This document shows, piece after piece, positions 1 to 64,000 of a DNA stretch of 64,000 bases. Source of the stretch: Methanomethylovorans hollandica DSM 15978 (lineage in GTDB: Archaea; Halobacteriota; Methanosarcinia; Methanosarcinales; Methanosarcinaceae); contig NC_019972.1 of NCBI RefSeq assembly GCF_000328665.1, positions 1 to 64,000 on the forward strand, read 5' to 3'. The notes beneath the pieces are model-generated. The model did not search any database and had not been told where the DNA came from. It saw only the letters and a list, made by a program, of their open reading frames with translations. Positions within the stretch are counted from its first letter, which is position 1. Each line of letters opens with the position of its first letter. The position numbers and the translations under genes were made by a program.

Positions 1-45
1 TTGTCTATTTTTTTATTTTGTTAACTTATATCATTTTGGTAAATA

Positions 46-64
46 TACACTTGTTTGCCAATGT
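46..64 (-). promoter_or_regulatory. Inverted copy of the origin repeat upstream of cdc6
   Basis: The minus strand here matches the 19-base core of the downstream repeat (ACATTGGCAATGAAGTGTC) at about 16 positions. It faces opposite to the array copies. With the copy at 219-238 it places repeat-like sites on both sides of cdc6, as expected if the initiator binds them. Binding is inferred. Confidence 0.5.
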
Positions 65-218
65 AATAGTAATTTCATTTTATCCCAGATAATATTCTTC
101 GTATATTATAAACCCAAATAATATCCTTGTCTGTTTTTCATAGATTTTTATTATATTTAAATATTCCGTATAACTTGTATATCAAAAAACGATTTTTACA
201 AAATAAGAAATACTTGTT

Positions 219-238
219 ACATTAGCAATGTAGTGTAC
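219..238 (+). promoter_or_regulatory. Repeat-like site in the cdc6 promoter region
   Basis: ACATTAGCAATGTAGTGTAC closely matches the core of the 124-bp array (ACATTGGCAATGAAGTGTC). It lies about 50 bases upstream of the TATA box, so it could serve initiator binding or autoregulation of cdc6. Confidence 0.5.
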
Positions 239-289
239 ATACACTTACGTTGGTATTATTGGTTACATTGGTTACAAAGACCAATTAGA

Positions 290-300
290 TTTATATATTA
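290..300 (+). promoter_or_regulatory. TATA box of cdc6
   Basis: TTTATATATTA lies about 42 bases upstream of the cdc6 ATG, which leaves room for a start site 25 bases downstream and a short leader. Apart from this and the two repeat-like sites, 1-341 shows only AT-rich sequence. Confidence 0.5.
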
Positions 301-341
301 GTATATACATGTGTTAAATAAAAAAAGTATGAAGGAATAAG

Positions 342-1604
342 ATGGCTGAAAATACAGTTGATGTAAATAAAATACTGTTTAGTGGCTCAGTATTTTTAAA
401 TCCTGATGCTGTGTCGCCAGGATATAAACCTAAATCTATAAATGAAGTCATGCATCGAGTTGATTTTATCGAAGCATATACTACACATTTTAAGAAAACT
501 GTAATGGGTTTTGATTCTTCTAATCTTCTTGTATTTGGTAAAACTGGAACTGGAAAAACAATGGTTACTAAGTTAATGATGCAAGTTATTAGTGAAGCTG
601 CACTTCAAAATGGTATTGAAGTTTTTCCTGTTTTTGTTAATTGTAATGTTACTTATTCTGATACGATGGTTCTGCGTTTCCTTATAACACAATTTGAGGA
701 AAAATTGGATTTACCTCATGAAAAATTAGTGAATAATTTTTCAGAATACTATAATCGTTTGACATATCTAATGACTAAATATGGAAAAAGCATCATTATT
801 ATCTTTGATGAGATAGATAAACTTACAAATCCCGATATCATAAATAATTTTTTACGTATTAAAGAAAATGATGATATGAAGCGCAATGTGTGTATTGTGG
901 GAATATCAAATAGTTTATATTTCACAAAAAACCTTGATCCGCGTACGAAAAGTGCTTTATCACAAACAGAAATAACAGTTGAGCCATATGATGCAGTTCA
1001 ACTTGAAGAGATATTATGCTATCGTGCGAAATTGGCTTTTAAAGATGGAGTAATTGATGATATGGTTATTCCTTTATGTGCCGCACTTGCAGCTCAAGAA
1101 CATGGAGATGCTAGAAGGGCTATAGATCTTCTAAGAGTATCTGGTGATATTGCGGATATGAGAGGAGATAAGATTATCCAATCAGAGCATGTTCGTGAAG
1201 CAAATACAAAAATTGATTCTGATAAAACGAAGAGAGTTGTTACTCGCCTTACTCCCCAATCGAAGACAGCGTTTCTTTCATCATTGTTGTTATTAAATAA
1301 GCCAGGAACAAACACTGTAATTACTAGTGATATTTATAATGTTTATTTACAAGTGTGTGAACAAATTGGAATCGATGTATTAAGTGCACGTCGGTTTAAT
1401 GATTTGATTGGTGAGCTCTCTATGTTAGAGCTACTTTATACAAAGAAAACTTCACGGGGAAGAGGAAAAGGGGTCGTGAATATGGTTGGTATTGATGTTA
1501 ATCTCGATTCCAATATAATTTTCGATTGGATATATGAAGATTCTCAATTTTATAGTATGAATGGCAGAAAGCAATTGACTATTTATAATCAATTAAAGTT
1601 TTGA
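342..1604 (+). CDS. cdc6: Orc1/Cdc6-type replication initiator
   Basis: AAA+ origin-binding and helicase-loading protein of 420 residues, the usual length of archaeal Orc1/Cdc6. The P-loop GKTGTGKT is at residues 66-73, the Walker B IIIIFDEIDK at 151-160, a sensor-1-like segment VGISNS follows, and the last 120 or so residues fit a winged-helix DNA-binding domain. GAAGGAATAAG precedes the ATG. The gene stands alone and points into a 124-bp repeat array that starts 35 bases after its stop codon; similar sites lie in its promoter. This is the usual arrangement of an initiator beside its origin. Both ATPase motifs are intact, unlike the second Cdc6-like protein near 26 kb. Confidence 0.95.
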   Translation: MAENTVDVNKILFSGSVFLNPDAVSPGYKPKSINEVMHRVDFIEAYTTHFKKTVMGFDSSNLLVFGKTGTGKTMVTKLMMQVISEAALQNGIEVFPVFVNCNVTYSDTMVLRFLITQFEEKLDLPHEKLVNNFSEYYNRLTYLMTKYGKSIIIIFDEIDKLTNPDIINNFLRIKENDDMKRNVCIVGISNSLYFTKNLDPRTKSALSQTEITVEPYDAVQLEEILCYRAKLAFKDGVIDDMVIPLCAALAAQEHGDARRAIDLLRVSGDIADMRGDKIIQSEHVREANTKIDSDKTKRVVTRLTPQSKTAFLSSLLLLNKPGTNTVITSDIYNVYLQVCEQIGIDVLSARRFNDLIGELSMLELLYTKKTSRGRGKGVVNMVGIDVNLDSNIIFDWIYEDSQFYSMNGRKQLTIYNQLKF

Positions 1605-1638
1605 TTTCTTCATTGAATCAATATCCTGCTACTATTTT

Positions 1639-2627
1639 CATATTTACATTGGCAATGAAGTGTCTACGTTTGTTGATTTTCATATTTACATTATCAATTC
1701 TATCTCTTTAAGTCTACTGGTATTGTTTTTACATTGGCAATAAGGTGTCTAGGAATTATTTACAAATTTACATTGGCAATGAAGTGTCTACGTTTGTTGA
1801 TTTTCATATTTACATTATCAATTCTATCTCTTTCAGTCTAATGGTATTGTTTTTACATTGGCAATAAGGTGTCTAGGAATTATTTACAAATTTACATTGG
1901 CAATGAAATGTCTATTGTTGTTGATTTTCATATTTACATTATTAATTCTATCTCTTTCAGTCTACTGGTATTGTTTTTACATTGGCAATAAGGTGTCTTG
2001 GGATTATTTACAAATTTACATTGGCAATGAAGTGTCTACGTTTGTTGATTTTCATATTTACATTATCAATTCTATCTCTTTAAGTCTACTGGTATTGTTT
2101 TTACATTGGCAATAAGGTGTCCTGGGATTATTTACAAATTTACATTGGCAATGAAGTGTCTACGGTTGTTGATTTTCATATTTACATTATCAATTCTATA
2201 TCTTTCAGTCTACTGGTATTGTTTTTACATTGGCAATAAGGTGTCCTGGGATTATTTACAAATTTACATTGGCAATGAAGTGTCTATTGTTGTTGATTTT
2301 CATATTTACATTATCTATTCTATCTCTTTCAGTCTACTGGTATTGTTTTTACATTGGCAATAAGGTGTCCTGGGATTATTTACAAATTTACATTGGCAAT
2401 GAAGTGTCTACGGTTGTTGATTTTCATATTTACATTATCAATTCTATCTCTTTCAGTCTAATGGTATTGTTTTTACATTGGCAATAAGGTGTCTAGGGAT
2501 TATTTACAAATTTACATTGGCAATGAAGTGTCTACGGTTGTTGATTTTCATATTTACATTATCAATTCTGTCTCTTTCAGTTTACTGGTATTGTTTTTAC
2601 ATTAGCAATAAGGCGTCTAGGGATTAT
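1639..2627. repeat. 124-bp tandem repeat array, candidate replication origin
   Basis: About eight units of 124 bp. The segment ACATTGGCAATAAGGTGTC starts at 1731, 1855, 1979, 2103, 2227, 2351, 2475 and 2599, always 124 apart. Each unit carries a second related copy, ACATTGGCAATGAAGTGTC, 39 bases later, and the array opens with such a copy at 1646, giving about 16 direct iterons at alternating 39 and 85 base spacing. Unit differences are single-base substitutions. Open frames inside it arise from the repeat and are not credible genes. The iterons, AT-richness and position directly after cdc6 suggest an origin; a ParA-type centromere is the main alternative. Confidence 0.85.
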
Positions 2628-4937
2628 TTATCTTAAAAATAGATTACGAAGTATCTTTGCTATAATGCTTCTAACCGTGATTTTTGGCTTATTCTCTTCC
2701 ATTGCTAATAATTCAGTATTCGGTGTTTCAACTACTTTTTCTTGCTCAATTTCTGTTATCAGCATATCTTTTTTTGTTTCTGTTTGTTGTTTTTTCTGAG
2801 CTTCAATTTCATCTATTACTTTGAATAGGTCATAATCAATACCAAGGGAGTTAAAAATCTCAATGGATTTATTGAGTCCAAGTATTTCAATAACATCTTT
2901 TAGTGGCATTGTTTTTAAGATGTCAAGTGAATCGATTTTGTTATCATACAGCTTTTTGGATGATAATCTGTCAATGGATGTTGTTGTCATCAGAGCAAGC
3001 ATTTCATTGTTAGCACCCTTTTCAAGCATTTTCTCAATATCAGAGACAGTGCTTGTCCAGATGTTCTCTTGCATTTCCATGATTTTCCGGGAAGCGTAGA
3101 CTAACCATTTTGCTGTTGATATGGTGTTTTTCAGATCGCCTTCTCCAATTTTATAGTTCCTCATTATTGTTTCTATTGGAGTTCCATTAATCCATTCCAT
3201 TAGCATTAGAGCTGTTTTAATGCTTCCTATTTCCTGCGGGGTGATCTGGTTTATTTTGGTTGCATTTATCCACGGAATTTCGTTACTTCTTTCGATGATG
3301 ATATTTTCAATATTCTTCCTTTCGTCTGCAGTAAAGGAAGTGTTTTTCATATTTGGAGTCGAACATATTATACTCATCAAATTGAAGGGAGTAATGAATA
3401 ATGATTTTTCAATCTTGCTTGTTATTATAGATGCTGTTTCCGGGTAGATATATACTACGGATACCATTTTCCCAAAAGGAGTGGATTCTATCCTATCGCA
3501 TATTTCAATCATTTTTCTTCGATGCAGTACTTTAATACATTTCGTTGTTAAGTTCTCAAAATCAGCATCTGGGTTCTGGAATCCAAACAATGTTTTCCGG
3601 AGGAAGTGATTGATATCTTCGAGTGTATTGGCGAATTTGTTATTTATTGTAGCTAATAAATGAGTTTCAAAGTGGTTCTCTTGTGCTAGATTTGATATAA
3701 CAAGCTCTGCCTGTGCATTGATAAACGTTGCTTTGAGTTTTTCTATATCCTTTTCAGATTCAGCTATGAGTACGCTTTCTCCATATGGATCAAGATGTGG
3801 TCTTCCTGCTCTTCCGGCCATTTGTTTATAATCAAGTACGGGAATTGGACATCTTCCCTGGCCAGGATTGAATCTTTTGTAATTTCTTATAATTACTCTT
3901 CTTGCTGGTAAGTTAAGGCCTGCAGCTAGAGTGGGTGTGCAGGTTATTATTTTAATTAATCCATTCTTGAATCCTGATTCTACGATATCTCTTTGTTTTT
4001 CATTCAGGCCTGCATGGTGAAAAGCAACTCCATTTCTGATGCATTCGGATAAGATAGGGTTAGACTGTTCTTCTCTATCGAGTTCAATAGATAGTTTGTT
4101 GAGTTCTTCCCTATTCTTTTCAGTAATTAGTGGAGAGATATGCTTACTGAGTTTCTTTGCAAAATCAGAACAGCTGTTTCGACTTGTTTCGAATACAAGG
4201 CACTGCCCTCCGATATTTACGGTATCGATAGCAATATTTATTGAAGGATCATTAGTTATTGGATTTATATCAATACTGTACTTACTGAATTGTATCTTGT
4301 TCTGGAAAAAGATACCTTCTCTAAGGTCTGCTGGTCTCCAATCTGTAGTAATTAGTTCAGATTGAAGCCACCTTGCGACTTCTTCTGCATTTCCAACTGT
4401 TGCTGATAGACTGACAAATTGGATTTGAGAGTTTTTTTCTCTAAGCTTGGTCGTTACCATTTCGAGAGTAGGGCCTCTGGTCTTACATGCAAGAAGATGA
4501 ACTTCATCAATAACAACGCATGTAACATCATCAATCCAGGATGCTTCTGATCGTAGCAGAGAGTCTGCTTTTTCAGCGGTGCAAACGATGATATTACATT
4601 TTTCAAGCCACCTATTATCAGTGTTGTAGTCACCGGAAGCAATACCAGGGTTTATTCCAAGAGGAACAAAATCCTTAAAAGAGGTGTATTTCTCTTTTGC
4701 AAGAGCTCTAAGGGGAACAATGTACATTGCTTTCTTCCCTTTAGATATTGCTTTTAGCATTGCAAGTTCTGCAAGAAATGTCTTTCCGCTTGCAGTTGGA
4801 ATTGCACAAAAAACATTTTTTCCTTTAAGTAAACCCTTTTCCATACACTCTGCTTGTGGAGGATATAGGGTTGTATATCCTTTGTTCAAGTAAAAATCGA
4901 TGTAATTCTGTGGAAGGTCGAGTGTATTTATGTCCAT
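2628..4937 (-). CDS. hel308: Hel308-family DNA helicase
   Basis: Ski2-like superfamily 2 helicase of 769 residues, which in archaea acts on stalled or branched forks. Seen from the chosen start: PTASGKT near residues 47-53, DEVH at 144-147, the SAT segment SLSATVG, and motif VI QMAGRAGRP. The start MDINTL is preferred because AGGAG lies upstream of it; an in-frame extension of 21 residues has no such site. The C-terminal tail (about 60 residues after the HhH-like region) is charged and ends in a basic helix. The gene runs into the end of the repeat array. It lies in one leftward series with RPA genes, consistent with fork repair. Confidence 0.92.
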   Translation of the reverse strand: MDINTLDLPQNYIDFYLNKGYTTLYPPQAECMEKGLLKGKNVFCAIPTASGKTFLAELAMLKAISKGKKAMYIVPLRALAKEKYTSFKDFVPLGINPGIASGDYNTDNRWLEKCNIIVCTAEKADSLLRSEASWIDDVTCVVIDEVHLLACKTRGPTLEMVTTKLREKNSQIQFVSLSATVGNAEEVARWLQSELITTDWRPADLREGIFFQNKIQFSKYSIDINPITNDPSINIAIDTVNIGGQCLVFETSRNSCSDFAKKLSKHISPLITEKNREELNKLSIELDREEQSNPILSECIRNGVAFHHAGLNEKQRDIVESGFKNGLIKIITCTPTLAAGLNLPARRVIIRNYKRFNPGQGRCPIPVLDYKQMAGRAGRPHLDPYGESVLIAESEKDIEKLKATFINAQAELVISNLAQENHFETHLLATINNKFANTLEDINHFLRKTLFGFQNPDADFENLTTKCIKVLHRRKMIEICDRIESTPFGKMVSVVYIYPETASIITSKIEKSLFITPFNLMSIICSTPNMKNTSFTADERKNIENIIIERSNEIPWINATKINQITPQEIGSIKTALMLMEWINGTPIETIMRNYKIGEGDLKNTISTAKWLVYASRKIMEMQENIWTSTVSDIEKMLEKGANNEMLALMTTTSIDRLSSKKLYDNKIDSLDILKTMPLKDVIEILGLNKSIEIFNSLGIDYDLFKVIDEIEAQKKQQTETKKDMLITEIEQEKVVETPNTELLAMEENKPKITVRSIIAKILRNLFLR

Positions 4938-4965
4938 GCGTAGTTCTCCTGTAATTACATGGACT

Positions 4966-4980
4966 CTGTTTGTCTTTTTT
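4966..4980 (-). promoter_or_regulatory. A-rich leader motif before hel308
   Basis: The minus strand reads AAAAAAGACAAACAG, about 29 bases before the hel308 start codon. It is one of at least nine near-identical motifs placed just before leftward genes between 5 and 16 kb. Confidence 0.55.
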
Positions 4981-5007
4981 TGTTCTGGGGGAGCTGGCAA
5001 AAGAAGA

Positions 5008-5184
5008 TTATATTTCGTATTCAGGCAATGGACCTGAAATCCATATATTTCTTGTATTTTCTAATAGTTCTATTGCTGAGCACAACGAGATATCAAGATC
5101 AAGTGCTTTGATTGCAATGAGTTTAGAATCTTCATTTGGAAGAACATCTAAAAGTTCATCAAATTCTTCTTGTGACCGTGGCAT
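5008..5184 (-). CDS. Small acidic hypothetical protein
   Basis: 58 residues, starting MPRSQEEFDELLDVLP and ending LPEYEI. AAGGA lies upstream of the ATG. It is acidic with predicted helices and no recognised domain. The next upstream gene ends 25 bases away and hel308 starts 70 bases downstream, so it fits the same leftward transcription unit. I do not recognise the family; a function linked to hel308 would be a guess. Confidence 0.55.
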   Translation of the reverse strand: MPRSQEEFDELLDVLPNEDSKLIAIKALDLDISLCSAIELLENTRNIWISGPLPEYEI

Positions 5185-5209
5185 GTGATTTTCCTTGCGT
5201 TGATCTGTA

Positions 5210-5371
5210 TTAATTTAATATTCTCTGAGCAATCTTTTCAAGTTGACGTATATGCCCTTCCTGAAAAAGCTGTTTGATAATATCTAAAGAAAAGAGATTT
5301 GATTCATTTTCAGTGTTGAATATAAATTTCCCATATGTATCTTCAGTGAATAGCAGTATTTGTGTTGTCAT
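5210..5371 (-). CDS. Small hypothetical protein
   Basis: 53 residues beginning MTTQILLFTEDTYGK and ending in a basic, probably helical segment. AAGGAATC lies 8 bases before this ATG, so it is preferred over an in-frame upstream start that would add 22 unlikely residues. It sits between the RPA-associated gene and another small protein in the same direction. No family recognised. Confidence 0.5.
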   Translation of the reverse strand: MTTQILLFTEDTYGKFIFNTENESNLFSLDIIKQLFQEGHIRQLEKIAQRILN

Positions 5372-5514
5372 ACAAGATTCCTTATGATTTCGATTTTCTA
5401 AAATAAGATAAAAAAAGAAAGAAGATAATGATAGCAAGAGGTAGATCTATCATTGGCCGATATTTGATAGAGGCTGAAGGGTGTTTGTTTTTTTGAGAAA
5501 GGGATTACTGGATT

Positions 5515-6036
5515 TCACCCCAGTAACTTTTCAACGATTGGCTGATACTTGGCCACGATTTCAGGGGAAAGGTTGTTCTTCTCAAGTCTCTCTGAAAGGA
5601 AACCAGATAGTTCCTTGAGATAGATTTCCTGTGTTTCTGCACTTGCCGGAGTTACGGATTCTGCACGGATATTGATTATTCTTGTATGGTCTTCAGTTTC
5701 AAAGGATGTCAGCTTTCCGATGATGGAGATAATGCTGTGAATTGGTATTTCTGCAAGTTGTGCAGATGCTTCTGGCTGGTATTCTCCTGCAGTAACATAA
5801 ATTGGTCCACTGGGATCTGCTACCTTTGCTTTCCAGAATGTCTTTTCCTTTCCTATATCTTCCTTTTCCATAAGAGCTGCCACAAGGAAGACTTTGCTTG
5901 CTTCCTCACCGGTTTCTGTTACGAATATCCGGGCTTCGTTATCAAGTCCTTTGATTGGTACGGCTTCTTCAGCTATAATGTTCTTCATTTCTTCAATGGT
6001 CAGACGCTTTGCTACTGGATTGTATTGATTGCTCAT
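5515..6036 (-). CDS. RPA-associated protein (COG3390-like)
   Basis: 173 residues with an OB-fold-like core (about residues 35-125, segments FLVAALMEKEDIG, TFWKAKVADPSGPIYVTAG, IPIHSIISIIGKL) and a helical C-terminus. In many euryarchaea such proteins are encoded beside RPA and act with it in single-strand DNA binding; the gene here starts 31 bases after the RPA stop codon, which supports that call. GAGGTAATA precedes the chosen ATG (MSNQYNP); the longer in-frame start overlaps the RPA stop and lacks a binding site. Confidence 0.8.
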   Translation of the reverse strand: MSNQYNPVAKRLTIEEMKNIIAEEAVPIKGLDNEARIFVTETGEEASKVFLVAALMEKEDIGKEKTFWKAKVADPSGPIYVTAGEYQPEASAQLAEIPIHSIISIIGKLTSFETEDHTRIINIRAESVTPASAETQEIYLKELSGFLSERLEKNNLSPEIVAKYQPIVEKLLG

Positions 6037-6067
6037 GGTTATTACCTCGAAAATTTGTATGGGTTTT

Positions 6068-6940
6068 TTACTCACCCATAGGAGTTATCTCGCATGCATT
6101 CAGGTATGTGGACTTCATATCCAGCACTATTGTGGATATGTATTTCCCAACGAACATGTTGGTCTGTGCTTCTCTGACAATGCTATGGTCTAAGGCATCT
6201 GCGGCCATTGCAAGTGCAGTATCAAGGGTCATTCCGGTTATCTTTTCGGTGAGCTCTCTTCCTGCTACTATCTTAGATTCCTTGCGTCCATCATCAATGG
6301 TCAATATCAGGCGAAGATCGTATATCCCTTCTACAGTTCCATGTTGTTTACATGTTCCCTTGTAGAGAGAAGCTTCACATACCGGACATCTCTTAATGAG
6401 ACCACTTCCGGGTGCAACCTTTGTGACTATGCCGACAATTTCTTTCTTTTCGGGTACATAGTTGATTGCTTTATCAGAGACTGCAAGCTCAGATGACTTG
6501 TTGACTGATATCTGTGGATTCCCGTTGAATGGGTTGCATACAACATTCCGGAAATCGATGGTCTGTCCTTCTTCTATAAGAGGAACATTGGCTGTAGACC
6601 AGATTGTGAATATCACTGAGCCTGTTTCATCGCCTGCAACACCTTTCTGAACGATATTATTCTTCTTTTGATCAAAGATCTTGATTACCTTGAGGGTCAT
6701 ATCTACCCAAGTTCCCTCTTTCATTTTTTCAAGCTCTATGACAGTTGCTCTGGTCTTTGAGCTGGATTTTTTTATTTCAATTCCAGCATTCTTAGCATAC
6801 ATATTAAGTACAGCTATGGATGCTGTCTTTTCATCAACTTTGAAGTTTAACCTGAAAGCCTGTACTTTGCTCTCAACTTCTGCTTGTTCAACTGCGATTC
6901 CATTCTTTCCGAGTGTTTCCACTATTGCTGTTGCGTTCAT
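6068..6940 (-). CDS. rpa: Replication protein A, zinc-finger type
   Basis: Single-strand DNA-binding protein of 290 residues. A short helical N-terminus is followed by an OB fold (about 65-155, with GTWVDMTLKV and GDETGSVIFTIW), then a second OB-like domain that holds a zinc finger C185-x2-C188 ... C197-x2-H200. This layout is typical of euryarchaeal RPA41-like proteins. AGGTGAGA precedes the chosen ATG (MNATAIV); a GTG three codons earlier overlaps that site. It leads an operon with the RPA-associated gene and probably protects template strands for the element's primase and MCM. Confidence 0.9.
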   Translation of the reverse strand: MNATAIVETLGKNGIAVEQAEVESKVQAFRLNFKVDEKTASIAVLNMYAKNAGIEIKKSSSKTRATVIELEKMKEGTWVDMTLKVIKIFDQKKNNIVQKGVAGDETGSVIFTIWSTANVPLIEEGQTIDFRNVVCNPFNGNPQISVNKSSELAVSDKAINYVPEKKEIVGIVTKVAPGSGLIKRCPVCEASLYKGTCKQHGTVEGIYDLRLILTIDDGRKESKIVAGRELTEKITGMTLDTALAMAADALDHSIVREAQTNMFVGKYISTIVLDMKSTYLNACEITPMGE

Positions 6941-6966
6941 TTCTCTCACCTAATTAATTCAACTAC

Positions 6967-6980
6967 CTGTTTGTCTTTTT
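6967..6980 (-). promoter_or_regulatory. A-rich leader motif before rpa, inside a small hairpin
   Basis: The minus strand reads AAAAAGACAAACAGG and is flanked by CCTGTT and AACAGG, so the A-rich segment would sit in the loop of a 6-bp stem. The rpa ATG is about 27 bases downstream. Confidence 0.5.
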
Positions 6981-7042
6981 AACAGGGGTTTGACAATTGC
7001 ATTTGTATCTCTGGTTTTTTTGTTTGTTACCAGTTTTTGCAA

Positions 7043-7411
7043 TTACACTAAATCTTTGTTTTTTTTGACTTGATGCATTCGTTCCTTTGCTTCTGGGCTT
7101 TGAGCTCTTTCAAGCAGGCCATATTTTTCAAGAAGCTTTTCTGGCAGAGATCCATAGAAGTATTCTGACATATCTTCTTCATATCCTCCAGAATATCTCA
7201 TGGGGATGTTGGTTCCTTTCTGGAATGTCGCAGAGCATTCTGAGCAGACAAAGTCCTTGAATGAACCATGATTGTAATCAACACTAAAGGTTCCCGGGCA
7301 GATTTGTTGATGAAGTTCCAGGAAGAGTTTTTCGTTTCGTATAGGGATATCGTCTCCAAATTGCTGTCTTTTCTTTTCTGTTTCCTCTGAAAGTTTCTTG
7401 AAATCAACCAC
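7043..7411 (-). CDS. Hypothetical protein with a CxxC pair
   Basis: 122 residues, charged. The middle has a cysteine (CPGTF) and a CSECSATF pair that could bind a metal together. The start is a GTG at 7411, chosen because GGTGATCTAA is immediately upstream; the same binding-site style is used by neighbours. An A-rich leader (TTTGCTTTTTTTT on the plus strand, 7432-7444) precedes it. No family recognised; cytosolic by composition. Confidence 0.6.
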   Translation of the reverse strand: MVDFKKLSEETEKKRQQFGDDIPIRNEKLFLELHQQICPGTFSVDYNHGSFKDFVCSECSATFQKGTNIPMRYSGGYEEDMSEYFYGSLPEKLLEKYGLLERAQSPEAKERMHQVKKNKDLV

Positions 7412-7515
7412 TTAGATCACCACTAGTTTCCTTTGCTTTTTTTTGCTATTAGCATAAGCTAAAAGAATTGTAATGTACCCAGACCTAATATTGTTTTTTT
7501 AAAAAAAGAAAAATA

Positions 7516-7935
7516 TCAAAGTGAAAAAACCGTGAACCGATCATCGAGAATATCCTCGATAAGAGGTTTCACCTGCTCCCATTTGAGTCCACCATTGCCA
7601 CATCCGGGTTTTGAGAGTCCACAAGAAGAGTCTATAGGGAGTATATCAGCAATCTTCCTTGCAGATTCCCTGATGAGTGAGAGATCAGAAGGATCCTTCC
7701 AGTTATACTTTGTAGGGAAAGAGACTATCCTGTATTCTGGTACAATATAAGGAATATTTCCGTTCTTCCTTACATGTTCTGCAAGGATACGTGGCAGGCC
7801 AGGATATCTTAGAGATGCCTGTTTTGCAACTCCGGCACCCATGACAAGTGTTCCATTCTTCTTGATGATGCTATTGGTTGTAACAGCAGTATAATCACAA
7901 CCAGAATTCCATAGATCGCCCTGACATTCCTTCAT
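7516..7935 (-). CDS. Macro domain protein
   Basis: 139 residues, a single macro (ADP-ribose-binding) domain. The diagnostic segment is GTLVMGAGVAKQA near residues 29-41, preceded by a conserved TNSIIKKNG and followed by a C-terminal glycine-rich stretch GCGNGGLKWEQV. Phage and plasmid macro proteins of this length bind or hydrolyse ADP-ribose derivatives. It stands alone with its own leader motif, next to a SLOG-fold gene, so a role in nucleotide signalling or counter-defence is possible but inferred. Confidence 0.85.
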   Translation of the reverse strand: MKECQGDLWNSGCDYTAVTTNSIIKKNGTLVMGAGVAKQASLRYPGLPRILAEHVRKNGNIPYIVPEYRIVSFPTKYNWKDPSDLSLIRESARKIADILPIDSSCGLSKPGCGNGGLKWEQVKPLIEDILDDRFTVFSL

Positions 7936-7948
7936 AGTTATCGGAAAA

Positions 7949-7964
7949 TTGTGTGTCTTTTTTT
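7949..7964 (-). promoter_or_regulatory. A-rich leader motif before the macro gene
   Basis: The plus strand TTGTGTGTCTTTTTTT gives AAAAAAAGACACACAA on the coding strand, 14 bases before the ATG; one base of the AAACA part differs from the consensus. Confidence 0.45.
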
Positions 7965-8048
7965 AAAAGCCAATAAGAGTATTATGTTAAAGTATACCTA
8001 ATATCTAATGTATTTTTTATCTATAAGGATTTAAAATCGTATTGAAAA

Positions 8049-8522
8049 TTAGATATTAATAACAATAACCTTCTTTCTTACAAGATTAAGTTTATGAATA
8101 GTGTAACATGTTCCTGAATTAGAAGATCCATCCCATACTGCAATGGCCATATCTGCATCATGAACCATAGCATCATTTCTCTGGAGGAAAGCATTTTTCG
8201 AACCTTCCTGGGAGATGATTTTTGCAACTTTACATTTTGCAAGGATTTCTCTATACCTTTCCTGTGATTTCTTTGGCCACTTTGATTCCTGGCCAGTAAA
8301 AGGGATGTAAGCATAAATTGGAATATTCTTCTCTAGACCAATCTCTGCGAACCAAGTGTCTACACCTTGAGCAAGTCCAGTGATTATCTCGATTTTAGGA
8401 TCCTCAAGAAGAAGCAGTTCCAGCTGCATAGAGAGTTCCGTTTTGATTCTCTTTGTAACAGGATTGTTTTCATCATATCCACCAAGTCTTTCTGGTCTGT
8501 GTCCTGTAATCATAACTTTCAT
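8049..8522 (-). CDS. SLOG-superfamily nucleotide-binding protein (YpsA/DprA-like fold)
   Basis: 157 residues, Rossmann-like. It opens MKVMITGHRPERLGGY, the signature of the YpsA-like branch, continues with the glycine-rich IITGLAQGVDTWFAEIG and ends DADMAIAVWDGSSNSGTCY, a usual SLOG ligand-binding tail. Family members bind nucleotides or NAD-related ligands, and some serve as sensors in defence systems. GGTGATTGAA precedes the chosen ATG; the GTG four codons earlier is part of that site. Upstream come a leader motif (8541-8552) and a solo insertion-element remnant. Confidence 0.85.
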   Translation of the reverse strand: MKVMITGHRPERLGGYDENNPVTKRIKTELSMQLELLLLEDPKIEIITGLAQGVDTWFAEIGLEKNIPIYAYIPFTGQESKWPKKSQERYREILAKCKVAKIISQEGSKNAFLQRNDAMVHDADMAIAVWDGSSNSGTCYTIHKLNLVRKKVIVINI

Positions 8523-8598
8523 TTCAATCACCATTTATATGTATGTCTTTTTCAGGTAGATCAGGACAGATAATCTTAGAATGGTAGAATGATGATTG

Positions 8599-8655
8599 TG
8601 AACTACCCTCCCTACCATCCTTTGGATGTCGAGGAAGGAGACTTTTGCTTAAGGT
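8599..8655 (-). mobile_element. Solo end-to-end remnant of the TnpB element
   Basis: About 55 bases that join both outer borders of the two TnpB elements in this window. On the minus strand the left border TAAGCAAAAGTCTCCTTCC is followed by a hairpin (CATCC AAA GGATG) and the right border GGGTAGTTCA. The hairpin sequence differs from those of the full elements, but the pairing is kept. It looks like an internally deleted, non-coding copy that needs a transposase supplied elsewhere. Confidence 0.6.
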
Positions 8656-8806
8656 ATTAAAAAAGAGAAAAATTAAAAAAAGAAAGTCTAAGAATGGTTT
8701 TTATCGATATTCAGGACAACAATATCTTTAGGGACTGCATTGTTAGTATTGTTTCTTTATTGTGGAAAAGGTCTTATAATGTCATTAATTCTAAAGGGTA
8801 TATTCA

Positions 8807-8908
8807 TCAATCCAACAGAAACCTTTTCCGAATTTGATAACCTTGACTTTTGTTGCATTGATTACATTGAGTTACGTATTTGTCCTTACATACAATGCAA
8901 CTGCTCAT
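8807..8908 (-). CDS. Zinc-ribbon microprotein
   Basis: 33 residues with two CxxC pairs (CIVC and CNQC) eight residues apart, as in a minimal zinc ribbon, and a basic tail. Its ATG overlaps the stop codon of the preceding 30-residue frame (ATGA), which suggests translational coupling, or one protein split by a frameshift. No longer homologue recognised. Confidence 0.35.
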   Translation of the reverse strand: MSSCIVCKDKYVTQCNQCNKSQGYQIRKRFLLD

Positions 8909-8997
8909 GAATATCTGATTCTGATAGTTGACATATTTTTGGTTTTGAAATCTCCAGTATCAGCTTCTCTTTCTTTACATCTGTTACATAGTAACAT
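8905..8997 (-). CDS. CxxC microprotein upstream of the zinc-ribbon frame
   Basis: 30 residues starting MLLCNRCKEREADTG, with one CxxC pair. AGAGGATATT sits just before the ATG, a good binding site. It overlaps the next frame by 4 bases. With that frame it would give three CxxC pairs in about 65 residues. The rest of 8660-8806 and 8998-9050 shows no gene. Confidence 0.35.
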   Translation of the reverse strand: MLLCNRCKEREADTGDFKTKNMSTIRIRYS

Positions 8998-9050
8998 AAT
9001 ATCCTCTGATTTTAATTATCTCTAATCATATAAAAGAATGATTTTTAGGA

Positions 9051-9100
9051 ACGGAAGGGAGGATTGTGTGATTCAAATAGCAGATATACCTCCCGTTCCA
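9051..9100 (-). terminator. Hairpin after the RNase HIII gene
   Basis: GGAACGG and GGAGG at 9051-9065 pair with CCTCCCGTTCC at 9090-9100, leaving a 3-base bulge and a loop of about 25 bases. It begins about ten bases beyond the rnhC stop and may end or protect that transcript. Confidence 0.4.
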
Positions 9101-9108
9101 GTGGTTAT

Positions 9109-10080
9109 TTAATCGTTTTTAAATGCAACAACCTGTTCGGTTGTCTTAAAATGGAGTTTTGAAACGTTTTTTAGAGCATTTGGTCCATGTGCTTTGACGA
9201 ATTTCTGTCCTGTGGATATTACATCAGTGGCACCTTTAGGGAATCTCATCTTATAATTGTTAGACATTTCATCCATACATTTCAGAAATTCTGCTCTGGC
9301 AAGTATGGAGGCAGCAGCTACAGCAACATTAGACTCAGCATGTGTTTGTTGTATAAGCTTACAGCAAGAACCAAGTGTATTTAATTCATCCTTGAGAATG
9401 TTTTCATTATGGGAAAACTGATCTACAAGAAGTGTGGTTTGGGTTGCATAAGCTTTCTTTAATTCGATGTCTATAGTAACAATTCCATTTAACCCACCTA
9501 ATAAATTCTCAATTCCAGATGCGTGTAGCCACGCTAATAATTTATTGAGATTATTAATTTCATTATACTTCTGATTGTATTCCTCAGGGAGTAGGGTCTC
9601 GATCTGATATTTCCTATGTGTCAGTAAGTTAGTAATCTTATCAGCGATATCCAGGACCTGTTCATCTGTGAGTAATTTGCAGTCCTTCACACCAATGGAT
9701 CGAAGAGTGGATTCGACTTTTCCATCGGTAATACAAACAGCTGCAGTCACTAATGGCCCGAAATAATCTCCTTTTCCAGACTCATCGCATCCGATAAGTG
9801 GATATCCGAGATTATCCTGGGAGGGTGTTGCAGTTACATAAGTAGATTCTGCAGGAGAACCTATTATTTTCCGGATTTGGTCTGCATCTTCTCCGTTACC
9901 CAACTGAGAGGCATCTATTGTAATTCCTTTCTTCTTGGATGAGTAAATTCTCAAAATCCTTGAATAGGAACCCTTGGATACAGAAAACTGAACTCCGTAG
10001 TTGATTGATTGCACATCTCCAACCCGGAATCCATTATTTATAAGATCCGTTCGAATGGTATTTGTTGTTTTTTCAAGCAT
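9109..10080 (-). CDS. rnhC: Ribonuclease HIII
   Basis: 323 residues, removing RNA primers or RNA-DNA hybrids. The active-site segment DESGKGDYFGPLV (from about residue 99) is the RNase HIII form; RNase HII has DEAGRG. A region of about 90 residues before it matches the TBP-like substrate-binding domain of RNase HIII. Further conserved acidic and alanine-rich segments follow (LLVDQF, AVAAASILARAEF). The start MLEKTTN is preferred because GTGATT just upstream is the site used by neighbours. RNase HIII is mainly bacterial and archaeal cells usually use HII, so this may be an acquired gene serving element replication. Confidence 0.88.
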   Translation of the reverse strand: MLEKTTNTIRTDLINNGFRVGDVQSINYGVQFSVSKGSYSRILRIYSSKKKGITIDASQLGNGEDADQIRKIIGSPAESTYVTATPSQDNLGYPLIGCDESGKGDYFGPLVTAAVCITDGKVESTLRSIGVKDCKLLTDEQVLDIADKITNLLTHRKYQIETLLPEEYNQKYNEINNLNKLLAWLHASGIENLLGGLNGIVTIDIELKKAYATQTTLLVDQFSHNENILKDELNTLGSCCKLIQQTHAESNVAVAAASILARAEFLKCMDEMSNNYKMRFPKGATDVISTGQKFVKAHGPNALKNVSKLHFKTTEQVVAFKND

Positions 10081-10107
10081 TTGAATCACACAGGCATATT
10101 TGCCTTT

Positions 10108-10236
10108 TTAGATGTGTTCGATTATCGTTGTTAGTATATAGCCTATTCCTATCGAATAGGGCATTGCTAACAATATTAAACCAATGCACAGGTTCTTTGT
10201 AGATGTTCTTTTTATTATTCTGACTATTTTCATCAT
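10108..10236 (-). CDS. Single-pass membrane microprotein
   Basis: 42 residues: a basic start (MMKIVRIIKRTS) followed by one hydrophobic segment. GGTGATA precedes the ATG by 3 bases. It lies between rnhC and a 101-residue gene, all leftward. Function unknown. Confidence 0.45.
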   Translation of the reverse strand: MMKIVRIIKRTSTKNLCIGLILLAMPYSIGIGYILTTIIEHI

Positions 10237-10255
10237 ATTATCACCTAAAAAAGAA

Positions 10256-10561
10256 TTATTCAAAAAGGCCAACATTGACCTTGTATATCGGTGCAGTAAT
10301 ATATCCTGATCTGACTTGTCTTACAAAATCAGTTATTATCCCTGCATCTATAAGAGCTTGAACCATTCCTTTATTTTCATCATAATCCTTGATTATAGCT
10401 TCGTCCTCTGCAAGTTGCTCTGCAGGGATGTTAATTGTAGCGGTTGCAACTGGTGCTCCATCGCAGTCATCAATTAGCTGAATAGCAATTCTGCCATTGT
10501 TATACTTCAGTTTTTCTGCAATGCAATCCCATTCACCGAACTGTACTCTAATTATTGGCAT
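10256..10561 (-). CDS. Small mobile-element protein, paralogue of the next gene
   Basis: 101 residues beginning MPIIRVQFGEWDCIAEKL. It shares a pattern with the 10690-10995 product: an early WDCIA, a GRI segment, an acidic centre (DEAIIKDY), (Y)LIDAGII and a C-terminal P-[IV]-Y. The fold is unknown to me, though short proteins of this look occur on mobile elements. GGTGATTTAAG precedes the ATG. Confidence 0.65.
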   Translation of the reverse strand: MPIIRVQFGEWDCIAEKLKYNNGRIAIQLIDDCDGAPVATATINIPAEQLAEDEAIIKDYDENKGMVQALIDAGIITDFVRQVRSGYITAPIYKVNVGLFE

Positions 10562-10580
10562 CTTAAATCACCACAAACAT

Positions 10581-10594
10581 ATCTGCTTTTTTTG
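10581..10594 (-). promoter_or_regulatory. A-rich leader motif before the 101-residue gene
   Basis: The coding strand reads CAAAAAAAGCAGAT, flanked by AACA and TGTT that can pair, 20 bases before the ATG. Confidence 0.4.
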
Positions 10595-10689
10595 TTAGCA
10601 AATACTCCATATTCTTCAGGACCTCGTCCTAGTCTCTTGATACATTAATAAGTTCTTTCTGGATGATCAATAGGGAAGAAAAAGAAGGA

Positions 10690-10995
10690 TTATGAAGGCA
10701 CATATTCGGGGGAGAGCCTGTATACTGGGAATTCCCATCCTTGAAATTCAATGTCCCGAATATGCTCAATAAGGATACCGGCATCTATCAGATATTCGGG
10801 AATGTCTTCATCTCCCCTGATATCAATTATTGTTTCATCAACCCCAATCTCTTCCTCAGGCATAATAATCGTTATGAATGTGATTGTTTTCTGAGTTTCA
10901 GCGTTTATGATACGAATAACAATTCTCCCCATTTCTGTTCGATTGATATCAGCAATACAATCCCATGGCCCATATGCAAATTCATTTGTTTCCAT
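10690..10995 (-). CDS. Small mobile-element protein, tandem paralogue
   Basis: 101 residues, METNEFAYGPWDCIADI at the start. It has the same length and motif order as its neighbour (WDCIA, GRIVIRI, DETIIDI, LIDAGIL, PVYR) at low identity, which suggests an old tandem duplication. It is strongly acidic. AGGTTC is the only upstream purine-rich site and no A-rich leader is visible, so it may be transcribed differently. Confidence 0.65.
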   Translation of the reverse strand: METNEFAYGPWDCIADINRTEMGRIVIRIINAETQKTITFITIIMPEEEIGVDETIIDIRGDEDIPEYLIDAGILIEHIRDIEFQGWEFPVYRLSPEYVPS

Positions 10996-11084
10996 ATAAT
11001 GAACCTACTATTATTGTGAATAAAAAAGATTTGGTTCCTTGGAAAAGGAACGAAAAAAAGAGAAAATCTAAAAAACAAAAGTAA

Positions 11085-11195
11085 TTAAATCGGAGCAACA
11101 GGAAACTTATTAAGGGCTTGTATTAAGCTTAATTTTTCGTTTATGTATCTTTCAATTTGGTTCTTAGCTGTTTGTTTGTACTTTCTGTCACTCAT
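11085..11195 (-). CDS. 36-residue protein separated from its leader by a TnpB element
   Basis: MSDRKYKQTAKNQIERYINE followed by a short helix and a proline-containing end; basic and probably helical. The TnpB element ends directly before the ATG. On the far side of the element (12725-12756) lies an unused leader with GGTGATTTAA. Removing the element gives GGTGATTTAACATG, exactly the spacing used by neighbouring genes, so the insertion probably silenced it. Confidence 0.5.
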   Translation of the reverse strand: MSDRKYKQTAKNQIERYINEKLSLIQALNKFPVAPI

Positions 11196-11196
11196 G

Positions 11197-12724
11197 TGAA
11201 CTACTGCTCCCTGCCAGCTTTCAGCTGTCGAGGAAGGAGCTTCCTACGAGTATTTGTTTCATCTCAAGATCATCCTGTTAGGAATGATCCCGATCAACAA
11301 ACCTGTTTGTCGTAGATTATCAATTATATTTTGATAGCTTGTCCACAAAGCATTGTGTTTGAAATACCTCAAGAGAATGTTTACAGAACTATTACAATCT
11401 CTATCAAGAATGTTACCACAATAACTACATTCATAAGTTCTGTCGTTAAGTGACATATTCTTGATCGTTCCGCAAACACAACATTTCTTTGAGGTATAGG
11501 ATTCATCAATTCTTATTACTCTCTTACCCAAGCTTTCAGCTTTGTAGGTTAAGAATTGAGCAAATCTTCCTATATGTCCTGAATTATGAGTACCACGATT
11601 GGTACTCCTATCTTTTTTACTTGTTTTTGGCTTAGAAGAAGCCATTTGTTTTACATCAAGTTTACCAATGATAATAGTATTAGCATCTGTATTCTCAACA
11701 ATATTTCTGGTAATTTTATGCTGGTTATCTTTGAGTTGATTAGATGATTTTCGTTTCATCCTACCAAGGTTGTTATGCAATCGTTTCCATTTTCTGCTGT
11801 TCTTCTTACAATGGTCTCTTCGGGATTGGATCTGTTGAATTTTAGGTTCCCAGTACTTATCTGGTCGTCTATTAACTAATTCATTGAATTGACCATAAGA
11901 ATTAACCATCGTTTGTTTGATTGTACCAATATCAATAGCAAGATAACAATCATTATTACTATGCTTTACTGCAGGTATTTCATATGTAATCGAAATGTAA
12001 AAGTCATTGTCTTTCTGATAAACACTAATCTGAACAATATCAGTAGCCGTACTAAATATTCTTTCTTCAAGCAGAGTAGCAGGAAGTTCAAATATCAAAG
12101 GTATTCCAGATGGATGCTTATGAGAGAGACCAATGAAAATCTTGTCTACATCAGAATACTCTACTTCCTGTTTATGGATTCGAGTATCCATAGACTTGCT
12201 TACAAGAATATTACCTTTAGTATCAGAGATCTCAAATCCTGACTGATTATAGATCATCGTAGTGAAATACTTCTTGCCTTTGAATCCAGGAGGTCTAGCT
12301 TTGACATCCTTATTCTTTCTTAGATTGAAAAAAGACCTATAATCATTGTCTAGACACTTCAGGGTTCCCTGCAATACTTTGGAATATACCCATTTATATT
12401 CAGGAAATTGTTGTTTGAGTTCGGGTAACTTGTTCTGTTGCTGAATGTAGCTGATCTTTATTTTGTTCTTATATGCATCATGACGTTCTTTCAAACCAAA
12501 GTTATAGATAAGTCTGCACTTTTCAGATAGATTCCATAGAACAGATTCCTGTTCCAAAGTAACATCTATCTTGATTGGTAATGTCAACTGCATACAAAAA
12601 CCCATATATTATAGCGATAATAATGTATATAAGCATTAGCATGATACTGATTTTTGTAACAAAAGTATCTTTCTCATCCCCCACCTGTCGCTACGCTCCG
12701 AGGAAGGGGACTTCTCGCTTAGAA
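11197..12724 (-). mobile_element. IS200/IS605-group element with tnpB only, copy 1
   Basis: About 1.53 kb. It begins right after TTTAAC (12725-12730 on the minus strand), with left border TAAGCGAGAAGTCC, and ends with a hairpin (CAGCT GAA AGCTG) and GTAGTTCA. A second copy at 13545-15064 has the same organisation, target and borders. No tnpA is present, so movement would need a transposase from elsewhere. The last 60 bases probably also form the 3' part of the guide RNA used by TnpB. Confidence 0.8.
11259..12593 (-). CDS. tnpB: TnpB RNA-guided nuclease, copy 1
   Basis: 444 residues from MQLTLPIKIDV. Seen: a basic N-terminal region, the RuvC-I aspartate in YLAIDIGTIKQ, a zinc ribbon (CCVCG ... 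CSYCG) and the last aspartate in LDRDCNSS. The usual RuvC-II glutamate position reads IIIGKLDVKQM, with glycine instead of glutamate; an alternative glutamate is present in IRIDESYTSKKC just before the zinc ribbon, as described for a branch of TnpB and Fanzor. The start is set at the M that aligns with the family's usual start. The reading frame is intact. The protein is highly similar to copy 2. Confidence 0.93.
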   Translation of the reverse strand: MQLTLPIKIDVTLEQESVLWNLSEKCRLIYNFGLKERHDAYKNKIKISYIQQQNKLPELKQQFPEYKWVYSKVLQGTLKCLDNDYRSFFNLRKNKDVKARPPGFKGKKYFTTMIYNQSGFEISDTKGNILVSKSMDTRIHKQEVEYSDVDKIFIGLSHKHPSGIPLIFELPATLLEERIFSTATDIVQISVYQKDNDFYISITYEIPAVKHSNNDCYLAIDIGTIKQTMVNSYGQFNELVNRRPDKYWEPKIQQIQSRRDHCKKNSRKWKRLHNNLGRMKRKSSNQLKDNQHKITRNIVENTDANTIIIGKLDVKQMASSKPKTSKKDRSTNRGTHNSGHIGRFAQFLTYKAESLGKRVIRIDESYTSKKCCVCGTIKNMSLNDRTYECSYCGNILDRDCNSSVNILLRYFKHNALWTSYQNIIDNLRQTGLLIGIIPNRMILR

Positions 12725-12756
12725 GTTAAATCACCGGAAATTTGTTTGTCTTTTTT
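12725..12756 (-). promoter_or_regulatory. Orphan gene leader, cut off from its gene by TnpB copy 1
   Basis: The minus strand carries CCGGAAAAAAGACAAACAAA, then TTTCCGGTGATTTAAC. CCGGAAA and TTTCCGG can pair and would present the A-rich motif in the loop. The ribosome binding site GGTGATTTAA ends at the insertion; the matching ATG is at 11195 beyond the element. Confidence 0.6.
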
Positions 12757-12772
12757 CCGGTGTTAGCTACCA

Positions 12773-12832
12773 TTAGTGATGTGTAACAGCAATTATGAAA
12801 AGAACGATGCCAATAATTGTGAAGACAATCAT
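12773..12832 (-). CDS. 19-residue hydrophobic peptide coupled to the winged-helix gene
   Basis: MIVFTIIGIVLFIIAVTHH, one membrane segment. Its ATG overlaps the stop of the upstream gene (TTATGATT), and GAGG lies 8 bases before it. It may be a membrane micropeptide or a chance frame; the overlap and binding site favour the first. Confidence 0.35.
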   Translation of the reverse strand: MIVFTIIGIVLFIIAVTHH

Positions 12833-13074
12833 AAGCATCGCCTCACATGTGTATAGTTGATGTTACCATATGGAATAGTAATATTATTAAGTTGAGCGCG
12901 TGTACGTCCAAGGATTCTCCTCTTGGTAAGTTCTATTTTACCAATGCTATGCAGATGCAATAGCTTTTCTTTTACATTCTCCAGAGGATAGCCAGATTGC
13001 TCAAGCTCTCTCAAAATTGGTGCAATAGAAGTTTCTCTTTCCGGAATGAGGTCCATTATTTGTACTTGTGTCAT
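12829..13074 (-). CDS. Small winged-helix-like protein
   Basis: 81 residues, MTQVQIMDLIPERETSIAPI at the start. The pattern of three helices with YPLENVKEKLLHLHSIGKIE followed by a basic strand resembles a small winged-helix DNA-binding domain, perhaps a local regulator. GAGGAATAA precedes the chosen ATG; an in-frame extension of 27 residues is less likely. The final codons overlap the next peptide's start. Confidence 0.5.
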   Translation of the reverse strand: MTQVQIMDLIPERETSIAPILRELEQSGYPLENVKEKLLHLHSIGKIELTKRRILGRTRAQLNNITIPYGNINYTHVRRCL

Positions 13075-13265
13075 TTTATTCCTCATTCTTTTGTTTGGCT
13101 TTTGGCTAGGTACAAAAAGACAAACTACAAGAGTGTCACAAGTGAACTCTATCAAAAAAGAATAATTGGAAAGTGCGGAACTCTACGAGTATAAGTAGAG
13201 TTCCTGTTTGTTTGAGCGACAGAAGAATGTATGCAATTTTTAGAAAATAGAAATGGAGTTTTGCC

Positions 13266-13425
13266 TCCCGATAGAAACCGAGAGGCATTTTGGGAGTTGG
13301 AGTCTGTCTAAGTTAGACTCTTGCCTGGATTGGTTCCACCTGGATTTTAACCAGGTACTATGGACCCATTGGAACCATGGTGGTGGTGGGGACTCTGCTG
13401 ATATTGCTGTAAAATACAGAGTCCC
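13266..13425 (-). other. Hairpins on the right-hand side of the structured array
   Basis: Besides the tRNA-like unit at 13332-13376, there are three stems: TGCCTC/GAGGCA (6 bp, from 13266), GAGTCT 13300-13305 with AGACTC 13315-13320 (6 bp, loop 9), and GGGACTCTG 13389-13397 with CAGAGTCCC 13417-13425 (9 bp, loop 19). A weaker inverted repeat GAAGTGG/CCACTTC spans 13463-13519. No gene is credible in 13195-13545; the plus-strand open frame there is tryptophan-rich and follows the hairpins. Confidence 0.5.
13332..13376 (-). ncRNA. tRNA-like acceptor/T-arm minihelix A
   Basis: Minus strand: GGTTCCA at 13370-13376 pairs with TGGAACC at 13332-13338 (7 bp). Directly next to the 3' strand is a 5-bp T-stem CCTGG/CCAGG with the 7-base loop TTAAAAT. 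Where the D and anticodon arms should be there are 14 bases (ATGGGTCCATAGTA) with a possible 4-bp ATGG/CCAT hairpin. The 7 + 5 stacking and 7-base loop match the top half of a tRNA. Confidence 0.5.
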
Positions 13426-13544
13426 TATGTGTTGGTTGGTAGTTACAAATTTTCCGAAGCATGAAGTGGACAGAAAATATTCTACCGTGGACCGGATAGA
13501 TAAATTTCATACCACTTCGATATCATATTACTACTCAAACTATA

Positions 13545-15064
13545 TGAACTACTCCCTCCTAATCACTTTGCAGTGATTTGAGGAAGGAGCTTCCTACGAG
13601 TATTCGTATCATTTCGGTATCATTCTGGTTGGAATAACCCCGATCAACAAACCTGTTTGTCGTAGATTATCAATTGTGTTTTGATAGCTTGTCCACAAAG
13701 CATTATGTTTGAAATACCTCAAGAGAATGTTCACAGAACTATTGTAGTCTCTATCAAGAATGTTTCCACAATAACCACATTCATATGTTCTGTCATTAAG
13801 TGACATATTCTTGATAGTTCCGCAAATACAACATTTCTTTGAGGTATATGATTCATCAATTCTTATTACTCTTTTACCCAAGCTTTCAGCTTTGTAGGTT
13901 AAGAATTGAGTAAATCTTCCTATATGTCCTGAGTTATGAGTACTTCTATGAATGCTTTTTTCATATCTACTATCCTTTGGTTCACTTGAAGCCATTTGCT
14001 TTACATCAAGTTTACCTATGATTATGGTATTAGCATCCGTATTATCGATAATATTTCTGGTAATTTTGTGCTGGTTATCTTTTAACTGATTAGATGATTT
14101 TCGCTTTATCTTACCAAGGTTGTTATGAAGCCTTTTCCATTTTCTGCTGTTCTTCTGGCAATGATCTCTTCTGGATTGAATCTGTTGGATCTTAGGTTCC
14201 CAATACTTGTCTGGTCTCCTATTCTTCAACTCTGTGAATTTTCCGTAAGAATCAACCATGCTTTGTTTCGAGACACCAATATCGATAGCAAGATAAGAAT
14301 CATTGTTATTATGCTTAACATCAAGTACTTCATAAGTAATCGAAATGTAAAAGTCCTTGTCTTTCTGATAGATATTAACCTGAACTATATCAGTAGCCTT
14401 GCTGAATATTTTGTCTTCAATCAAAGTAGCAGGTAATTCGAACTTTAGTGAAACTCCAGATGGATGATTGTGTGAGAAGCCAATGTATACTTTATCCTGT
14501 TCAGAATACTCTACTTCTGGTTTGTGTATCCTGGTATCCATGGATTTGCTCACAATAACATAACCATTAGAATCAGATATTTCAAAACCAGACTGGTTAT
14601 ATAGCATAGTAGTAAAATATTTTCTACCTTTGAATCCAGGTGGTTTTGCTTTCTTATCCTTGTTATTTCTCAAATTGAAGAACGATTTGTAATTATTATC
14701 AAGACACTTCAAGGTTCCCTGTAATACCTTGGAATACACCCATCTATAATCAGGAAACTTTTTCTTAAGTTCAGGCAACTTATTCTGTAGATTAACATAA
14801 CCTATTCTAGTCTTATTTTTGTAAGCATCCTGACGTTCTCTCAGACCAAAGTTATAGATAAGTCTACATTTCTCAGATAGATCCCATAGAACAGATTTTT
14901 GTTCTGGAGTAGTATCTATCTTAATTGGTAACGTCAACAGCATATGAAAAAACCTATATCTTATAATGAGACTAAGATATTTAAGCATTAGTATCTAATG
15001 ATAATTATTATTGAATAAGACGCATTCATCTCCCAGCTTACGCAAGGAGACTTCTGCTTAATAT
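13545..15064 (-). mobile_element. IS200/IS605-group element with tnpB only, copy 2
   Basis: About 1.52 kb, inserted after TTTAAC (15065-15070). Left border TAAGCAGAAGTCTCC; the right end has a hairpin AATCACT GCAA AGTGATT and GTAGTTCA. The hairpin sequence differs from copy 1 while pairing is retained. It has landed in the middle of a hairpin array, with tRNA-like units left on both sides. Confidence 0.8.
13609..14943 (-). CDS. tnpB: TnpB RNA-guided nuclease, copy 2
   Basis: 444 residues from MLLTLPIKID, intact. It has the same layout as copy 1: RuvC-I aspartate in YLAIDIGVSKQ, glycine in IIIGKLDVKQM, alternative glutamate in IRIDESYTSKKC, zinc ribbon CCICG ... CGYCG and the final LDRDYNSS. 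The two proteins are nearly identical in the C-terminal half and diverge more in the middle, where the surface probably contacts the guide RNA. The divergence means the copies did not arise by very recent duplication. An in-frame extension of 15 residues at the start has no binding site. Confidence 0.93.
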   Translation of the reverse strand: MLLTLPIKIDTTPEQKSVLWDLSEKCRLIYNFGLRERQDAYKNKTRIGYVNLQNKLPELKKKFPDYRWVYSKVLQGTLKCLDNNYKSFFNLRNNKDKKAKPPGFKGRKYFTTMLYNQSGFEISDSNGYVIVSKSMDTRIHKPEVEYSEQDKVYIGFSHNHPSGVSLKFELPATLIEDKIFSKATDIVQVNIYQKDKDFYISITYEVLDVKHNNNDSYLAIDIGVSKQSMVDSYGKFTELKNRRPDKYWEPKIQQIQSRRDHCQKNSRKWKRLHNNLGKIKRKSSNQLKDNQHKITRNIIDNTDANTIIIGKLDVKQMASSEPKDSRYEKSIHRSTHNSGHIGRFTQFLTYKAESLGKRVIRIDESYTSKKCCICGTIKNMSLNDRTYECGYCGNILDRDYNSSVNILLRYFKHNALWTSYQNTIDNLRQTGLLIGVIPTRMIPK

Positions 15065-15102
15065 GTTAAACATATGTCCAAAAATAGAAAAGTGAGGTAT
15101 TG

Positions 15103-15182
15103 GCTCCGGGTTGGAGATGCCCGGAGCTGGATTTAGATATTATTTGGATAGGAGAAAGACATTAATAAGGAGGTCTTTCTCC
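15103..15182 (-). other. Two strong hairpins at the left end of the array
   Basis: GCTCCGGG 15103-15110 pairs with CCCGGAGC 15120-15127 (8 bp, loop 9). GGAGAAAGAC 15151-15160 pairs with GTCTTTCTCC 15173-15182 (perfect 10 bp, loop 12). Both are far more GC-rich than the surroundings and lie in series with the tRNA-like units. Confidence 0.6.
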
Positions 15183-15200
15183 TTGGGGAGTCTGGGGGTA

Positions 15201-15233
15201 GGTTCCATCTGGAATTCAACCAGCCGTGGAACC
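15201..15233 (-). ncRNA. tRNA-like acceptor/T-arm minihelix B
   Basis: GGTTCCA (15227-15233, minus strand) pairs with TGGAACC (15201-15207). A 4-bp T-stem (CTGG/CCAG, with a G-A mismatch at its base) closes the 7-base loop TTGAATT. Only two bases (CG) separate the acceptor 5' strand from the T-stem. The acceptor stem is identical to that of unit A although the linker is not. Confidence 0.5.
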
Positions 15234-15245
15234 ACATAGGAAGTG

Positions 15246-15271
15246 GAGAGCCTGCAGGAGAACAGACTCTC
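15246..15271 (-). other. 9-bp hairpin between tRNA-like units
   Basis: GAGAGCCTG 15246-15254 pairs with CAGACTCTC 15263-15271, including one G-U pair, around an 8-base loop. Confidence 0.5.
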
Positions 15272-15279
15272 TAGCTGTG

Positions 15280-15335
15280 GGTTCCGGCAGGACTTGAACC
15301 AGCTAACCAGCAAGGAGGTATCTGGCATCGGAACC
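15280..15335 (-). ncRNA. tRNA-like unit C with canonical T-loop
   Basis: GGTTCCG (15329-15335, minus strand) pairs with CGGAACC (15280-15286), 7 bp. The T-arm is GCTGG TTCAAGT CCTGC with one mismatch and the canonical TTCAAGT loop, directly next to the acceptor 3' strand. The central 25 bases hold one small hairpin (CCAG/CTGG) in place of the D and anticodon arms. CACA follows the acceptor. An A-rich leader motif lies about 15 bases upstream (15349-15366). Confidence 0.6.
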
Positions 15336-15375
15336 ATTTGATTTTCATCTTTTTGTTTGCCTTTTTGTGTGGTGG

Positions 15376-15406
15376 AAGGAGGACTGCATCCACTACAGGC
15401 CTCCTT
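15376..15406 (-). other. 7-bp hairpin between tRNA-like units
   Basis: AAGGAGG 15376-15382 pairs with CCTCCTT 15400-15406 around 17 bases, which contain CTG/CAG able to extend the fold. It has no T-loop consensus. Confidence 0.45.
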
Positions 15407-15442
15407 TATGGTTGTGTGTTGGGTGGTACGTTCCTAAAACGG

Positions 15443-15483
15443 GGTCCTTTCCGGACTTGAACCGGATGTAGATTTTAAGGACC
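15443..15483 (-). ncRNA. tRNA-like acceptor/T-arm minihelix D
   Basis: GGTCCTT (15477-15483, minus strand) pairs with AAGGACC (15443-15449), 7 bp. The T-arm TCCGG TTCAAGT CCGGA has five perfect pairs and a canonical loop, with no gap to the acceptor 3' strand. A 10-base unpaired linker replaces the D and anticodon arms. It is the cleanest of the four units, 41 bases in all. A leader motif lies at 15499-15516 just upstream. Confidence 0.65.
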
Positions 15484-15498
15484 ACATTGATTCCATTT

Positions 15499-15516
15499 AT
15501 TTGTTTGCCTTTTTTT
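15499..15516 (-). promoter_or_regulatory. A-rich leader motif before tRNA-like unit D
   Basis: The minus strand reads AAAAAAAAGGCAAACAAA. No protein-coding start follows; the next structured feature is unit D about 16 bases downstream, so the motif also precedes non-coding units. Confidence 0.5.
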
Positions 15517-15531
15517 TGAATATTTGGAGGA

Positions 15532-15762
15532 TTAATCCTCCAATTCGCTGTAATCACAATATTCTAAATCCGGTTTTTCAAGCTCATGGAGTTCTCTTAA
15601 TTCTTCCTGGATGAGCTTTGGATCAAAGAAGTCCAGTTCTGCAAGTTGTTCATCAATACCAGCGATGTCTTCACTGATTTCAATGTGTTCTTTTTCAGTT
15701 ATTGCTTGATTGGACTTTTCTATAAGCTGTTCTCTCTTTTCGATTAGTTCTATTCTATCCAT
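15532..15762 (-). CDS. Small acidic coiled-coil protein
   Basis: 76 residues, MDRIELIEKREQLIEKSNQ at the start, almost entirely charged heptads and ending EYCDYSELED. A coiled coil is likely for residues 1-60. GTGATTCAA precedes the chosen ATG, the same as for rnhC. It may be an adaptor or inhibitor protein; no function can be named. Confidence 0.6.
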   Translation of the reverse strand: MDRIELIEKREQLIEKSNQAITEKEHIEISEDIAGIDEQLAELDFFDPKLIQEELRELHELEKPDLEYCDYSELED

Positions 15763-15777
15763 TTGAATCACACTAAT

Positions 15778-15793
15778 CTGTTTGCTTTTTTTT
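15778..15793 (-). promoter_or_regulatory. A-rich leader motif before the coiled-coil gene
   Basis: The coding strand reads CAAAAAAAAGCAAACA, with the ATG about 16 bases downstream. Confidence 0.5.
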
Positions 15794-15807
15794 GAAAATT
15801 AAATGGA

Positions 15808-16227
15808 TTAGATCATTAAAGTATAGTTGAATACATCAGTTTTTGGATTGCTAACAGTTATAGCAAGCTGAAATCCAGCTTGTAGATCATTCCGGTTTCC
15901 ATCGGTTCCCAAAATAACTTGGTCGGGAAACATTTCTTGAAGAAGGAACAGACAGGCTACAACAACCTTATCATAATGTTTTTTCCTGGTCTTACATGAA
16001 AACATTCCTGCATGATTTGGTTTTACGGTAAATGGATCACATGAATTATATGCGAATCCATTCAAAACGATTGATTTTTCAGTTACCAGCGTTTTCATTT
16101 TCCAGGGATCTTTTCCCGAAAGTACAACATTTGTACTTTCAACAATTTGTTTTACTTTTTCGGAATATGATTTGAATTTTTCTCTATCCAGTTCTCCATT
16201 AATTGTCCAATAGTGAGTAAATCCCAT
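15808..16227 (-). CDS. MGFTHYW-type phage/plasmid hypothetical protein
   Basis: 139 residues. The opening MGFTHYWTINGELDREKFK is a hallmark of small proteins often found on phages and plasmids, whose function is unknown to me. It also has TRKKHYDKVVVACLFLLQE and a C-terminal TVSNPKTDVFNYTLMI. GGTGATTTAAG precedes the ATG. It is the last leftward gene before the 3.2-kb gene-poor region, so that region probably supplies its promoter. Confidence 0.7.
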   Translation of the reverse strand: MGFTHYWTINGELDREKFKSYSEKVKQIVESTNVVLSGKDPWKMKTLVTEKSIVLNGFAYNSCDPFTVKPNHAGMFSCKTRKKHYDKVVVACLFLLQEMFPDQVILGTDGNRNDLQAGFQLAITVSNPKTDVFNYTLMI

Positions 16228-16245
16228 CTTAAATCACCACTAACA

Positions 16246-16259
16246 TTGTTTGCTTTTTT
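16246..16259 (-). promoter_or_regulatory. A-rich leader motif before the MGFTHYW gene
   Basis: The coding strand reads AAAAAAGCAAACAA, 19 bases before the ATG. Flanking ACA and TGT could form a minimal stem. Confidence 0.5.
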
Positions 16260-17608
16260 GTCTCGATGCTATAGATGTTATCTTTTGATATACACAAATG
16301 GTAGACAAACAGTATCAACTGATTGAACTATTTGAACTAGAAATATGACTAAATATTAAAGAAACATACATGGAATCAGCAATCAACATTTAAATTTTAA
16401 CTACAATAAAATCATATATTATTTAACTGTAAGAGCTACAGAAATCTAGTAAATTCAGATTCACAGTTTAAATAAAATACAGAATTTATTACAATCAACA
16501 CTGCAATTTTATTAAGCCATTCAACAAAAAACTAGTAAAATGTTCTGGCGTATAAATGGCTCTATTTTTGTTCGTAACTTCTATAATTATCATGTATAAT
16601 GGATTGATAAAATTTATACTCTTTACAATGCCAAATTTCTAAATTTCTGCATGTTCTCAGCAAACTACCTTAATAAGTATCATGTCGATTTTATGAATAA
16701 TTGAATTGTATCCTATACAAGAAAAAGTTAATTTAAACGAATTAATTGATGTAACTACTACATAAAATGATTATGTCTTAAAACACGCAATTTTCACTAT
16801 GTTCTACTAATCATCATTATTTTCATTCAAATCCTTAAAATTAAATGTATGTTTGTAATGACAAGTGACTAAAATAATTTATGTCATAAAAAAACTAAAC
16901 TATACTGTATTGCCAATCTTAAAGACAAATGGTACTAAATTTCTTAAAAGAACCAATTAATAAAAGTAGTTATATTAGATACTTATTATACATGTTTAAT
17001 GTCCCAAAACAAAGTTTAATTCAATATTCAATATACTTTTAGTGTATATACTTGTTAAAACCGACTCGTTTTTAGATCCATCTTTATTTTATCTATTAAA
17101 ATCGTAACAGTAGATTATATAATTAATTTTAAAAGACCCGCTTAACCTCAGAATACAAAACCGTAAAAATTAATACATTTTTTTACTAGAGTCTATTAAT
17201 TCATAGTATAGTTAAATAGCAAAAAAATAAAAATTAATATTTAAATATTAAAGTAAAAAATATATCTTAAAAAATATGTACATACTTAATTAGTACAACT
17301 TCCTCAAAACAGTAATAAACTCAAAAGATGTACAATGTTTCCAATACAAACCAACTATACTAAAAACATACTTTGAACCAATAATATAAATGAACACTTG
17401 TTTTAAGATAGCTATCTGATTCCTAAGAAGAAGTTTCTTCAAAACAAAAGGAACTCTTTCATTTATTACACAAAAAGATTAAATAAAAACAACATGTACC
17501 ATCTTTTAAAATCATCTCATGTAAGGTAAACAATCACAATTTATCGATAAAAAAATAAAATTCATAAACATATAAATCAAAATAATCATTCTTTCATCCT
17601 TTCTAAAA
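16260..17608. other. Gene-free AT-rich region, left part
   Basis: Long A and T runs, no open frame with a convincing start, and no tandem repeat that I can see. The plus strand is G-poor (in 17281-17340 I count 11 C and 5 G). Genes point away on both sides of the wider 16.2-19.5 kb region. Confidence 0.5.
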
Positions 17609-17788
17609 ATGGAATTTATGATGAAAGACAGATCTATTTTAAGGAAAAACCTTCAAATTATCACACTATCCATATTCCAGTTCTATTATTTTCTTATTAT
17701 TCTTCTAGTTGAAGCTCTAGCCTACTTCACAAATAAAATTACTCGAGTACCCAAAAAAGACAAACAAAAACATCACTTAACTTTGTAA
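17609..17788 (+). CDS. Possible small membrane protein
   Basis: 59 residues starting MEFMMKDRSILRKNLQ, with one hydrophobic segment (about residues 18-40) and a basic tail. There is no purine-rich binding site. The 3' end overlaps a plus-strand copy of the A-rich leader motif (AAAAAAGACAAACA, 17754-17767), which weakens the case for a gene. Confidence 0.25.
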   Translation: MEFMMKDRSILRKNLQIITLSIFQFYYFLIILLVEALAYFTNKITRVPKKDKQKHHLTL

Positions 17789-18023
17789 ATATGGTCTCCA
17801 AAAAAACACCCCAAAAATGACCAAAAATTCGCCTAAAAAATGCTCCAAAATTTGTCTAAATTTGCCAGTCCAACATTCTCAATTTTCCGGAAATCTATTA
17901 ACTAGATTAGGTCAGGGTAGTTTCAACAGTTCACACTGTTACTCATCAAAAAAGAGCAGATTGTAAAACTCGCGTAATACCCTATTTTTCCAGTTAAAAT
18001 ATGAGACTTGTCATAATAGATAA

Positions 18024-18032
18024 CTTTATATA
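18024..18032 (+). promoter_or_regulatory. TATA box of the structured RNA
   Basis: CTTTATATA lies about 30 bases before the sharp rise in GC content that marks the RNA at about 18055. Confidence 0.5.
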
Positions 18033-18054
18033 TGAAAAAGCAACTAAAAATGTA

Positions 18055-18350
18055 TTACCAGAGAAAAAATCTTTGGGGTCCTATGACCAATCGCACAATA
18101 ATCCGAGAAGACTGAGTTTCCCCAATCTCCTAGATTTCCACCGGCTCGAGGTGAGTTCTTTGCGAGGGCTTGATCAATCCGTTCCCGATGGTCGCTAGTT
18201 ACTTCGGTTTCTAGCTTCACAGAAAAATGGATAAGGCACAAAGGTCCGATGGTCGTTGACTACTTCGGTTATCAGCCTCACAGGAATATGTGCAGCGAGT
18301 GATGGAGACACTCATAGAAGATTCCGGGGTTAATCCCCCGGGATCTTCTC
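18055..18350 (+). ncRNA. Structured non-coding RNA of about 300 nt, family unknown
   Basis: A GC-rich island in very AT-rich DNA. Visible pairing: GGTC/GACC 18077-18088 or the alternative TTGGGG/CCCCAA (18073-18078 with 18120-18125); CACC/GGTG near 18140-18154. Two 61-base repeats each read CCGATGGTCG, stem, CACAG: GCTAG ... CTAGC (18194-18215) and GTTGA ... TCAGC (18255-18276), both capped by AC-UUCG-GU with a 2 x 2 internal loop. Stem bases differ between copies but still pair. Then GAGTG/CACTC (18297-18313) and a long GC-rich terminal hairpin 18317-18348. I do not see SRP RNA or RNase P RNA signatures. Confidence 0.65.
18317..18348 (+). terminator. GC-rich hairpin at the 3' end of the structured RNA
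   Basis: GAAGATTCCGGGG pairs with CCCCGGGATCTTC around TTAATC, with one wobble pair, followed by the pyrimidine-rich TCTTCTC. Confidence 0.55.
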
Positions 18351-18359
18351 TTCTCAAAC

Positions 18360-19420
18360 GCAACAAATTTAATTACAGTTAATTAAAATAAGTTAGCTAA
18401 GTACATTCTAAAAGAAATCCGAATTTTTATACTCAATATGTAAAAATGCTATTATCCACACATGTGGATATAATTACTCGGCACAAGATTTATTATTACA
18501 CAGTTCCTTTTACGTAAAAGATATTCTAAAGAATTAAAATATATTTTCTTAAATTAAAATCAATTTCTAGTATACGATTAGTTTCATCATCACATTTAGA
18601 CTTATCAAATTATCTACTAAAAAATCGAATTAATACTACGTAGTTTAACTAGCAGAAATTCTTGATATATAGAAAATACTCCCAGTTTAACAATATGAAT
18701 AAAATATGAATGCTTAAAATCCTGAAAAATCCGAATATGGACAGTTACAATTCACAACGATTTGATATTAATAAATTAATACTCAAAATTAATCCAATAC
18801 GCATTTTAAAAAAGTAAGACAAATTTAAATTCAAATACACAGTTCAAAATAAATATACCCTATTCTAATCAAATTAAAAAACATACTTCGCTGTTTTTTT
18901 TACTATTCCTTTTTGCTATAAATTTAGATCTCAAAATGATAAAACAATACCTTTAGAAAAATCAAATCAATATCCAAAACATATTTAGATAATTTTTAGA
19001 TATACAAATAACAAGACACATTTTCACATGTGTAAATTCACACACCAATGTCTCCAAAATTTAATATTGTATAATGTTAACTAATTGTGCTGACATAACC
19101 ACTAAATTATTTAATGTGCTAAATTATCAGGGAATCATTTAGAGCAAAACAACTCGAAAAAACAGAATATAACTTTTCAAATATGTTCGCGTTTTCTGCT
19201 GTATATTTGTTAAAGTTGTGTGTCCGTTACAAATAACAATGTATAACTTATATTAGATTTGATCCGATAGTACATACATAATATATAAACAAAAACTATC
19301 ATTTTATTTATAAATAAATCATCTTACACTATCTAAAACAACCACCACGATGTATAAATATAATCCAAACAATTTATATTTGAACATTGAAAATACTGGT
19401 GAATAACTTCACACAAACAT
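18360..19420. other. Gene-free AT-rich region, right part
   Basis: No credible open frame or repeat. A- and C-containing runs dominate the plus strand. It probably holds upstream control sequence for the rightward 668-residue gene and could include replication or partition sites that cannot be recognised by eye. Confidence 0.45.
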
Positions 19421-19424
19421 AACA

Positions 19425-19434
19425 AAATATATAC
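19425..19434 (+). promoter_or_regulatory. TATA box of the 668-residue gene
   Basis: AAATATATAC lies about 40 bases before the ATG at 19475. Confidence 0.45.
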
Positions 19435-19474
19435 TACAGATAGTTGGAAACTTTTTTTGTAGGGATGTCTTATA

Positions 19475-21481
19475 ATGGATACAAATAATCTTTTAGAAAC
19501 TCGAATAGCAGGTCCTCACGAAATATATGCAAGATGGAATTTTGATAAAGTTACTTTTGATAGACGAGATGGAACCTTAGAATCCGATGCTCTCAGGTAT
19601 ATAAGCTTGAAAGATTTCAAATTATCACAAATCAAACATTCTAAAGACTTTTTTGAGCTACTTCCAGCTGAACCCTTTTTTCCATTGTTAGCAAAGATTA
19701 TAGGTATCAAGAAAGGAATATTTTTTTCATCAGAACAATATGCGAAAATTAGACTTCATTTACTCAATAACAAACTTATTAATTACAAATGGATTGATTT
19801 TCAAAAATATGATGGATCAGTTTATAATTCGACTCCTTATTTCTTAAATGCTCTTGGAAAATATTATTATCAACATACATTTATCCTAAGTGCTGATACA
19901 ACGGCCAAAGGATTTTATCGGTCATGTGTAATTTCAAATAAAGATTGTTCTGTTAGACATATATATCATCTTGAAAAATTTTATAAAAATAATGGTCATG
20001 AGGTAGTAGTTGGCAAATACCCCTTTGATCTTATCATTGATAATAAACATGCTTTCATTTTAACAGAAATGCATGAAAATAGTATTGGAATTGAAATGAG
20101 GTTATCTGAGGCAATTTTTCAAAGTATAAAAAATGGAATCAATCTATACTTACCATCGATGACTTCCGAACATCGAAGAAGGGTTTGTGGGATTATGGCT
20201 GGTCTGTTGTTTGAATATAAGCTTGAAAAATATGCATTTGTGTCTTATTTAGAATCTGAAATATGCTCTGATCTTAAGATAAATAATTGGTCGTATTTCC
20301 TTACTAATTCAAAAGAACATGGTCGTACTCCAATATTCCAGGATCCACTTGAATTCCCAAAAATATCCCTTACATCAGACAAGATAATTGGTACTCAATT
20401 GACAAACATACATGAAAAGATTCAGGAAAAAAATAAGATTAGCTTCTTTTATTCTTTACGTTACATCAATGGAATGAACAATAAAGAAATATGTCCCGGT
20501 GTAAAAGCAACAATCGGCTATGGCCAAATACAAAATCTATGGAAAGATATGGCAAATGGAGCAGATGTATTAATTACCGGAAAAGTTCGTTCAACTCTTC
20601 TTGATAATATACATGTTCCACCAAGAATGATGATAATTGATAGTTTCAATTTAGAAGAGAATCAGATTCAAGGTAAATATGATAGCTTTGAAGACGACGA
20701 AAGGTCTGTAATGACAGCAACACAAGTCTATAGGGTATTTGAAAAGAAAAATGTTGAAATGATAATGCTACCAAGAAACCATGCAAAAGCGATCCTTAAA
20801 GGCTATAAATTTTTGGTACATTCAATGACAACAACTCATTATATGGGTAACAACAGAGAATCATTCATTTTAATTGATTTTTTTGATCATCCTCGAAAAG
20901 AAGAGATTCATCAATCTCTATTAAAAATGTTAATTGCATTTGGTCATGATTCACCAAAAGAATTCATTCCAGAACTTGCAAAGGTCAGGGAGATGTTCCA
21001 GGATAAAATACGGATATTTGCTCACTTCAGTGGTACGGAGACAGTAAATTGGGTCTACTATAAGGAGCTAATAAGGTATTCTAACAGAGAAAAAGTGTGT
21101 ATACTGACTTCTCACGTAGATATGAAAGGCCTTGTAAAAAATGCAGAGCTTATCAGAATACAGGGAACTAGTCGATTTGCTAATCATAATAGCTTGATGT
21201 TAGCTAATTGTCCTGTAATGAAGGAAAGAATGTGGCATCCAAGAATGGTGTACAACAAGAGATTTGTTGGTGCAGGGAGTTGGGACTTTGCACAAATAAC
21301 TGATCAGAAAGAACTTCAGGTCATTTGCATAATGCCGGAATATAGCTCTTTTTACGAAAAAAGCAGCCAGAAATCCCAAGATAATCTCATAGGCTTTAAC
21401 CGTGGGAGCAGTCACACTGTTACCAATCATGGTACAACAAGAGAGAATCGTATTCAGAATCGGGCTCAAAAACGTTTATAA
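19475..21481 (+). CDS. Large uncharacterised protein, possibly PLD-like C-terminus
   Basis: 668 residues, soluble. I do not recognise the N-terminal 500 residues; one segment (NGHEVVVGKYPFDLIIDNK, about 170-190) resembles the core of restriction-type nucleases only loosely. Near residue 585 the sequence HPRMVYNKRFVGAGSWDF resembles the phospholipase D motif HxK-x4-D-x6-GSxN, with R for K and N near the D position, so an active site is uncertain. The tail is basic and low-complexity. It is the first rightward gene after the AT-rich region and precedes nrdD by 47 bases, probably in one transcript. Confidence 0.6.
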   Translation: MDTNNLLETRIAGPHEIYARWNFDKVTFDRRDGTLESDALRYISLKDFKLSQIKHSKDFFELLPAEPFFPLLAKIIGIKKGIFFSSEQYAKIRLHLLNNKLINYKWIDFQKYDGSVYNSTPYFLNALGKYYYQHTFILSADTTAKGFYRSCVISNKDCSVRHIYHLEKFYKNNGHEVVVGKYPFDLIIDNKHAFILTEMHENSIGIEMRLSEAIFQSIKNGINLYLPSMTSEHRRRVCGIMAGLLFEYKLEKYAFVSYLESEICSDLKINNWSYFLTNSKEHGRTPIFQDPLEFPKISLTSDKIIGTQLTNIHEKIQEKNKISFFYSLRYINGMNNKEICPGVKATIGYGQIQNLWKDMANGADVLITGKVRSTLLDNIHVPPRMMIIDSFNLEENQIQGKYDSFEDDERSVMTATQVYRVFEKKNVEMIMLPRNHAKAILKGYKFLVHSMTTTHYMGNNRESFILIDFFDHPRKEEIHQSLLKMLIAFGHDSPKEFIPELAKVREMFQDKIRIFAHFSGTETVNWVYYKELIRYSNREKVCILTSHVDMKGLVKNAELIRIQGTSRFANHNSLMLANCPVMKERMWHPRMVYNKRFVGAGSWDFAQITDQKELQVICIMPEYSSFYEKSSQKSQDNLIGFNRGSSHTVTNHGTTRENRIQNRAQKRL

Positions 21482-21528
21482 TGTTTCTTTTCCTATTTAA
21501 TTATAGTTAATCTACACGAAGGGATCTT

Positions 21529-23856
21529 ATGATTGAGATTAAAGATAGCCAACAAGAACCAATAGATATATCCATTCATTCGAAAAAAGTTGTGCAATCG
21601 ACTTTAGATGGAAATACCATTTCACCCATTCCAAAAGTAAGGACTACTGATGGGCATGTTATCGAATGGAATAGAGAGGCAATAATTTCTCAACTAATTA
21701 AGGATACAACACTTGGAGAATCCTTTAGCGGAAAACCTTCTATCACAAAGGAAGAGGCCACTGAAATAGCAATCTCGGTCGAGAACCAGATTCGTAGTAT
21801 GAGGATTAGTTTCCTGTCAGGGGCCCTAATAAGGGAAATGGTTAACAGGGAACTTCTGGAAAGAGGGCATATAGAATGGAGAAATGTATCAACAAGAATA
21901 GGTACTCCTGTGGTTGATGCATGTGAAATCGATTTAGGGACTGGATTTGAAGCCAACGAAAATGCTAACCTGCAGGGAAACGCTGAAACATCTCACAAGA
22001 AGAAAGCAGATAAGATATCCAAGGAACAGTATTTGCTTTTACTGCCGCCCAAAATCTCTGATCTTCATCTGAATGGAGATATCCACATCCATGATCTTGA
22101 ATACCTTGGAACAAGACCATTTTGTCAGGATTGGGATCTGAGATATTTCTTCTACTATGGCTTGATGCCAGATGGAAATGGAACCAAGGCAAGTGTAGCA
22201 GGACCTGCAATGAAAGCAGAAGTTGCTATCCTTCATGCAGTCAAAGCACTTGGAAGTGCTCAGACAAACTTTGCTGGTGGTCAAGGATTCTACAATTTCC
22301 TTACATTCCTTGCACCTTATTTGGAAGGGAAAGAATACAAGGAAATAGAACAGTTAATGCAGATGTTTGTGTACGAAATGACGCAAATGATGGTAGCTCG
22401 CGGAGGACAGCTGGTGTTCTCATCAGTTCAGCTTTCTCCAGGCGTACCAAAGCTCTGGAAGGACAAATCCGTGGTCTATAAGGGGAAAGTATGGGATGGA
22501 ATTCAAAGTCCTCATAGAAGGGAATATGGTGAGTTTGAGAGAGAAGTAAGGTTATCCTTCAAAGCTTTAATGAATGTCATGCTTCAAGGCGATTATTGGG
22601 GGAAACCTTTCAGTTTCCCAAAACCAGAAATATCCATTGAGCCTGATTTCATGCAAGAAGATGAGTTGTTCAATAAATCTCATCCCGAATTGCCAACGTA
22701 TGATGACCTGTATACAATGTCATTTAAACTTGCATCAAAGTTCGGAACGCCTTATTTTGACAATCAGCTTCCTGAATACAGGGGAGCCGGAAATGGAATC
22801 TCCTGCTACCAGTGTTGTGCATACCAGTTCTCAGCTACTCCCGGAAGCGATGCAAAGTTTGACGAAAAATTAGATTTCAATAATGGTATGCATTTTTCAA
22901 TGGGTTCATGGCAGGTAGTTTCACTGAATTGCCCAAGAGCAGCTTACAGGTCAAATGGTGATGATAAAACATTATTTGCAAATCTCCGTGCTCTAATGGA
23001 TGAAAGCATTAAACTGTTCAAGATAAAGCGATCATGGATGACCAAGGTAATGGATGCAAACCGAATGCCATTTGTTACACAAAGACCAAAGGATCCACGT
23101 ACCAATCAAAAGGGAGAGATAGCTGTAGATCTAAATGCTCTGGTTTACACTATAGGTGTTGTAGGGATTAATGAAATGGTGCAATATCATACCGGAAAAC
23201 AAATGCACGAATCAAAGGATTCTTTCAAGCTTGCTATCAGAGCTATGATTGAGATGGGTCAATATGCCAAAAAACTATCTGAGGAACATGGGATGGAAAT
23301 TGCTCTTGCAAGAACACCTGCAGAAACAACATGTCAAAGGTTTGCTGTATCAGATCTGTTACATACAGATTATAGAGAGAAAGCTGAATTGGTCATAAAG
23401 GGTGATGTTCAATTGGCTCTTAAGAATCTTGGTAAAACCAGAGATCTTCCTGTATATTATACAAATGGTACACACGTTCCCCCTGGAGCAGGTGTTTCTT
23501 TGACTGAACGTATACGGATAGAGCAGGCTTTCTTCTCGATTGTTGCTGGAGGAAATATTCTCCATATATGGATGGGAGAAAGTGCTCCAGATCCGAAGGG
23601 CCTGAAGGATTTTGCAATGAACATTGCCAAGAACACACAGGTTGGTTATTTTGCTTTCACGAAAGACATGACAATATGCCAGAACGATTTCCATGTTATG
23701 AGTGGTCTTCACGATACATGTGAAAATTGTGGGTCAAATAATGTTGAGCAGCTTTCCAGAGTAACAGGCTATATCCAGGCTGTTGGTGGTTGGAATGCTG
23801 CAAAGAAACAGGAACTAATTGATAGACAAAGGTATTCGATTTCCAATATGGTATAA
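21529..23856 (+). CDS. nrdD: Anaerobic (class III) ribonucleoside-triphosphate reductase
   Basis: 775 residues; makes dNTPs without oxygen using a glycyl radical. Seen: an N-terminal ATP-cone (about 35-110, TTDGHVIEWNREAII), the catalytic core with GDIHIHDLEYLGTRPFCQDW, a C-terminal zinc site (cysteines in ICQND and TCENCGSNN) and the glycyl-radical segment RVTGYIQAVGGWN near the end. All parts look intact. The activase NrdG, needed to form the radical, is not next to it and is not in this window, so the host enzyme may serve. Codon use does not look foreign. It would raise dNTP supply for element replication. Confidence 0.95.
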   Translation: MIEIKDSQQEPIDISIHSKKVVQSTLDGNTISPIPKVRTTDGHVIEWNREAIISQLIKDTTLGESFSGKPSITKEEATEIAISVENQIRSMRISFLSGALIREMVNRELLERGHIEWRNVSTRIGTPVVDACEIDLGTGFEANENANLQGNAETSHKKKADKISKEQYLLLLPPKISDLHLNGDIHIHDLEYLGTRPFCQDWDLRYFFYYGLMPDGNGTKASVAGPAMKAEVAILHAVKALGSAQTNFAGGQGFYNFLTFLAPYLEGKEYKEIEQLMQMFVYEMTQMMVARGGQLVFSSVQLSPGVPKLWKDKSVVYKGKVWDGIQSPHRREYGEFEREVRLSFKALMNVMLQGDYWGKPFSFPKPEISIEPDFMQEDELFNKSHPELPTYDDLYTMSFKLASKFGTPYFDNQLPEYRGAGNGISCYQCCAYQFSATPGSDAKFDEKLDFNNGMHFSMGSWQVVSLNCPRAAYRSNGDDKTLFANLRALMDESIKLFKIKRSWMTKVMDANRMPFVTQRPKDPRTNQKGEIAVDLNALVYTIGVVGINEMVQYHTGKQMHESKDSFKLAIRAMIEMGQYAKKLSEEHGMEIALARTPAETTCQRFAVSDLLHTDYREKAELVIKGDVQLALKNLGKTRDLPVYYTNGTHVPPGAGVSLTERIRIEQAFFSIVAGGNILHIWMGESAPDPKGLKDFAMNIAKNTQVGYFAFTKDMTICQNDFHVMSGLHDTCENCGSNNVEQLSRVTGYIQAVGGWNAAKKQELIDRQRYSISNMV

Positions 23857-23877
23857 AAAAATAAAAATTGTTTTTCT

Positions 23878-25944
23878 TTAGACAAGTGTTAGAGTGTCAT
23901 GAGAAGGAGACAGGATATCTCCGGATCGTTTCATCTTTTCTATCAGTTCTTCAGTCGTTCTTTCATCAAAACCTTTCAGTTTCATTTCTTCGATGATTTT
24001 TACTTTTTGTACTTTGTATCTTCCGAGATAGTCAATTACGTTTTTAAGAAGCTGGATCTTATCTTTCTGGCTTTTGCTGGTCCCGGTAGCTACAATATCT
24101 ACATCATATTTCCCAGTTAACGGGTCTTTATAAACCTGATCCATACTAGCAAGTGTTAGACGGATGGTTCGCTTTGCATCATCTTCTTCAGCGAATTGTC
24201 TTAATCGTATCCTTGCACTAGCTTCAGTTAACCTGATCAATCCTTCAAGTTGTCTTGCAGTAACAGGGACAGGATTATCCTGAGAATTTGATGTGCTTCT
24301 CCTCATATCAAGATAAAAGTTTTGTAGTATTCTTATAACATCATCTGGGATTCTTGGAATAACACATTTTCTACAATAAGCTACATATTTCTTGATTAGC
24401 TCAGGACTTATCTCTGGACTTGCGGTTCTTCTGATTTCATCAATTTCACCACTAAAAGGCATTTTTGACTCTATGATCTTACGATCTATGCCTGCCTGGT
24501 GAGACTGCAGGATATGCATGGATATCTCGGAATCTTTCTTTTCATTTGGGATATCGAGCATAAGGAATATCAGATCGAACCTTGACATGAGAGCAGGTGG
24601 TAGAGTTAGTTGGCTCATGATGGCCTCAAATTTATCAAATCGACCATATTTTGGATTAGCAGCTCCTAGAATAGCACACCTGCTTCTTAGAGTTGTATTG
24701 ATGCCAGCTTTTGTAATTGTCACTGTCTGCTGTTCCATGGCTTCGTGGAATGCAGATTGGTCTTCTTTTGACATCTTATCCATTTCATCAATAGCAGCTA
24801 TTCCACCATCAGCAAGTACTAATGCTCCTGCCTGTAAGGTCCATCTTCCGGATTCATCCTTTGTTGCAGTTGCTGTCAGGCCTGCAATTGAACTACCTTT
24901 TCCAGAGGCAAGTATTCCTCTGGGAGCGAACTCAATCATTTTTCTAAGGAGCTGGCTCTTTGCAACTCCAGGATCTCCTATAAGCATTATATGAGATTCA
25001 CCACGAATACGAGTGTTATCATTCAGTATCTTTGATGTTCCTCCGAACAATTGAAGCACCAGAGCTTCTTTTATCTCATCATGTCCTTTGATAGCGGGTG
25101 CAATGCTTTGTATGAGTTTTGTGAATATTTTCGGATCTTTAGAGCATTCCGTGATCAACTGAATATCTTCTTCAGTGATCTCGATTTCCTCGTAATCATC
25201 TACAAGTTTCTCGAATGAATTAGCATTAAGAACGAATTCAAAATACGTTGATTTACCATCCCTTCCAATGATTGGAAGTATGCTAATAATACCGTTAAAA
25301 ATAACCCGATCTCCAGCATTGAGTTTTCCAACGAGATTACCTTCAACATTAATTTTCAGGTTGTCTGGGTTGGTTTTTCCTTTCAATGATTCTGGAGGAT
25401 CCTGTATCAATACATCTTGGGTGTTAACGAATTCGTATTTTTCAACTAAATCTTTGAATGGTCCTTTTTTTCCACATGTTTCATTATCACAAAATTGAGG
25501 CACTATTAGTTTTGTCCCTGTTTGGAATATTTCCATTTCACATTCACATCTCATGCATTGGTGTACAGTCATTGTTGTCTTTGGTTTTACACTAGTGATT
25601 TGACTGATGATGCCCTCAACAGCTATGAATTTGTTAATATGCTCACTTCTAATATCAGATATAGGTATTCTTCCTGGGAAATTATGGATTCTGATAGTAG
25701 CAGATTTAAGGTCTACATCAACCGGCAGGTCTATAGTTCTCAGAGCTTCATTAAAATCCTCTAAAAATGTAGCAGGTGACTCTTTAAAAATAGGGACAAG
25801 ATTTCCACTATTGTAAGTTTCTATATTGCTATAATCAACGATCAAGTTATCTTTATCAGGGTAGTTGTTAGCTAATTCTAGAATGTCATCCCAATAATAT
25901 AGTTTCAGGAATGCAACTAGTTCATTTGTGGTATCGTTATTCAA
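23878..25944 (-). CDS. mcm: MCM replicative helicase
   Basis: 688 residues, the normal size of archaeal MCM. Seen: N-terminal domain with zinc ligands around C130, C133, C152 and C157; AAA+ core with LIGDPGVAKSQ (about 321-331), Walker B AAIDEMDKM (383-391), sensor 1 GAANPKYGR and arginine finger SRFD (454-457); C-terminal winged helix. All catalytic residues are present. Its start overlaps the end of the upstream Cdc6-like gene by 8 bases, so the two are cotranscribed and translationally coupled. It converges with nrdD, 21 bases apart. Confidence 0.96.
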   Translation of the reverse strand: MNNDTTNELVAFLKLYYWDDILELANNYPDKDNLIVDYSNIETYNSGNLVPIFKESPATFLEDFNEALRTIDLPVDVDLKSATIRIHNFPGRIPISDIRSEHINKFIAVEGIISQITSVKPKTTMTVHQCMRCECEMEIFQTGTKLIVPQFCDNETCGKKGPFKDLVEKYEFVNTQDVLIQDPPESLKGKTNPDNLKINVEGNLVGKLNAGDRVIFNGIISILPIIGRDGKSTYFEFVLNANSFEKLVDDYEEIEITEEDIQLITECSKDPKIFTKLIQSIAPAIKGHDEIKEALVLQLFGGTSKILNDNTRIRGESHIMLIGDPGVAKSQLLRKMIEFAPRGILASGKGSSIAGLTATATKDESGRWTLQAGALVLADGGIAAIDEMDKMSKEDQSAFHEAMEQQTVTITKAGINTTLRSRCAILGAANPKYGRFDKFEAIMSQLTLPPALMSRFDLIFLMLDIPNEKKDSEISMHILQSHQAGIDRKIIESKMPFSGEIDEIRRTASPEISPELIKKYVAYCRKCVIPRIPDDVIRILQNFYLDMRRSTSNSQDNPVPVTARQLEGLIRLTEASARIRLRQFAEEDDAKRTIRLTLASMDQVYKDPLTGKYDVDIVATGTSKSQKDKIQLLKNVIDYLGRYKVQKVKIIEEMKLKGFDERTTEELIEKMKRSGDILSPSHDTLTLV

Positions 25945-27088
25945 TTTTACTCACCTCGTTGAGCATTTCTCTTAGAGATTCAGATGAAACATTTAGAGTA
26001 ATTGTAGATATTCTGCCGGGAATTTCTTCATAGATGACGTTTCTATTGAGAATTCCTAGATCTTCAAATCCACCAATTATTTGAGAGATTCGTGGTCTCG
26101 ATAAAGGTTTTATATTTTCTTTCTTACATAAAGACACATACTCATTATAGATGTCAGAAGCATGTACTTCTTTTTTTTCACTTGTTAATGCAGCTATAAT
26201 TTGGATTACTATTCTCTGGGATGGTGTAAGTGTACGGATTATTTCTATGACTGGGTTGTGTTTTCTTATTTTTAACATATTAACTAGATGTTCTTCGGTA
26301 ACAGAGTTTGCATTTTTTGATTCAGCAATAATCGTTGTGTCCAAAAGTAAGGAAAGTATATCAGATATACTATTAGGTACTGCTGTTATACATTGTTTGA
26401 TGATTTCATCCGAAATGGCTCCTTCCTTAAATGCACTCTTTCTATCGAAAACAATTTTCTCAATTTCCTCTTTTGAATATGGGGAGAATAATATTGTAAT
26501 ATAATTGTCATCAACTTGCCATTTTTCAATATCACTATCAATAATCAGAATAAAAGAAATGAATATGTTTTTATTTGTATTCCTTGTTTGTAAGGATGCC
26601 TGTGCATCAAAAAGAAGCTTTAGAAAATCCTTAGATTTTTTTCCTGGAACATTGTGATCAACAATTAATAAGGACATTTCTTTTGTTTTAAGAATATCAA
26701 TCAATTTTGAAACAACTTGTTGTTCATTGAGTCCTGCTTCATATACGTTATCATCCTCTGTGATTCTGTAAATCACATTCTGAATTGCTCTTTCAGGACT
26801 AAATGAGATGGAATAAGATATTTCAATAATTTCAAGGTTGAGTGTTTCTTGATGTATTTTTTCTCTTAAATCATTGAGAATCTTGTTTACTACAATTGTT
26901 TTTCCAGTTTCAGATTTACCGAGAAGAACCATATCTTTTGGTTGATATCCTCTTAGAATTGGAGAGATGGTTGTAACTAATTTATTTAATTGCTCATCTC
27001 GAAACAATATTTGGTCGGGCATGTAACCTGTCTGCAGTAGTTCTGGCCTTATTATCAAACTGTCTCTGTCAAACACGTTCATACTCAT
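25937..27088 (-). CDS. Second Orc1/Cdc6-like protein with altered Walker B
   Basis: 383 residues. The P-loop GKSETGKT is at 57-64, but the Walker B reads LLIVDHNVP (140-148), with histidine where the catalytic glutamate is expected. A winged-helix-like C-terminus (about 280-383, SRPRISQIIGGFEDLGIL) is kept. It should bind ATP and DNA but hydrolyse poorly. Coupling to mcm suggests a dedicated MCM loader or adaptor rather than an origin-selecting initiator. Compare the intact copy at 342-1604. Start choice between M1 and M3 is open. Confidence 0.85.
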   Translation of the reverse strand: MSMNVFDRDSLIIRPELLQTGYMPDQILFRDEQLNKLVTTISPILRGYQPKDMVLLGKSETGKTIVVNKILNDLREKIHQETLNLEIIEISYSISFSPERAIQNVIYRITEDDNVYEAGLNEQQVVSKLIDILKTKEMSLLIVDHNVPGKKSKDFLKLLFDAQASLQTRNTNKNIFISFILIIDSDIEKWQVDDNYITILFSPYSKEEIEKIVFDRKSAFKEGAISDEIIKQCITAVPNSISDILSLLLDTTIIAESKNANSVTEEHLVNMLKIRKHNPVIEIIRTLTPSQRIVIQIIAALTSEKKEVHASDIYNEYVSLCKKENIKPLSRPRISQIIGGFEDLGILNRNVIYEEIPGRISTITLNVSSESLREMLNEVSKIE

Positions 27089-27352
27089 AAATGACGTATT
27101 AACGAGTTCATATATATAACTGATGGTAGTTTTTAGTTTAAATAATTAGTTTTCATATATCTAGTTAATCATTGTTAACGAAATAATGAACAATAATTCC
27201 AAGACTAACAAAAAAAGTCTATAGGAAAATAGAATAACAAACCAGAGTTTTTTCGAATAAATTATCCTAAAAAAAGAGACATAAAAATTGTATACGTTTT
27301 TAAATCCTAAGTTACAAAAAATAGATCTATAAAATAGTAGTTTTCTTTAACA
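27089..27352. promoter_or_regulatory. Spacer with promoter of the cdc6-2/mcm operon
   Basis: On the minus strand GTTATATATATG (about 27105-27118) sits close to the cdc6-2 start and is its likely TATA box. The rest is AT-rich, with ATTGTT/AACAAT able to pair near 27172. No gene seen. Confidence 0.45.
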
Positions 27353-27562
27353 TTATGTTAATGGAAGTTCTTCATATAGTGCTTCAACAAAGGCTCTTGA
27401 AGGGTTAACCAATATATGCTCTTTTACATACATAAGGGAATAGAGAGAAGCAACTAGCATCATTAACGCTAATGTCATATTTGCAAATGTCATATATGCA
27501 TCAAGTAGTGTTCCAGTTGCAACGTTGAGTTCCATTTTATCTGAAAACAAACTTATCACCAA
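27353..27562 (-). CDS. Small membrane protein, last gene of the operon
   Basis: Up to 69 residues with one long hydrophobic stretch (AYMTFANMTLALMMLVASL). The start is uncertain: a TTG/GTG overlapping the previous stop codon, or the ATG at MELNVATG (27535). It ends the leftward series of small membrane proteins. No MFxxK start is visible. Confidence 0.55.
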   Translation of the reverse strand: MVISLFSDKMELNVATGTLLDAYMTFANMTLALMMLVASLYSLMYVKEHILVNPSRAFVEALYEELPLT

Positions 27563-27861
27563 GCATGAGGAGTATAATATTCTTCAATTTCTCGCATATC
27601 TTCCCAATATGCAGGTTCTGGTACATCTTCAGGTTCAACTAAATATTTGTTTACATTATAGTCAGCAATTAGCTGGTTTGTTGCTTCATCAGCTTGATTT
27701 GCAGTGGTGGTAGCTGTTTCACTTAAGCCAGTATGAACAGTTGTGCTGGTGGTACCTATCAAGGAAAGGATCGTTCCTGCAATAAGAACGAATATCACGA
27801 TACTGACAAATGTTATCTGTAATCGTGGGCTTTTCATGAGAACATCAAATGGGCTTGTCAT
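27556..27861 (-). CDS. Single-pass membrane protein
   Basis: 101 residues: short N-terminus MTSPFDVLMKSPRL, one membrane segment (about 15-38), then a threonine-rich and acidic outer part ending YYTPHAW. The second gene from the end of the operon; its stop overlaps the next start. It is the only member with a large acidic C-terminal region. Confidence 0.65.
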   Translation of the reverse strand: MTSPFDVLMKSPRLQITFVSIVIFVLIAGTILSLIGTTSTTVHTGLSETATTTANQADEATNQLIADYNVNKYLVEPEDVPEPAYWEDMREIEEYYTPHAW

Positions 27862-27869
27862 CTTCCACC

Positions 27870-28094
27870 TTAATATTCAAATGCTTTTTCTTCAGTAATT
27901 ACTCCGATGATACTGTTGACCATCGTGTTTGAATTGTCAACAAGAGCTCCTTGTACAGCGGTATAAGCATTGATAGACACTTGTATCAGTGCTAATGCTA
28001 CAGCTATTCCAATAATGGTTGGAGCAAGCGATATTAGATCAACATATATATTGAGTAAATAATTAGAGGATAGTTGCATTTTGCTCTGGAACAT
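27870..28094 (-). CDS. MFxxK small membrane protein
   Basis: 74 residues, MFQSKMQLSSNYLLNIYVDL, then a hydrophobic segment (about 25-45) and a polar tail with NSNTMVNSIIG. GTGAGG precedes the ATG and gives a false in-frame start upstream. Confidence 0.65.
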   Translation of the reverse strand: MFQSKMQLSSNYLLNIYVDLISLAPTIIGIAVALALIQVSINAYTAVQGALVDNSNTMVNSIIGVITEEKAFEY

Positions 28095-28099
28095 TATCC

Positions 28100-28288
28100 T
28101 CACGTACCAATGATATCTGCAGCATAATCAATGAATCCTTGTGCAACTGTAGTAGGAACAGTCAGGTATAATTCCGTAAGGACTACTAATGCACCCATGA
28201 AACCAAGTATGATGGGTAATACTCCGATTACTTGTTTATACAATCCAATTACAGGATTGTGCATCAGAGTCATCTTAGGTCCGAACAT
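28100..28288 (-). CDS. MFxxK small membrane protein
   Basis: 62 residues, MFGPKMTLMHNPVIGLYKQV followed by two adjoining hydrophobic stretches and a short tail FIDYAADIIGT. Start and stop overlap or abut the neighbours, typical of a tightly coupled operon. Confidence 0.65.
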   Translation of the reverse strand: MFGPKMTLMHNPVIGLYKQVIGVLPIILGFMGALVVLTELYLTVPTTVAQGFIDYAADIIGT

Positions 28289-28491
28289 TAAAATACCCCT
28301 GAAGTTTCTACAATATCGAGCACTCTTGTTGTAGATGCGGTGATCATATCATTATATCCACCAGTCTGTTGAGTAATAAGTGGATCTGCACCAGAATTCA
28401 TTATTAAATATACGATTACACAAGCAATTGCAACTACAGCAATATATAATGCAAATCTAATTCCAGCAGGAATGATTTCATCAATGATCAT
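28288..28491 (-). CDS. Small membrane protein without the MFxxK start
   Basis: 67 residues, MIIDEIIPAGIRFALYIAVV with one membrane segment and a polar tail (GGYNDMITASTTRVLDIVET). It overlaps the genes on both sides by 1 to 4 bases. Confidence 0.65.
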   Translation of the reverse strand: MIIDEIIPAGIRFALYIAVVAIACVIVYLIMNSGADPLITQQTGGYNDMITASTTRVLDIVETSGVF

Positions 28492-28721
28492 GGACCAAAT
28501 TCCTCAATAAGTTCATTTGTTGTTTCTGTGGACGTTCCGATAATGTCTGTTACTCCATCATTAGTTTCATCCAGGATATCTACTCCCCCGTAGTATGCCT
28601 GCTCATATAACAACAATAAGATACTTACTCCAGCAAACGCTCCAACCAAATAGGGAGCATATTTTCTGATGATCTCCAGTGGGCTTCCTTCAAATGCCAA
28701 GAATACTTTTGATGTAAACAT
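28488..28721 (-). CDS. MFxxK small membrane protein, EGSPLE subgroup
   Basis: 77 residues: MFTSKVFLAFEGSPLEIIRK, then YAPYLV, one membrane segment and an acidic tail with DETNDGVTD. AGGAGAG precedes the ATG. It is closely related to the next two upstream products by the shared EGSPLE-[IV]-x-R-[RK]-YAP segment. Confidence 0.75.
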   Translation of the reverse strand: MFTSKVFLAFEGSPLEIIRKYAPYLVGAFAGVSILLLLYEQAYYGGVDILDETNDGVTDIIGTSTETTNELIEEFGP

Positions 28722-28730
28722 ATACTCTCC

Positions 28731-28964
28731 TCATGGCACTATTCTTTCAAAGATTCCGTCTGCAATATCCCCAGTATCGTCAACTGTATCGGCAGCTGCA
28801 TCACCAGCACCCTCAAACATATCATCACTGGCATTAAATCCAATATAATATATTGCAGCAATTACACCAACGGCAGTCATTGCTCCAATTATTTGTGGAG
28901 CATACCTACGAAGCACTTCCAGAGGGCTGCCTTCAAAAGATAGATTTATTTTTTCTCCAAACAT
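28731..28964 (-). CDS. MFxxK small membrane protein, EGSPLE subgroup
   Basis: 77 residues: MFGEKINLSFEGSPLEVLRR, YAPQII, a membrane segment with AAIYYIGF, then an acidic tail rich in D and A. GAGGAATAC precedes the ATG. A tandem paralogue of its downstream neighbour. Confidence 0.75.
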   Translation of the reverse strand: MFGEKINLSFEGSPLEVLRRYAPQIIGAMTAVGVIAAIYYIGFNASDDMFEGAGDAAADTVDDTGDIADGIFERIVP

Positions 28965-29020
28965 TTTGTATTCCTCTAGTGGTGATATTTTGATAAAAAT
29001 TATTTTGATAAAAATTTAAG

Positions 29021-29266
29021 TTATGGAACAACTTCTAGATAGACTTCTCCCACTGCTTCTCTTGCTATTCGCGTATTAGCATCAACAGAATCAGCAGCAG
29101 CATCTCCTAATTCATCAAGTGTTTCATGAGATCCTCTAAAAGAAAGATAGTACAAACTAACTACAGTTCCAACCGCTGCCATAACGATTAAGAAGTAAGG
29201 GGCATATTTTCTCATTACGTCAATGGTATTTGATTCAAATGTTAGTTGGCATTTTTTCGTGAACAT
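29021..29266 (-). CDS. MFxxK small membrane protein, ESNT subgroup
   Basis: 81 residues: MFTKKCQLTFESNTIDVMRK, YAPYFL, membrane segment ending LYYLSF, then a tail with LGDAAADSVD. It shares ESNT and RKY with the first gene of the operon and LYYL[SG]F with several others. Confidence 0.75.
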   Translation of the reverse strand: MFTKKCQLTFESNTIDVMRKYAPYFLIVMAAVGTVVSLYYLSFRGSHETLDELGDAAADSVDANTRIAREAVGEVYLEVVP

Positions 29267-29297
29267 AAAAATGGAGAAGATTTATTCAACATCTGTA

Positions 29298-29456
29298 CTA
29301 AATTAATCCAGCGAACTGGATATATCGGGAAAGATCGTATGAGTATGGAAGTATTCTCGAAGCCAGAGTCAGGATTTGGAGTAGTACTGCAAACGAGGCA
29401 ATAATTACTATCACGTAATTGAATACGATTCTCCAGCTTGTTTGAAACATTTCCAT
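29298..29456 (-). CDS. Short membrane protein (MFQ start)
   Basis: 52 residues, MEMFQTSWRIVFNYVIVIIA, one or two hydrophobic segments, no acidic tail. The second methionine would give an MFQ start as in its relatives. It begins 5 bases after the preceding stop codon. Confidence 0.5.
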   Translation of the reverse strand: MEMFQTSWRIVFNYVIVIIASFAVLLQILTLASRILPYSYDLSRYIQFAGLI

Positions 29457-29460
29457 TTGA

Positions 29461-29661
29461 TCACTCTACGATCTGTTCTGTCAGTGCATCGATAATGGTT
29501 ACAGTAGATTCACCAGTTGCTTCTACCATTGTGTATACTTCATTCAGTATACGTTCAAGCATTGCTGCTCCTGCTGCAAGCAATATGAATGCGTATCCAA
29601 CTCCTATCAGATCAGTGTATAGCTGGATAGGGCTGAATAACTGACATTTTTTCCCGAACAT
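29461..29661 (-). CDS. MFxxK small membrane protein
   Basis: 66 residues: MFGKKCQLFSPIQLYTDLIG, one membrane segment (YAFILLAAGAAML) and a tail rich in threonine and acidic residues. Confidence 0.7.
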   Translation of the reverse strand: MFGKKCQLFSPIQLYTDLIGVGYAFILLAAGAAMLERILNEVYTMVEATGESTVTIIDALTEQIVE

Positions 29662-29679
29662 ATTGTTACCCAGGTACGA

Positions 29680-29958
29680 TTACCATGCTCCGAAGGCAGC
29701 CTCACCAGAACCGTCAAGACCTGCGTCAATTGCACTCTCAGCAGATGTTTCAAGTGCAATACGGTTATTATCTGTTAAGGTGCCGGTTGCGGCGTCGTAG
29801 CCGTCGCTAACCATTTCAGAACCTTCTGTGAAACCGAGGTAGTACAGTGCGGCCAGGGAACCGACTGCGGCTCCTGCTACGATCAGGTATGGTCCGTATT
29901 TTCTGAGTATATCAACAGTGTTGCTTTCTGTCTGCAAGCTAATTTTCTGTCCAAACAT
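29680..29958 (-). CDS. MFxxK small membrane protein, first gene of the operon
   Basis: 92 residues: MFGQKISLQTESNTVDILRK, YGPYLIVAGAAVGSLAALYY and an acidic, alanine- and glycine-rich tail. AGGTGAATAAA precedes the ATG; the GTG three codons earlier is part of it. The gene is clearly more GC-rich than its paralogues, especially 29780-29860. As the first gene it may be the most abundant subunit (pilin-like or coat-like); this is inference. Confidence 0.75.
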   Translation of the reverse strand: MFGQKISLQTESNTVDILRKYGPYLIVAGAAVGSLAALYYLGFTEGSEMVSDGYDAATGTLTDNNRIALETSAESAIDAGLDGSGEAAFGAW

Positions 29959-30413
29959 TTTATTCACCTATGCAATTTTATTTAGTTTGACACGTAGCTG
30001 AAAATTCGGAAACACTCATATTTCAATTATAAATTTTAATTAAAGTGCAGATTCCCGATAGTTTCCACTAATGTGCCTAGTTCTCGTTTATCTCATTAAA
30101 CAAAAACTGCTTTCTAGCAGCTGTTTCATATATTGTTGAGATATACTCTACTTGGTTTTTGTCATATATATATATAGCTTAATTTTAAGTGGTTGATGAT
30201 ATGCGTTGTTTGTTTTACAAACTTCCTTAACGAATCGTGCAATGGTGATTCGTATAAAATATAATTACTTCTCAAAGTTTAGGGTTATATATGTACTATT
30301 CTTTCGAAATATGTATATACTCTAAAAAACAAATATGGGCGTGACTAAAAACAATCACGAATAGAATTTTCTATTTAAATTATACGATTAAAACTATTCC
30401 TGGCGGAAAATAT
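29959..30413. promoter_or_regulatory. Divergent promoter region
   Basis: Separates the leftward small-membrane-protein operon from the rightward 1176-residue gene. Candidate TATA boxes are GTTATATATG near 30280 and TTTAAATTATA near 30373 for the right side, and TTATAATT on the minus strand near 30025 for the left. No gene seen. Confidence 0.4.
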
Positions 30414-33400
30414 ATGTTTGATAATGATGACTGGCTGAATTTCCAATTTGGAAATGGAATTGGCGACCTATCTAATTTCGATGATGAAATGGATGATATG
30501 GAATCTGCCCTGAATGAAGAAGAACCAAATGGGGGGACTTTTAAATCAACAGTAAGTGAATTTTCCCATTTTGAAGGAGAGATGTATAGCCGGGCTAGAA
30601 GGATTGTATCAGGAATTGTGGAGTCATCTGAATTGGTAATCAATGCAGCTCCCGAAGGTATTTTTGATAATATTTCAGATGCTATAGATTCATGGAGGGG
30701 AGAAAATCCATGGGAAGGACAACAAACCGAAAGCATGAAGAAGTATACTTTGGGGCAGCAGCAAATAAGAGTTGCTTCTCTTGCAGTAGGAGATGTGACT
30801 GGCCAATTCTACAGGGATATTAACAATGGTTTTGGTATATCACAGCACTTGATTGACGTAAATAATTTTCAGGAACGTGCAACTGCTCTTGGATTAACCG
30901 TGGGGGTTGCAGGAGTTCTTGTATTTGGTTTGGAGGCTGCAGTGGGTTATGGTACACTTGTAGCAATAGGTGCTGCTTCTCATGCGGCAATTCAGGTTAC
31001 GGGTTTTGGAGTAGGAACAAACGAAATGGCCCGTGAACAAAAAGAAGAGGATGAAAAAAAGAAAAATACTTTTGAACAGGGTGGAACACGATATTATATC
31101 TCAAGAACTGAATCTGATTCTCAATATAATAGCATTGTAGGAATGGAAGGGTTCCATGATATTGCTATTAATGGAAAAGTGATTGATACGGTTCATGGAA
31201 AGAAAATCGAACGTTCCTTTTATAATGCACAAGGGGAAAAAATTGGTTCTTATAAGATCGATATACTCAGAGATTATATTCATGAAGAAGAAAACCAAGA
31301 AGGCATTGAGAATTTATGCCAACAATTGGGTGTAGAAAAGAGTCATGAAATATATGGAGGAGTAAGCCAGTTACAAGAAGGATCGGTGATTAGAACCGAA
31401 GAACGACAAATTTCGGTTAAAGTTGATTCTGTATATGTTTCTCACGGTGATGGTGAAAATTATTTTATGTACAGTTTTCAGGGGAGAAAGTCAGGTGAAA
31501 AAGTTCCGATTCAAGTGGTTGGTGCTGATTCAGTTGGTAATGAATCCTTTACTCATTATATTTCAGAAAAAGGACAGCTTATCTTTTCTGAATTTAAGAC
31601 AAAACAGGGAGGAACAAAAAGCAAATTGGATCCTTCTTTAGCATCGATTCAGCTAAGTTCTTTTCATTATGTAATGGATGGAAATCTTGATGATCCATAT
31701 CAATGTGTACATGGATCGCTTCTAGCAGGTGATGCCGGTCTTGCAATGCTGGATTCGCTCCATGCACAGGTCGAATTGAATCATTATAGAAAAGTGATTA
31801 GTGAGTTGCACAGTTCATCCAGGTTGAATGCAGGGCTAATGTCTGCTTTTCAATCTTTTACTTTTTCAAACGGGGGAGAACATTCCGTGTTTGATGCAAT
31901 GGGATCCATTATAGAGGCTCCTTTTACAGGCCTTGAGATGTGCATTGCCGAAAAACGAGAAGGTGTAGCAAATTTCATGGTTGGAACGAATACTCTTGTA
32001 AATTTAATTTCTACAGGTCCAATAGCAGGATCAATTGCTGGCAAGATTCATACTTCAATATCTGGTGCTTCGGAGAGTATGACTAATGCATCTCAGAGAT
32101 TTTCAGGAATAGCTAGTGGAGTAGGTAATACATTTTCCGAAGCTGCTAGTAGGTCAGGCGGTTATTCTTTTAAATCTGTAACTGAGGCATTTGAGGAAAT
32201 AAAAGATGATATTCTTGAGGCGATAGATAGGTATGTTAGTTCGAGTTCTAATTCATTTACTAAAAAAGTGTATTTTAGTGAGGAAATAGTCGGACCATCA
32301 AAATCGTTATCAACAATAATAACGGAACAAATAAAAAATGGTGCACACCGGATGGTTGCTCCGGTAATGATGTCAGCAAGTCTCAGTTTAATTAGTGGAA
32401 ACTTTGAGGTAAGTGTTTTAAGTTATATAGACAGAAATCTTCGTAATGCAGAAGAATTTATGTTTGGATCTGGTTATAAAGCATTGATAGGAACGATTGA
32501 GGAGAATACATATAATGTTCCTATCCTTTCTGGAATTGTATCAGGAAGGGCACTAACGATGGTTGCTCAGTCTGTATCGTTCAAAGATGTTAGTCGTGCT
32601 ATTAGAAATAACGAGCTTCGAACAGCTAAGATGATGGAATCTGGTGTGAATTATTCATTTGAAAAGGAACAATTCAATGCTGTAATGGAAGATATTAAGA
32701 AAGATTTAGTTGAACAAGGGGTTTCTGTTGATCTAAGGGATATCACCAATAATGGGACAATATATGTGCGGAAGATTGCATCTAGCGATGGTTATGTAGA
32801 AAGATCTCAGGTAATTGTCACTTCTGATGTCAAGGATCTTGCAGATAAGATCACAAAAAGTAGAAATGCTGTTCTTACAACTGAAGCAGTTGAAATCCAG
32901 AATACGTTAGCATCGAAGTATGCAGCCGCAAGGTATCTGTTTAAAGACTCTTCTTCGTTGGTAACAACTCTATTTGATAATCCCGACCTAAAAAATGATC
33001 TTGGTATTAAACATGGTATTTTTGACGATAGAGTCCTTTTTTCGGAATTGGTAAAAGGGCTTAGTGAAGGAGAGTACAAATCAAGGCTTAGTACATTATC
33101 CGGTAATTTTAATAAGATCAAGGAATTGTTTTCCTCTGATTCTGAATTAGTAAATTCGCTACATAGTGATACTACTGTATCAAAAAAGATTGGAGTTGTT
33201 TTTGATAATAGTAGTCAGGCATATGGTATCAGGGATGTTGTCAATAACTGTTATGACGGTGATTGGTCAAAATACTCAGCAAGTCCAGAGGAATGGAAAC
33301 AGAATGTAAATAATCTCGCATCAGTTTCTCAAATGGATCCAGAGACAATAAGAGAAAAAGTTGTTAAATTCGTGGTTATGGGACACGGTGGATTGGATAA

Positions 33401-33944
33401 TACGAACAATATTACTGATGCCAATGTTGCTAGATATATGGATGCTATGACTGAAAATGAGATAACTAAAAATGCCGAATGGGATGAAACGAATTATTCC
33501 CGTATTCAATCTAAAGATATCCGTATTGTCAGTACAGGCAGTACAAAGAATTTCTGGAGTTCAATGGCAAGGTTATCTATATTCGGTACAAGAGATCCCT
33601 TTACTACAGAAGGGAGATATACTATGGAATCTGCAACCTTAAGTGCCCATATTCATAATAACGATGTTTCAGCGCAGATGTTCAGTTCCATTGATGCTGG
33701 TATGCCTACAAGTATTCTTGGAATGGCAAGAATGGCATTTGGACATGATTTCAATAAAAGTGATTGGTCCGAAAACCTTGTTTTTAGTGATTTTGCAGGC
33801 ATTAGAGATAATGTAGAGTTAGATGACAGGTTCTTTACTCATTCGAATGACTTTGATGAAACAACTGATACAACTGGATATGTTCTTGGACAAGGTTCAA
33901 AAGCAGTTAATCCAAATACTAGTGGAGGAAAAGATAGACCATGA
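30414..33944 (+). CDS. Very large uncharacterised protein with a hydrophobic segment
   Basis: 1176 residues, no recognised domain. The first 60 residues are very acidic. Residues 157-200 are hydrophobic and glycine/alanine-rich (GLTVGVAGVLVFGLEAAVGY), able to form two membrane helices. A second small-residue-rich part is around 515-560. The remainder is soluble, mixed alpha/beta, with few cysteines. There is no signal peptide. Size and layout would fit an exported effector, a tape-measure-like or a scaffold protein. Its stop codon overlaps the start of the next gene (ATGA), so the three genes to 35190 form one operon. Confidence 0.7.
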   Translation: MFDNDDWLNFQFGNGIGDLSNFDDEMDDMESALNEEEPNGGTFKSTVSEFSHFEGEMYSRARRIVSGIVESSELVINAAPEGIFDNISDAIDSWRGENPWEGQQTESMKKYTLGQQQIRVASLAVGDVTGQFYRDINNGFGISQHLIDVNNFQERATALGLTVGVAGVLVFGLEAAVGYGTLVAIGAASHAAIQVTGFGVGTNEMAREQKEEDEKKKNTFEQGGTRYYISRTESDSQYNSIVGMEGFHDIAINGKVIDTVHGKKIERSFYNAQGEKIGSYKIDILRDYIHEEENQEGIENLCQQLGVEKSHEIYGGVSQLQEGSVIRTEERQISVKVDSVYVSHGDGENYFMYSFQGRKSGEKVPIQVVGADSVGNESFTHYISEKGQLIFSEFKTKQGGTKSKLDPSLASIQLSSFHYVMDGNLDDPYQCVHGSLLAGDAGLAMLDSLHAQVELNHYRKVISELHSSSRLNAGLMSAFQSFTFSNGGEHSVFDAMGSIIEAPFTGLEMCIAEKREGVANFMVGTNTLVNLISTGPIAGSIAGKIHTSISGASESMTNASQRFSGIASGVGNTFSEAASRSGGYSFKSVTEAFEEIKDDILEAIDRYVSSSSNSFTKKVYFSEEIVGPSKSLSTIITEQIKNGAHRMVAPVMMSASLSLISGNFEVSVLSYIDRNLRNAEEFMFGSGYKALIGTIEENTYNVPILSGIVSGRALTMVAQSVSFKDVSRAIRNNELRTAKMMESGVNYSFEKEQFNAVMEDIKKDLVEQGVSVDLRDITNNGTIYVRKIASSDGYVERSQVIVTSDVKDLADKITKSRNAVLTTEAVEIQNTLASKYAAARYLFKDSSSLVTTLFDNPDLKNDLGIKHGIFDDRVLFSELVKGLSEGEYKSRLSTLSGNFNKIKELFSSDSELVNSLHSDTTVSKKIGVVFDNSSQAYGIRDVVNNCYDGDWSKYSASPEEWKQNVNNLASVSQMDPETIREKVVKFVVMGHGGLDNTNNITDANVARYMDAMTENEITKNAEWDETNYSRIQSKDIRIVSTGSTKNFWSSMARLSIFGTRDPFTTEGRYTMESATLSAHIHNNDVSAQMFSSIDAGMPTSILGMARMAFGHDFNKSDWSENLVFSDFAGIRDNVELDDRFFTHSNDFDETTDTTGYVLGQGSKAVNPNTSGGKDRP

Positions 33945-34879
33945 CAGGAACTTACCGTGGAGAGAGTTATGATCAATGCATTGCTCAAACGAATGCTCGC
34001 TTTGAAATGTGCAGGAATATGTTCATTCAGAATGTCAATTATGTATCAGCTATCTTAAGTAATCCAGAAAACTTTGGAGTATCAGGGACTGATATTGAAC
34101 AATATATTAAGGAATGTATTGATTACTATAGAATTGTTCTTAACACAGAACAATACATTTCACTTGATGGTATCAAGGAAAGCATAGAGAAAGCGATAAA
34201 TCCCCAAAGAGTTCGAGAGATCAATGACAAAGCTTTAGATATGGAAACAGCGAGAACAAATATTGATCAGACTATCGTTGATTGCATTGCTGGATTAATT
34301 GGTATGATTGATACTGAAGAAGAGAAAAAGGTATACGAGTATGCTCTTAATGCAGGTGTATTCAAGGAAAATGATCTATTTCTGACAACCAATGAATCTT
34401 ATGAACGATCATATCTAAAGAAGAACGAAAAAATAGCTGACCTTTTCTTTATGAGTGGAGGGATTTCAGTATCAAGTCTTGATATAAAGACAAGCAATCT
34501 TAAATTTAGATATAATTCGGATTCTATGACTGTTGGATTCAGTATGATGACTCATGGGCGACACGCTACTTTTCCAGAGGTATATTGCAATTGTCTTTTC
34601 ACTGGTCCCTGTCAACTAAGTTTAAGGGGAACATTTGTCGTCAATAATGATAGTGTATTTGGAGGCAGTCCATTTAAGTATAGAGATTGGTTTGTTTCTC
34701 CAAACAAAACCTGTGGAGCAATGATGTGCTTTGATGAGATCCTCAGAGAAAAATATCTATACGTAACCTATTGTAGACTGTTATCATCGGGCATACACAA
34801 TCTACAGGAATATCTTAATAGCGTTGCTTATGAGTTCAGGCAACTGCTTAGAGAAAACCAATTCAATTTATCGTGGTGA
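33941..34879 (+). CDS. Uncharacterised protein, second gene of the large-protein operon
   Basis: 312 residues, soluble, starting MTGTYRGESYDQCIAQTNAR. The first half is helical, the second half (about 160-280) is strand-rich with several cysteines (VYCNCLFTGPCQL, NKTCGAMMCF). No family recognised. It overlaps the upstream gene by 4 bases and is translationally coupled to it, so it probably acts with that protein, for example as a partner or protective protein. Confidence 0.65.
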   Translation: MTGTYRGESYDQCIAQTNARFEMCRNMFIQNVNYVSAILSNPENFGVSGTDIEQYIKECIDYYRIVLNTEQYISLDGIKESIEKAINPQRVREINDKALDMETARTNIDQTIVDCIAGLIGMIDTEEEKKVYEYALNAGVFKENDLFLTTNESYERSYLKKNEKIADLFFMSGGISVSSLDIKTSNLKFRYNSDSMTVGFSMMTHGRHATFPEVYCNCLFTGPCQLSLRGTFVVNNDSVFGGSPFKYRDWFVSPNKTCGAMMCFDEILREKYLYVTYCRLLSSGIHNLQEYLNSVAYEFRQLLRENQFNLSW

Positions 34880-34884
34880 GATTT

Positions 34885-35190
34885 GTGGAAGATTCATGGG
34901 AATTATTAAAGAAATGTTTAACCAGTTCAAATCATCCAGCTGCGTTACATATTATTTCTTTAATCGAAAAAGATGAAGTAGATATGGAAATGCAAAAAAA
35001 GCTTAGTATTTGGGATAGATTGTTCCAGGAAGGCAAAAAACTAAACAATCGTATTGAACAAATGGATAAATTTCCAATCGGAACTAATACTAGCTATATT
35101 ACACTAGAAATGTATAAAAAAATAAAAAATATATCTAATGAAATGAATACTATTCTTTTAGAGATTTTGTCTACAAGAATAGCAGCTTAA
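34885..35190 (+). CDS. Small helical protein, third gene of the operon
   Basis: 101 residues from a GTG start (MEDSWELLKKCL...), chosen because GGTGAG lies 4 bases before it; an in-frame GTG four codons earlier overlaps the previous gene. It is all-helical and charged. Unknown family; small partners of this kind often act as chaperones of the large product, but that is only a possibility. Confidence 0.6.
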   Translation: MEDSWELLKKCLTSSNHPAALHIISLIEKDEVDMEMQKKLSIWDRLFQEGKKLNNRIEQMDKFPIGTNTSYITLEMYKKIKNISNEMNTILLEILSTRIAA

Positions 35191-35207
35191 CTTTTTTAAA
35201 AAATAAA

Positions 35208-35225
35208 TTCTGGATGGTTCCAGAA
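35208..35225 (-). terminator. Terminator between converging genes
   Basis: TTCTGGA TGGT TCCAGAA is a 7-bp stem. On the minus strand it is followed by a T-rich run; on the plus strand the T6 run at 35192-35197 precedes it and may end the rightward operon. Confidence 0.6.
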
Positions 35226-36662
35226 TCAGAATCCTAATATCGTATGACCTATAAAATATCCAGGTGAACCGATTACACAGACAAGTATAAATGCAAGTGT
35301 CAGTTCTACAGCAAACGGTTCGTTTCTCAGGGTTTTGATATTTTCAATTCTTTTACTGATATTGTCCATATCTGCTTTTCCAGTATGCTCTACTATTTTT
35401 GTAAATGATAAAGAGTATTCTATCATTATAGAGAACATTATAAGCATTGCTGGCATTGCTAAGATCCCTAGACTGTTATTATATACAGCAAATATAGTAT
35501 CTTCAATTAAGAGTATGAAAGATCCTATTACGAACGATAATACGATAATTTCTATAGATTCGTTTTTTATGTTTTTGGTCTTAGCTATGTCTGATTTACG
35601 TGTTAGAATACATCTTGCGGTATAGATTGCTGTCAAACCGATGAACCAGTTAAGAGGGAGTATAAGATATCCAATCAGAGATACAGTTGCTAGTTTAATC
35701 GATACTGGAATAGTTCTGCTAAATGGTTTGAACCAACTATTTCGTAGAAGAACTGTTGTAATAAACATCAATATCCCAATTATTGTAATCAAACCAATTT
35801 TAGTTGTAATTTCGGTATTTTGAATAAGGTGATTGATAATTATTTTTTGTATTAGACCGTATGAAATTATTATTCCGATCATTACACTGAAATATAAAGA
35901 AACAGTGTTTTTAATAAAAGGCTTTATAATTTCATTATCGTGTTTTTTCAGATTATAATATATCCTGAATGGTGTAAAAATGAACATCAATAGAACAGCA
36001 TAGAAAATTGCTCCAAATCCTGCAGTTGGATCCATTTCAAGGTACAGGCATGTTCCTGTAATCATCCATATTAACATTACATCTCCGTTACCAATACTCA
36101 ATTGGCGGAACTGCATTCCGACAGGGGTTGTGAAATTTAGTAATATTAATGCCCTTGTGAGTGTTGAATCTCCTAAATATTTTATCAAGAATGCACTAGA
36201 TGCTATAATTATTGCTATATACACAGCTGACCAGATTATTTTTACAACAGGATTGCTTGCTACAAGGATTCTAATCATCTGTTTTGGAATAGTCCATGCC
36301 ATTAGAGGAAATGCGAATAAAATTAAGGGGATGACCGGATTTGTAGTTTTTAACAGTATAAAGAAAATATATATTACTGGAGCGAATATACCCATAGTAT
36401 ATGATATTGTTGTTCTATCAAAACTCATCCCTGAGATGTAGATTGTTATTGCCGTAAAGACTGCGCTTATGAATAAACTCTCACCTATTATAAGGGTAAT
36501 AGGTAGGTTTTGTCCACTATTTGATATTGTACTCATTGCGGCAATGAATATAAGTACCGCAATCCCTGGAAGCGTATTATAATCTCTTGTCTTGATATCA
36601 TTCCATGATACAATTATGCAAAAAATTGCGACAATTGCTGTCAGGATCATTGGTGCAAACAT
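35226..36662 (-). CDS. A24-family prepilin peptidase with extended membrane domain
   Basis: 478 residues and about 12 membrane segments. The two catalytic aspartates are visible: D22 in VSWNDIKTRDYNTLPG and D194 in SIGNGDVMLIW (the GxGD motif). Archaeal enzymes of this family are usually 200-350 residues; here a second membrane half of about 220 residues follows. It would process type IV pilin-like precursors, which fits the TadC-like and GspE-like genes further on. AAAGGAGATT precedes the ATG. Confidence 0.85.
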   Translation of the reverse strand: MFAPMILTAIVAIFCIIVSWNDIKTRDYNTLPGIAVLIFIAAMSTISNSGQNLPITLIIGESLFISAVFTAITIYISGMSFDRTTISYTMGIFAPVIYIFFILLKTTNPVIPLILFAFPLMAWTIPKQMIRILVASNPVVKIIWSAVYIAIIIASSAFLIKYLGDSTLTRALILLNFTTPVGMQFRQLSIGNGDVMLIWMITGTCLYLEMDPTAGFGAIFYAVLLMFIFTPFRIYYNLKKHDNEIIKPFIKNTVSLYFSVMIGIIISYGLIQKIIINHLIQNTEITTKIGLITIIGILMFITTVLLRNSWFKPFSRTIPVSIKLATVSLIGYLILPLNWFIGLTAIYTARCILTRKSDIAKTKNIKNESIEIIVLSFVIGSFILLIEDTIFAVYNNSLGILAMPAMLIMFSIMIEYSLSFTKIVEHTGKADMDNISKRIENIKTLRNEPFAVELTLAFILVCVIGSPGYFIGHTILGF

Positions 36663-36693
36663 TGTAATCTCCTTTTTGAATAATCAAAGTAAT

Positions 36694-36727
36694 AAAAGGA
36701 TCCCCCAACAAATTATTATGGGGGATC
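36694..36727 (-). terminator. Intrinsic-type terminator after the lipoprotein gene
   Basis: GATCCCCC 36699-36706 pairs with GGGGGATC 36720-36727 around 13 bases; the minus strand continues with a U-run. It separates the lipoprotein gene from the peptidase gene. Confidence 0.65.
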
Positions 36728-36748
36728 TTTTGTTTCAAGGTTTAGAGG

Positions 36749-37450
36749 TTATGTAAAGGAACCTATGAAACTATTTGGAATGTTTTCGGTTGTATTTATT
36801 GATGCTGATGCTACTTTATCAAATACGTTTTGTGTATTTTGCGTATTTGATGATGGATATATTTGCTTGTTTATATCATCTACACTAATAATTGTTTCAT
36901 TAGTTCCAAGTTTTTGTTGTATTGCTTCACATATACGGTATGAATCTGCATACAATGTAGAAAGATCATTTCCACTGAGCAACACAACAGTTGATCCGAT
37001 TGGCACTACATAATGCCAGCTGACATCATTGCTGAACTGATATGCAGGAATGGATCCAAGCAGGACGACTTTTCCTGTAACAGTTCCAAATATCCCGATT
37101 TCTCTTTCAGGGTTTGCAATCAGTTTTTCAGTGAATTTCTGACAGCCTTTAACTGAAGCAAAGTCATACTCCCATCCTGAAGTTTTAGTTTTAGGATGAC
37201 GAAGTGAAATGATCCTTGTTATTCCATAACTTGTTAGGCTATTCAGAGTTTCTGCGCTATTATTTCCAACTTCTCTAAGGGTAACACTTTTTGTTTCTAG
37301 TTGTTGTAAGAATGCCTGAGAATTATTCTTTACATTAAGAACTGGTTCTTCAGTGGTTACATTGTCTTTATTTTTGTCTGTACATCCACTTAAGGGAGCT
37401 ATAATGAGTAAAACGACAAGAATAAGAAGGAAACTCTTTTTTGTTGTCAT
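36749..37450 (-). CDS. Predicted lipoprotein
   Basis: 233 residues. The N-terminus has a basic start, a hydrophobic stretch and the lipobox APLSGC, so C23 would carry lipid and anchor the protein outside the membrane. The mature part is soluble with no recognised domain. CGGAGGG precedes the ATG. The stop of the upstream membrane gene overlaps this start by one base, so they are coupled. Confidence 0.75.
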   Translation of the reverse strand: MTTKKSFLLILVVLLIIAPLSGCTDKNKDNVTTEEPVLNVKNNSQAFLQQLETKSVTLREVGNNSAETLNSLTSYGITRIISLRHPKTKTSGWEYDFASVKGCQKFTEKLIANPEREIGIFGTVTGKVVLLGSIPAYQFSNDVSWHYVVPIGSTVVLLSGNDLSTLYADSYRICEAIQQKLGTNETIISVDDINKQIYPSSNTQNTQNVFDKVASASINTTENIPNSFIGSFT

Positions 37451-37848
37451 TATAACCCTCCGTTTCTTAATGCATTTGGATCTCTTTGGATCTCAAAAAT
37501 TATGTAAGCATTTATTATCCATGCGATTATTAAGCCATAGATATACATTCTAGATATCATTAAAAATGTCAGAGCATGGATGATATGCATAGCAATAATT
37601 GTACCATAACTAATTTGCATTTCTATATCCATTGCATATTTCATGATGCACATTGTTCCCATAAATACGACAAAATTTCCTGTTATGAGTCCAATCCATG
37701 AAGTAGATGGGGATATTATTATTGTACCGAAACTGATTAGCATAAAAACAGCTAATCTGAATCCAGGTCCTAGTGTTAATCCATTTGTTCCATATTCGAT
37801 TGTATAGGCAGTTCTTTTTCCGAGTACGTATTCTAGACAGTCTGACAT
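37450..37848 (-). CDS. Four-helix membrane protein
   Basis: 132 residues with about four membrane segments after a polar N-terminus of 30 residues (MSDCLEYVLGKRTAYTIEYG). GAGGAGGTC precedes the ATG. It belongs to the membrane operon 39.6-36.7 kb. No family recognised. Confidence 0.65.
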   Translation of the reverse strand: MSDCLEYVLGKRTAYTIEYGTNGLTLGPGFRLAVFMLISFGTIIISPSTSWIGLITGNFVVFMGTMCIMKYAMDIEMQISYGTIIAMHIIHALTFLMISRMYIYGLIIAWIINAYIIFEIQRDPNALRNGGL

Positions 37849-37857
37849 GTGACCTCC

Positions 37858-38481
37858 TCAAGAGTACAATGGGGCGCATTCGAATGTTTCTTTATGTGCG
37901 TTATGTAGATATCTTACAATCAGATGTGATGCAGTGCATGAGAATTGTATTGTAAGGATGTCAGCGGCACATTTATAGATTGCAGCATAAGCGATTCCTG
38001 TTGTGAATGATAAATTGAGGTTTCCTGCAACTAATACATATATCACTCCATATTCAATTGAATTCATTATTGTTGCAATTACCATGTAATTTCCTGCATA
38101 GGTGATGATATCTGGAAGATATATTCCCTGGAATGTTTTTGTTCTAAATGCTTCAACTGATAAAGTAAGTCCAACTAATACTGAAGCAAAAATTAAACTA
38201 TATATATCAGAATAATTGACTGTCTGGGTTAGAATCTGTATTATCTTTGGGATGAATACAGCGAGTGAAAATAGAGCCCATGAGGTTAAAGTTGTTCTAA
38301 GAGCTAATTTATCAGGTATATCTTTATTTGAAATGAACAATACTCTTCCAAGGATAATTGTTCCTATTGCTAGTAAGCTTGTAATTGCACCTATAAGTGG
38401 AGATAATGATCCAAGTATAATCCCTACTATAGTTGTAATGAAAAGTATAATAGCTGGTCTTTTGTTTTCAACTGCTTTCAT
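37858..38481 (-). CDS. Multi-pass membrane protein
   Basis: 207 residues and about six membrane segments. The chosen ATG (MKAVENKRPAI) has GGTGAAA upstream; the longer TTG/GTG starts overlap this site. It lies between a pilin-like protein and another membrane protein. Function unknown, probably part of the membrane apparatus. Confidence 0.65.
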   Translation of the reverse strand: MKAVENKRPAIILFITTIVGIILGSLSPLIGAITSLLAIGTIILGRVLFISNKDIPDKLALRTTLTSWALFSLAVFIPKIIQILTQTVNYSDIYSLIFASVLVGLTLSVEAFRTKTFQGIYLPDIITYAGNYMVIATIMNSIEYGVIYVLVAGNLNLSFTTGIAYAAIYKCAADILTIQFSCTASHLIVRYLHNAHKETFECAPLYS

Positions 38482-38494
38482 AAATTTCACCAAT

Positions 38495-39001
38495 TTAGAT
38501 GTCGTATAGCTGTGAGGTTACATCTGATAATGCTTTTCCAAGGCCAACTAATTGTGATTCAAATGGCATTTGGTTATGAGCTTCACTTATTAATGTGCTG
38601 GCACCATCTGCAGCATGGTAATCAATTACTTCATATCCTTCTGTGGTGGATTTCAATATCATCCATCCTGGTCCTTGTACGGTACCGGATTTAGTTCCAC
38701 GGTAGTTTCCAATTACCTTTTCATCAGAAGCCGGTGATCCCACTGCCCGAAGGCCTGCGTATCCTGAAGATCCAGAATGTATAACGAGTTCATATCCCGC
38801 AGGTATTGGGGTCTTGGACATATAGTTTAGTCCAATATCATTATATGTGTCAAGCACTTGGTAGTGCGTGGCTGTTGTATATATTTGAGATTGGACTAAC
38901 ATTTGGGAAATCGGATTCACCATTCCTACGCTATTTGCAAAAGCCGTCAGGAGAATGACTGCTGCGAAGATGTCCTGAAGTATATCTACTGTATTAGTCA
39001 T
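38495..39001 (-). CDS. Exported pilin-like protein
   Basis: 168 residues: MTNTVDILQDIFAAVILLTA, one N-terminal membrane helix, then a polar, glycine- and serine-rich outer domain (IHSGSSGYAGLRAVGSP). This is the layout of a pseudopilin, though no clear A24 cleavage site can be read. CAGGAGAA precedes the ATG, which overlaps the end of the GNAT gene. Confidence 0.6.
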   Translation of the reverse strand: MTNTVDILQDIFAAVILLTAFANSVGMVNPISQMLVQSQIYTTATHYQVLDTYNDIGLNYMSKTPIPAGYELVIHSGSSGYAGLRAVGSPASDEKVIGNYRGTKSGTVQGPGWMILKSTTEGYEVIDYHAADGASTLISEAHNQMPFESQLVGLGKALSDVTSQLYDI

Positions 39002-39581
39002 AATTCTCCTGAGGGGTGTTTTTTCTAATCCATTTATTCATAGTCTCTATAGCTATTGGGTGAGTATTTCTCATCCGGATGTGGTATGCTACTATTGCAA
39101 GATAGCTTATTGTCTTTTCACGTAGACTGAATTTATCCAGAATAATAGTATCACTACATTCATCACAAAGGACAGTAGGTATTTGGATTTTTTCGTATTT
39201 TAATATATAGTAGTAATGATTCATATCTGTGCCGATGCATTCAAATCCATTTTTCTCATAGAAAGCTCTTGCTTTGTCAGAGAATTCAGATTTATTAGAT
39301 ACTGTTACAACTATATCTTTAGATTCAGCAATAGCAAATCTCTTGATCTGGTTAATGGTTTCGGTACTATGTCCTTTTCTTTGCTGGAGGCTATAGAGTA
39401 GAATGATATATATTTGATCAAGTTTTGGATTACTGTATATATATCCCACAGATGATGCATAACTAAATCTTTTTGAGATTAACGGATAAAAAGCATCGAA
39501 AGCAAGTTGCATGAATGAAGGGGAGGAGTAAATCTGCTTTGCAGCAGTTATACCCTCTTTGGTTTTACTCAAATTATTCAT
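38994..39581 (-). CDS. GNAT-family acetyltransferase
   Basis: 195 residues. The acetyl-CoA-binding motif QQRKGHSTETI and the C-terminal ARAFYEKNGFECIG are typical GNAT features in residues 60-125. The last 60 residues are an extra helical region with a CDEC pair. It overlaps the genes on both sides and so is translated with the exported proteins; it might modify one of them, but the substrate is unknown. Confidence 0.8.
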   Translation of the reverse strand: MNNLSKTKEGITAAKQIYSSPSFMQLAFDAFYPLISKRFSYASSVGYIYSNPKLDQIYIILLYSLQQRKGHSTETINQIKRFAIAESKDIVVTVSNKSEFSDKARAFYEKNGFECIGTDMNHYYYILKYEKIQIPTVLCDECSDTIILDKFSLREKTISYLAIVAYHIRMRNTHPIAIETMNKWIRKNTPQENYD

Positions 39582-42564
39582 TATTCTCGCCTCGATTGAT
39601 AATTTCCATTATTTGATCGATATTCTCATTCTCATCAGTCGTTTCATCTGTTTTGTCTTCTAGTCCCGGTAATGTGTAATCCTTTTTCTTGACTGGAATG
39701 GTTTTAGTCTCGTTTGCTCCAAGGCTACCCTTTAACGTGAAACCTTTTTCACCAATGTTTACAATCATTACTTTATTATCAGTCAAAGTTGGGGGCACGA
39801 TGTTGGTATTGAAGGATATATTCTTCTCAAATATAGCTGGCTTCTGACCTCTATTGCTAATAACAATATTGTATTCTGCAGTTGCTTCTGTTATCTTCAT
39901 CTTGAAGTTTGGCAATCTCTTGTACCAGAACTTGTACGCCATTGCTCCGACCAGAAGAACGGCTGCAAGACAAGCTACTACTGTAAATGCTGTTTTCTTC
40001 AGTTTATTGCTCTCATATTCTTTGACAATAGATTCGCATTGTTTCCTGAAGTCATCAGAAACTTGAATATTGTTATCTACAATTGTTTTTGCTAATGTGT
40101 ATTTTGTACTTGGTGCTTGTAAAAGTGGTATTAGGTTTTTGCTATCATATGGTATAGTATAGTTGCTCTTTTGTGCATCAGGCAATGAATCATAGATACC
40201 CATAAATGTATCTATTTGGGTAGTTAATTGTACCAGATTATTTGTATTTACCTGATGTGTTGAATCATCATTTGGCCATGATTCGATTTCTTTGAGTAGA
40301 TCCTGTATTGCTGGTACGATAGGATCATAGTACATATCGACATACTGCATCCTAAGCTCTTGAATAAGTGTGTTGTTTGATTTGGCTATTTCAACAGCAT
40401 TACTATTCAATAGTGTGTGTATTGTATAGCTTTGCTCTTCTGTGATCAGTGGATTCTGCGTTAAAGCCGATAGATCTGCTGTCGTAATTGGAATTGTGTA
40501 TGGACTATACATCCTTTCATTGATCAGGTTATTGATTGCTACATCTGCAGCGAGAATTGATGCAGTACCATACGATTGTTTGATAAGGTATTCAGCATTT
40601 GTATTTTCATTCCAGTTTGCTATAATTGCTGATTCTTCATCGATGTTCGGATTCTCTGATATCCGATTCAATACGTTTTTTAGTGTTTCGATATCTACAC
40701 TCTTTGTATAGTAGATCTCTACAGAGGGCTTATTATCAGAATCATATGATAGAAATACTTTCTTATGTGGAATAGACATACACTGGATTCTTGCTTCCTG
40801 AATAGCTGCAAGGTACACTGCATTTCTGATGTTAGAATTCTTAATACTGTTCAAGTAGAAATCTGCTTTTGCTAGGTATAGATCTGCTAGTTGATCAGAA
40901 CTATACATTTCTACAAAGTCTGGATAACTGCTAATTGTTTTAGATAATCTTTCGTTGGCGTTGACGTAAATTGCACAGAACTGATTGAGTGATTCGATTT
41001 CAGCAGTAGAATTAGAATCTTCGTTTTCAACTTCTTTCAGAGAAAGAGTTGTTGGAGATGCTGAATATAATCCATTACTGTATTTAAGTTCTTGATTATA
41101 TGCACTTAAATATAGACTGCTTGCAACAGTATCTATCAGATTCCAATCATAATATCCGTTTGCAAATGGAGCAATTCCATTGTAGTAATAGTCTGATTTT
41201 AAATATACTGAATTGATATTATTCTCTTCTTTGTAATTATCAAGGTTTGTACTATAATCCTTTTTTAATTCCTTGAGTTTAGTTCGCTTATCTCGAAGTT
41301 CCTTAAGTTCTTTTTCTTCGTTTGCATCAAGGACCAAATCTTCTTTTGAAGCATTTGCTTCTTCAGGAGTAATTATGTTGTCTCCCTGATTTTGGAGTTC
41401 CTTTATCCTGGCATTAATGTCATACAATTCTTTTTCTATTGTCCTAACAGCTTCATTTTGAACTACATAGTTATTGAACAATACCCATTCATCACTCGTC
41501 ATAAATGGTTCATTTATTTGATATGCTGAGTATATGACAGAACTCCATATCATATAGCTCTCATGCTTTTGGTATGAGAGATCTATGAGTTTATCGAGTG
41601 GTACAGTTAAGTAAGTGACAGATACTTTGTCTTCGTCTTCTTCCTTTGTCTGGTTTCCTTCGATTAATGCAAAACTTTCAATCTTAAATGATGAGGACAT
41701 CTCATATTTATCAAGAATTTCAGTTAATCTTTCAGTATTCTCTTCGAGAGAATCTTCAATTGCTTGATATCTTTCGACTTCTTCATCTGAACCAACGTAT
41801 TCAATAGTTCCATCAGTATTCTTTATAATCTCAATTAGATCACTATATTTCTCGAGCTCTTCGGTGAGAACTTTATTTTCTTCAGTTAACAGTTTGAATT
41901 CTCTGTAATCTTCTGAAGATTCGCTGGTTTTATCCATTTCAAACTGATTATAGTCAGAGAATGCAGAATAATACTGCTTTTTTAAATATGCTTCATCTTC
42001 TGCACTTTCTATAATGAACTCGTTTTTAGCAGTTTCGTGGAAATCATTTACGTCCTTGTATAAAGTTGCATCATATTCTGTTTCCTGTTCAATTACATAT
42101 CCTTTTAGGATCATTTGCTTCGTTAAAATTGTTTGTAATGATGATCCAATATTTGTTTTTCCTATATTGATCCATGCTTTACTGATAATGTCTTTTTCTT
42201 CATCAGAAGCCTGTTCATTTGTTTCATAGCTCTTTGTTAAGAGAGCATTTGCAAGAATAAATTGTATTAATGCAGTATCATCATGATTCTTGTTAATTAC
42301 CCGATTTTGATTATCAATGGTAGTTGGCATATATCCATTTTGTAGATAGACTTCTGCTAATCGGGAATGCATTGAGTAATAGTTCTTGTAAATCACTGAT
42401 AAATCTTCTTTTGGAGCAACCGATGCTGCAACAGCCATTGCCATTAAATCATTTGTAATATCAATGGTATTTGTATTTTCAGTGGTTTCTGCGAGACATG
42501 GCTGTAAGAAGGTTGATAAATAAATTAAAAGAACAAAAAAAATAAAGAGGTTATTGTTTTTCAT
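39574..42564 (-). CDS. Large exported, membrane-anchored protein
   Basis: 996 residues: signal peptide (MKNNNLFIFFVLLIYLSTFL with AETTEN after the cleavage region), a long charged exterior with coiled-coil parts (about 215-290 and 380-440), a membrane helix near 895 (VVACLAAVLLVGAMAYKFWY) and a cytosolic tail of about 90 residues. AAGGAGGACCC precedes the chosen ATG; an extension of 18 residues would overlap the ParA gene. No family recognised. Size and topology suit a receptor, adhesin or structural element of the envelope-spanning apparatus. Confidence 0.75.
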   Translation of the reverse strand: MKNNNLFIFFVLLIYLSTFLQPCLAETTENTNTIDITNDLMAMAVAASVAPKEDLSVIYKNYYSMHSRLAEVYLQNGYMPTTIDNQNRVINKNHDDTALIQFILANALLTKSYETNEQASDEEKDIISKAWINIGKTNIGSSLQTILTKQMILKGYVIEQETEYDATLYKDVNDFHETAKNEFIIESAEDEAYLKKQYYSAFSDYNQFEMDKTSESSEDYREFKLLTEENKVLTEELEKYSDLIEIIKNTDGTIEYVGSDEEVERYQAIEDSLEENTERLTEILDKYEMSSSFKIESFALIEGNQTKEEDEDKVSVTYLTVPLDKLIDLSYQKHESYMIWSSVIYSAYQINEPFMTSDEWVLFNNYVVQNEAVRTIEKELYDINARIKELQNQGDNIITPEEANASKEDLVLDANEEKELKELRDKRTKLKELKKDYSTNLDNYKEENNINSVYLKSDYYYNGIAPFANGYYDWNLIDTVASSLYLSAYNQELKYSNGLYSASPTTLSLKEVENEDSNSTAEIESLNQFCAIYVNANERLSKTISSYPDFVEMYSSDQLADLYLAKADFYLNSIKNSNIRNAVYLAAIQEARIQCMSIPHKKVFLSYDSDNKPSVEIYYTKSVDIETLKNVLNRISENPNIDEESAIIANWNENTNAEYLIKQSYGTASILAADVAINNLINERMYSPYTIPITTADLSALTQNPLITEEQSYTIHTLLNSNAVEIAKSNNTLIQELRMQYVDMYYDPIVPAIQDLLKEIESWPNDDSTHQVNTNNLVQLTTQIDTFMGIYDSLPDAQKSNYTIPYDSKNLIPLLQAPSTKYTLAKTIVDNNIQVSDDFRKQCESIVKEYESNKLKKTAFTVVACLAAVLLVGAMAYKFWYKRLPNFKMKITEATAEYNIVISNRGQKPAIFEKNISFNTNIVPPTLTDNKVMIVNIGEKGFTLKGSLGANETKTIPVKKKDYTLPGLEDKTDETTDENENIDQIMEIINRGENNE

Positions 42565-42574
42565 AGGGTCCTCC

Positions 42575-44008
42575 TTACTTTTTAGTTGAAATTGGTTTAT
42601 CTCCAATTTTCTTACCAAACAAAGACTTTACCAATCCTAATTTACCAGTTGTTTTTGGTACGTTTTTCTCTTTTTGTTTGTCGTTGTTTTTTGATGGAGT
42701 TTCAACTGGTTTTGCGATCATACGCTTTTTCATCATTTCTTCATAGAGATTTTTTGGCTCATTAAAGATCCTGTGTATATCCTTCTGTTCGATTCTAGTG
42801 CGATTAAGAACATGTAGTGCCGTTATCCTTAACGGATAATCTAGACAGGTATTTGTTCCAATGACAAGTTTGTTTCTGTATGATAGGTTCGCCATCGTTC
42901 CATCGACATCCATAGGAATTACACTTAGGAGAGGTAATTGACTTTTTTGAATTGCAGCAACAGCTTCATCTAACTGATCGGGAAGTACGCTATTGAGGAT
43001 AATCCCCCTAACCTGTATTTCGGACATGTATTTTTTCAGCATGTCGATTTCAACATTAAGGTTACTTGGAGTAGCAACTGCAATCATTTCAGTGTTGCTC
43101 ATGCTAATAAGTACATTTTTTAAGGTGTTGCTTGTGGCTTCTGTGTCATAGAATACATGACTGAATTTCAGCTGTAGACATCTGTTTATTTCATCCATTT
43201 CACGGCTGATCTGAGACGGGTGACACATATCACTGATAATTGCTCTACCTTTCGATGGTACAAGTGATAATGTATTCACAGGAAGAGGAGATGTAGGAGT
43301 TGACCGGTATCCCAACCTATTGAATATGTATGCAATAGGAAGGCCATAATTGAACTTAAAAATAGAAGGATATATTTCTCCAAGGAATTGTCTGTTTGCC
43401 TCCATCCTGAATTTAAGATCGCTTCTCATCTTTTCTCTATCATCAAGTTTTTGTAAGGTCTCAGGCCTTAATTTGAAGTCTGTATAATTCAGAAGTTGTA
43501 AATGTTCTTGTGTTATTTCGTTATTGTATAGATCTTCATGATAAAGGACATTAGTTAATCCAATCGCCAGTGCCTTTGTCACGATTCTCTGTTGCGTCTG
43601 ATCAACGACTCCTTCAATTCTATCGCGTTGAAGGATTATTTTTGTTTCTTCCGGGAAGTGAGTGTATATATGATATGAAAGTGGGTCATTAAGATTGCAT
43701 AATCTTGCTGCAAGTTCTAATGGTTCTACGATTTCATCTGTATCAATCATTGCAGTCTGATTTTTAAAGATGCCGTTGATTATGTTCTCTGTGGTAATCA
43801 CCATCTCCGATTTTTCAAGTTGTTCAATCTCATCATTTTTTGCAGATGGAATTAACATCTTGGTTGCGGTCTGATTTCTTGTATCTCCATCAACTAAGAG
43901 TGTTGGATCCTCTTTAAGATGGGATATATAGGATGTCACGTTTACGGCAATTGTGGTCTTCCCAGATCCTCCTTTTTCGGAGGAAAACACTATCGATGCA
44001 TTTGTCAT
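42575..44008 (-). CDS. parA: ParA/MinD-family ATPase
   Basis: 477 residues from MTNASIVF. The deviant Walker A KGGSGKTT is at 12-19, switch I VDGDTRNQ at about 39-46 and switch II FYDTEAT near 285. An insert of about 150 residues between switch I and switch II makes it longer than typical ParA (about 250-300). The basic C-terminal tail is lysine-rich. AGGTGACGAGA precedes the ATG. With the next upstream gene it is a candidate partition pair. Its place in a membrane-protein operon also allows a role in positioning the apparatus. Confidence 0.85.
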   Translation of the reverse strand: MTNASIVFSSEKGGSGKTTIAVNVTSYISHLKEDPTLLVDGDTRNQTATKMLIPSAKNDEIEQLEKSEMVITTENIINGIFKNQTAMIDTDEIVEPLELAARLCNLNDPLSYHIYTHFPEETKIILQRDRIEGVVDQTQQRIVTKALAIGLTNVLYHEDLYNNEITQEHLQLLNYTDFKLRPETLQKLDDREKMRSDLKFRMEANRQFLGEIYPSIFKFNYGLPIAYIFNRLGYRSTPTSPLPVNTLSLVPSKGRAIISDMCHPSQISREMDEINRCLQLKFSHVFYDTEATSNTLKNVLISMSNTEMIAVATPSNLNVEIDMLKKYMSEIQVRGIILNSVLPDQLDEAVAAIQKSQLPLLSVIPMDVDGTMANLSYRNKLVIGTNTCLDYPLRITALHVLNRTRIEQKDIHRIFNEPKNLYEEMMKKRMIAKPVETPSKNNDKQKEKNVPKTTGKLGLVKSLFGKKIGDKPISTKK

Positions 44009-44026
44009 TCTCGTCACCTGCTGAAC

Positions 44027-44545
44027 TTAATTTTGTAAGAACTGATCTAGAAATCCTTGGGATTCTTCCGGTTTTGAATCAGATTTGTTTGTTGTTTCAA
44101 TATCCTTTTTTTGGAGGTCTCTGATAGGACTGACTAGAGAACTCTCGGGTGTTTTTGGTACTGAGTTATTATCATTACTTGGAGTTCTGGTAAATGAATT
44201 ATTTACGATTTTTAGGATAGCGTCAGGTGTTAATCCCATCTTGTTGAGTTGATTTGTGATTCCAGCAGCAATTTTTTGTTCTTGCATGCTTTCATTTATC
44301 TTTAGTGCCTGTCCTACTACAACTGCTGTATCAATCGAATGCGTTTCTCGCATCAATCGTATTGTCATTTCCATGGTATAGAGTTGGTTTGTCATGATGC
44401 CAATTGTATATGGTGCAAGACGAACCTTTCCTTCTGTGTCAATTACAAAAAGAGGGCTTTTTTGGACTGAATCTCTAAGTTGTTGTTGAAGAGATTCAAA
44501 CAGGGGATAATTACCATTCAGGAGATTGAACATTAGTTTATCCAT
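44027..44545 (-). CDS. Putative partner of ParA
   Basis: 172 residues: a helical N-terminal two thirds (MDKLMFNLLNGNYPLFESLQ...) and a low-complexity, proline/serine-rich tail ending GFLDQFLQN. There is no clear DNA-binding motif. It starts the operon, 18 bases before parA, where a ParB-type or regulatory partner would be expected. The assignment rests on position only. Confidence 0.55.
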   Translation of the reverse strand: MDKLMFNLLNGNYPLFESLQQQLRDSVQKSPLFVIDTEGKVRLAPYTIGIMTNQLYTMEMTIRLMRETHSIDTAVVVGQALKINESMQEQKIAAGITNQLNKMGLTPDAILKIVNNSFTRTPSNDNNSVPKTPESSLVSPIRDLQKKDIETTNKSDSKPEESQGFLDQFLQN

Positions 44546-44881
44546 AGTATTGATTCCTGTATTGTTGTCTTAAATATTCTAGATTCAGGCTATATACTAC
44601 CAATGATGTTAAAGAATGCTTTTTTTCATAGGTAATATATGATTCGAATCGTAAGTATTATAGTTAACACTATCTTGATAGGTATCTGTTTTCAAAAACT
44701 GACTGAACATACATAAATGTATATGTTATGGACTATCAGATTTTTGAATGACTATTAGAACGATTTATTGTCCATATACTATATATAGATTTACTACAAT
44801 TGTTAAAAGAAAGAAATAAAATAAATCTTACTTTGAAAGTGCTGCAATTCTAAACTGAATTCTTTCGCAGAGGTAGAGTTA
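44546..44881. promoter_or_regulatory. Divergent promoter region
   Basis: TATA-like CTATATATAG near 44780 serves the rightward small genes; on the minus strand GTAGTATATAG near 44590 serves the ParA operon. No gene or repeat is seen; it could also hold a partition site. Confidence 0.4.
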
Positions 44882-45055
44882 ATGGAAGGTTTCAACCAAA
44901 TATTTATAAAACTCATTAATCTTGTTCTGGATATGTTTGTTTATCTTTCAGGAAAAGTTAGTATGAGCATGTTGTTTTTCTATTTAATATCGATTGTTTT
45001 TTTTGCAATGGCAATATCATCAAATCTCTTATCCCTTTCGATTCACGGAGGATGA
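44882..45055 (+). CDS. Small membrane protein
   Basis: 57 residues: an amphipathic start MEGFNQIFIKLINLVLDMF, one hydrophobic segment and the end SLSIHGG. AGAGGTAGA lies before the ATG. Its last codons contain the GGAGG used by the next gene. Confidence 0.5.
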   Translation: MEGFNQIFIKLINLVLDMFVYLSGKVSMSMLFFYLISIVFFAMAISSNLLSLSIHGG

Positions 45056-45059
45056 AAAA

Positions 45060-45347
45060 GTGTTTGGAAAGAAAATGGAATTTGCACTTATTTTTGATGA
45101 TATCATTAATCTTTTTTGTGAGGCATATACATGTCTCGCAATATCGATTATGATTTCTTGTTTCTATATTATTGTACAAAGCGCACTATGTTTTGCTTAT
45201 TCTCACATGGGAAAATACGTTTTATATTCAGTAGTAGCTCCATTTAGAGATGTTCCTGTGCTCGGAGGAGTAATTGAAGTATATATAGATCATTTAATAT
45301 CACAGGATACACAGGCATATAATGCATTTATGGCATCAAGTTTCTAA
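45060..45347 (+). CDS. MFxxK small membrane protein outside the main operon
   Basis: 95 residues from a GTG start: MFGKKMEFALIFDDIINLFC, a hydrophobic segment (about 22-48) and a soluble tail. GGAGG lies 8 bases before the GTG. The longer ATG frame from 44994 overlaps the previous gene and lacks a binding site. The start matches the MFGKK products of the 27-30 kb operon. Confidence 0.65.
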   Translation: MFGKKMEFALIFDDIINLFCEAYTCLAISIMISCFYIIVQSALCFAYSHMGKYVLYSVVAPFRDVPVLGGVIEVYIDHLISQDTQAYNAFMASSF

Positions 45348-45352
45348 AAAAA

Positions 45353-47500
45353 TTAGCTGTTTTCTTCTACAAGAGAAGAAACCAATTCTATTTCTTTGTC
45401 AATATTTGGCGTGTAAATAATCCTGCTTTTTGTCTCTTTTTTTTGTTCTTGACAATTTTCATTCTTACACTGGAAGCATGGTCCTTTTCCTAATCCCCAT
45501 TTATAATCTCTTTTTTCTGTATGTACAATGAACATTGGCAAGTTCGATTCAGGACACAAACCTACAATTTCCAACGTTCCAACTTTAGGAATTGATAGAA
45601 TATTTTTACATTCAGGATATCCATAACAACCTACGAATCTACGGAGTTCTCCATCTGGGTCAGTATATTGCTTAACGGTAAGTGCTTTTTTACATTTTGG
45701 GCATTGGCCTACGATCTGGAACTCTGGACTAATCAGTATCTTCTCAAGATTTTCTTGAATTTTATTTTCGTTTAATATAATTGATTTTGAAACCAATTCT
45801 ATCAAATGAATTCCTTGATTAATTGCATCATCAAATGTTTTTTTACTTGAAAGTACATCAAGTGAAAGTAAATTAAATGAATTCCTGATATTGAATGAAG
45901 TTATTATTGGAACATTTTTTTGGAAGAGTTTTACAATCTCTTTACCAAGGGATGTTGTCTTTAGATTTTTCTGAGATCGAGATAAAAAACCTCTTCTGAT
46001 ACAATTTTCAATTATTTTTGTAGTATTAAATCCAGAACTTTCTTTATGAGCATGTGTATATATGTCAAAATAGGAGAACGGCTGAAGCTGTGGTTTTATT
46101 TTGCTCATTCCAATTTTTTTTAATGGGAACTGATCACCAGGTACACAATTTAGAGGAGATCTTAGTTCAATCAGGTCAAAAATATATGTCCCTGTCCACC
46201 CATTATTCAGGATTGTTCCATTAATACAATAAAAATTCTCATTTCCTACCGAAAAACTGATTTTTTGTTGTTCGATTTCAAATGGTCCGGAAAGAAGGCC
46301 AGCATAGTGCCTGAATATTATTGAAAATACACCTTGCATCTTCTTATCTTTATCGTGTTGCATTGCAAGTGGCCTGCAGGGGTATATTGGAGTTGTTTTT
46401 CTTGAACTAGTCCCTCTGTAAGTGCTTCCATTTTCGAGAATCTTTTCACAGATCGTAGTAAATCTCTTTTTAAAAAGCGTCCATTCTTTCAAAGGAGACA
46501 AAAAATCAAAATCTATAGGATATTCTTGTTCATTCGTAAAAGGATATGATATGTAACCGAGTTTATATAGTTCTTGTAAAACATTAATTATTTCATTTGT
46601 AGATATATCTAAATGTTTACCGCATTCTGTCATCAAAGATGCAAAATTCAGGGGTTTGGGAGGAGCTATTCTTATTATTCTATTTTCAATATGCTGTACT
46701 GTTGCAACAGTATTTATGCTTTTGATTTTTTTCATCCGTCCACTAGCTTCTTGTTTTGAACTAAATACGTTTTCTATTGGCTCAATAACTACTCCTATTT
46801 TATTTCCAATATCAATTTTACCAAAAATGCTCCACTTTTCGTTTATCCTCTCTTTTTCAATGGCTTCTTCGTGTTCAAGGATCAAATTTAATAAAGGTAT
46901 TTGACAAGTATCAATCACAAAGTATCCGATATGATCTCTTGTCTTTTTTGAAAGATAGTTGGATAATTGATAAGTGAGTACGTTTTGATATATGTGTTCA
47001 AGCATCATCAGGACATTGTAACTATCGGCTTTTGATTGTTCAATTGATTCAGGATTAAATAAATTTCTTTTAATATCTCTGTATGAGAATGTGTTGCATC
47101 TCATTCTTTTGACAGGAATCGAATATTTCATTTTAGAGACGAGTTTTGCTACCTCTACAGCAATGCAATCGCCTTCTGGAGTATTTTCGGTGGCAACAAT
47201 CACTAAATCTGATTTTGGAATAACTGATTCCAATAAGTATGTTGCTTCACTTTCCTTATCTTGCATTTTTATTGGACGTGATAGGAAATCTGTATATTTA
47301 ATATCTTTTTTTTGCGGAAACACATAGCTATAATCCATAAGATGACCACTAAAATAAGTTATTTTGTAAAGAGTATTATTCCACTTAATCTCGATTACAG
47401 GTATTCCTCTCACGTTGTATGTGTAAGAATCCTCTCCCAATGCTTGGGTAATTTGAGTTGCATAAGCATGTTTAGTAGTTAATATGGCTATAGTTCGCAT
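45353..47500 (-). CDS. Type IA topoisomerase-like protein with altered active site
   Basis: 715 residues with the order Toprim, topoisomerase body and C4 zinc fingers. The expected catalytic tyrosine is in GYISYPFT (Y319), but the arginine after it is F. In the Toprim domain the usual DxDxEGE reads ENTPEGD (105-111), so both metal-binding aspartates are replaced (E and T), and the early glutamate is T. The zinc fingers (CPKC ... CYGYPEC and GPCFQCKNENC) are intact. It may be a weak enzyme with another metal site, or a DNA-binding derivative. GGTGATTAT precedes the ATG. Confidence 0.8.
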   Translation of the reverse strand: MRTIAILTTKHAYATQITQALGEDSYTYNVRGIPVIEIKWNNTLYKITYFSGHLMDYSYVFPQKKDIKYTDFLSRPIKMQDKESEATYLLESVIPKSDLVIVATENTPEGDCIAVEVAKLVSKMKYSIPVKRMRCNTFSYRDIKRNLFNPESIEQSKADSYNVLMMLEHIYQNVLTYQLSNYLSKKTRDHIGYFVIDTCQIPLLNLILEHEEAIEKERINEKWSIFGKIDIGNKIGVVIEPIENVFSSKQEASGRMKKIKSINTVATVQHIENRIIRIAPPKPLNFASLMTECGKHLDISTNEIINVLQELYKLGYISYPFTNEQEYPIDFDFLSPLKEWTLFKKRFTTICEKILENGSTYRGTSSRKTTPIYPCRPLAMQHDKDKKMQGVFSIIFRHYAGLLSGPFEIEQQKISFSVGNENFYCINGTILNNGWTGTYIFDLIELRSPLNCVPGDQFPLKKIGMSKIKPQLQPFSYFDIYTHAHKESSGFNTTKIIENCIRRGFLSRSQKNLKTTSLGKEIVKLFQKNVPIITSFNIRNSFNLLSLDVLSSKKTFDDAINQGIHLIELVSKSIILNENKIQENLEKILISPEFQIVGQCPKCKKALTVKQYTDPDGELRRFVGCYGYPECKNILSIPKVGTLEIVGLCPESNLPMFIVHTEKRDYKWGLGKGPCFQCKNENCQEQKKETKSRIIYTPNIDKEIELVSSLVEENS

Positions 47501-47510
47501 ATAATCACCT

Positions 47511-47531
47511 AAAAAATGGGGGAAACCCCCA
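47511..47531 (-). terminator. Intrinsic-type terminator upstream of the topoisomerase gene
   Basis: TGGGGG 47517-47522 pairs with CCCCCA 47526-47531 around AAA; on the minus strand T6 follows directly. It ends the surface-protein transcript just before the topoisomerase start. Confidence 0.75.
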
Positions 47532-47553
47532 ATAATTCATAAAAACATTCGTT

Positions 47554-48825
47554 CTATTTCTTAGTGTAAGATCCCTGGATTCTCCGTTGAACTGTATCAG
47601 GCATGACGATATATTGATAGTTTTCATTACCTATCTGAATAGTAGCAGTCTTAGGGACTATAGCTAATGAATACGCTTCTTCTAATGTACTGGTTTTTTT
47701 CAGTTCAGAATTGTCTACAGTAAGTGAAGTAATCTGATATTCACTTGAATTTGTACGCAAGAGGACAGCAGCTTTCTGTTTTCCCGAAGTGGATACATTA
47801 AAGCTGAATGAATCATTAGTTAATATCATGTTTGAAAGTTTGCATTCAGGGTTCAGTATAACAGGAACTACTGTTGTTTCATTATCAAAACTGAAAAAGT
47901 CTATGATAATACTTAATTTTTTGCTTGCGAGTAATGAGACATACTCATCAAGAGCAGTATCATCTTTTTCATTGATGCCCATGAGCACGGATCCTTTTTT
48001 ACCCATGAATGTTATTTTATCTCTATCATTGCGTATTTCTCCATTTCCAATTAGAACAAAGGTGTTATGATATATTCCACTAGTACATTTGATTACTTGA
48101 GGATTGTATCCTGAAAACTCAGATACTTTGAATTCTTCGGGTATGACCACTTCAACAATTCCATCATCATTGAAATTTATGTAAAAGTACCCATCTTGTT
48201 TGTCAATTACATTTATGCTTGCATTTGCAGTCTTAAAAGTCGCAATTCCACTACTGTTTAAAATCCCGGTTATTTTGGAACCCACATAGCCCTTTCCTTT
48301 TCCACAGTTGATTCCGGAATTTTGTAGAGGGTATGCTGCCAGTGATTTGAAATATTGGTCTTCTCCGATATATAGTCTGGAAAGGAGGAAGTCCGTCTTT
48401 GCTACTTTTGAATGATTGAAGTTTATCCATTTCCATGTAGTACTATCTCCATTAAGTGAAGTCGAAGGTGCTAATTTAACTTCTACATAGCGTTTTCCAC
48501 TAAGAGGAACTACCAATCCATCATAGTTTTTTACATTTCCATTATAATTCACGTTAACTTCGTATGTCTTTCCTCTTGTTACTGATAATCCAAAAAGACC
48601 TTTAGGATCAGTTGTTGTTGTGTATATCTTATCAGTATCGAGATTTCTGGCAGTAACAGTTGCACCATAGAGCCCGATACCCAAGTTATTTGTAACTTTT
48701 CCATATAGATTAGCAGAATTGAATTCCTCTTGGTCAATTAATGATGGACGAATATCAAGAGGAGTTGCAACAGCGGTTCCTACCAGTATAATGGCTAAAA
48801 GCAAAATGCCTAATTTTTTGTACAT
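47554..48825 (-). CDS. Exported protein with a carboxypeptidase-regulatory-like domain
   Basis: 423 residues: signal peptide MYKKLGILLLAIILVGTAVA, then a beta-sandwich repeat (about 35-110, LYGKVTNNLGIGLYGATVTA, TTTDPKGLFGLSV) of the carboxypeptidase-regulatory/CarboxypepD_reg type, then an unknown strand-rich part. It lacks a C-terminal anchor. GTGATT precedes the chosen ATG. It follows the primase genes by 4 bases, so it is cotranscribed with them, an odd pairing of replication and surface functions. Confidence 0.75.
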   Translation of the reverse strand: MYKKLGILLLAIILVGTAVATPLDIRPSLIDQEEFNSANLYGKVTNNLGIGLYGATVTARNLDTDKIYTTTTDPKGLFGLSVTRGKTYEVNVNYNGNVKNYDGLVVPLSGKRYVEVKLAPSTSLNGDSTTWKWINFNHSKVAKTDFLLSRLYIGEDQYFKSLAAYPLQNSGINCGKGKGYVGSKITGILNSSGIATFKTANASINVIDKQDGYFYINFNDDGIVEVVIPEEFKVSEFSGYNPQVIKCTSGIYHNTFVLIGNGEIRNDRDKITFMGKKGSVLMGINEKDDTALDEYVSLLASKKLSIIIDFFSFDNETTVVPVILNPECKLSNMILTNDSFSFNVSTSGKQKAAVLLRTNSSEYQITSLTVDNSELKKTSTLEEAYSLAIVPKTATIQIGNENYQYIVMPDTVQRRIQGSYTKK

Positions 48826-48829
48826 GTAA

Positions 48830-50200
48830 TCACTCACGAATCTCTAAACATTGTCGGTTATCTTTTTTTATGTAGTATTGTTCTGGAAAACTCAGGGATG
48901 ATATCCAGCACCTGGGACATTGATTATATCCGATGCAATAAGGAACAAAACCTGAATGACCATAAAGGTATTTTGGTGTTTCGTTTTCATCGATTAAAGA
49001 ACGTAGTTGTTCATTTGTCAGATTATATGAATACTTTTCAAGGCCAATAATATCTTTGATTATATAATGGCAATCTTCAATGGTATAGAACCATAGCAAG
49101 GTCGAAAACATAGGAACTAATACATTATGAGGTCCTCCTTTCATTTCAAATATTTTTTTCATGCACGGGAATTGCACGAGTTGACCTATATCTTCAAATG
49201 TTTCAAGATTTATTTTGGGTTTTATAGGATATAATGTGTATTTCAACCATGTACCACATTTTCTTATGCGTACTTTGTTTTTAATAAGAGGAGAAGAGAG
49301 GAGATCATGAATATTATTTTTGATATCAGAATGTTTTTTTTGCAAGGATTCATTTGTTCTGGTAGAAGCATATTCCTGTAGTAGGTATGAGATAATTGCT
49401 TTTTCATGTTCATTTTCTGGTTTGTATTTATCTAGCAGGTTTCTGATTGCTGAAACTGTGAGTTCCCGTTTAACCATTTTCTTGTCATCAAGAATATTGT
49501 ATAATAGTTTGAAACGGGTAAGGGTTAATTTATCAATATATGATAGTTTATTATATTCTTTTGTTCGAATTGATTGTTCGAATGATTCAATTGTTGTTTC
49601 AAATTCAAGTCCTCTTTCTATAAAAGAAGGGTTTGCTTTTATTACGATTTCTGATATTTTATTCAGTTCCAATTGGCTGTCGGTGATCCAGTATGCAAGT
49701 TGGTACAATATATATTCATTTCCAACGATTACTTTAAAATTATTGAATCCCTGGACATAATTAACCATATTGCTAATACAGCATTCCAAAGGAATCAGTA
49801 AGGTATTATCTTTTCTTTCAATTACTAATTTATCAATATAGAGGTTTTTAGATAACATTGCAGAAAGGTCTTTATCACTCAGACTCACAACTTCCTCTTT
49901 AGCAACAGAGAACATGATTTCATTGCACTTTTGCTGGAATGATTTATTGAGTTTTCTATGTTTTCTTGATAGTTGGAATGCCAAGAAGTATGCCATCATA
50001 AATACAAGCGGTTTTCCTTTAAGCAGGCACTTTAGTATCTCATTGCTTGTATTTTCTGGATTTAGAAACTGGTAGAGGATATTATTAAACGCTGGATTAG
50101 TTATCTGTTCAGCATTTATGTTACTTGTGAGTTCTCTGGATATTGTTTCTTCTGGGTACATATCAGAAAACAATAGCATAGCATGTTGCTTTTCCATCAT
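48830..50200 (-). CDS. priL: DNA primase large subunit (PriL-like)
   Basis: 456 residues. The C-terminal 120 residues carry the expected iron-sulfur cysteines: C in FPCMKKIFEMKGGPHN, C in TIEDCHYI, and the pair in VPYCIGYNQCPRC. The N-terminal helical part (about 300 residues) is divergent. The identification is supported by the 4-base overlap (ATGA) with the upstream PriS gene. CAGGAG precedes the ATG. It would regulate primer length and bind the initiating nucleotide. Confidence 0.8.
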   Translation of the reverse strand: MMEKQHAMLLFSDMYPEETISRELTSNINAEQITNPAFNNILYQFLNPENTSNEILKCLLKGKPLVFMMAYFLAFQLSRKHRKLNKSFQQKCNEIMFSVAKEEVVSLSDKDLSAMLSKNLYIDKLVIERKDNTLLIPLECCISNMVNYVQGFNNFKVIVGNEYILYQLAYWITDSQLELNKISEIVIKANPSFIERGLEFETTIESFEQSIRTKEYNKLSYIDKLTLTRFKLLYNILDDKKMVKRELTVSAIRNLLDKYKPENEHEKAIISYLLQEYASTRTNESLQKKHSDIKNNIHDLLSSPLIKNKVRIRKCGTWLKYTLYPIKPKINLETFEDIGQLVQFPCMKKIFEMKGGPHNVLVPMFSTLLWFYTIEDCHYIIKDIIGLEKYSYNLTNEQLRSLIDENETPKYLYGHSGFVPYCIGYNQCPRCWISSLSFPEQYYIKKDNRQCLEIRE

Positions 50201-50976
50201 ATTACTCCTGTAGTAATAACATTAAATTCTTCTCCGGGTTTCAGTAATGTCTTAATACGATTTACTTTACCATGTAGACTTCCAGGGATTCTTAGTACTC
50301 GGTTATCTCCATACGTTACAACTTTATCAACAGGGATCCCTATCGTTGTAAAGTAGGATGCAAGGAATCCCCTTGTTTCTTTTTTAAGCTCTGTCATTCT
50401 AGGATATGTGCATTCCAGATGAGCTCCCTGCCCACTAAAATATACCAATATTTCATTTTCAGGAATGCCAATTTCAAGTAGAATTTGCTTGAGTTTGTGA
50501 ATTCCCTTAATTGCAAGGGATATACAATTAAAACAGTATGGGTAGTTCCTTGGATTTAAATTTCGGATGTAATCTAACCTGCTGATAAATTCAGGACTTC
50601 CTTCCTTCAAATCACCAAATTTTGGATGATGCTCGCATTTTGCATACTTTGCTACATCCTTTGCATCAATATCAACAGTGAATAAGGATCCTGTCCCATA
50701 ATAGGCAGAAATGGCCCCATTTTCAATAAGGAAATTTTTTAGTTCATCGAATGTCTGGAACTGTATAGCTTTACCAAGTGTTCCCCGGATGAACTTCTCA
50801 TTCCTATCGATACATGCCCATTCTGGAACCGTACGAATTGATTTTATAAAGCTTGATGCATTCTGTTCGAAAAGAAACTGGAATTTTGTATTATAGAACT
50901 GATGAATTTCTTCTTGAGAGGCCGGTCTCCAGGTAACATGAGTTGGCTCCCATTTGTAAATGTTATTTATGTCTAT
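50197..50976 (-). CDS. priS: DNA primase small subunit (PriS-like), ATA start
   Basis: 259 residues if read from ATA. Catalytic DID at about 102-104 (SLFTVDIDAKD), SGQGAH at 181-186 and RIPGSLHGKVNR at 229-240 are the archaeo-eukaryotic primase motifs. The frame has no ATG, GTG or TTG before the DID motif; the first is a TTG after it. The best site is GAGGCGATACT before ATA-GAC-ATA-AAT, which resembles the hel308 start ATG-GAC-ATA-AAT, so an ATG may have mutated to ATA. A frameshift in the A5 run at about 51000 is the alternative, linking an out-of-frame ATG. Confidence 0.8.
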   Translation of the reverse strand: MDINNIYKWEPTHVTWRPASQEEIHQFYNTKFQFLFEQNASSFIKSIRTVPEWACIDRNEKFIRGTLGKAIQFQTFDELKNFLIENGAISAYYGTGSLFTVDIDAKDVAKYAKCEHHPKFGDLKEGSPEFISRLDYIRNLNPRNYPYCFNCISLAIKGIHKLKQILLEIGIPENEILVYFSGQGAHLECTYPRMTELKKETRGFLASYFTTIGIPVDKVVTYGDNRVLRIPGSLHGKVNRIKTLLKPGEEFNVITTGVI

Positions 50977-51316
50977 AGTATCGCCTCTAGTATCGTTATT
51001 TTTGAGTACAATCTTGAATTGGTTTAGAGAAAATCATTTAGACTATAAGCTTTAGTTTTTATTATATATCTCTTATATCAAGAATCTACTTAAAAATATT
51101 GTGGTGTTTTTAATCTCTATCGTTTTTTCAAACTAAAGTATAAATACTATTTAAGACATGTTTAAGTGTAGCAAGATACACTGCAGAAAATGCAATTGTA
51201 GCTTACCAACAACGAAGAAGAAAGCGGAAGCTATAATCACTGATTTTGTTTCAATGTGAATTGATTTTCACGAACAAACGATGTATAGCAGCAGACATAT
51301 CCAAAGCGGAGGGATT
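50977..51316. promoter_or_regulatory. Divergent promoter region
   Basis: Separates priS (left) from the TadC-like gene (right). TTATATATC near 51060 is a TATA candidate. GTAAATGATTTTCTC-type frames here are short. No other feature seen. Confidence 0.35.
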
Positions 51317-53230
51317 ATGCAAAACTCTCGAATTGATGATCCGATTGCTCAAATACTTGAGAGAACAGTGGCTCAAGTGAATCAGTTAAATGATCCATGG
51401 TACTATGAGTTTTTGTTATCTATTGATCGAAAGCAAGAATTTTTAACAAAAAAGTTATTTATCGTTCCTAAACTTAAGAAATATAGACAGCAACAGATTG
51501 GAAGATATGGACTCTACAACTGGATATTTAGGTTATGGGGGTTAGATAAACCCCTTCAACCGGAATATGTCATCTCAAAAGCAATATTCCTATTCAGTGC
51601 ATCTGTTTTAATTTCAATATTAGTTTCATTTCTTTCAGTAATCCTTTCCTTAATAGTTTTAGTAATTGGGTATTTGATAGCATCACGATGTTTATCAATG
51701 CCCTATAATATCTTGCAAACAATCCGGAGCATGGATTTATTACACTATCCTCAAACAGCTAGTGTATTTGCAGCCAGAGATGTAAAAGAGCTTCTCGAGA
51801 TACTTCAGGATGTAGAAGTAATTGGTCACGAAGTTCAAAGTATGCTTGCCCATTATCTCAATACTCCCAATCCTAGCATATCAACGCTGGAAGGAGAAAT
51901 TGGTGATTACTTAAACAAACATCCATTAACTTCAATGACGTTAATAAAGGATGTTCTAGATGTGTTCAGGACTCCGAATCTTGATATTCGAAAACAACAA
52001 AAGCTGAATATCATGAGGCAATTTCCTTTGGAATTGTCAGAATACTTCAAACGAGTTACAAATGACTATAAACAAATACAGTCAACATCTTTGATGTTCA
52101 GTGAAATGGTAGTTTTTTCAATGTTTATGATTCTGGCAATATTTGGTCTCATTGAAACGCCATTCTCGTTAGTATTACCTGCAGTTGTTATTGCAGTATC
52201 TGATGTTTTTGTCCATCAGTTACTGATGCGAAGTATTTCGATTAGGTTATTCTACAATTTCAGATTGGCAGAGGCTGAAAAAGTTCTTCGTAAAAAATAC
52301 ATAAAACATTCAATTCTGATAGGAGTTATAATATCAGTTGCTTTTGGTTTAATGATTGAAGATCCTAAAGTCGGAATTTTATGTATTATCATGGGAGTGC
52401 CTTTCGTCAGTTATATGATGACATCCTTATTGGCTGTTGTTGTGATCGAACAGGAAGCTCCTCCACTTCCCTTACACAAAATGATAAGAGAATACATTTC
52501 AATGATTTCCTGTATCCGCTTGAATGTCGGAGAAGTCTCAATGAGATCTGCAGTTGACATTGGTCTTAGAGAATTTTATACTGGTCCATTACAGGAGGTC
52601 ATTCGTCCTATAATAACCGACTACCACTTCAATAAAGATATCCATGATATATTGAAGAGAATACATGAAGAAGCATTTAATAGATCTTCTATTCTCAGGC
52701 CATATATTTTCTTCATAGAATCTATTATTGAAACATCACCTGTAAAAGGTAAAAAAACAGAAACAAATCCAGTTGAGCTATTTGATATAATCTATGAAAT
52801 CAGTACTCAAATTTTGAGACCATTGGCACTGAGTTTTGAATCTATCGTTATCATAGGCACAAGCAGAGCTAAATTTACTGGCGTTATCAATGGAATTACT
52901 GCAGGTATATTCATAATTCTTGGTAAAATATTCCAAAATGTTCTTATTAAAGGATTAGGAAATATGGGTAGCTTCATTGGCACCGATAATGCTGGAAATA
53001 TGAGTAACTGGATGATGGATTTCATGGTAGGTATGATTGGTACTCTTAATGGTACGGATCTTATTGCAGCTGGTCTTATATCTTTAGCTGGTACATATCT
53101 TGGTGTCTATCCATTCCAGGAAAAGAGGACAGGAGCATATATAATTAGTGTTGTGTCAGCTATTTTCAGCTCATATGCTGGATTCTTGGCGATGAATAAA
53201 CTAATTGAAATGATGACACATCTATTTTGA
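51317..53230 (+). CDS. TadC/FlaJ-like pilus platform protein
   Basis: 637 residues from MQNSRIDDPIAQ, chosen because GCGGAGGGATT precedes it. Two T2SS-F-type halves are visible: membrane segments at about 90-135, then a cytosolic helical region, membrane segments at about 265-320 and 335-385, a second cytosolic region, and the last segments at about 540-635. This is the archaeal FlaJ/TadC layout, which anchors the pilus in the membrane and engages the GspE-like ATPase. It stands alone, 10 kb from that ATPase gene. Confidence 0.85.
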   Translation: MQNSRIDDPIAQILERTVAQVNQLNDPWYYEFLLSIDRKQEFLTKKLFIVPKLKKYRQQQIGRYGLYNWIFRLWGLDKPLQPEYVISKAIFLFSASVLISILVSFLSVILSLIVLVIGYLIASRCLSMPYNILQTIRSMDLLHYPQTASVFAARDVKELLEILQDVEVIGHEVQSMLAHYLNTPNPSISTLEGEIGDYLNKHPLTSMTLIKDVLDVFRTPNLDIRKQQKLNIMRQFPLELSEYFKRVTNDYKQIQSTSLMFSEMVVFSMFMILAIFGLIETPFSLVLPAVVIAVSDVFVHQLLMRSISIRLFYNFRLAEAEKVLRKKYIKHSILIGVIISVAFGLMIEDPKVGILCIIMGVPFVSYMMTSLLAVVVIEQEAPPLPLHKMIREYISMISCIRLNVGEVSMRSAVDIGLREFYTGPLQEVIRPIITDYHFNKDIHDILKRIHEEAFNRSSILRPYIFFIESIIETSPVKGKKTETNPVELFDIIYEISTQILRPLALSFESIVIIGTSRAKFTGVINGITAGIFIILGKIFQNVLIKGLGNMGSFIGTDNAGNMSNWMMDFMVGMIGTLNGTDLIAAGLISLAGTYLGVYPFQEKRTGAYIISVVSAIFSSYAGFLAMNKLIEMMTHLF

Positions 53231-53441
53231 TGTGTAATCTTATTTTTTAGAAAAATCAGGAAGAGTAGCAGTTATATAGTTAATATTTTTTGGATGAGCT
53301 AATGATGATACAATAATGTATAAAAACGCCATGCAAAATAAGTATCAATATCAGGGCTCTTATACAGGACTTCAACTCCACAATCTGGACATTTTCTGAT
53401 ATATACAGTATCTCCAGGCTTCATAGGAAACATTTCTGAAT

Positions 53442-54321
53442 GAGCCCATATCAAAACTATAAATACTATCTTTCTTAATGTTATTGTGGGGATATGAATG
53501 GAATTCAGAGAACTCTCTGATGATCAATGGAAATTTATGAAGCCACACTTACCACCACAACCAATTACCGGAAGAAAGAGAGCTGATGACCGTAAGGTTA
53601 TCAATGGTATTCTCTTTGTTCTGATAACAGGTTGCAGATGGGGAGATATGCCAGCTATTTATGGTTCCCAGGCAACTGCCTGGAGAAGGCTGAAAAGGTG
53701 GTCAGAGGAAGGTATATGGAACGAGATAATGGAATCTCTTCGGGATTCCGCTTACCAGAAAGGTAAGTTCTCGTTGGATACAGTGTGTATCGATAGCAGT
53801 TTCATCGAAGCTAAAAAAGGGGAGAGGACTCCTCGTACAACGGTCACAAGAAAAGAAAAGGCATAAAGATTCATGCATGTGTAAGTTGTGAAGGTTTTCC
53901 TCTTACAATCCAAATATCTTCTGGAAAAGAGCACGACAGACAGTACTTCATTGAAGTTATGGAGAATATTAAGGTCAATACCCATGGAAGACCAAGAACA
54001 AGACCTCTTGAAGTTCTGGCAGATGCTGCATACGACGATGCAGAGATCAGGCAGTATTTAAGGTCCAGAGCTATCAAAAGCAACATACCGATCAATACAA
54101 GGAACAGTAAAAGAAAGAAAAAAGGAAGACCTACTCGATTTGATGAGGAAACATATCATTACAGAGGAACTATAGAACGATTCTTTGCATGGTTGAAGAT
54201 GGGATTTAGAAAACTGGCAAGTAGATATGAAAGGCTTAATGTGGTTTTCAAAGGATTATTAGATATTGCATGCTTTATGTTGTGTTGGAAAAAGGTGTGA
54301 GAGAAGTTTTGAAATAGGCTC
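53442..54321 (+). mobile_element. IS5-type insertion sequence
   Basis: 880 bp, inverted ends GAGCCCATATCAAAACT and (right, reversed) GAGCCTATTTCAAAACT with 2 mismatches. The target duplication is AAT at 53439-53441 and 54322-54324. One transposase is encoded in two overlapping frames. The clean duplication and the intact disrupted gene on both sides suggest a recent insertion. Confidence 0.85.
53498..54300 (+). CDS. IS5-family transposase in two frames
   Basis: The first frame (53498-53866, MEFRELSDDQWKFMKPHLPP) holds the DUF4096-like N-terminus and the first DDE aspartate (SLDTVCIDSSF). The second continues in the -1 frame after the A-rich CAAGAAAAGAAAAGG near 53850 and runs to 54300, with LADAAYDDAEIRQYL and HYRGTIERFFAWLKMGF providing the remaining D and E. 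Programmed -1 frameshifting is usual in parts of the IS5 family, so the element may be active. Confidence 0.85.
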
Positions 54322-54613
54322 AATTATAAAATGTTCTTAAAGTATTCTTTGGCTCATCCAAGACCTTTACGTCTATTTGATTACCATGGAACATTTGAAT
54401 AATCCCACGACTACAGATTGGCTCGAGTACCGTATCCACTATTTTTTGGCACATGTAATTAGTTTCCATGTTTCTCAAATCCTGTTACTGTCTAGTTCAA
54501 TTGTGCATTTCTACATATTAATATTTTGGTGCTACTATGGCAATGCCTTCAAATATTAATATAATTACGTGTTCGTTTTTGTTACTAATAATAAAGATTC
54601 CTGAGTTTTTAGC

Positions 54614-57600
54614 TCAGGGATCAGCTGATTCATCAACTTTTAATTTTATAGCAGTTAGGAATTTGAGGAAATCAAGGTCCTTACTACTAGCCATAGAATT
54701 TGGAATATCGTTCTGGATTGTGTCAATCACTTCTCTTTTGCCTGTAACGTAAATGGTATCAATTTGTGCATTTTCTCCGGCATTACAGGCTGCAAAGTAT
54801 ATTTCAGATAGTAACTGGGATGTCACTGATTTAACATAAACATATAGAATTTGCTGGTTATTGTTTGTTCCACTGATCCAATGAATACTATTGATATCCC
54901 CTTCTTCGGTGTTCTCTAGAGATCCAACGTCAACTGCTTGTATTTCCCTTGAATCTGTTTTTGTATCAACATTATTTTCCGGGATATACCATTTTACATC
55001 CTTTTGAGATAATCCTACAGTTGAGACATCAAATCCTTCGATCACATATACTGCACCATGTCCTTGTGAAACTGTGTGTTTCAGAACTCCACAGTCTATT
55101 AGTTTTAGGAAAAATCTCCCTATTATATCAGGTGCAATCATTTCACATTCATTTGATACACTTGTTGCAATATTCTCAGCACAGTAGAACTGACTTTTAC
55201 ATGAAAAACGTGCATGGTTTTTCATAACAGCTAGAATAATTGCTTTTTTATCAGGGATTTCAGGACAGAATTTTGTATACTTCATGTATATAAGAATATC
55301 ATCTAAATTCGTTGCTGGTAAATTAATGTTCTCTTTCTGTTCCATTGATTTAGATGGCTGCTGCATTGATTCCTGATTTCTTTCTTCGATTAATTTTTCA
55401 ATTTCCTTTTCTTTACGTAACTGCATACGCTTTGAAGCGAACTCTTCGCCTGTATATGGTCTCCATACTATCCCCAGGTTTCGGTAGAACTTTGCAGCAA
55501 CGTCATATATTCTCTCGTCTGTAATTGTTTTTCCGGCAAGGTTTCTAACATTTGGATCTATAGGAATTGGGTTCCGGATACCATTTTCGACTAGTTTCTG
55601 TTTATATATCTCGTCAATACGACTGAATTTAACTATAAATGGATCAGGAAACGTATTTGGTGCATGAACAAAACATCTTCCTGGCATCATACTTGGCATG
55701 ATATCTGCCTGTTCTTCTTGCAGCATCATACTATCTTCGAGTACTCTTTTATCAGCACCATCTGCAGTTCGGAAAGCTAGTTTAATTGCTGTGTTCAGGA
55801 TTGCATCTCTATATACTGCTCCCGGAGACTGGTCGCATATGTCTACCGACACATCACTGGCACGTACTTCTTTTAGAAGCTCTGAAATTACTTTTACGGC
55901 TCCTCCTGCAGGACTGTCCATTTTACTTGGATGTATTGCAGGGAATATTCGATGTGCTTCTTCAATGACTATCTTATGTCTCATTTCTCCTATACTTGTT
56001 CCATTTTTCTCAAGGTATCCGGCACATGAGCTTAGCATAGAAGCTACAATGAAACTTTTCATTTTCTCGTCTTTTAGCCATGCAAGATTTATCACAACAT
56101 TGTTGTTAAGAAGTTCCTGTGGAGTAATTCCATTTTGAACATTGAAACAATGACCAATACTTCCATTTGTAAAAGGAATCATCTTTCTAACGAGAGCTTC
56201 CTTTACTTCTTTTAATCCCATTCCTTTCTGTTGTCTTGGATCATCATATTGGTCGATTATTTCGATTAGGTCTGTAAAAGAAGGATTGACATATTGTTCA
56301 TATAATTGGTATATGCACGTCGAAAGGATTGAATATTGTGGTGGTGTAAGTGAGTCTCCAAAAGCAACTGCAAAAGCATTTCCAATAAGTTGTATATGCG
56401 AGTCTGTAGATACTTTAGTTGGAACCGTAAATGGATTGAATAGAAGACCTACAGCTGTTTCAGGATTACCTAAACATATTATTTCGGGAGATGGTACGAA
56501 AATACCATGAGCAGATAAATCAAAAAGACCAGCAAGATTGAACCATTCTCCCTTTGTTGGTTCTATTACAAGGACTTTTATACCTTGTCTTATCAGCTGT
56601 TCCATAATTACAAATTCAGCGTTTGTTTTACCACTACCAGTTGCTCCAGTTATGAAACAATGCTCGTTTGCGACTTTAAGGACAGCATAGTGATGGGCTT
56701 TTTCAACTCTTCCAATAAGAATATTTGCTTTTCTGGGATCAGGAAGGAAAACTTGTTTTGTAGGTATTTTAAAGACAACTGATTCCTTTATATGTACAAG
56801 GCTCCCTCCTTCAAAATTCAAGTATTTTGAAAGAACATTAACAGATGCAACCGGATACGTTCCATCGGATAGCATTCCATATGTAATATAGTCTTCAACC
56901 CGTGCTTTACCATCGAGATCATATTCTTTTTTCATAAGTACATTTGGCAAGGTTTGAAGTATTGATTCGACATCTTTCAAAGATTGCTCGTGTGCAAAAA
57001 CAATTATTTCAAAAGCAAACACTTCACGAGCATGCATGAGGTCTTCTTCCTGGTTCTGTAAAAGTGTTGATATCCCAACAGATTCAAACCGTACAACCTC
57101 TGTACTTATTCTATGTTCTAGCATCACGCCTTCAGCTTGTGTCATGTGGGTATAACTTGCATCCTTTCTGAATATTCTGTATCTCTGATCGAGACTAGAA
57201 CGAACATCAGATAATTCTTCATCTGTGATTTTCCTCATTCTGATCATGAAGTCTACGGGTATGTCCAGCTGGCTGAACTGTTCTAATATGATGGTTATAG
57301 ATTGCTGGATAAATTCCGTTCTGGTTTCATCCATTTCTTCCTGATTGATTTTCACTAAACCATTGAAGTTAGTAAATTGGAATTGAGGAGATGATTTAAT
57401 AACAACGGCGTTATTGTTGATAGGTGGTATGTAATCAAGTCTCTCAAATTCAATGTTATGTCTAACCATCAAATTATCGATGTTATCTGCATCCGATTTT
57501 GAGAACGTTACAATTCCCAGGGTATTTTCGTGAAAATTCATTCTTAATATTGCTTTGTCCAGCTGGGATAATAGCTGTGACGTGAAGGCAATTTTATTGA

Positions 57601-57706
57601 GATCTGAAGGCACTTCTCTAATAACAACTTCGTTAGTGGGGGAATTTAGTGTCAAAAGTACACGAAAATTTGAAAGACGAATTTTGTTTCTTATTTTTCC
57701 TAGCAT
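54614..57706 (-). CDS. HerA/VirB4-like DNA-pumping ATPase
   Basis: 1030 residues. Walker A GATGSGKT at 354-361, EPTKGEW about 30 residues later, and Walker B KIVIEEAHRIFP near 590 with the arginine-finger region further on are FtsK-HerA superfamily features. The first 330 residues form a separate N-terminal part, as in VirB4/TraC/CedB-type proteins; the last 200 residues have a coiled coil and winged-helix-like sequence. CGGAGGAG precedes the ATG. It is the best candidate for a DNA or protein translocation motor in the pilus-like cluster. Confidence 0.85.
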   Translation of the reverse strand: MLGKIRNKIRLSNFRVLLTLNSPTNEVVIREVPSDLNKIAFTSQLLSQLDKAILRMNFHENTLGIVTFSKSDADNIDNLMVRHNIEFERLDYIPPINNNAVVIKSSPQFQFTNFNGLVKINQEEMDETRTEFIQQSITIILEQFSQLDIPVDFMIRMRKITDEELSDVRSSLDQRYRIFRKDASYTHMTQAEGVMLEHRISTEVVRFESVGISTLLQNQEEDLMHAREVFAFEIIVFAHEQSLKDVESILQTLPNVLMKKEYDLDGKARVEDYITYGMLSDGTYPVASVNVLSKYLNFEGGSLVHIKESVVFKIPTKQVFLPDPRKANILIGRVEKAHHYAVLKVANEHCFITGATGSGKTNAEFVIMEQLIRQGIKVLVIEPTKGEWFNLAGLFDLSAHGIFVPSPEIICLGNPETAVGLLFNPFTVPTKVSTDSHIQLIGNAFAVAFGDSLTPPQYSILSTCIYQLYEQYVNPSFTDLIEIIDQYDDPRQQKGMGLKEVKEALVRKMIPFTNGSIGHCFNVQNGITPQELLNNNVVINLAWLKDEKMKSFIVASMLSSCAGYLEKNGTSIGEMRHKIVIEEAHRIFPAIHPSKMDSPAGGAVKVISELLKEVRASDVSVDICDQSPGAVYRDAILNTAIKLAFRTADGADKRVLEDSMMLQEEQADIMPSMMPGRCFVHAPNTFPDPFIVKFSRIDEIYKQKLVENGIRNPIPIDPNVRNLAGKTITDERIYDVAAKFYRNLGIVWRPYTGEEFASKRMQLRKEKEIEKLIEERNQESMQQPSKSMEQKENINLPATNLDDILIYMKYTKFCPEIPDKKAIILAVMKNHARFSCKSQFYCAENIATSVSNECEMIAPDIIGRFFLKLIDCGVLKHTVSQGHGAVYVIEGFDVSTVGLSQKDVKWYIPENNVDTKTDSREIQAVDVGSLENTEEGDINSIHWISGTNNNQQILYVYVKSVTSQLLSEIYFAACNAGENAQIDTIYVTGKREVIDTIQNDIPNSMASSKDLDFLKFLTAIKLKVDESADP

Positions 57707-57781
57707 TTTCTCCTCCGATTATAATTACATTTTGATTACGTTTTTCAAAGCTTAATGGTTAAATTCATGGTAGTATTTTGT

Positions 57782-58405
57782 TCATATTCCTAAACTCCTT
57801 AGTGCTGGATCAGCGAATGTAAAAAATCTAATTGTGATGTTCTGGAATATGGGTATTGTGACTAGTAGTATTGTAATAATGGCTCCAAAAGCAAATACCT
57901 CAATTGGCCTCCAATAAGCATTCAATTCGGGCTCTGGAAAAATGTTTACCATATAATAGGATTTGAAGGATATTGGATACAAGAATCGGCATTTGTATCC
58001 AGTTATTGACATAAGAGTCATTTTTAAGACCCTTACTACCAGTGTTGCTGCAAGCAGACTATAAATCAATCTTTCAGAGAACCCAACAAGAAGGATAGTT
58101 GTTAGAGTAATAAGAACAGGAATTGTTATTGCTAAAAACAGAGATTCATCGTTTGCAACTTGGATTTCTCGATGGGGACGATTTCCAGTATACCGGATTT
58201 TTTCGTATATAATGGTTAGTACCTGGATTAAAATAAAGAATCTACCTGCGATCAAACAAGAAAGAATAATCAAGAAGATTGCACCAAACCTAAGAGAAGC
58301 ATAAAATTGTAAAAGACCATCCGTATGCAAAAAAGTAAATAATATGTATATAATTATTCCTACAGCGGCTCCAACAACTATCGATAGATTTCTTTGAGTA
58401 TGCAT
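57782..58405 (-). CDS. Multi-pass membrane protein
   Basis: 207 residues, about five membrane segments with a polar loop (KIRYTGNRPHREIQVANDES). CGGGAGGAA precedes the ATG. It starts the leftward operon that includes the HerA-like gene, so it may form the membrane channel used by that ATPase. The family is unknown. Confidence 0.65.
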   Translation of the reverse strand: MHTQRNLSIVVGAAVGIIIYILFTFLHTDGLLQFYASLRFGAIFLIILSCLIAGRFFILIQVLTIIYEKIRYTGNRPHREIQVANDESLFLAITIPVLITLTTILLVGFSERLIYSLLAATLVVRVLKMTLMSITGYKCRFLYPISFKSYYMVNIFPEPELNAYWRPIEVFAFGAIITILLVTIPIFQNITIRFFTFADPALRSLGI

Positions 58406-58495
58406 TGTTCCTCCCGTGCACGGACTCTTTATTAAAGCAGAAAGTAAGCATAACTATATATAACAAACAAGCATAAAAAGATTTGCGAGGTTTTT
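58406..58495. promoter_or_regulatory. Divergent promoters of the two transfer operons
   Basis: ACTATATATAAC near 58454 is a symmetric TATA-like box between the leftward membrane/HerA genes and the rightward small genes. Confidence 0.45.
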
Positions 58496-58672
58496 ATGAC
58501 TATTAAACAGTCTACAAGGCTATTAGTAGCAATTCAAGAGGATCTAATTAATCTGGCGTTTTTTAGTGCAATAGCTATGAGAATCATGGAAACTATTCCT
58601 ATAATGGGATGGCTATATATGTCCAGTGCTATGCAAAAAACGCTTAAATTCATTCTGGGTGCGATAATATGA
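58496..58672 (+). CDS. Small membrane protein, first gene of the rightward operon
   Basis: 58 residues, MTIKQSTRLLVAIQEDLINL followed by an alanine/methionine-rich hydrophobic part. GCGAGG precedes the ATG. Its stop overlaps the next ATG (ATGA). Confidence 0.5.
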   Translation: MTIKQSTRLLVAIQEDLINLAFFSAIAMRIMETIPIMGWLYMSSAMQKTLKFILGAII

Positions 58673-58926
58673 TTACAACGGCAGCAGACTGGATTTTTGA
58701 CACAATGACTAAGTATGCTCTCTTGGCGATAACATTGATGTTTATGATTAATTATGTCTATGATCTTGTAGCTTATAGCATGGCGTTACAAGCATACTCG
58801 ATAGTTAATCCTTTTGGACCAGACATAACTATCTGTGGAATTTCGATAAATCCTTTTGAAGATACTGCTCGAACAGCAGCACATGAAATTCTGGCTGTTT
58901 TCTATCCAAAACCTGCTGGATGGTGA
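58669..58926 (+). CDS. Small membrane protein
   Basis: 85 residues with one long hydrophobic region (about 14-45) and a soluble tail with two cysteine-poor loops ending FYPKPAGW. Coupled to the genes on both sides. Confidence 0.65.
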   Translation: MITTAADWIFDTMTKYALLAITLMFMINYVYDLVAYSMALQAYSIVNPFGPDITICGISINPFEDTARTAAHEILAVFYPKPAGW

Positions 58927-58930
58927 AATT

Positions 58931-59143
58931 ATGTTTAATAAAAAAGCTAAATACTTTTCTATAATTTCAATATACAATGAACTGATTTCATTGGCTTTTC
59001 CAATAATAATGATTGCTGTTGCCTGTTCTGCGTATAATGTGATATTAGATTCATCTACAGTTGCATATGGTACATTATCAACTCAAATTGGAAATGTAGG
59101 AGATTCATTGTCCAATGCCTTGAATACAATAATGACAACCTGA
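58931..59143 (+). CDS. MFxxK small membrane protein
   Basis: 70 residues from MFNKKAKYFSIISIYNELIS, then a hydrophobic segment (about 21-40) and a polar tail. GGTGAAATT precedes this ATG; the longer frame overlaps the previous gene and has no site. Third locus with the MFxxK start. Confidence 0.65.
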   Translation: MFNKKAKYFSIISIYNELISLAFPIIMIAVACSAYNVILDSSTVAYGTLSTQIGNVGDSLSNALNTIMTT

Positions 59144-59154
59144 GGTACAAGATC

Positions 59155-59742
59155 ATGTTAAAAAGTGCTGTGATGCTTGCATGTGACCTATTAATGATAA
59201 TTGCTGCTTTTGGTCTGGCAGGTTATTATTACAGTGCGAATCAAATGTCTGCAGGAGAATGGTATATGTTGCAATATGACGTAGAAACACTTGCGACTAA
59301 CATAAATACCGCTGCTGCAATTGATGGGTATGTTGAAATGTCTATGACAGTACCGCCATATTCTTACATAAGCGTTTATAATGATGATATATCGCTTCCA
59401 TCATATGGTACCGTTGTAGGTGTAAAAGTTAGTTCTCAGAGAAGCATGGAATGGCTTGTATTTAATACTTTAATTGAAGGCTCAAGAAGATACAATCAAT
59501 TGGGGTATGTAATGGGTCCTGTTACAAGAGGAACAGCAAGTGTTTTCCAAACAATTTTTGTAGAGAAAACAACAGTATCTCATACTCAGATTTCGTCCCC
59601 TGCGTTTACTACTATTATCGATAATACGTATGGTGATGAATCAGAAGAGTTTGATATTATTCTTGATGGAACACAAAAATATCTCCATTCAGGCGATGGT
59701 TATGTATATCCAATTGTTTCCATGGAAGTAACTGCAGTTTAA
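59155..59742 (+). CDS. Pilin-like exported protein
   Basis: 195 residues: MLKSAVMLACDLLMIIAAFG, one N-terminal hydrophobic helix, then an outer domain rich in strands, serine, threonine and tyrosine, as in pilins and pseudopilins. GAGGTACAAG precedes the ATG. No A24 cleavage motif can be read with confidence. Confidence 0.65.
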   Translation: MLKSAVMLACDLLMIIAAFGLAGYYYSANQMSAGEWYMLQYDVETLATNINTAAAIDGYVEMSMTVPPYSYISVYNDDISLPSYGTVVGVKVSSQRSMEWLVFNTLIEGSRRYNQLGYVMGPVTRGTASVFQTIFVEKTTVSHTQISSPAFTTIIDNTYGDESEEFDIILDGTQKYLHSGDGYVYPIVSMEVTAV

Positions 59743-59763
59743 TTATCAATCGGAGGAGCTTAG

Positions 59764-60300
59764 ATGCTCGAGGAAATCAATAGGCATTCCGTATCGTTTA
59801 CAATGTATTTAGTGATAGTAGCAGTAGTTATCCTTTTCGTAGGTGCAATAGAAATATCTATGTCAGTTCCCATTGGAATGACACAGGGTGCTGCAAATGC
59901 TAACTTCGCATCTAAATCTATGCTTTCTGGAGGATTAACAAGAACTGCAGCTATCATTGCAATGCCAAAGCTTGTTGGAATTAATCATGCAGATCTTGAA
60001 TTTGATCGTTTTTCGGGAGGAATTAGTGTAGGCGGAGATACAAGAGCGAACGGATATAGAATTAAAATAAATGGAATAGGCTTTACAGAGGATCAATCAG
60101 AAATGATGTTCCCATATGGACTGCCAATAGACAATTTCTTCCCTGAATCAGGAGTGATTCATACCGGGGAAGTAAAAGTAGTTTATTTCTATAATGTTCG
60201 CTGGACAGGCCTGTATCAGTCTGCTGAAGTCAGAGATTATCCAGAAGAAGTATTGAGTCCATTTGGTGAGATAATTGATTTTGAACATGTAGTTGATTAA
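59764..60300 (+). CDS. Pilin-like exported protein
   Basis: 178 residues: a short charged leader (MLEEINRHSV), a membrane helix (about 12-32, FTMYLVIVAVVILFVGAIEI) with a glutamate near its end, and a strand-rich exterior. The leader, helix and E position resemble a type IV pseudopilin. GGAGGAG precedes the ATG. Confidence 0.7.
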   Translation: MLEEINRHSVSFTMYLVIVAVVILFVGAIEISMSVPIGMTQGAANANFASKSMLSGGLTRTAAIIAMPKLVGINHADLEFDRFSGGISVGGDTRANGYRIKINGIGFTEDQSEMMFPYGLPIDNFFPESGVIHTGEVKVVYFYNVRWTGLYQSAEVRDYPEEVLSPFGEIIDFEHVVD

Positions 60301-60308
60301 GGTGAAAC

Positions 60309-61112
60309 ATGAGAACGATTGCCTATATGGTTGCTCTGATGTGTGTAGGAATTATTATTTCATCCTCAACAGCAGTTTTTGTGGTACTATTGCTTACTGG
60401 AGAAAAAGCAGGTTTCCAGCAAGCAGCTGCTACGCTTGATACAGCTTCAGTTGCAGATTATCTTACTACTCATTATACATCATATTGTGATGGGACTTTA
60501 GCTGAAGACAATTACAATATCAATCCTTTTTATATGGTAAGTATGTATGATTTTGACGGGAATGGAGAGTATGATTATATTCAACGAATTAATGAAGTGA
60601 ACGATGGAGCCTTCAATATATATGCTGGTAGTGTTTCTTTCATGCTCAATGATCCAGAACATGAAGAATTAAGTACCGTTACACAAAGTATTACCTATAA
60701 TGTATCATCAACAAGATGTGATTGGTCGGATCATGTATCAGGTATTCATTCTCTACGTTATAATGCATTTTTAGCACTTAGGAATTTTATGTCTGCTGCT
60801 GCACAACAGATTATGGATCTGTTAGATCGAGCACTAGACTGGATTAATATGGTGTTTACTACTTCAGGAGAAACAGGGGATCTTGATGTTGTTCTCTCCA
60901 TACCGGCAGTTCCAACAGTTCCTTTTTCACTAACTCCGGCTGTTACAAAGAATGCAGAGATTCATTACACAATTCCAGTAATAATTACTGAAGGAGATAC
61001 AACTGTGTCGGATGCAACAGCAGCAGAGTTACACGTTGTTGAAGTTTCATCTAGAGTTACATTCTATGATGTTAGATCATATTTAAACAACGTAACTGAA
61101 CAGTGGAGTTGA
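60309..61112 (+). CDS. Exported membrane-anchored protein
   Basis: 267 residues with an N-terminal membrane helix (MRTIAYMVALMCVGIIISSS) and a soluble exterior that includes a DFDGNGEYDY segment, possibly a calcium-binding loop. A short amphipathic region lies near 160-190. GGTGAAAC precedes the ATG. It is probably a minor component of the same surface structure. Confidence 0.65.
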   Translation: MRTIAYMVALMCVGIIISSSTAVFVVLLLTGEKAGFQQAAATLDTASVADYLTTHYTSYCDGTLAEDNYNINPFYMVSMYDFDGNGEYDYIQRINEVNDGAFNIYAGSVSFMLNDPEHEELSTVTQSITYNVSSTRCDWSDHVSGIHSLRYNAFLALRNFMSAAAQQIMDLLDRALDWINMVFTTSGETGDLDVVLSIPAVPTVPFSLTPAVTKNAEIHYTIPVIITEGDTTVSDATAAELHVVEVSSRVTFYDVRSYLNNVTEQWS

Positions 61113-61116
61113 ATAA

Positions 61117-61608
61117 ATGTTTCAGAAAAAGAGCCGTTATATATTCAGTGATTATACTCCAACAATAGATGCATTATTAAGTGTCACAATGCTATCTATA
61201 ATTGCAATAGCAGTATTGTCTGTTCCATCTCCAGACTCTTATATGCAAGATGTTCGAGTCGATATACTTACAGTCCAGGCTCGACAAATCGCTGTACCAA
61301 CAACAATTGCACTATGGCCTGATCTTGGTGTCAATTATGAAATTGGGAAATATGAATCAACTTCAATTTCAGGCTATCAAAATAACTTTGAAAACACTGT
61401 CCAAGAAGAAACAATGTCTTTTTTGACGGATACAATCGAGATGAACACACTAACTGCTCACCAGTACCAGATATTCCTAACTATGGAAGGGAGAAGAGAA
61501 CCAGATTCTTCTCTTGCAACGTGTAATGGGAATTATGGCATGAGTTGGATAAACCATGCAACATGTGATCCTGATGAACCATTGTCATATGTTATTATAA
61601 AACACTGA
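61117..61608 (+). CDS. MFxxK exported protein
   Basis: 163 residues: MFQKKSRYIFSDYTPTIDAL, a membrane helix (about 21-40) and a soluble part with two cysteines near the end (TCNGNYG and ATCDPD). It has the MFxxK opening found in the small proteins, here on a larger protein, right before the GspE-like gene. Confidence 0.65.
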   Translation: MFQKKSRYIFSDYTPTIDALLSVTMLSIIAIAVLSVPSPDSYMQDVRVDILTVQARQIAVPTTIALWPDLGVNYEIGKYESTSISGYQNNFENTVQEETMSFLTDTIEMNTLTAHQYQIFLTMEGRREPDSSLATCNGNYGMSWINHATCDPDEPLSYVIIKH

Positions 61609-61623
61609 TATGAGGTAGAAAAT

Positions 61624-64000
61624 ATGTCCGAAAACAATTCAATAATCTATTCTCCAATTCCTCGCAATCTTTTGGATATAGAACAGATAAAAAAGACTCC
61701 ATGTCAATTTATTATGCCTACGGATATTGTCCAAGGAGAAAAAGTTGAAACAATAGAGGTCACATGTGAAATGTGTCCTAAAACAAAGTGCGGACTAGAA
61801 GAATTAGCTTGTGCTCACTTCATTTCGAAGGAACTGAGTACAAACTCTAGTTTTAGGTCTTTGGTAATTCGTGGGAAGAAGGAACAAAGATCATATCATA
61901 GTGACCAGATGAAAAGGATATATGAATTGGTAAAGATCTACAAGAAAATAAAAATTGAGCCAGTTCAAGAATCAACGAGTATTTCCTGTCAGGTTTGCTA
62001 TGAATTTCTGGATAAATTATTTATTACACTGAAAACGATGATTATTTCCGATCCCGGTGTACTTTATAAGAATAGAGAGTTCTATAAAGCATTTGCAGGA
62101 GACCTCTGCCCTTCATGTTCAGTTCCATTAATGGATTTTATTACATTGGTCGAAAGAGAATTTCCTGTTAATTATCCTGAGTGGAGTCAGTTTGTAGATG
62201 CAACAACTGATTATAAAATCGAATACTATGTTCCAATAATTGAAAGTAAAAGAAGCGATTATACTCACTTAACGGACTCTAATCATCTAATCACGATATC
62301 CGAAAGAAATGTAAATGGCTATACTATTAGAATAGCACAAGATCCCTTTTCTGTTGGAAAAACCGATATACCCGATTTAGATGATATGTTCCCAGTATCA
62401 GGTACAGACTTCATACGTAGGCAAAAAGTATATGCAATTTCGATGGAGTTGCCAGACCATGTTAATCAGATAATATCAAAGTTACAGAGTTTTATTGTAA
62501 ATGATCCAGACACAAAACGTGTTTGGAATTACATGATCCGTTCAACTGCAGCGAGAAATTTTATCAAATCAAAAGTTAGACAATCGATTTCATCTGTTAT
62601 TAATGAACTTGGAATTGATGAAAATCTGATTACTAAGGAAGAAAAAGAAATAATTGAAAGCAAAATAGTTGAACTAACTGTTGGATGGGGAATATGGGAG
62701 ATATTCCTAAGTGATGATAACGTAAATGAGATATTTGCTGTATCTGGGCGGCATGTAGTAGTGGAAACATATCAGGACGGCAAGTGCAGAACAAACATGG
62801 TTCCATCTGAAGAAGAATTCAATAGATTCATTCGGATGTTAACTGTGAATGTCAGGGAAGCTGACTTCTGGAATAGGGTTCTTGAGGTTGTAATTGATCC
62901 TGAAAAAGATGATATACACTTTGGAAAGATGCGTCTAACACTTTTCAAAAAGCCATTAGTTGAAAACCATGCGTTTATTATTAGAAAACATCGTCATATG
63001 CAACTAAGTGGTTCAGAGCTCATATTATTTGGGACAATGTCTCCTGCAATGTTAGCATATTGTACAATGATGAAAAGGCGAAACAAATGCAATATGATTT
63101 ATGTAGGCGATGTTGGATCTGGAAAGACTACTGTCCAATTGATTGTAGATACCAAGGTTCCTAAAGATAGTACTCTGATTACTATTGGTGATATTGTTGA
63201 ATTGGATATGGGTGGATCTGGTTTCCAAAATCTTACTTTATATGCAGATCGACCAGGTGAAGAGAAGATCGGGCAGTCCCGGTCAACTCTTATTGCGAAA
63301 GCTCTACGTACTAAGAGCGATGCAGACCAAATAACAGAGGTATTGTCGCCAGATGATACACATGCATGGGTTCATACATGGGTTGCTGGTAAAGCAGGAA
63401 GTGTAACTTATCATGCAGCTAACATTGAAAAAATGCTAGTTCGCTGTGGAGACGAACTTAGAAGTACAGGAACACTTGATCCATCGACGAAAATGTACAT
63501 TTTCCAGACCGTTATTGCATCAAGGCGTATTCTTTCAACAGAAGGATATAAGTATAGAGTGGTTGCGGTTGAGTGGGTGATTGACAAAAAGGATCCATCC
63601 ACTAATCTTCCTCTAACATTGGATTTGTTTAAATGGGATAGTGATCATGATATCCATAGATTCAATGCTGAAAACTTCAAGGAGATTTATAATTCATATA
63701 AATTTAAGGAAATACTCTACAGTGTTGATACGGTGAAACATTGGGAACTACCATCTGAAATGGAAGTATATGAGAAATTATGGCTATCTCTTCTGAATTG
63801 TATTAATATTTACAAAGAATTCGGATTATTTGGACACATTGCAAAAGGACAAATCCCACATTTCCAGCGTGAAATTGAACTATTCAGCGATATATTTGAT
63901 GCTCAAGTGGATATGTATAGAACCAGAAAGACTACTGACTGGAACCAATTACTATTACTGGGTAAGAGAAAAATTTATTCAGGCCTATTAGAGACAATTA
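61624..64000 (+). CDS. GspE/VirB11-family secretion ATPase, cut by window end
   Basis: At least 792 residues, open at 64000. It starts MSENNSIIYSPIPRNLLDIE after TGAGGTAG. The N-terminal 180 residues have cysteine pairs (CEMCPKTKC, CQVC, LCPSC) that could bind zinc. A secretion-ATPase N2-type region follows (GWGIWEIFLSDDNVNEIFAV), then Walker A YVGDVGSGKTT near residue 500 and the Asp-box-like TIGDIVELD; the Walker B and His box regions also lie inside the window. With TadC-like and A24 genes it completes the core of a type IV pilus/Tad-like machine. Confidence 0.9.
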   Translation, partial: MSENNSIIYSPIPRNLLDIEQIKKTPCQFIMPTDIVQGEKVETIEVTCEMCPKTKCGLEELACAHFISKELSTNSSFRSLVIRGKKEQRSYHSDQMKRIYELVKIYKKIKIEPVQESTSISCQVCYEFLDKLFITLKTMIISDPGVLYKNREFYKAFAGDLCPSCSVPLMDFITLVEREFPVNYPEWSQFVDATTDYKIEYYVPIIESKRSDYTHLTDSNHLITISERNVNGYTIRIAQDPFSVGKTDIPDLDDMFPVSGTDFIRRQKVYAISMELPDHVNQIISKLQSFIVNDPDTKRVWNYMIRSTAARNFIKSKVRQSISSVINELGIDENLITKEEKEIIESKIVELTVGWGIWEIFLSDDNVNEIFAVSGRHVVVETYQDGKCRTNMVPSEEEFNRFIRMLTVNVREADFWNRVLEVVIDPEKDDIHFGKMRLTLFKKPLVENHAFIIRKHRHMQLSGSELILFGTMSPAMLAYCTMMKRRNKCNMIYVGDVGSGKTTVQLIVDTKVPKDSTLITIGDIVELDMGGSGFQNLTLYADRPGEEKIGQSRSTLIAKALRTKSDADQITEVLSPDDTHAWVHTWVAGKAGSVTYHAANIEKMLVRCGDELRSTGTLDPSTKMYIFQTVIASRRILSTEGYKYRVVAVEWVIDKKDPSTNLPLTLDLFKWDSDHDIHRFNAENFKEIYNSYKFKEILYSVDTVKHWELPSEMEVYEKLWLSLLNCINIYKEFGLFGHIAKGQIPHFQREIELFSDIFDAQVDMYRTRKTTDWNQLLLLGKRKIYSGLLETI

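What the first reader, a model, noticed from the sequence alone, without database searches (positions are those of the whole stretch)
13332..15483. Four tRNA half-molecules: acceptor stem plus T-arm without D or anticodon arms
On the minus strand at 13332-13376, 15201-15233, 15280-15335 and 15443-15483, a 7-bp acceptor-like stem is stacked directly on a T-stem (5 bp in two units, 4 pairs plus one mismatch in the other two) with a 7-base loop. Two loops are the canonical TTCAAGT and two are degenerate (TTAAAAT, TTGAATT). The D and anticodon arms are replaced by 2, 10, 14 or 25 bases. Two units share one acceptor sequence yet differ in linkers. The constant 7 + 5 + 7 geometry is hard to get by chance. 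They could be tRNA mimics that bind RNase P, the CCA enzyme, elongation factor or synthetases, processing signals, or decayed tRNA genes. No known family that I can name fits.
Basis: partly seen in the sequence, partly recalled or inferred. Interest (0 to 1): 0.85.

Follow-up and report, generated by a model that had tools for sequence, protein, structure and literature searches.

The report
tRNA-like minihelix array on archaeal plasmid
A large plasmid of a methane-producing archaeon carries four short RNA-type structures that copy only the upper half of a transfer RNA, probably as cutting signals for the cell's tRNA-processing enzymes, and a similar element turns up, conserved, in viruses of other archaea.

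Summary
Four minus-strand units (15483-15443, 15335-15280, 15233-15201, 13376-13332) each have a 7-bp acceptor-like stem, all Watson-Crick, stacked on a 5-bp (two with one mismatch) T-stem and a 7-base T-loop. Linkers of 10, 25, 2 and 14 bases replace the D and anticodon arms. About 0.0007 such units are expected by chance in this stretch, and five of twelve pairs changed on both sides. The window is the start of a 285,109-bp plasmid, by size pMETHO01 of Methanomethylovorans hollandica. The units sit in a hairpin-rich non-coding array split by an IS605-type TnpB element. Two follow, at the same 18-base distance, a gene-leader motif concentrated on this plasmid. No host tRNA shares their acceptors. 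I found no copy of the array elsewhere. A model of the units did find a 48-base acceptor/T-loop element, conserved between diverged flanks in five Geoglobus/Archaeoglobus-type elements, three of them named pleomorphic viruses. Best reading: t-element-like signals for RNase P and tRNase Z that cut a plasmid transcript around its hairpins. The structure is shown; transcription and cleavage are not. Main rivals: decoys for tRNA enzymes, or decayed repeats.

The parts
15443..15483 (-). Unit U4: 7-bp acceptor-like stem, 10-nt linker, 5-bp T-stem, loop TTCAAGT
   Evidence: folds alone to exactly this shape, -16.1 kcal/mol, z -4.05
15280..15335 (-). Unit U3: 7-bp acceptor-like stem, 25-nt linker, T-stem 4 bp + T-T mismatch, loop TTCAAGT
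   Evidence: T-arm competes with a linker hairpin
15201..15233 (-). Unit U2: 7-bp acceptor-like stem, 2-nt linker, T-stem 4 bp + G-A mismatch, loop TTGAATT
   Evidence: folds alone to this shape, z -3.84
13332..13376 (-). Unit U1: 7-bp acceptor-like stem, 14-nt linker, 5-bp T-stem, loop TTAAAAT
15502..15513 (-). Leader motif AAAAGGCAAACA, 18 nt before the first acceptor base of U4
15354..15365 (-). Leader motif AAAAGGCAAACA, 18 nt before the first acceptor base of U3
15376..15406 (-). Hairpin between U4 and U3 (AAGGAGG...CCTCCTT)
15246..15271 (-). Hairpin between U3 and U2 (GAGAGTCTG...GCTCTC)
15150..15183 (-). Hairpin after U2, 11-bp perfect stem
15103..15127 (-). Second hairpin after U2 (GCTCCGGG...CCCGGAGC)
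13463..13518 (-). Imperfect hairpin between the IS element and U1
13389..13425 (-). Hairpin 12 nt before U1 (GGGACTCTG...CAGAGTCCC)
13298..13318 (-). Hairpin after U1 (GAGTCT...AGACTC)
13263..13284 (-). Second hairpin after U1 (GCCTCTCGG...GGGAGGC)
13177..13204 (-). Third hairpin after U1, 10-bp perfect stem
13545..15070 (-). IS605/IS200-type element with TnpB (13609-14988) that interrupts the array; its ends are inferred from matches at plasmid 255884-256000

Best explanation
The units are t-element-like minihelices, that is, tRNA-shaped processing signals. Proposed mechanism: the minus strand is transcribed, at least partly from starts set by the plasmid leader motif just before U4 and U3; each unit folds into an acceptor stem stacked on a T-arm; the host's RNase P cuts before the first acceptor base and tRNase Z cuts after the base that follows the stem; this separates the transcript into short hairpin-bearing RNAs and frees the downstream small reading frame at 12829-13086. 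Shown: the structure, its selection, the array, the leader spacing, and the presence of RNase P RNA, tRNase Z and the CCA enzyme on the host chromosome. Inferred: transcription, cleavage, and any use of the released hairpins.
For: Geometry far beyond chance. Every acceptor change among units is compensated: 5 of 12 pairs have double changes, and sliding the partners destroys the signal. Loops vary only at positions 56 and 59 and keep U54, U55, A57, A58 and U60; position 56 is the base that would pair with the D-loop, which is absent here. All four units have T just 5' of the stem, as do 19 of 45 host tRNA genes as called, and more where ARAGORN starts one base early. Most host tRNA genes, like the units, encode no CCA. 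The host has archaeal RNase P RNA, tRNase Z and the CCA enzyme on the chromosome, and a real tRNA-Cys stands just before its 5S rRNA. Literature: t-elements are cut by RNase P and tRNase Z in Haloferax (PMC4326828); RNase P cleaves acceptor/T-stem/T-loop hairpins (PMC11143913). The unit model finds an acceptor/T-loop element in archaeal viruses that is conserved while its flanks diverge, and a model built from those viruses alone picks U4 as its best hit on the plasmid, E 0.004.
Against: No transcript or cleavage data were available. No homologous array was found in the 112 family, 238 class or 393 phylum genomes searched, in IMG/VR or in the GTDB contigs, so function is not supported by conservation of this locus. 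The U3 T-arm is not the minimum-energy fold, and two T-stems carry a mismatch. The segments that would be released have no clear antisense target on the plasmid. A 65-codon reading frame runs through U3 and U2.
Confidence: 0.45

Rival explanations
1. Decoys: the units are stable tRNA mimics that bind tRNA-handling proteins (RNase P, tRNase Z, the CCA enzyme, T-loop modifying enzymes or a tRNA-cutting toxin) and hold them away from tRNAs, to the plasmid's benefit.
For: Several copies in one place, a T-loop signature kept in all four, strongly structured surroundings with folding z near -6.
Against: Small copy number; linkers and two T-stems drift; no plasmid gene was found by these models that would make use of such a decoy, though most plasmid genes were not annotated here.
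Confidence: 0.17
2. Relics: duplicated copies of a tRNA-like hairpin with no present function, decaying by drift in a plasmid region that collects insertions.
For: Two mismatched T-stems, variable linkers, an IS605 insertion inside the array, no relatives elsewhere.
Against: All 28 acceptor pairs are intact despite three columns that changed, each on both sides; no parent tRNA in the host; leader spacing of exactly 18 nt kept at U4 and U3.
Confidence: 0.2
3. Attachment-site or tRNA-gene fragments left by integration, as in halovirus HF2 whose tRNA-like gene is its attP (PMC8707807).
For: Archaeal elements often carry 3' parts of tRNA genes; HF2 is a documented case (PMC8707807).
Against: The DNA of the U2-U4 region matches nothing else in the host genome, no host tRNA shares the acceptors, both acceptor strands are present, and there are four diverged copies.
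Confidence: 0.04
4. Part of small protein genes: the leader motif and start codons drive short reading frames, and the structure is incidental.
For: The motif precedes many plasmid genes; a 65-codon frame starts at U3 and crosses U2, with weak codon bias, z 2.1.
Against: The frame read from the leader start codon differs between U4 and U3 relative to the shared T-arm (sequence); such a frame arises in about 10% of shuffles; no family matches it; protein coding does not explain compensated stems.
Confidence: 0.08
5. DNA-level hairpins, for instance a replication, transfer or recombination site.
For: Hairpin density is the highest on the plasmid.
Against: The tRNA T-loop signature on one strand, with changes only where a T-loop tolerates them, is an RNA property; the plasmid carries Cdc6 and MCM and a separate 8 x 124-bp iteron array at 1633-2630.
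Confidence: 0.06

Closest known systems
Archaeal t-elements (tRNA-like processing signals, Haloferax volcanii, upstream of 5S rRNA; PMC4326828)
   Same: tRNA-like structure outside a tRNA gene, in an archaeon that has RNase P and tRNase Z
   Different: Four diverged copies in a plasmid array, interleaved with hairpins and not next to rRNA; cleavage not shown
RNase P acceptor-stem/T-stem/T-loop model substrates (reviewed in PMC11143913)
   Same: Same minimal architecture, with the D and anticodon arms missing
   Different: Those are designed molecules; these are natural, with linkers of 2-25 nt at the missing-arm site
TMERs of murine gammaherpesvirus 68 (tRNA-like element followed by hairpins, processed by tRNase Z; PMC4838037)
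   Same: tRNA-like elements alternating with hairpins in a mobile genome
   Different: TMERs are transcribed by Pol III and yield microRNAs; no common origin is suggested
tRNA-like attP of halovirus HF2 (PMC8707807)
   Same: tRNA-like sequence on an archaeal mobile element
   Different: HF2's matches real Halorubrum tRNA genes; these match no host tRNA
48-49-nt acceptor/T-loop element of Geoglobus/Archaeoglobus pleomorphic viruses (found here; BK065156, BK065157, BK065158)
   Same: 7-bp stem directly stacked on a 5-bp/7-nt T-loop hairpin, T at -1, roughly 20-30 nt before a gene start
   Different: Single copy, has an extra 4-bp hairpin, acceptor sequence unrelated; homology with the plasmid units not shown

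Membership tests
Archaeal t-element | tRNA-like acceptor/T-arm structure outside a tRNA gene | tested here: met
   not called as tRNA
Archaeal t-element | Cleaved by tRNase Z and/or RNase P at the stem ends | not testable with these tools
   Enzymes present in the host; cleavage needs an assay
Archaeal t-element | Adjacent RNA whose end is matured by that cleavage | tested here: inconclusive
   Hairpins lie next to every unit, but no known RNA family
tRNA gene | Cloverleaf with anticodon arm | tested here: not met
   ARAGORN 0 genes in window; no Rfam tRNA match
tmRNA | tRNA-like domain with tag reading frame | tested here: not met
   ARAGORN tmRNA search negative
Split (trans-spliced) tRNA half | Only one acceptor strand per half, partner half elsewhere | tested here: not met
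   Both acceptor strands in each unit
tRNA-type attP | Identity with the 3' part of a host tRNA gene | tested here: not met
   No match in host DNA or tRNAs
TMER-like tRNA/hairpin cassette | tRNA-like element followed by hairpins in one transcript, released by tRNase Z | tested here: inconclusive
   Order of unit then hairpin is met; transcript and release not testable

The most novel reading that the evidence does not exclude
Archaeal plasmids and viruses share a class of minimal tRNA-like RNA elements (acceptor stem plus T-loop arm, no anticodon) that they use to borrow the host's RNase P and tRNase Z. The M. hollandica plasmid has expanded it into a cassette array that releases hairpin RNAs, and Geoglobus-type viruses keep a single intercistronic copy.
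Probability: 0.2. Interest if true: 0.85.

Novelty: new variant of a known kind. Interest (0 to 1): 0.6.

Why it matters
If the units are cut, they show natural, stand-alone tRNA minihelices used as processing signals by an archaeal mobile element, a shape known mainly from designed RNase P substrates and from t-elements near rRNA. It would make the question of what RNase P and tRNase Z need for recognition testable on natural substrates with 2 to 25 bases in place of two arms and with C56 replaced. The viral element found along the way suggests that such elements may recur in archaeal viruses.

Tried and rejected
DNA similarity of 12600-16300 in plasmid and phage records: nothing. Model R1 in 112 family, 238 class and 393 phylum genomes: apart from the four units and the G324/G328 element, the hits inspected were real tRNAs of about 71-75 nt or fragments of tRNA-Met, plus two singletons, G060 inside a permease gene and G100 over the end of a TPR gene, taken as chance. 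Pattern scans of IMG/VR and GTDB contigs: seven hits; the six unrelated ones checked lie in long open frames and are taken as chance, the seventh duplicates one of them. Relatives of the neighbouring 139-aa gene: none. A related element in G126 shares the 1014-aa protein at 38% but gave no unit, only tRNA-Met. Antisense targets of the spacers on the plasmid: none clear. The T-arm-like hairpin at plasmid 271190 was considered as a fifth unit and left as a lead: 6 of 7 acceptor pairs and 61 nt between, fold z -1.2.

Full report
WHERE IT IS. The window is bases 1-64000 of a 285,109-bp contig in a two-contig genome of 2,714,013 bp. The size equals that given for the large plasmid of Methanomethylovorans hollandica DSM 15978 (PMC9674854); the name of the host rests on that agreement. 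The plasmid carries Cdc6, MCM, an anaerobic ribonucleotide reductase, topoisomerase and two IS605-type TnpB genes.

THE OBSERVATION. All four units are in the sequence as described. Each has seven Watson-Crick acceptor pairs, no base between T-stem and 3' acceptor strand, and a seven-base loop. The T-stems have 5, 4, 4 and 5 pairs. The linkers are 10, 25, 2 and 14 bases.

CHANCE. In first-order Markov versions of the local sequence a strict unit appears 0.00067 times per 907 bases of one strand, and 0.041 times if the loop rule is dropped; four are present. A looser search of the whole plasmid finds six places: these four, one true tRNA-Gln and one other; random plasmids give two to four. The loop rule was written after seeing the units, so the value without it is the safer one.

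SELECTION ON STRUCTURE. Aligned, the four units have five of twelve pairs with changes on both sides and 95.8% of cells paired; no shuffle of 500 reached the covariation score, and sliding the partner by one column lowers pairing to about 60%. All acceptor changes are compensated. Loops are TTCAAGT, TTCAAGT, TTGAATT and TTAAAAT. In tRNA numbering they differ only at 56 and 59. Position 56 pairs with the D-loop in a real tRNA (established knowledge), and there is no D-loop here, so freedom at 56 is what one expects of a T-loop that stands alone. This is inference.

SURROUNDINGS. The units lie in a hairpin-rich non-coding stretch of higher G+C (0.45-0.50 in the richest 200-base bins, against 0.35 for the window). 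Folding energies are about six standard deviations below shuffles on both sides of the IS element. The 2-kb bin from 14000 has the most perfect hairpins on the plasmid. In transcript order: U4, hairpin, U3, hairpin, U2, two hairpins, [IS605 element], two hairpins, U1, three hairpins, then a small reading frame. U4 and U3 each follow the motif AAAAGGCAAACA by exactly 18 bases. The motif, AAAARNCAAACA before an ATG, gives 19 pattern matches on the 285-kb plasmid and 4 on the 2.43-Mb chromosome, and usually lies about 27-32 bases before gene starts. So U4 and U3 begin where a plasmid gene would. Whether the motif is a promoter was not tested.

WHAT IT IS NOT. ARAGORN and Rfam find no tRNA or tmRNA in the window. 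None of about 45 host tRNA genes shares the acceptors, and the U2-U4 region has no second copy in the genome, which speaks against an attachment site. Both acceptor strands are in each unit, so these are not split tRNAs.

RELATIVES. No second array was found. The search of 393 genomes of the phylum did return a 48-base element in two species of one genus (G324, G328; E about 2e-4 each). The same element lies in Geoglobus acetivorans pleomorphic virus 1, Geoglobus ahangari pleomorphic virus 1 and virus ThalV2. It reads GCTCCCC, a 4-bp hairpin, 3-4 bases, GCCGG TGCAATT CCGGC, GGGGAGC. It is 94% identical between G324 and G328, while 30 bases on each side are 27% and 40% identical ungapped. In virus GahPV1 the linker is one base longer, so the GCTCCCC strand is read in another frame, yet it is kept; upstream proteins fall into two unrelated groups, and G328 has another downstream gene. 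So the nucleotide element, not a protein, is conserved. The small hairpin has two pairs changed on both sides; the acceptor and T-stem pairs never vary and so say nothing. RNA folding gives the three-way shape for three of five and an alternative for two. Loop changes again avoid 54, 55, 57 and 58. T precedes the stem in all five, as in all four plasmid units. A model made only from four viral copies ranks U4 first on the plasmid, E 0.004, and U3 next, E 0.39. This is shared geometry; common origin is not shown. In the viruses a replication-origin hairpin remains possible, as a Rep gene lies downstream in two of them.

MECHANISM. Haloferax t-elements are cut by RNase P and tRNase Z and have been used to release an RNA placed between two of them (PMC4326828). 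RNase P accepts hairpins made of acceptor stem, T-stem and T-loop (PMC11143913). The host has RNase P RNA, tRNase Z and the archaeal CCA enzyme, all on the chromosome, and keeps a tRNA-Cys just before 5S rRNA. The most likely role is therefore punctuation of a plasmid transcript. Cutting would free hairpin RNAs, in outline like the viral TMERs of MHV68 (PMC4838037), though nothing points to microRNA-like products. The spacers have no clear antisense target on the plasmid.

LIMITS. There are no expression data. U3's T-arm competes with another hairpin. A 65-codon frame crosses U3 and U2; its codon bias is weak and such a frame arises in about 10% of shuffles. Four copies at one locus in one plasmid are a small sample, and they are related to each other by duplication.

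Noticed in passing
L146:2501-2548, L147:2501-2549, L148:2501-2548, L139:1501-1548 (-), L140:1501-1548 (-): 48-49-nt acceptor/T-loop element conserved in Geoglobus and Archaeoglobus pleomorphic viruses (three named viruses, two further genomes), roughly 20-30 nt before a gene start, between diverged flanks; no Rfam match at gathering threshold in the two loci searched.
   Followed up: partly
window 15502-15513, 15354-15365, 15779-15790, 16247-16258, 13092-13103, 6968-6979, 4967-4978 and others on the plasmid: Motif AAAARNCAAACA stands about 16-32 nt before gene starts; 19 pattern matches on the plasmid against 4 on the roughly nine times larger chromosome. A plasmid-specific promoter or leader element is likely.
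   Followed up: partly
plasmid 271261-271169 (-), L013:11169-11261: Perfect T-arm hairpin GGCGG TTCAACT CCGCC followed by ACCTTGC, with 6 of 7 acceptor pairs 61 nt upstream; possible longer tRNA-like element or a hairpin after a stop codon.
   Followed up: partly
window 13545-15070 and plasmid 255884-256000: Both ends of the IS605-type element occur about 116 bp apart at 255884-256000 without a tnpB between them, a possible MITE.
   Followed up: no
window 1633-2630: Eight tandem copies of a 124-bp repeat next to cdc6, probably the replication origin.
   Followed up: no
window 18080-18370: G+C-rich island in a 3-kb AT-rich gene-poor stretch, with two similar segments around CGATGGTCG...CTACTTCGGTT...; possible structured RNA or DNA site.
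   Followed up: no

Follow-up and report, generated by a model that had tools for sequence, protein, structure and literature searches.

Organisation of the small-protein operon

The window, that is the whole stretch of DNA analysed, comprises bases 1-64000 of a 285,109-base replicon of Methanomethylovorans hollandica DSM 15978, the second contig of the assembly being 2,428,904 bases long. Between positions 27353 and 29958 it holds eleven open reading frames in a row (g1 to g11), all on the minus strand and tightly packed, with gaps of no more than 56 nt and several overlaps. The products are 52-101 aa long; a hydrophobic span is predicted in every one of them and an acidic tail in most, and nearly all are predicted to have one membrane helix. 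The genes are judged to be real because they are conserved gene for gene in a second genome, and the preliminary description of eleven consecutive tiny genes of 50-100 codons, mostly encoding one helix, is borne out by both the reading frames and this conservation.

At the sequence level the proteins form two paralog families and a set of singletons. Family I consists of four MF-starting paralogs, namely g6 (28488-28721, 77 aa, MFTSK...RKYAP), g7 (28731-28964, 77 aa, MFGEK...RRYAP), g8 (29021-29266, 81 aa, MFTKK...RKYAP) and g11 (29680-29958, 92 aa, MFGQK...RKYGP), the last being the first gene of the operon; identity to g7 is 31-44%. Family II is made up of g3 (27870-28094, 74 aa, MFQSK), g10 (29461-29661, 66 aa, MFGKK) and a gene at 58931, with g4 (28100-28288, 62 aa, MFGPK) more distantly related. 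The singletons are g1 (27353-27550, 65 aa), g2 (27556-27861, 101 aa, one helix and an acidic tail, non-MF), g5 (28288-28491, 67 aa, non-MF) and g9 (29298-29456, 52 aa, with the C-terminus LSRYIQ).

The MFxxK start

Eight of the eleven genes (g1, g3, g4, g6, g7, g8, g10 and g11) encode proteins which begin with MFxxK. The seven starts counted originally all hold, and the number rises to eight because g1 is best started at a TTG codon with a Shine-Dalgarno site (GGTGAT) upstream, which gives it the N-terminus MFSDK. The recurrences proposed at 45060, 58931 and 61117 are all seen, the first of them with a GTG start and a GGAGG site. Among the replicon genes of at least 120 aa, phenylalanine at position 2 (F2) occurs in 8 of 191 and its combination with lysine at position 5 (K5) in 2 of 191, one of which is the gene at 61117 itself; the excess of MFxxK in the operon is far beyond chance. 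The eight occurrences are not independent, since four belong to family I and two or three to family II, and the tag therefore represents about four independent lineages, which by a hand estimate is still well above chance.

In the second genome F2 is retained in all six orthologs of MF-starting proteins and K5 in one of the six; the g1 ortholog begins MFARR and the ortholog of 58931 MYSAR. With F2 constant and K5 mostly lost, MFxxK is best described as a loose tag. Better conserved than K5 are R-x-Y-x-P in family I and Y-x-[DE]-[LF]-[IL] in most of family II. The shared start is genuine, but both the loss of K5 among the orthologs and the common descent within the two paralog families weaken its interpretation as a targeting or assembly signal.

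Topology and predicted structure

Charge and hydropathy suggest that most members cross the membrane with one helix, the N-terminus lying in the cytoplasm and an acidic tail outside. An AlphaFold model of g7, built from a six-sequence alignment, shows one continuous helix of 62 residues (14-75) at moderate confidence (pLDDT 68.8). Hydropathy and this model both agree with an N-terminal hydrophobic helix followed by a predicted extracellular part. Foldseek returned no match to the g7 model, which is unsurprising for a lone helix. A class III cleavage site of the [KR][GA] type before the hydrophobic domain was found neither in g1-g11 nor in the pilin-like proteins tested, the pattern being of the FlaFind type. 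The absence of a motif for A24 peptidase cleavage, as first reported, is thus true of all eleven proteins, but a membrane protein with a GxGD signature is encoded 5 kb from the operon.

Neighbouring genes

The 12-span protein in question (35226-36662, minus strand) was recognised by motif inspection as GxGD peptidase-like; a conserved Asp (D...R) and GNGD are present in both orthologs, and a Pfam scan gave no match. Between it and the operon lie two conserved neighbours on the plus strand, a divergent 1176-aa protein (30414-33944) and a 312-aa protein (33941-34879). Further along, the minus strand encodes a pilin-like protein with an N-terminal helix and an ectodomain (38495-39001), a 1014-aa protein with a signal segment and a C-terminal helix (39574-42618) and a ParA/MinD-like ATPase (42575-44017). 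The 1014-aa product is strongly acidic and was found solely in the two elements. On the plus strand there follow a 95-aa membrane protein beginning MFGKK (45060-45347) and a 649-aa polytopic membrane protein (51281-53230) that has a 49% ortholog and is a candidate platform or channel; against T2SSF the latter gave no Pfam match and a weak hhalign result, and no T2SSF/TadC/FlaJ platform was detected in the module by either method.

Two ATPases complete the set. The first (54614-57706, minus strand, 1030 aa) is of the CedD/VirB4/HerA type: it matches the NCBIfam CedD model at 3.3e-26, below the equivalog cut-off, and DUF87 above the cut-off, indicating that a VirB4/HerA-type core is present. The best NCBIfam model for this methanogen plasmid protein is the CedD of a crenarchaeal DNA-import system. 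An AlphaFold model of it made without an alignment reached a pLDDT of 33 and was set aside. The second is a VirB11/FlaI-type secretion ATPase (61624-64000, continuing to 64119, plus strand), which matches T2SSE over the cut-off and belongs to the PilB/FlaI/VirB11 superfamily; its ortholog, recognised by eye in the second genome, scores 7.9e-16 with NCBIfam FlaI and 7.5e-15 with VirB11, both below the equivalog cut-off. A VirD4-type coupling ATPase was searched for in the plasmid's own genome, where PF02534 gave nothing over the cut-off.

The secretion ATPase is adjoined by a pilin-like operon on the same strand, and within this operon sits the family II member MFNKK (58931-59143), followed by three pilin-like proteins of 195, 178 and 267 aa with an N-terminal helix and an ectodomain (59155-61112) and by a 163-aa pilin-like protein beginning MFQKK (61117-61608). 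Compared with the orthologs of g3 and g10, the 58931 protein gives z values of 6.5-7.2, and profile A7 recovers both. The small-protein operon itself lies approximately 30 kb away from the ATPase operon.

A second genome carrying the module

A profile search with family I found homologs in one other genome only (G187), whose ATPase contig matches JAUSPM010000141.1 of the MAG Methanosarcinaceae archaeon E21_metabat.bin.6. On its contig L036 an Orc1-type gene is found together with the divergent large gene and a form of the operon that has nine genes, their order unchanged. Ten of the eleven operon genes are matched there by sequence, with pairwise z values on the matched diagonal of 8.7 to 26, as for g1 (L036:1608-1808, z 12), g4 (2399-2587, z 16), g5 (2598-2798, z 12), g9 (3074-3244, z 13), g10 (3241-3441, z 26) and g11 (3475-3741, z 19), while g2 is matched by position alone (1828-2136, z 1.97). 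Family I has two copies here versus four in the window, the three genes g6-g8 facing a single one. The 1176-aa protein (L036:3979-7662, 27% over 1209 columns) and the 312-aa protein (L036:7637-8593, 33%) follow. Contig L037 matches window positions 35226-44545, and L022/L023 match 45353-64119. In addition to the operon, the second genome retains the pilin-like set, the ATPases and the gene for the ParA-like protein, spread over three contigs that are not joined.

The small proteins tested have no relative in Pfam, NCBIfam, PHROG or the PDB, and none further was found in viral (including IMG/VR contigs), plasmid and genome collections. Depending on the query, the module was absent elsewhere from samples of 150 genomes of the order, 238 of the class or 393 of the phylum; G187 was probably not drawn in the phylum-wide and 150-genome samples, since no match to it appeared there. 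In the searches made, the same two genomes alone yielded family I members, the 1014-aa protein and CedD-type matches of full length. The module markers are missing from five other genomes of the genus, as expected of an accessory element, and at three loci of HerA-type ATPases examined in other Methanosarcinaceae genomes the module is absent. In other genomes profiles A6 and A7 gave weak matches, with E values between 3e-4 and 8e-3, that cover the profiles in part; these were treated as chance, and the one inspected, in L052, falls in a longer multi-span protein. A7 matches in the PDB (e.g. AcrB, E ~0.9) were likewise attributed to chance.

Possible function

The operon proteins most likely form part of a pilus-like, DNA-moving machine of a kind previously just sketched in these archaea. 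A multi-subunit membrane structure had been proposed, and a pilus or DNA-transfer type is its best reading because family II reaches the secretion-ATPase operon and the neighbourhood is conserved in the second genome; the specific options named at the time fare less well. VirB2/CedA1-like pilins and TedC are two-helix proteins (PMC9905601), and such a hairpin is not predicted here: each operon protein has one hydrophobic segment and g7 is modelled as one long helix. With a probability slightly above even, the products of the operon serve as pilin-like subunits with a single helix in a plasmid-borne DNA-transfer or type IV pilus-like machine, which would combine type IV pilus parts (the FlaI/VirB11-type ATPase, the pilin-like proteins and the GxGD-peptidase-like protein) with the CedD/VirB4/HerA-type DNA translocase. 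The MF end would stay in the cytoplasm, the proteins would insert into the membrane without class III cleavage, and their helices may line up against one another in a hetero-oligomeric filament or pilus base, its assembly powered by the VirB11-type ATPase and the DNA moved by the CedD-type ATPase. A bolder and rather unlikely extension is that they represent an uncleaved class of single-helix pilins with a short cytoplasmic MF tag, of which at least eight kinds would enter a mixed filament for methanogen DNA transfer.

Alternatively, the proteins could be structural parts of a membrane-embedded transfer complex, VirB3-like or a ring, with no extracellular filament. The linkage evidence serves this explanation as well as it does the pilin reading, and the differing singletons g1, g2, g5 and g9 resemble fixed subunits more than one repeated pilin; it is nevertheless unlikely, as the several copies of family I in both elements are frequent for pilins and a long single helix with an acidic tail resembles filament subunits. 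Improbable to a greater degree is a reading that takes in the second of the original options, coat proteins of an enveloped or spindle-shaped particle: membrane or coat proteins of a vesicle or virus-like particle that carries the plasmid. Enveloped archaeal viruses commonly carry sets of diverse tiny membrane proteins, and the divergent 1176-aa protein has no assigned identity, but the neighbourhood, scanned with PHROG and Pfam, showed no recognisable capsid or virion hallmark, IMG/VR viral contigs hold no relatives, and the secretion ATPase and pilin-like genes are co-conserved with the operon. That an unrelated small-protein operon lies near the machine by chance, its common start being paralogy plus loose composition, would fit the orthologs mostly lacking K5 and the adjoining replication genes but is very improbable given that family II is present in both operons and MFxxK is rare elsewhere on the replicon.

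Relation to known systems

The predicted pilus-like machine is reminiscent of bacterial Tad/Flp pili, which also combine tiny helical pilins, larger pseudopilins, a TadA-type ATPase and a ParA-like protein with a GxGD peptidase, matched here by a peptidase-like candidate, but it has no cleavable Flp leader, no E5 and no detectable TadB/C. To our knowledge methanogen conjugation is largely undescribed, and a conserved, defined gene set with candidate pilins would make the question directly testable. Thaumarchaeal ICEs, in which VirB4, TadC, FlaI, a prepilin peptidase and pilins occur together (PMC6563490), share VirB4-type and FlaI-type ATPases, pilins and a prepilin-peptidase-like protein with the module; unlike them, the latter has no VirD4 match, TadC/VirB6 are undetectable by sequence and the small-helix operon is extra. 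The Ced and Ted systems (PMC9905601, PMC11868833) resemble it in the CedD-closest ATPase, the small membrane proteins and, for Ted, the ParA-like gene, Ted loci containing VirB4, ParA, HerA and in some cases Rad50 (PMC9905601); they differ in that the CedA1/TedC pilins have two helices versus one here, and that a VirB11-type ATPase is present here. Archaeal conjugative plasmids have been reported without recognizable pilus proteins (PMC9905601).

A unique predicted type IV pilus-like or secretory system with a VirB11 homolog of low FlaI similarity was described on plasmid pMETHO01 (Makarova et al. 2014, PMC4158269), and the 61624 ATPase locus is very probably the same; a term search found no other literature on pMETHO01. 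The available part of that text contains no description of the eleven-gene operon, of a link to a CedD-type ATPase or of a second element. Bursts of type IV pilus evolution in M. hollandica were noted in a 2016 census (PMC4858521). The ATPase locus was thus very probably pointed out already in 2014; the operon of eleven genes, together with its conserved partners, appears to be described here for the first time.

Elsewhere on the plasmid, a 326-aa protein has an RNase HII domain in its C-terminal part (9109-10089), and TnpB-like ORFs with a split IS transposase were recognised by eye at 11259-14988 and 53498-54300. ORF segments at 1745-2636 are repeated, with common stretches like WDYLQIYIGNEVST. 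Beyond the window, a 635-aa AAA/Rad50-like gene (L005:4025-5932, replicon 68025-69932) resembles by eye a 644-aa gene (L022:283-2217) that adjoins the module in the second element.
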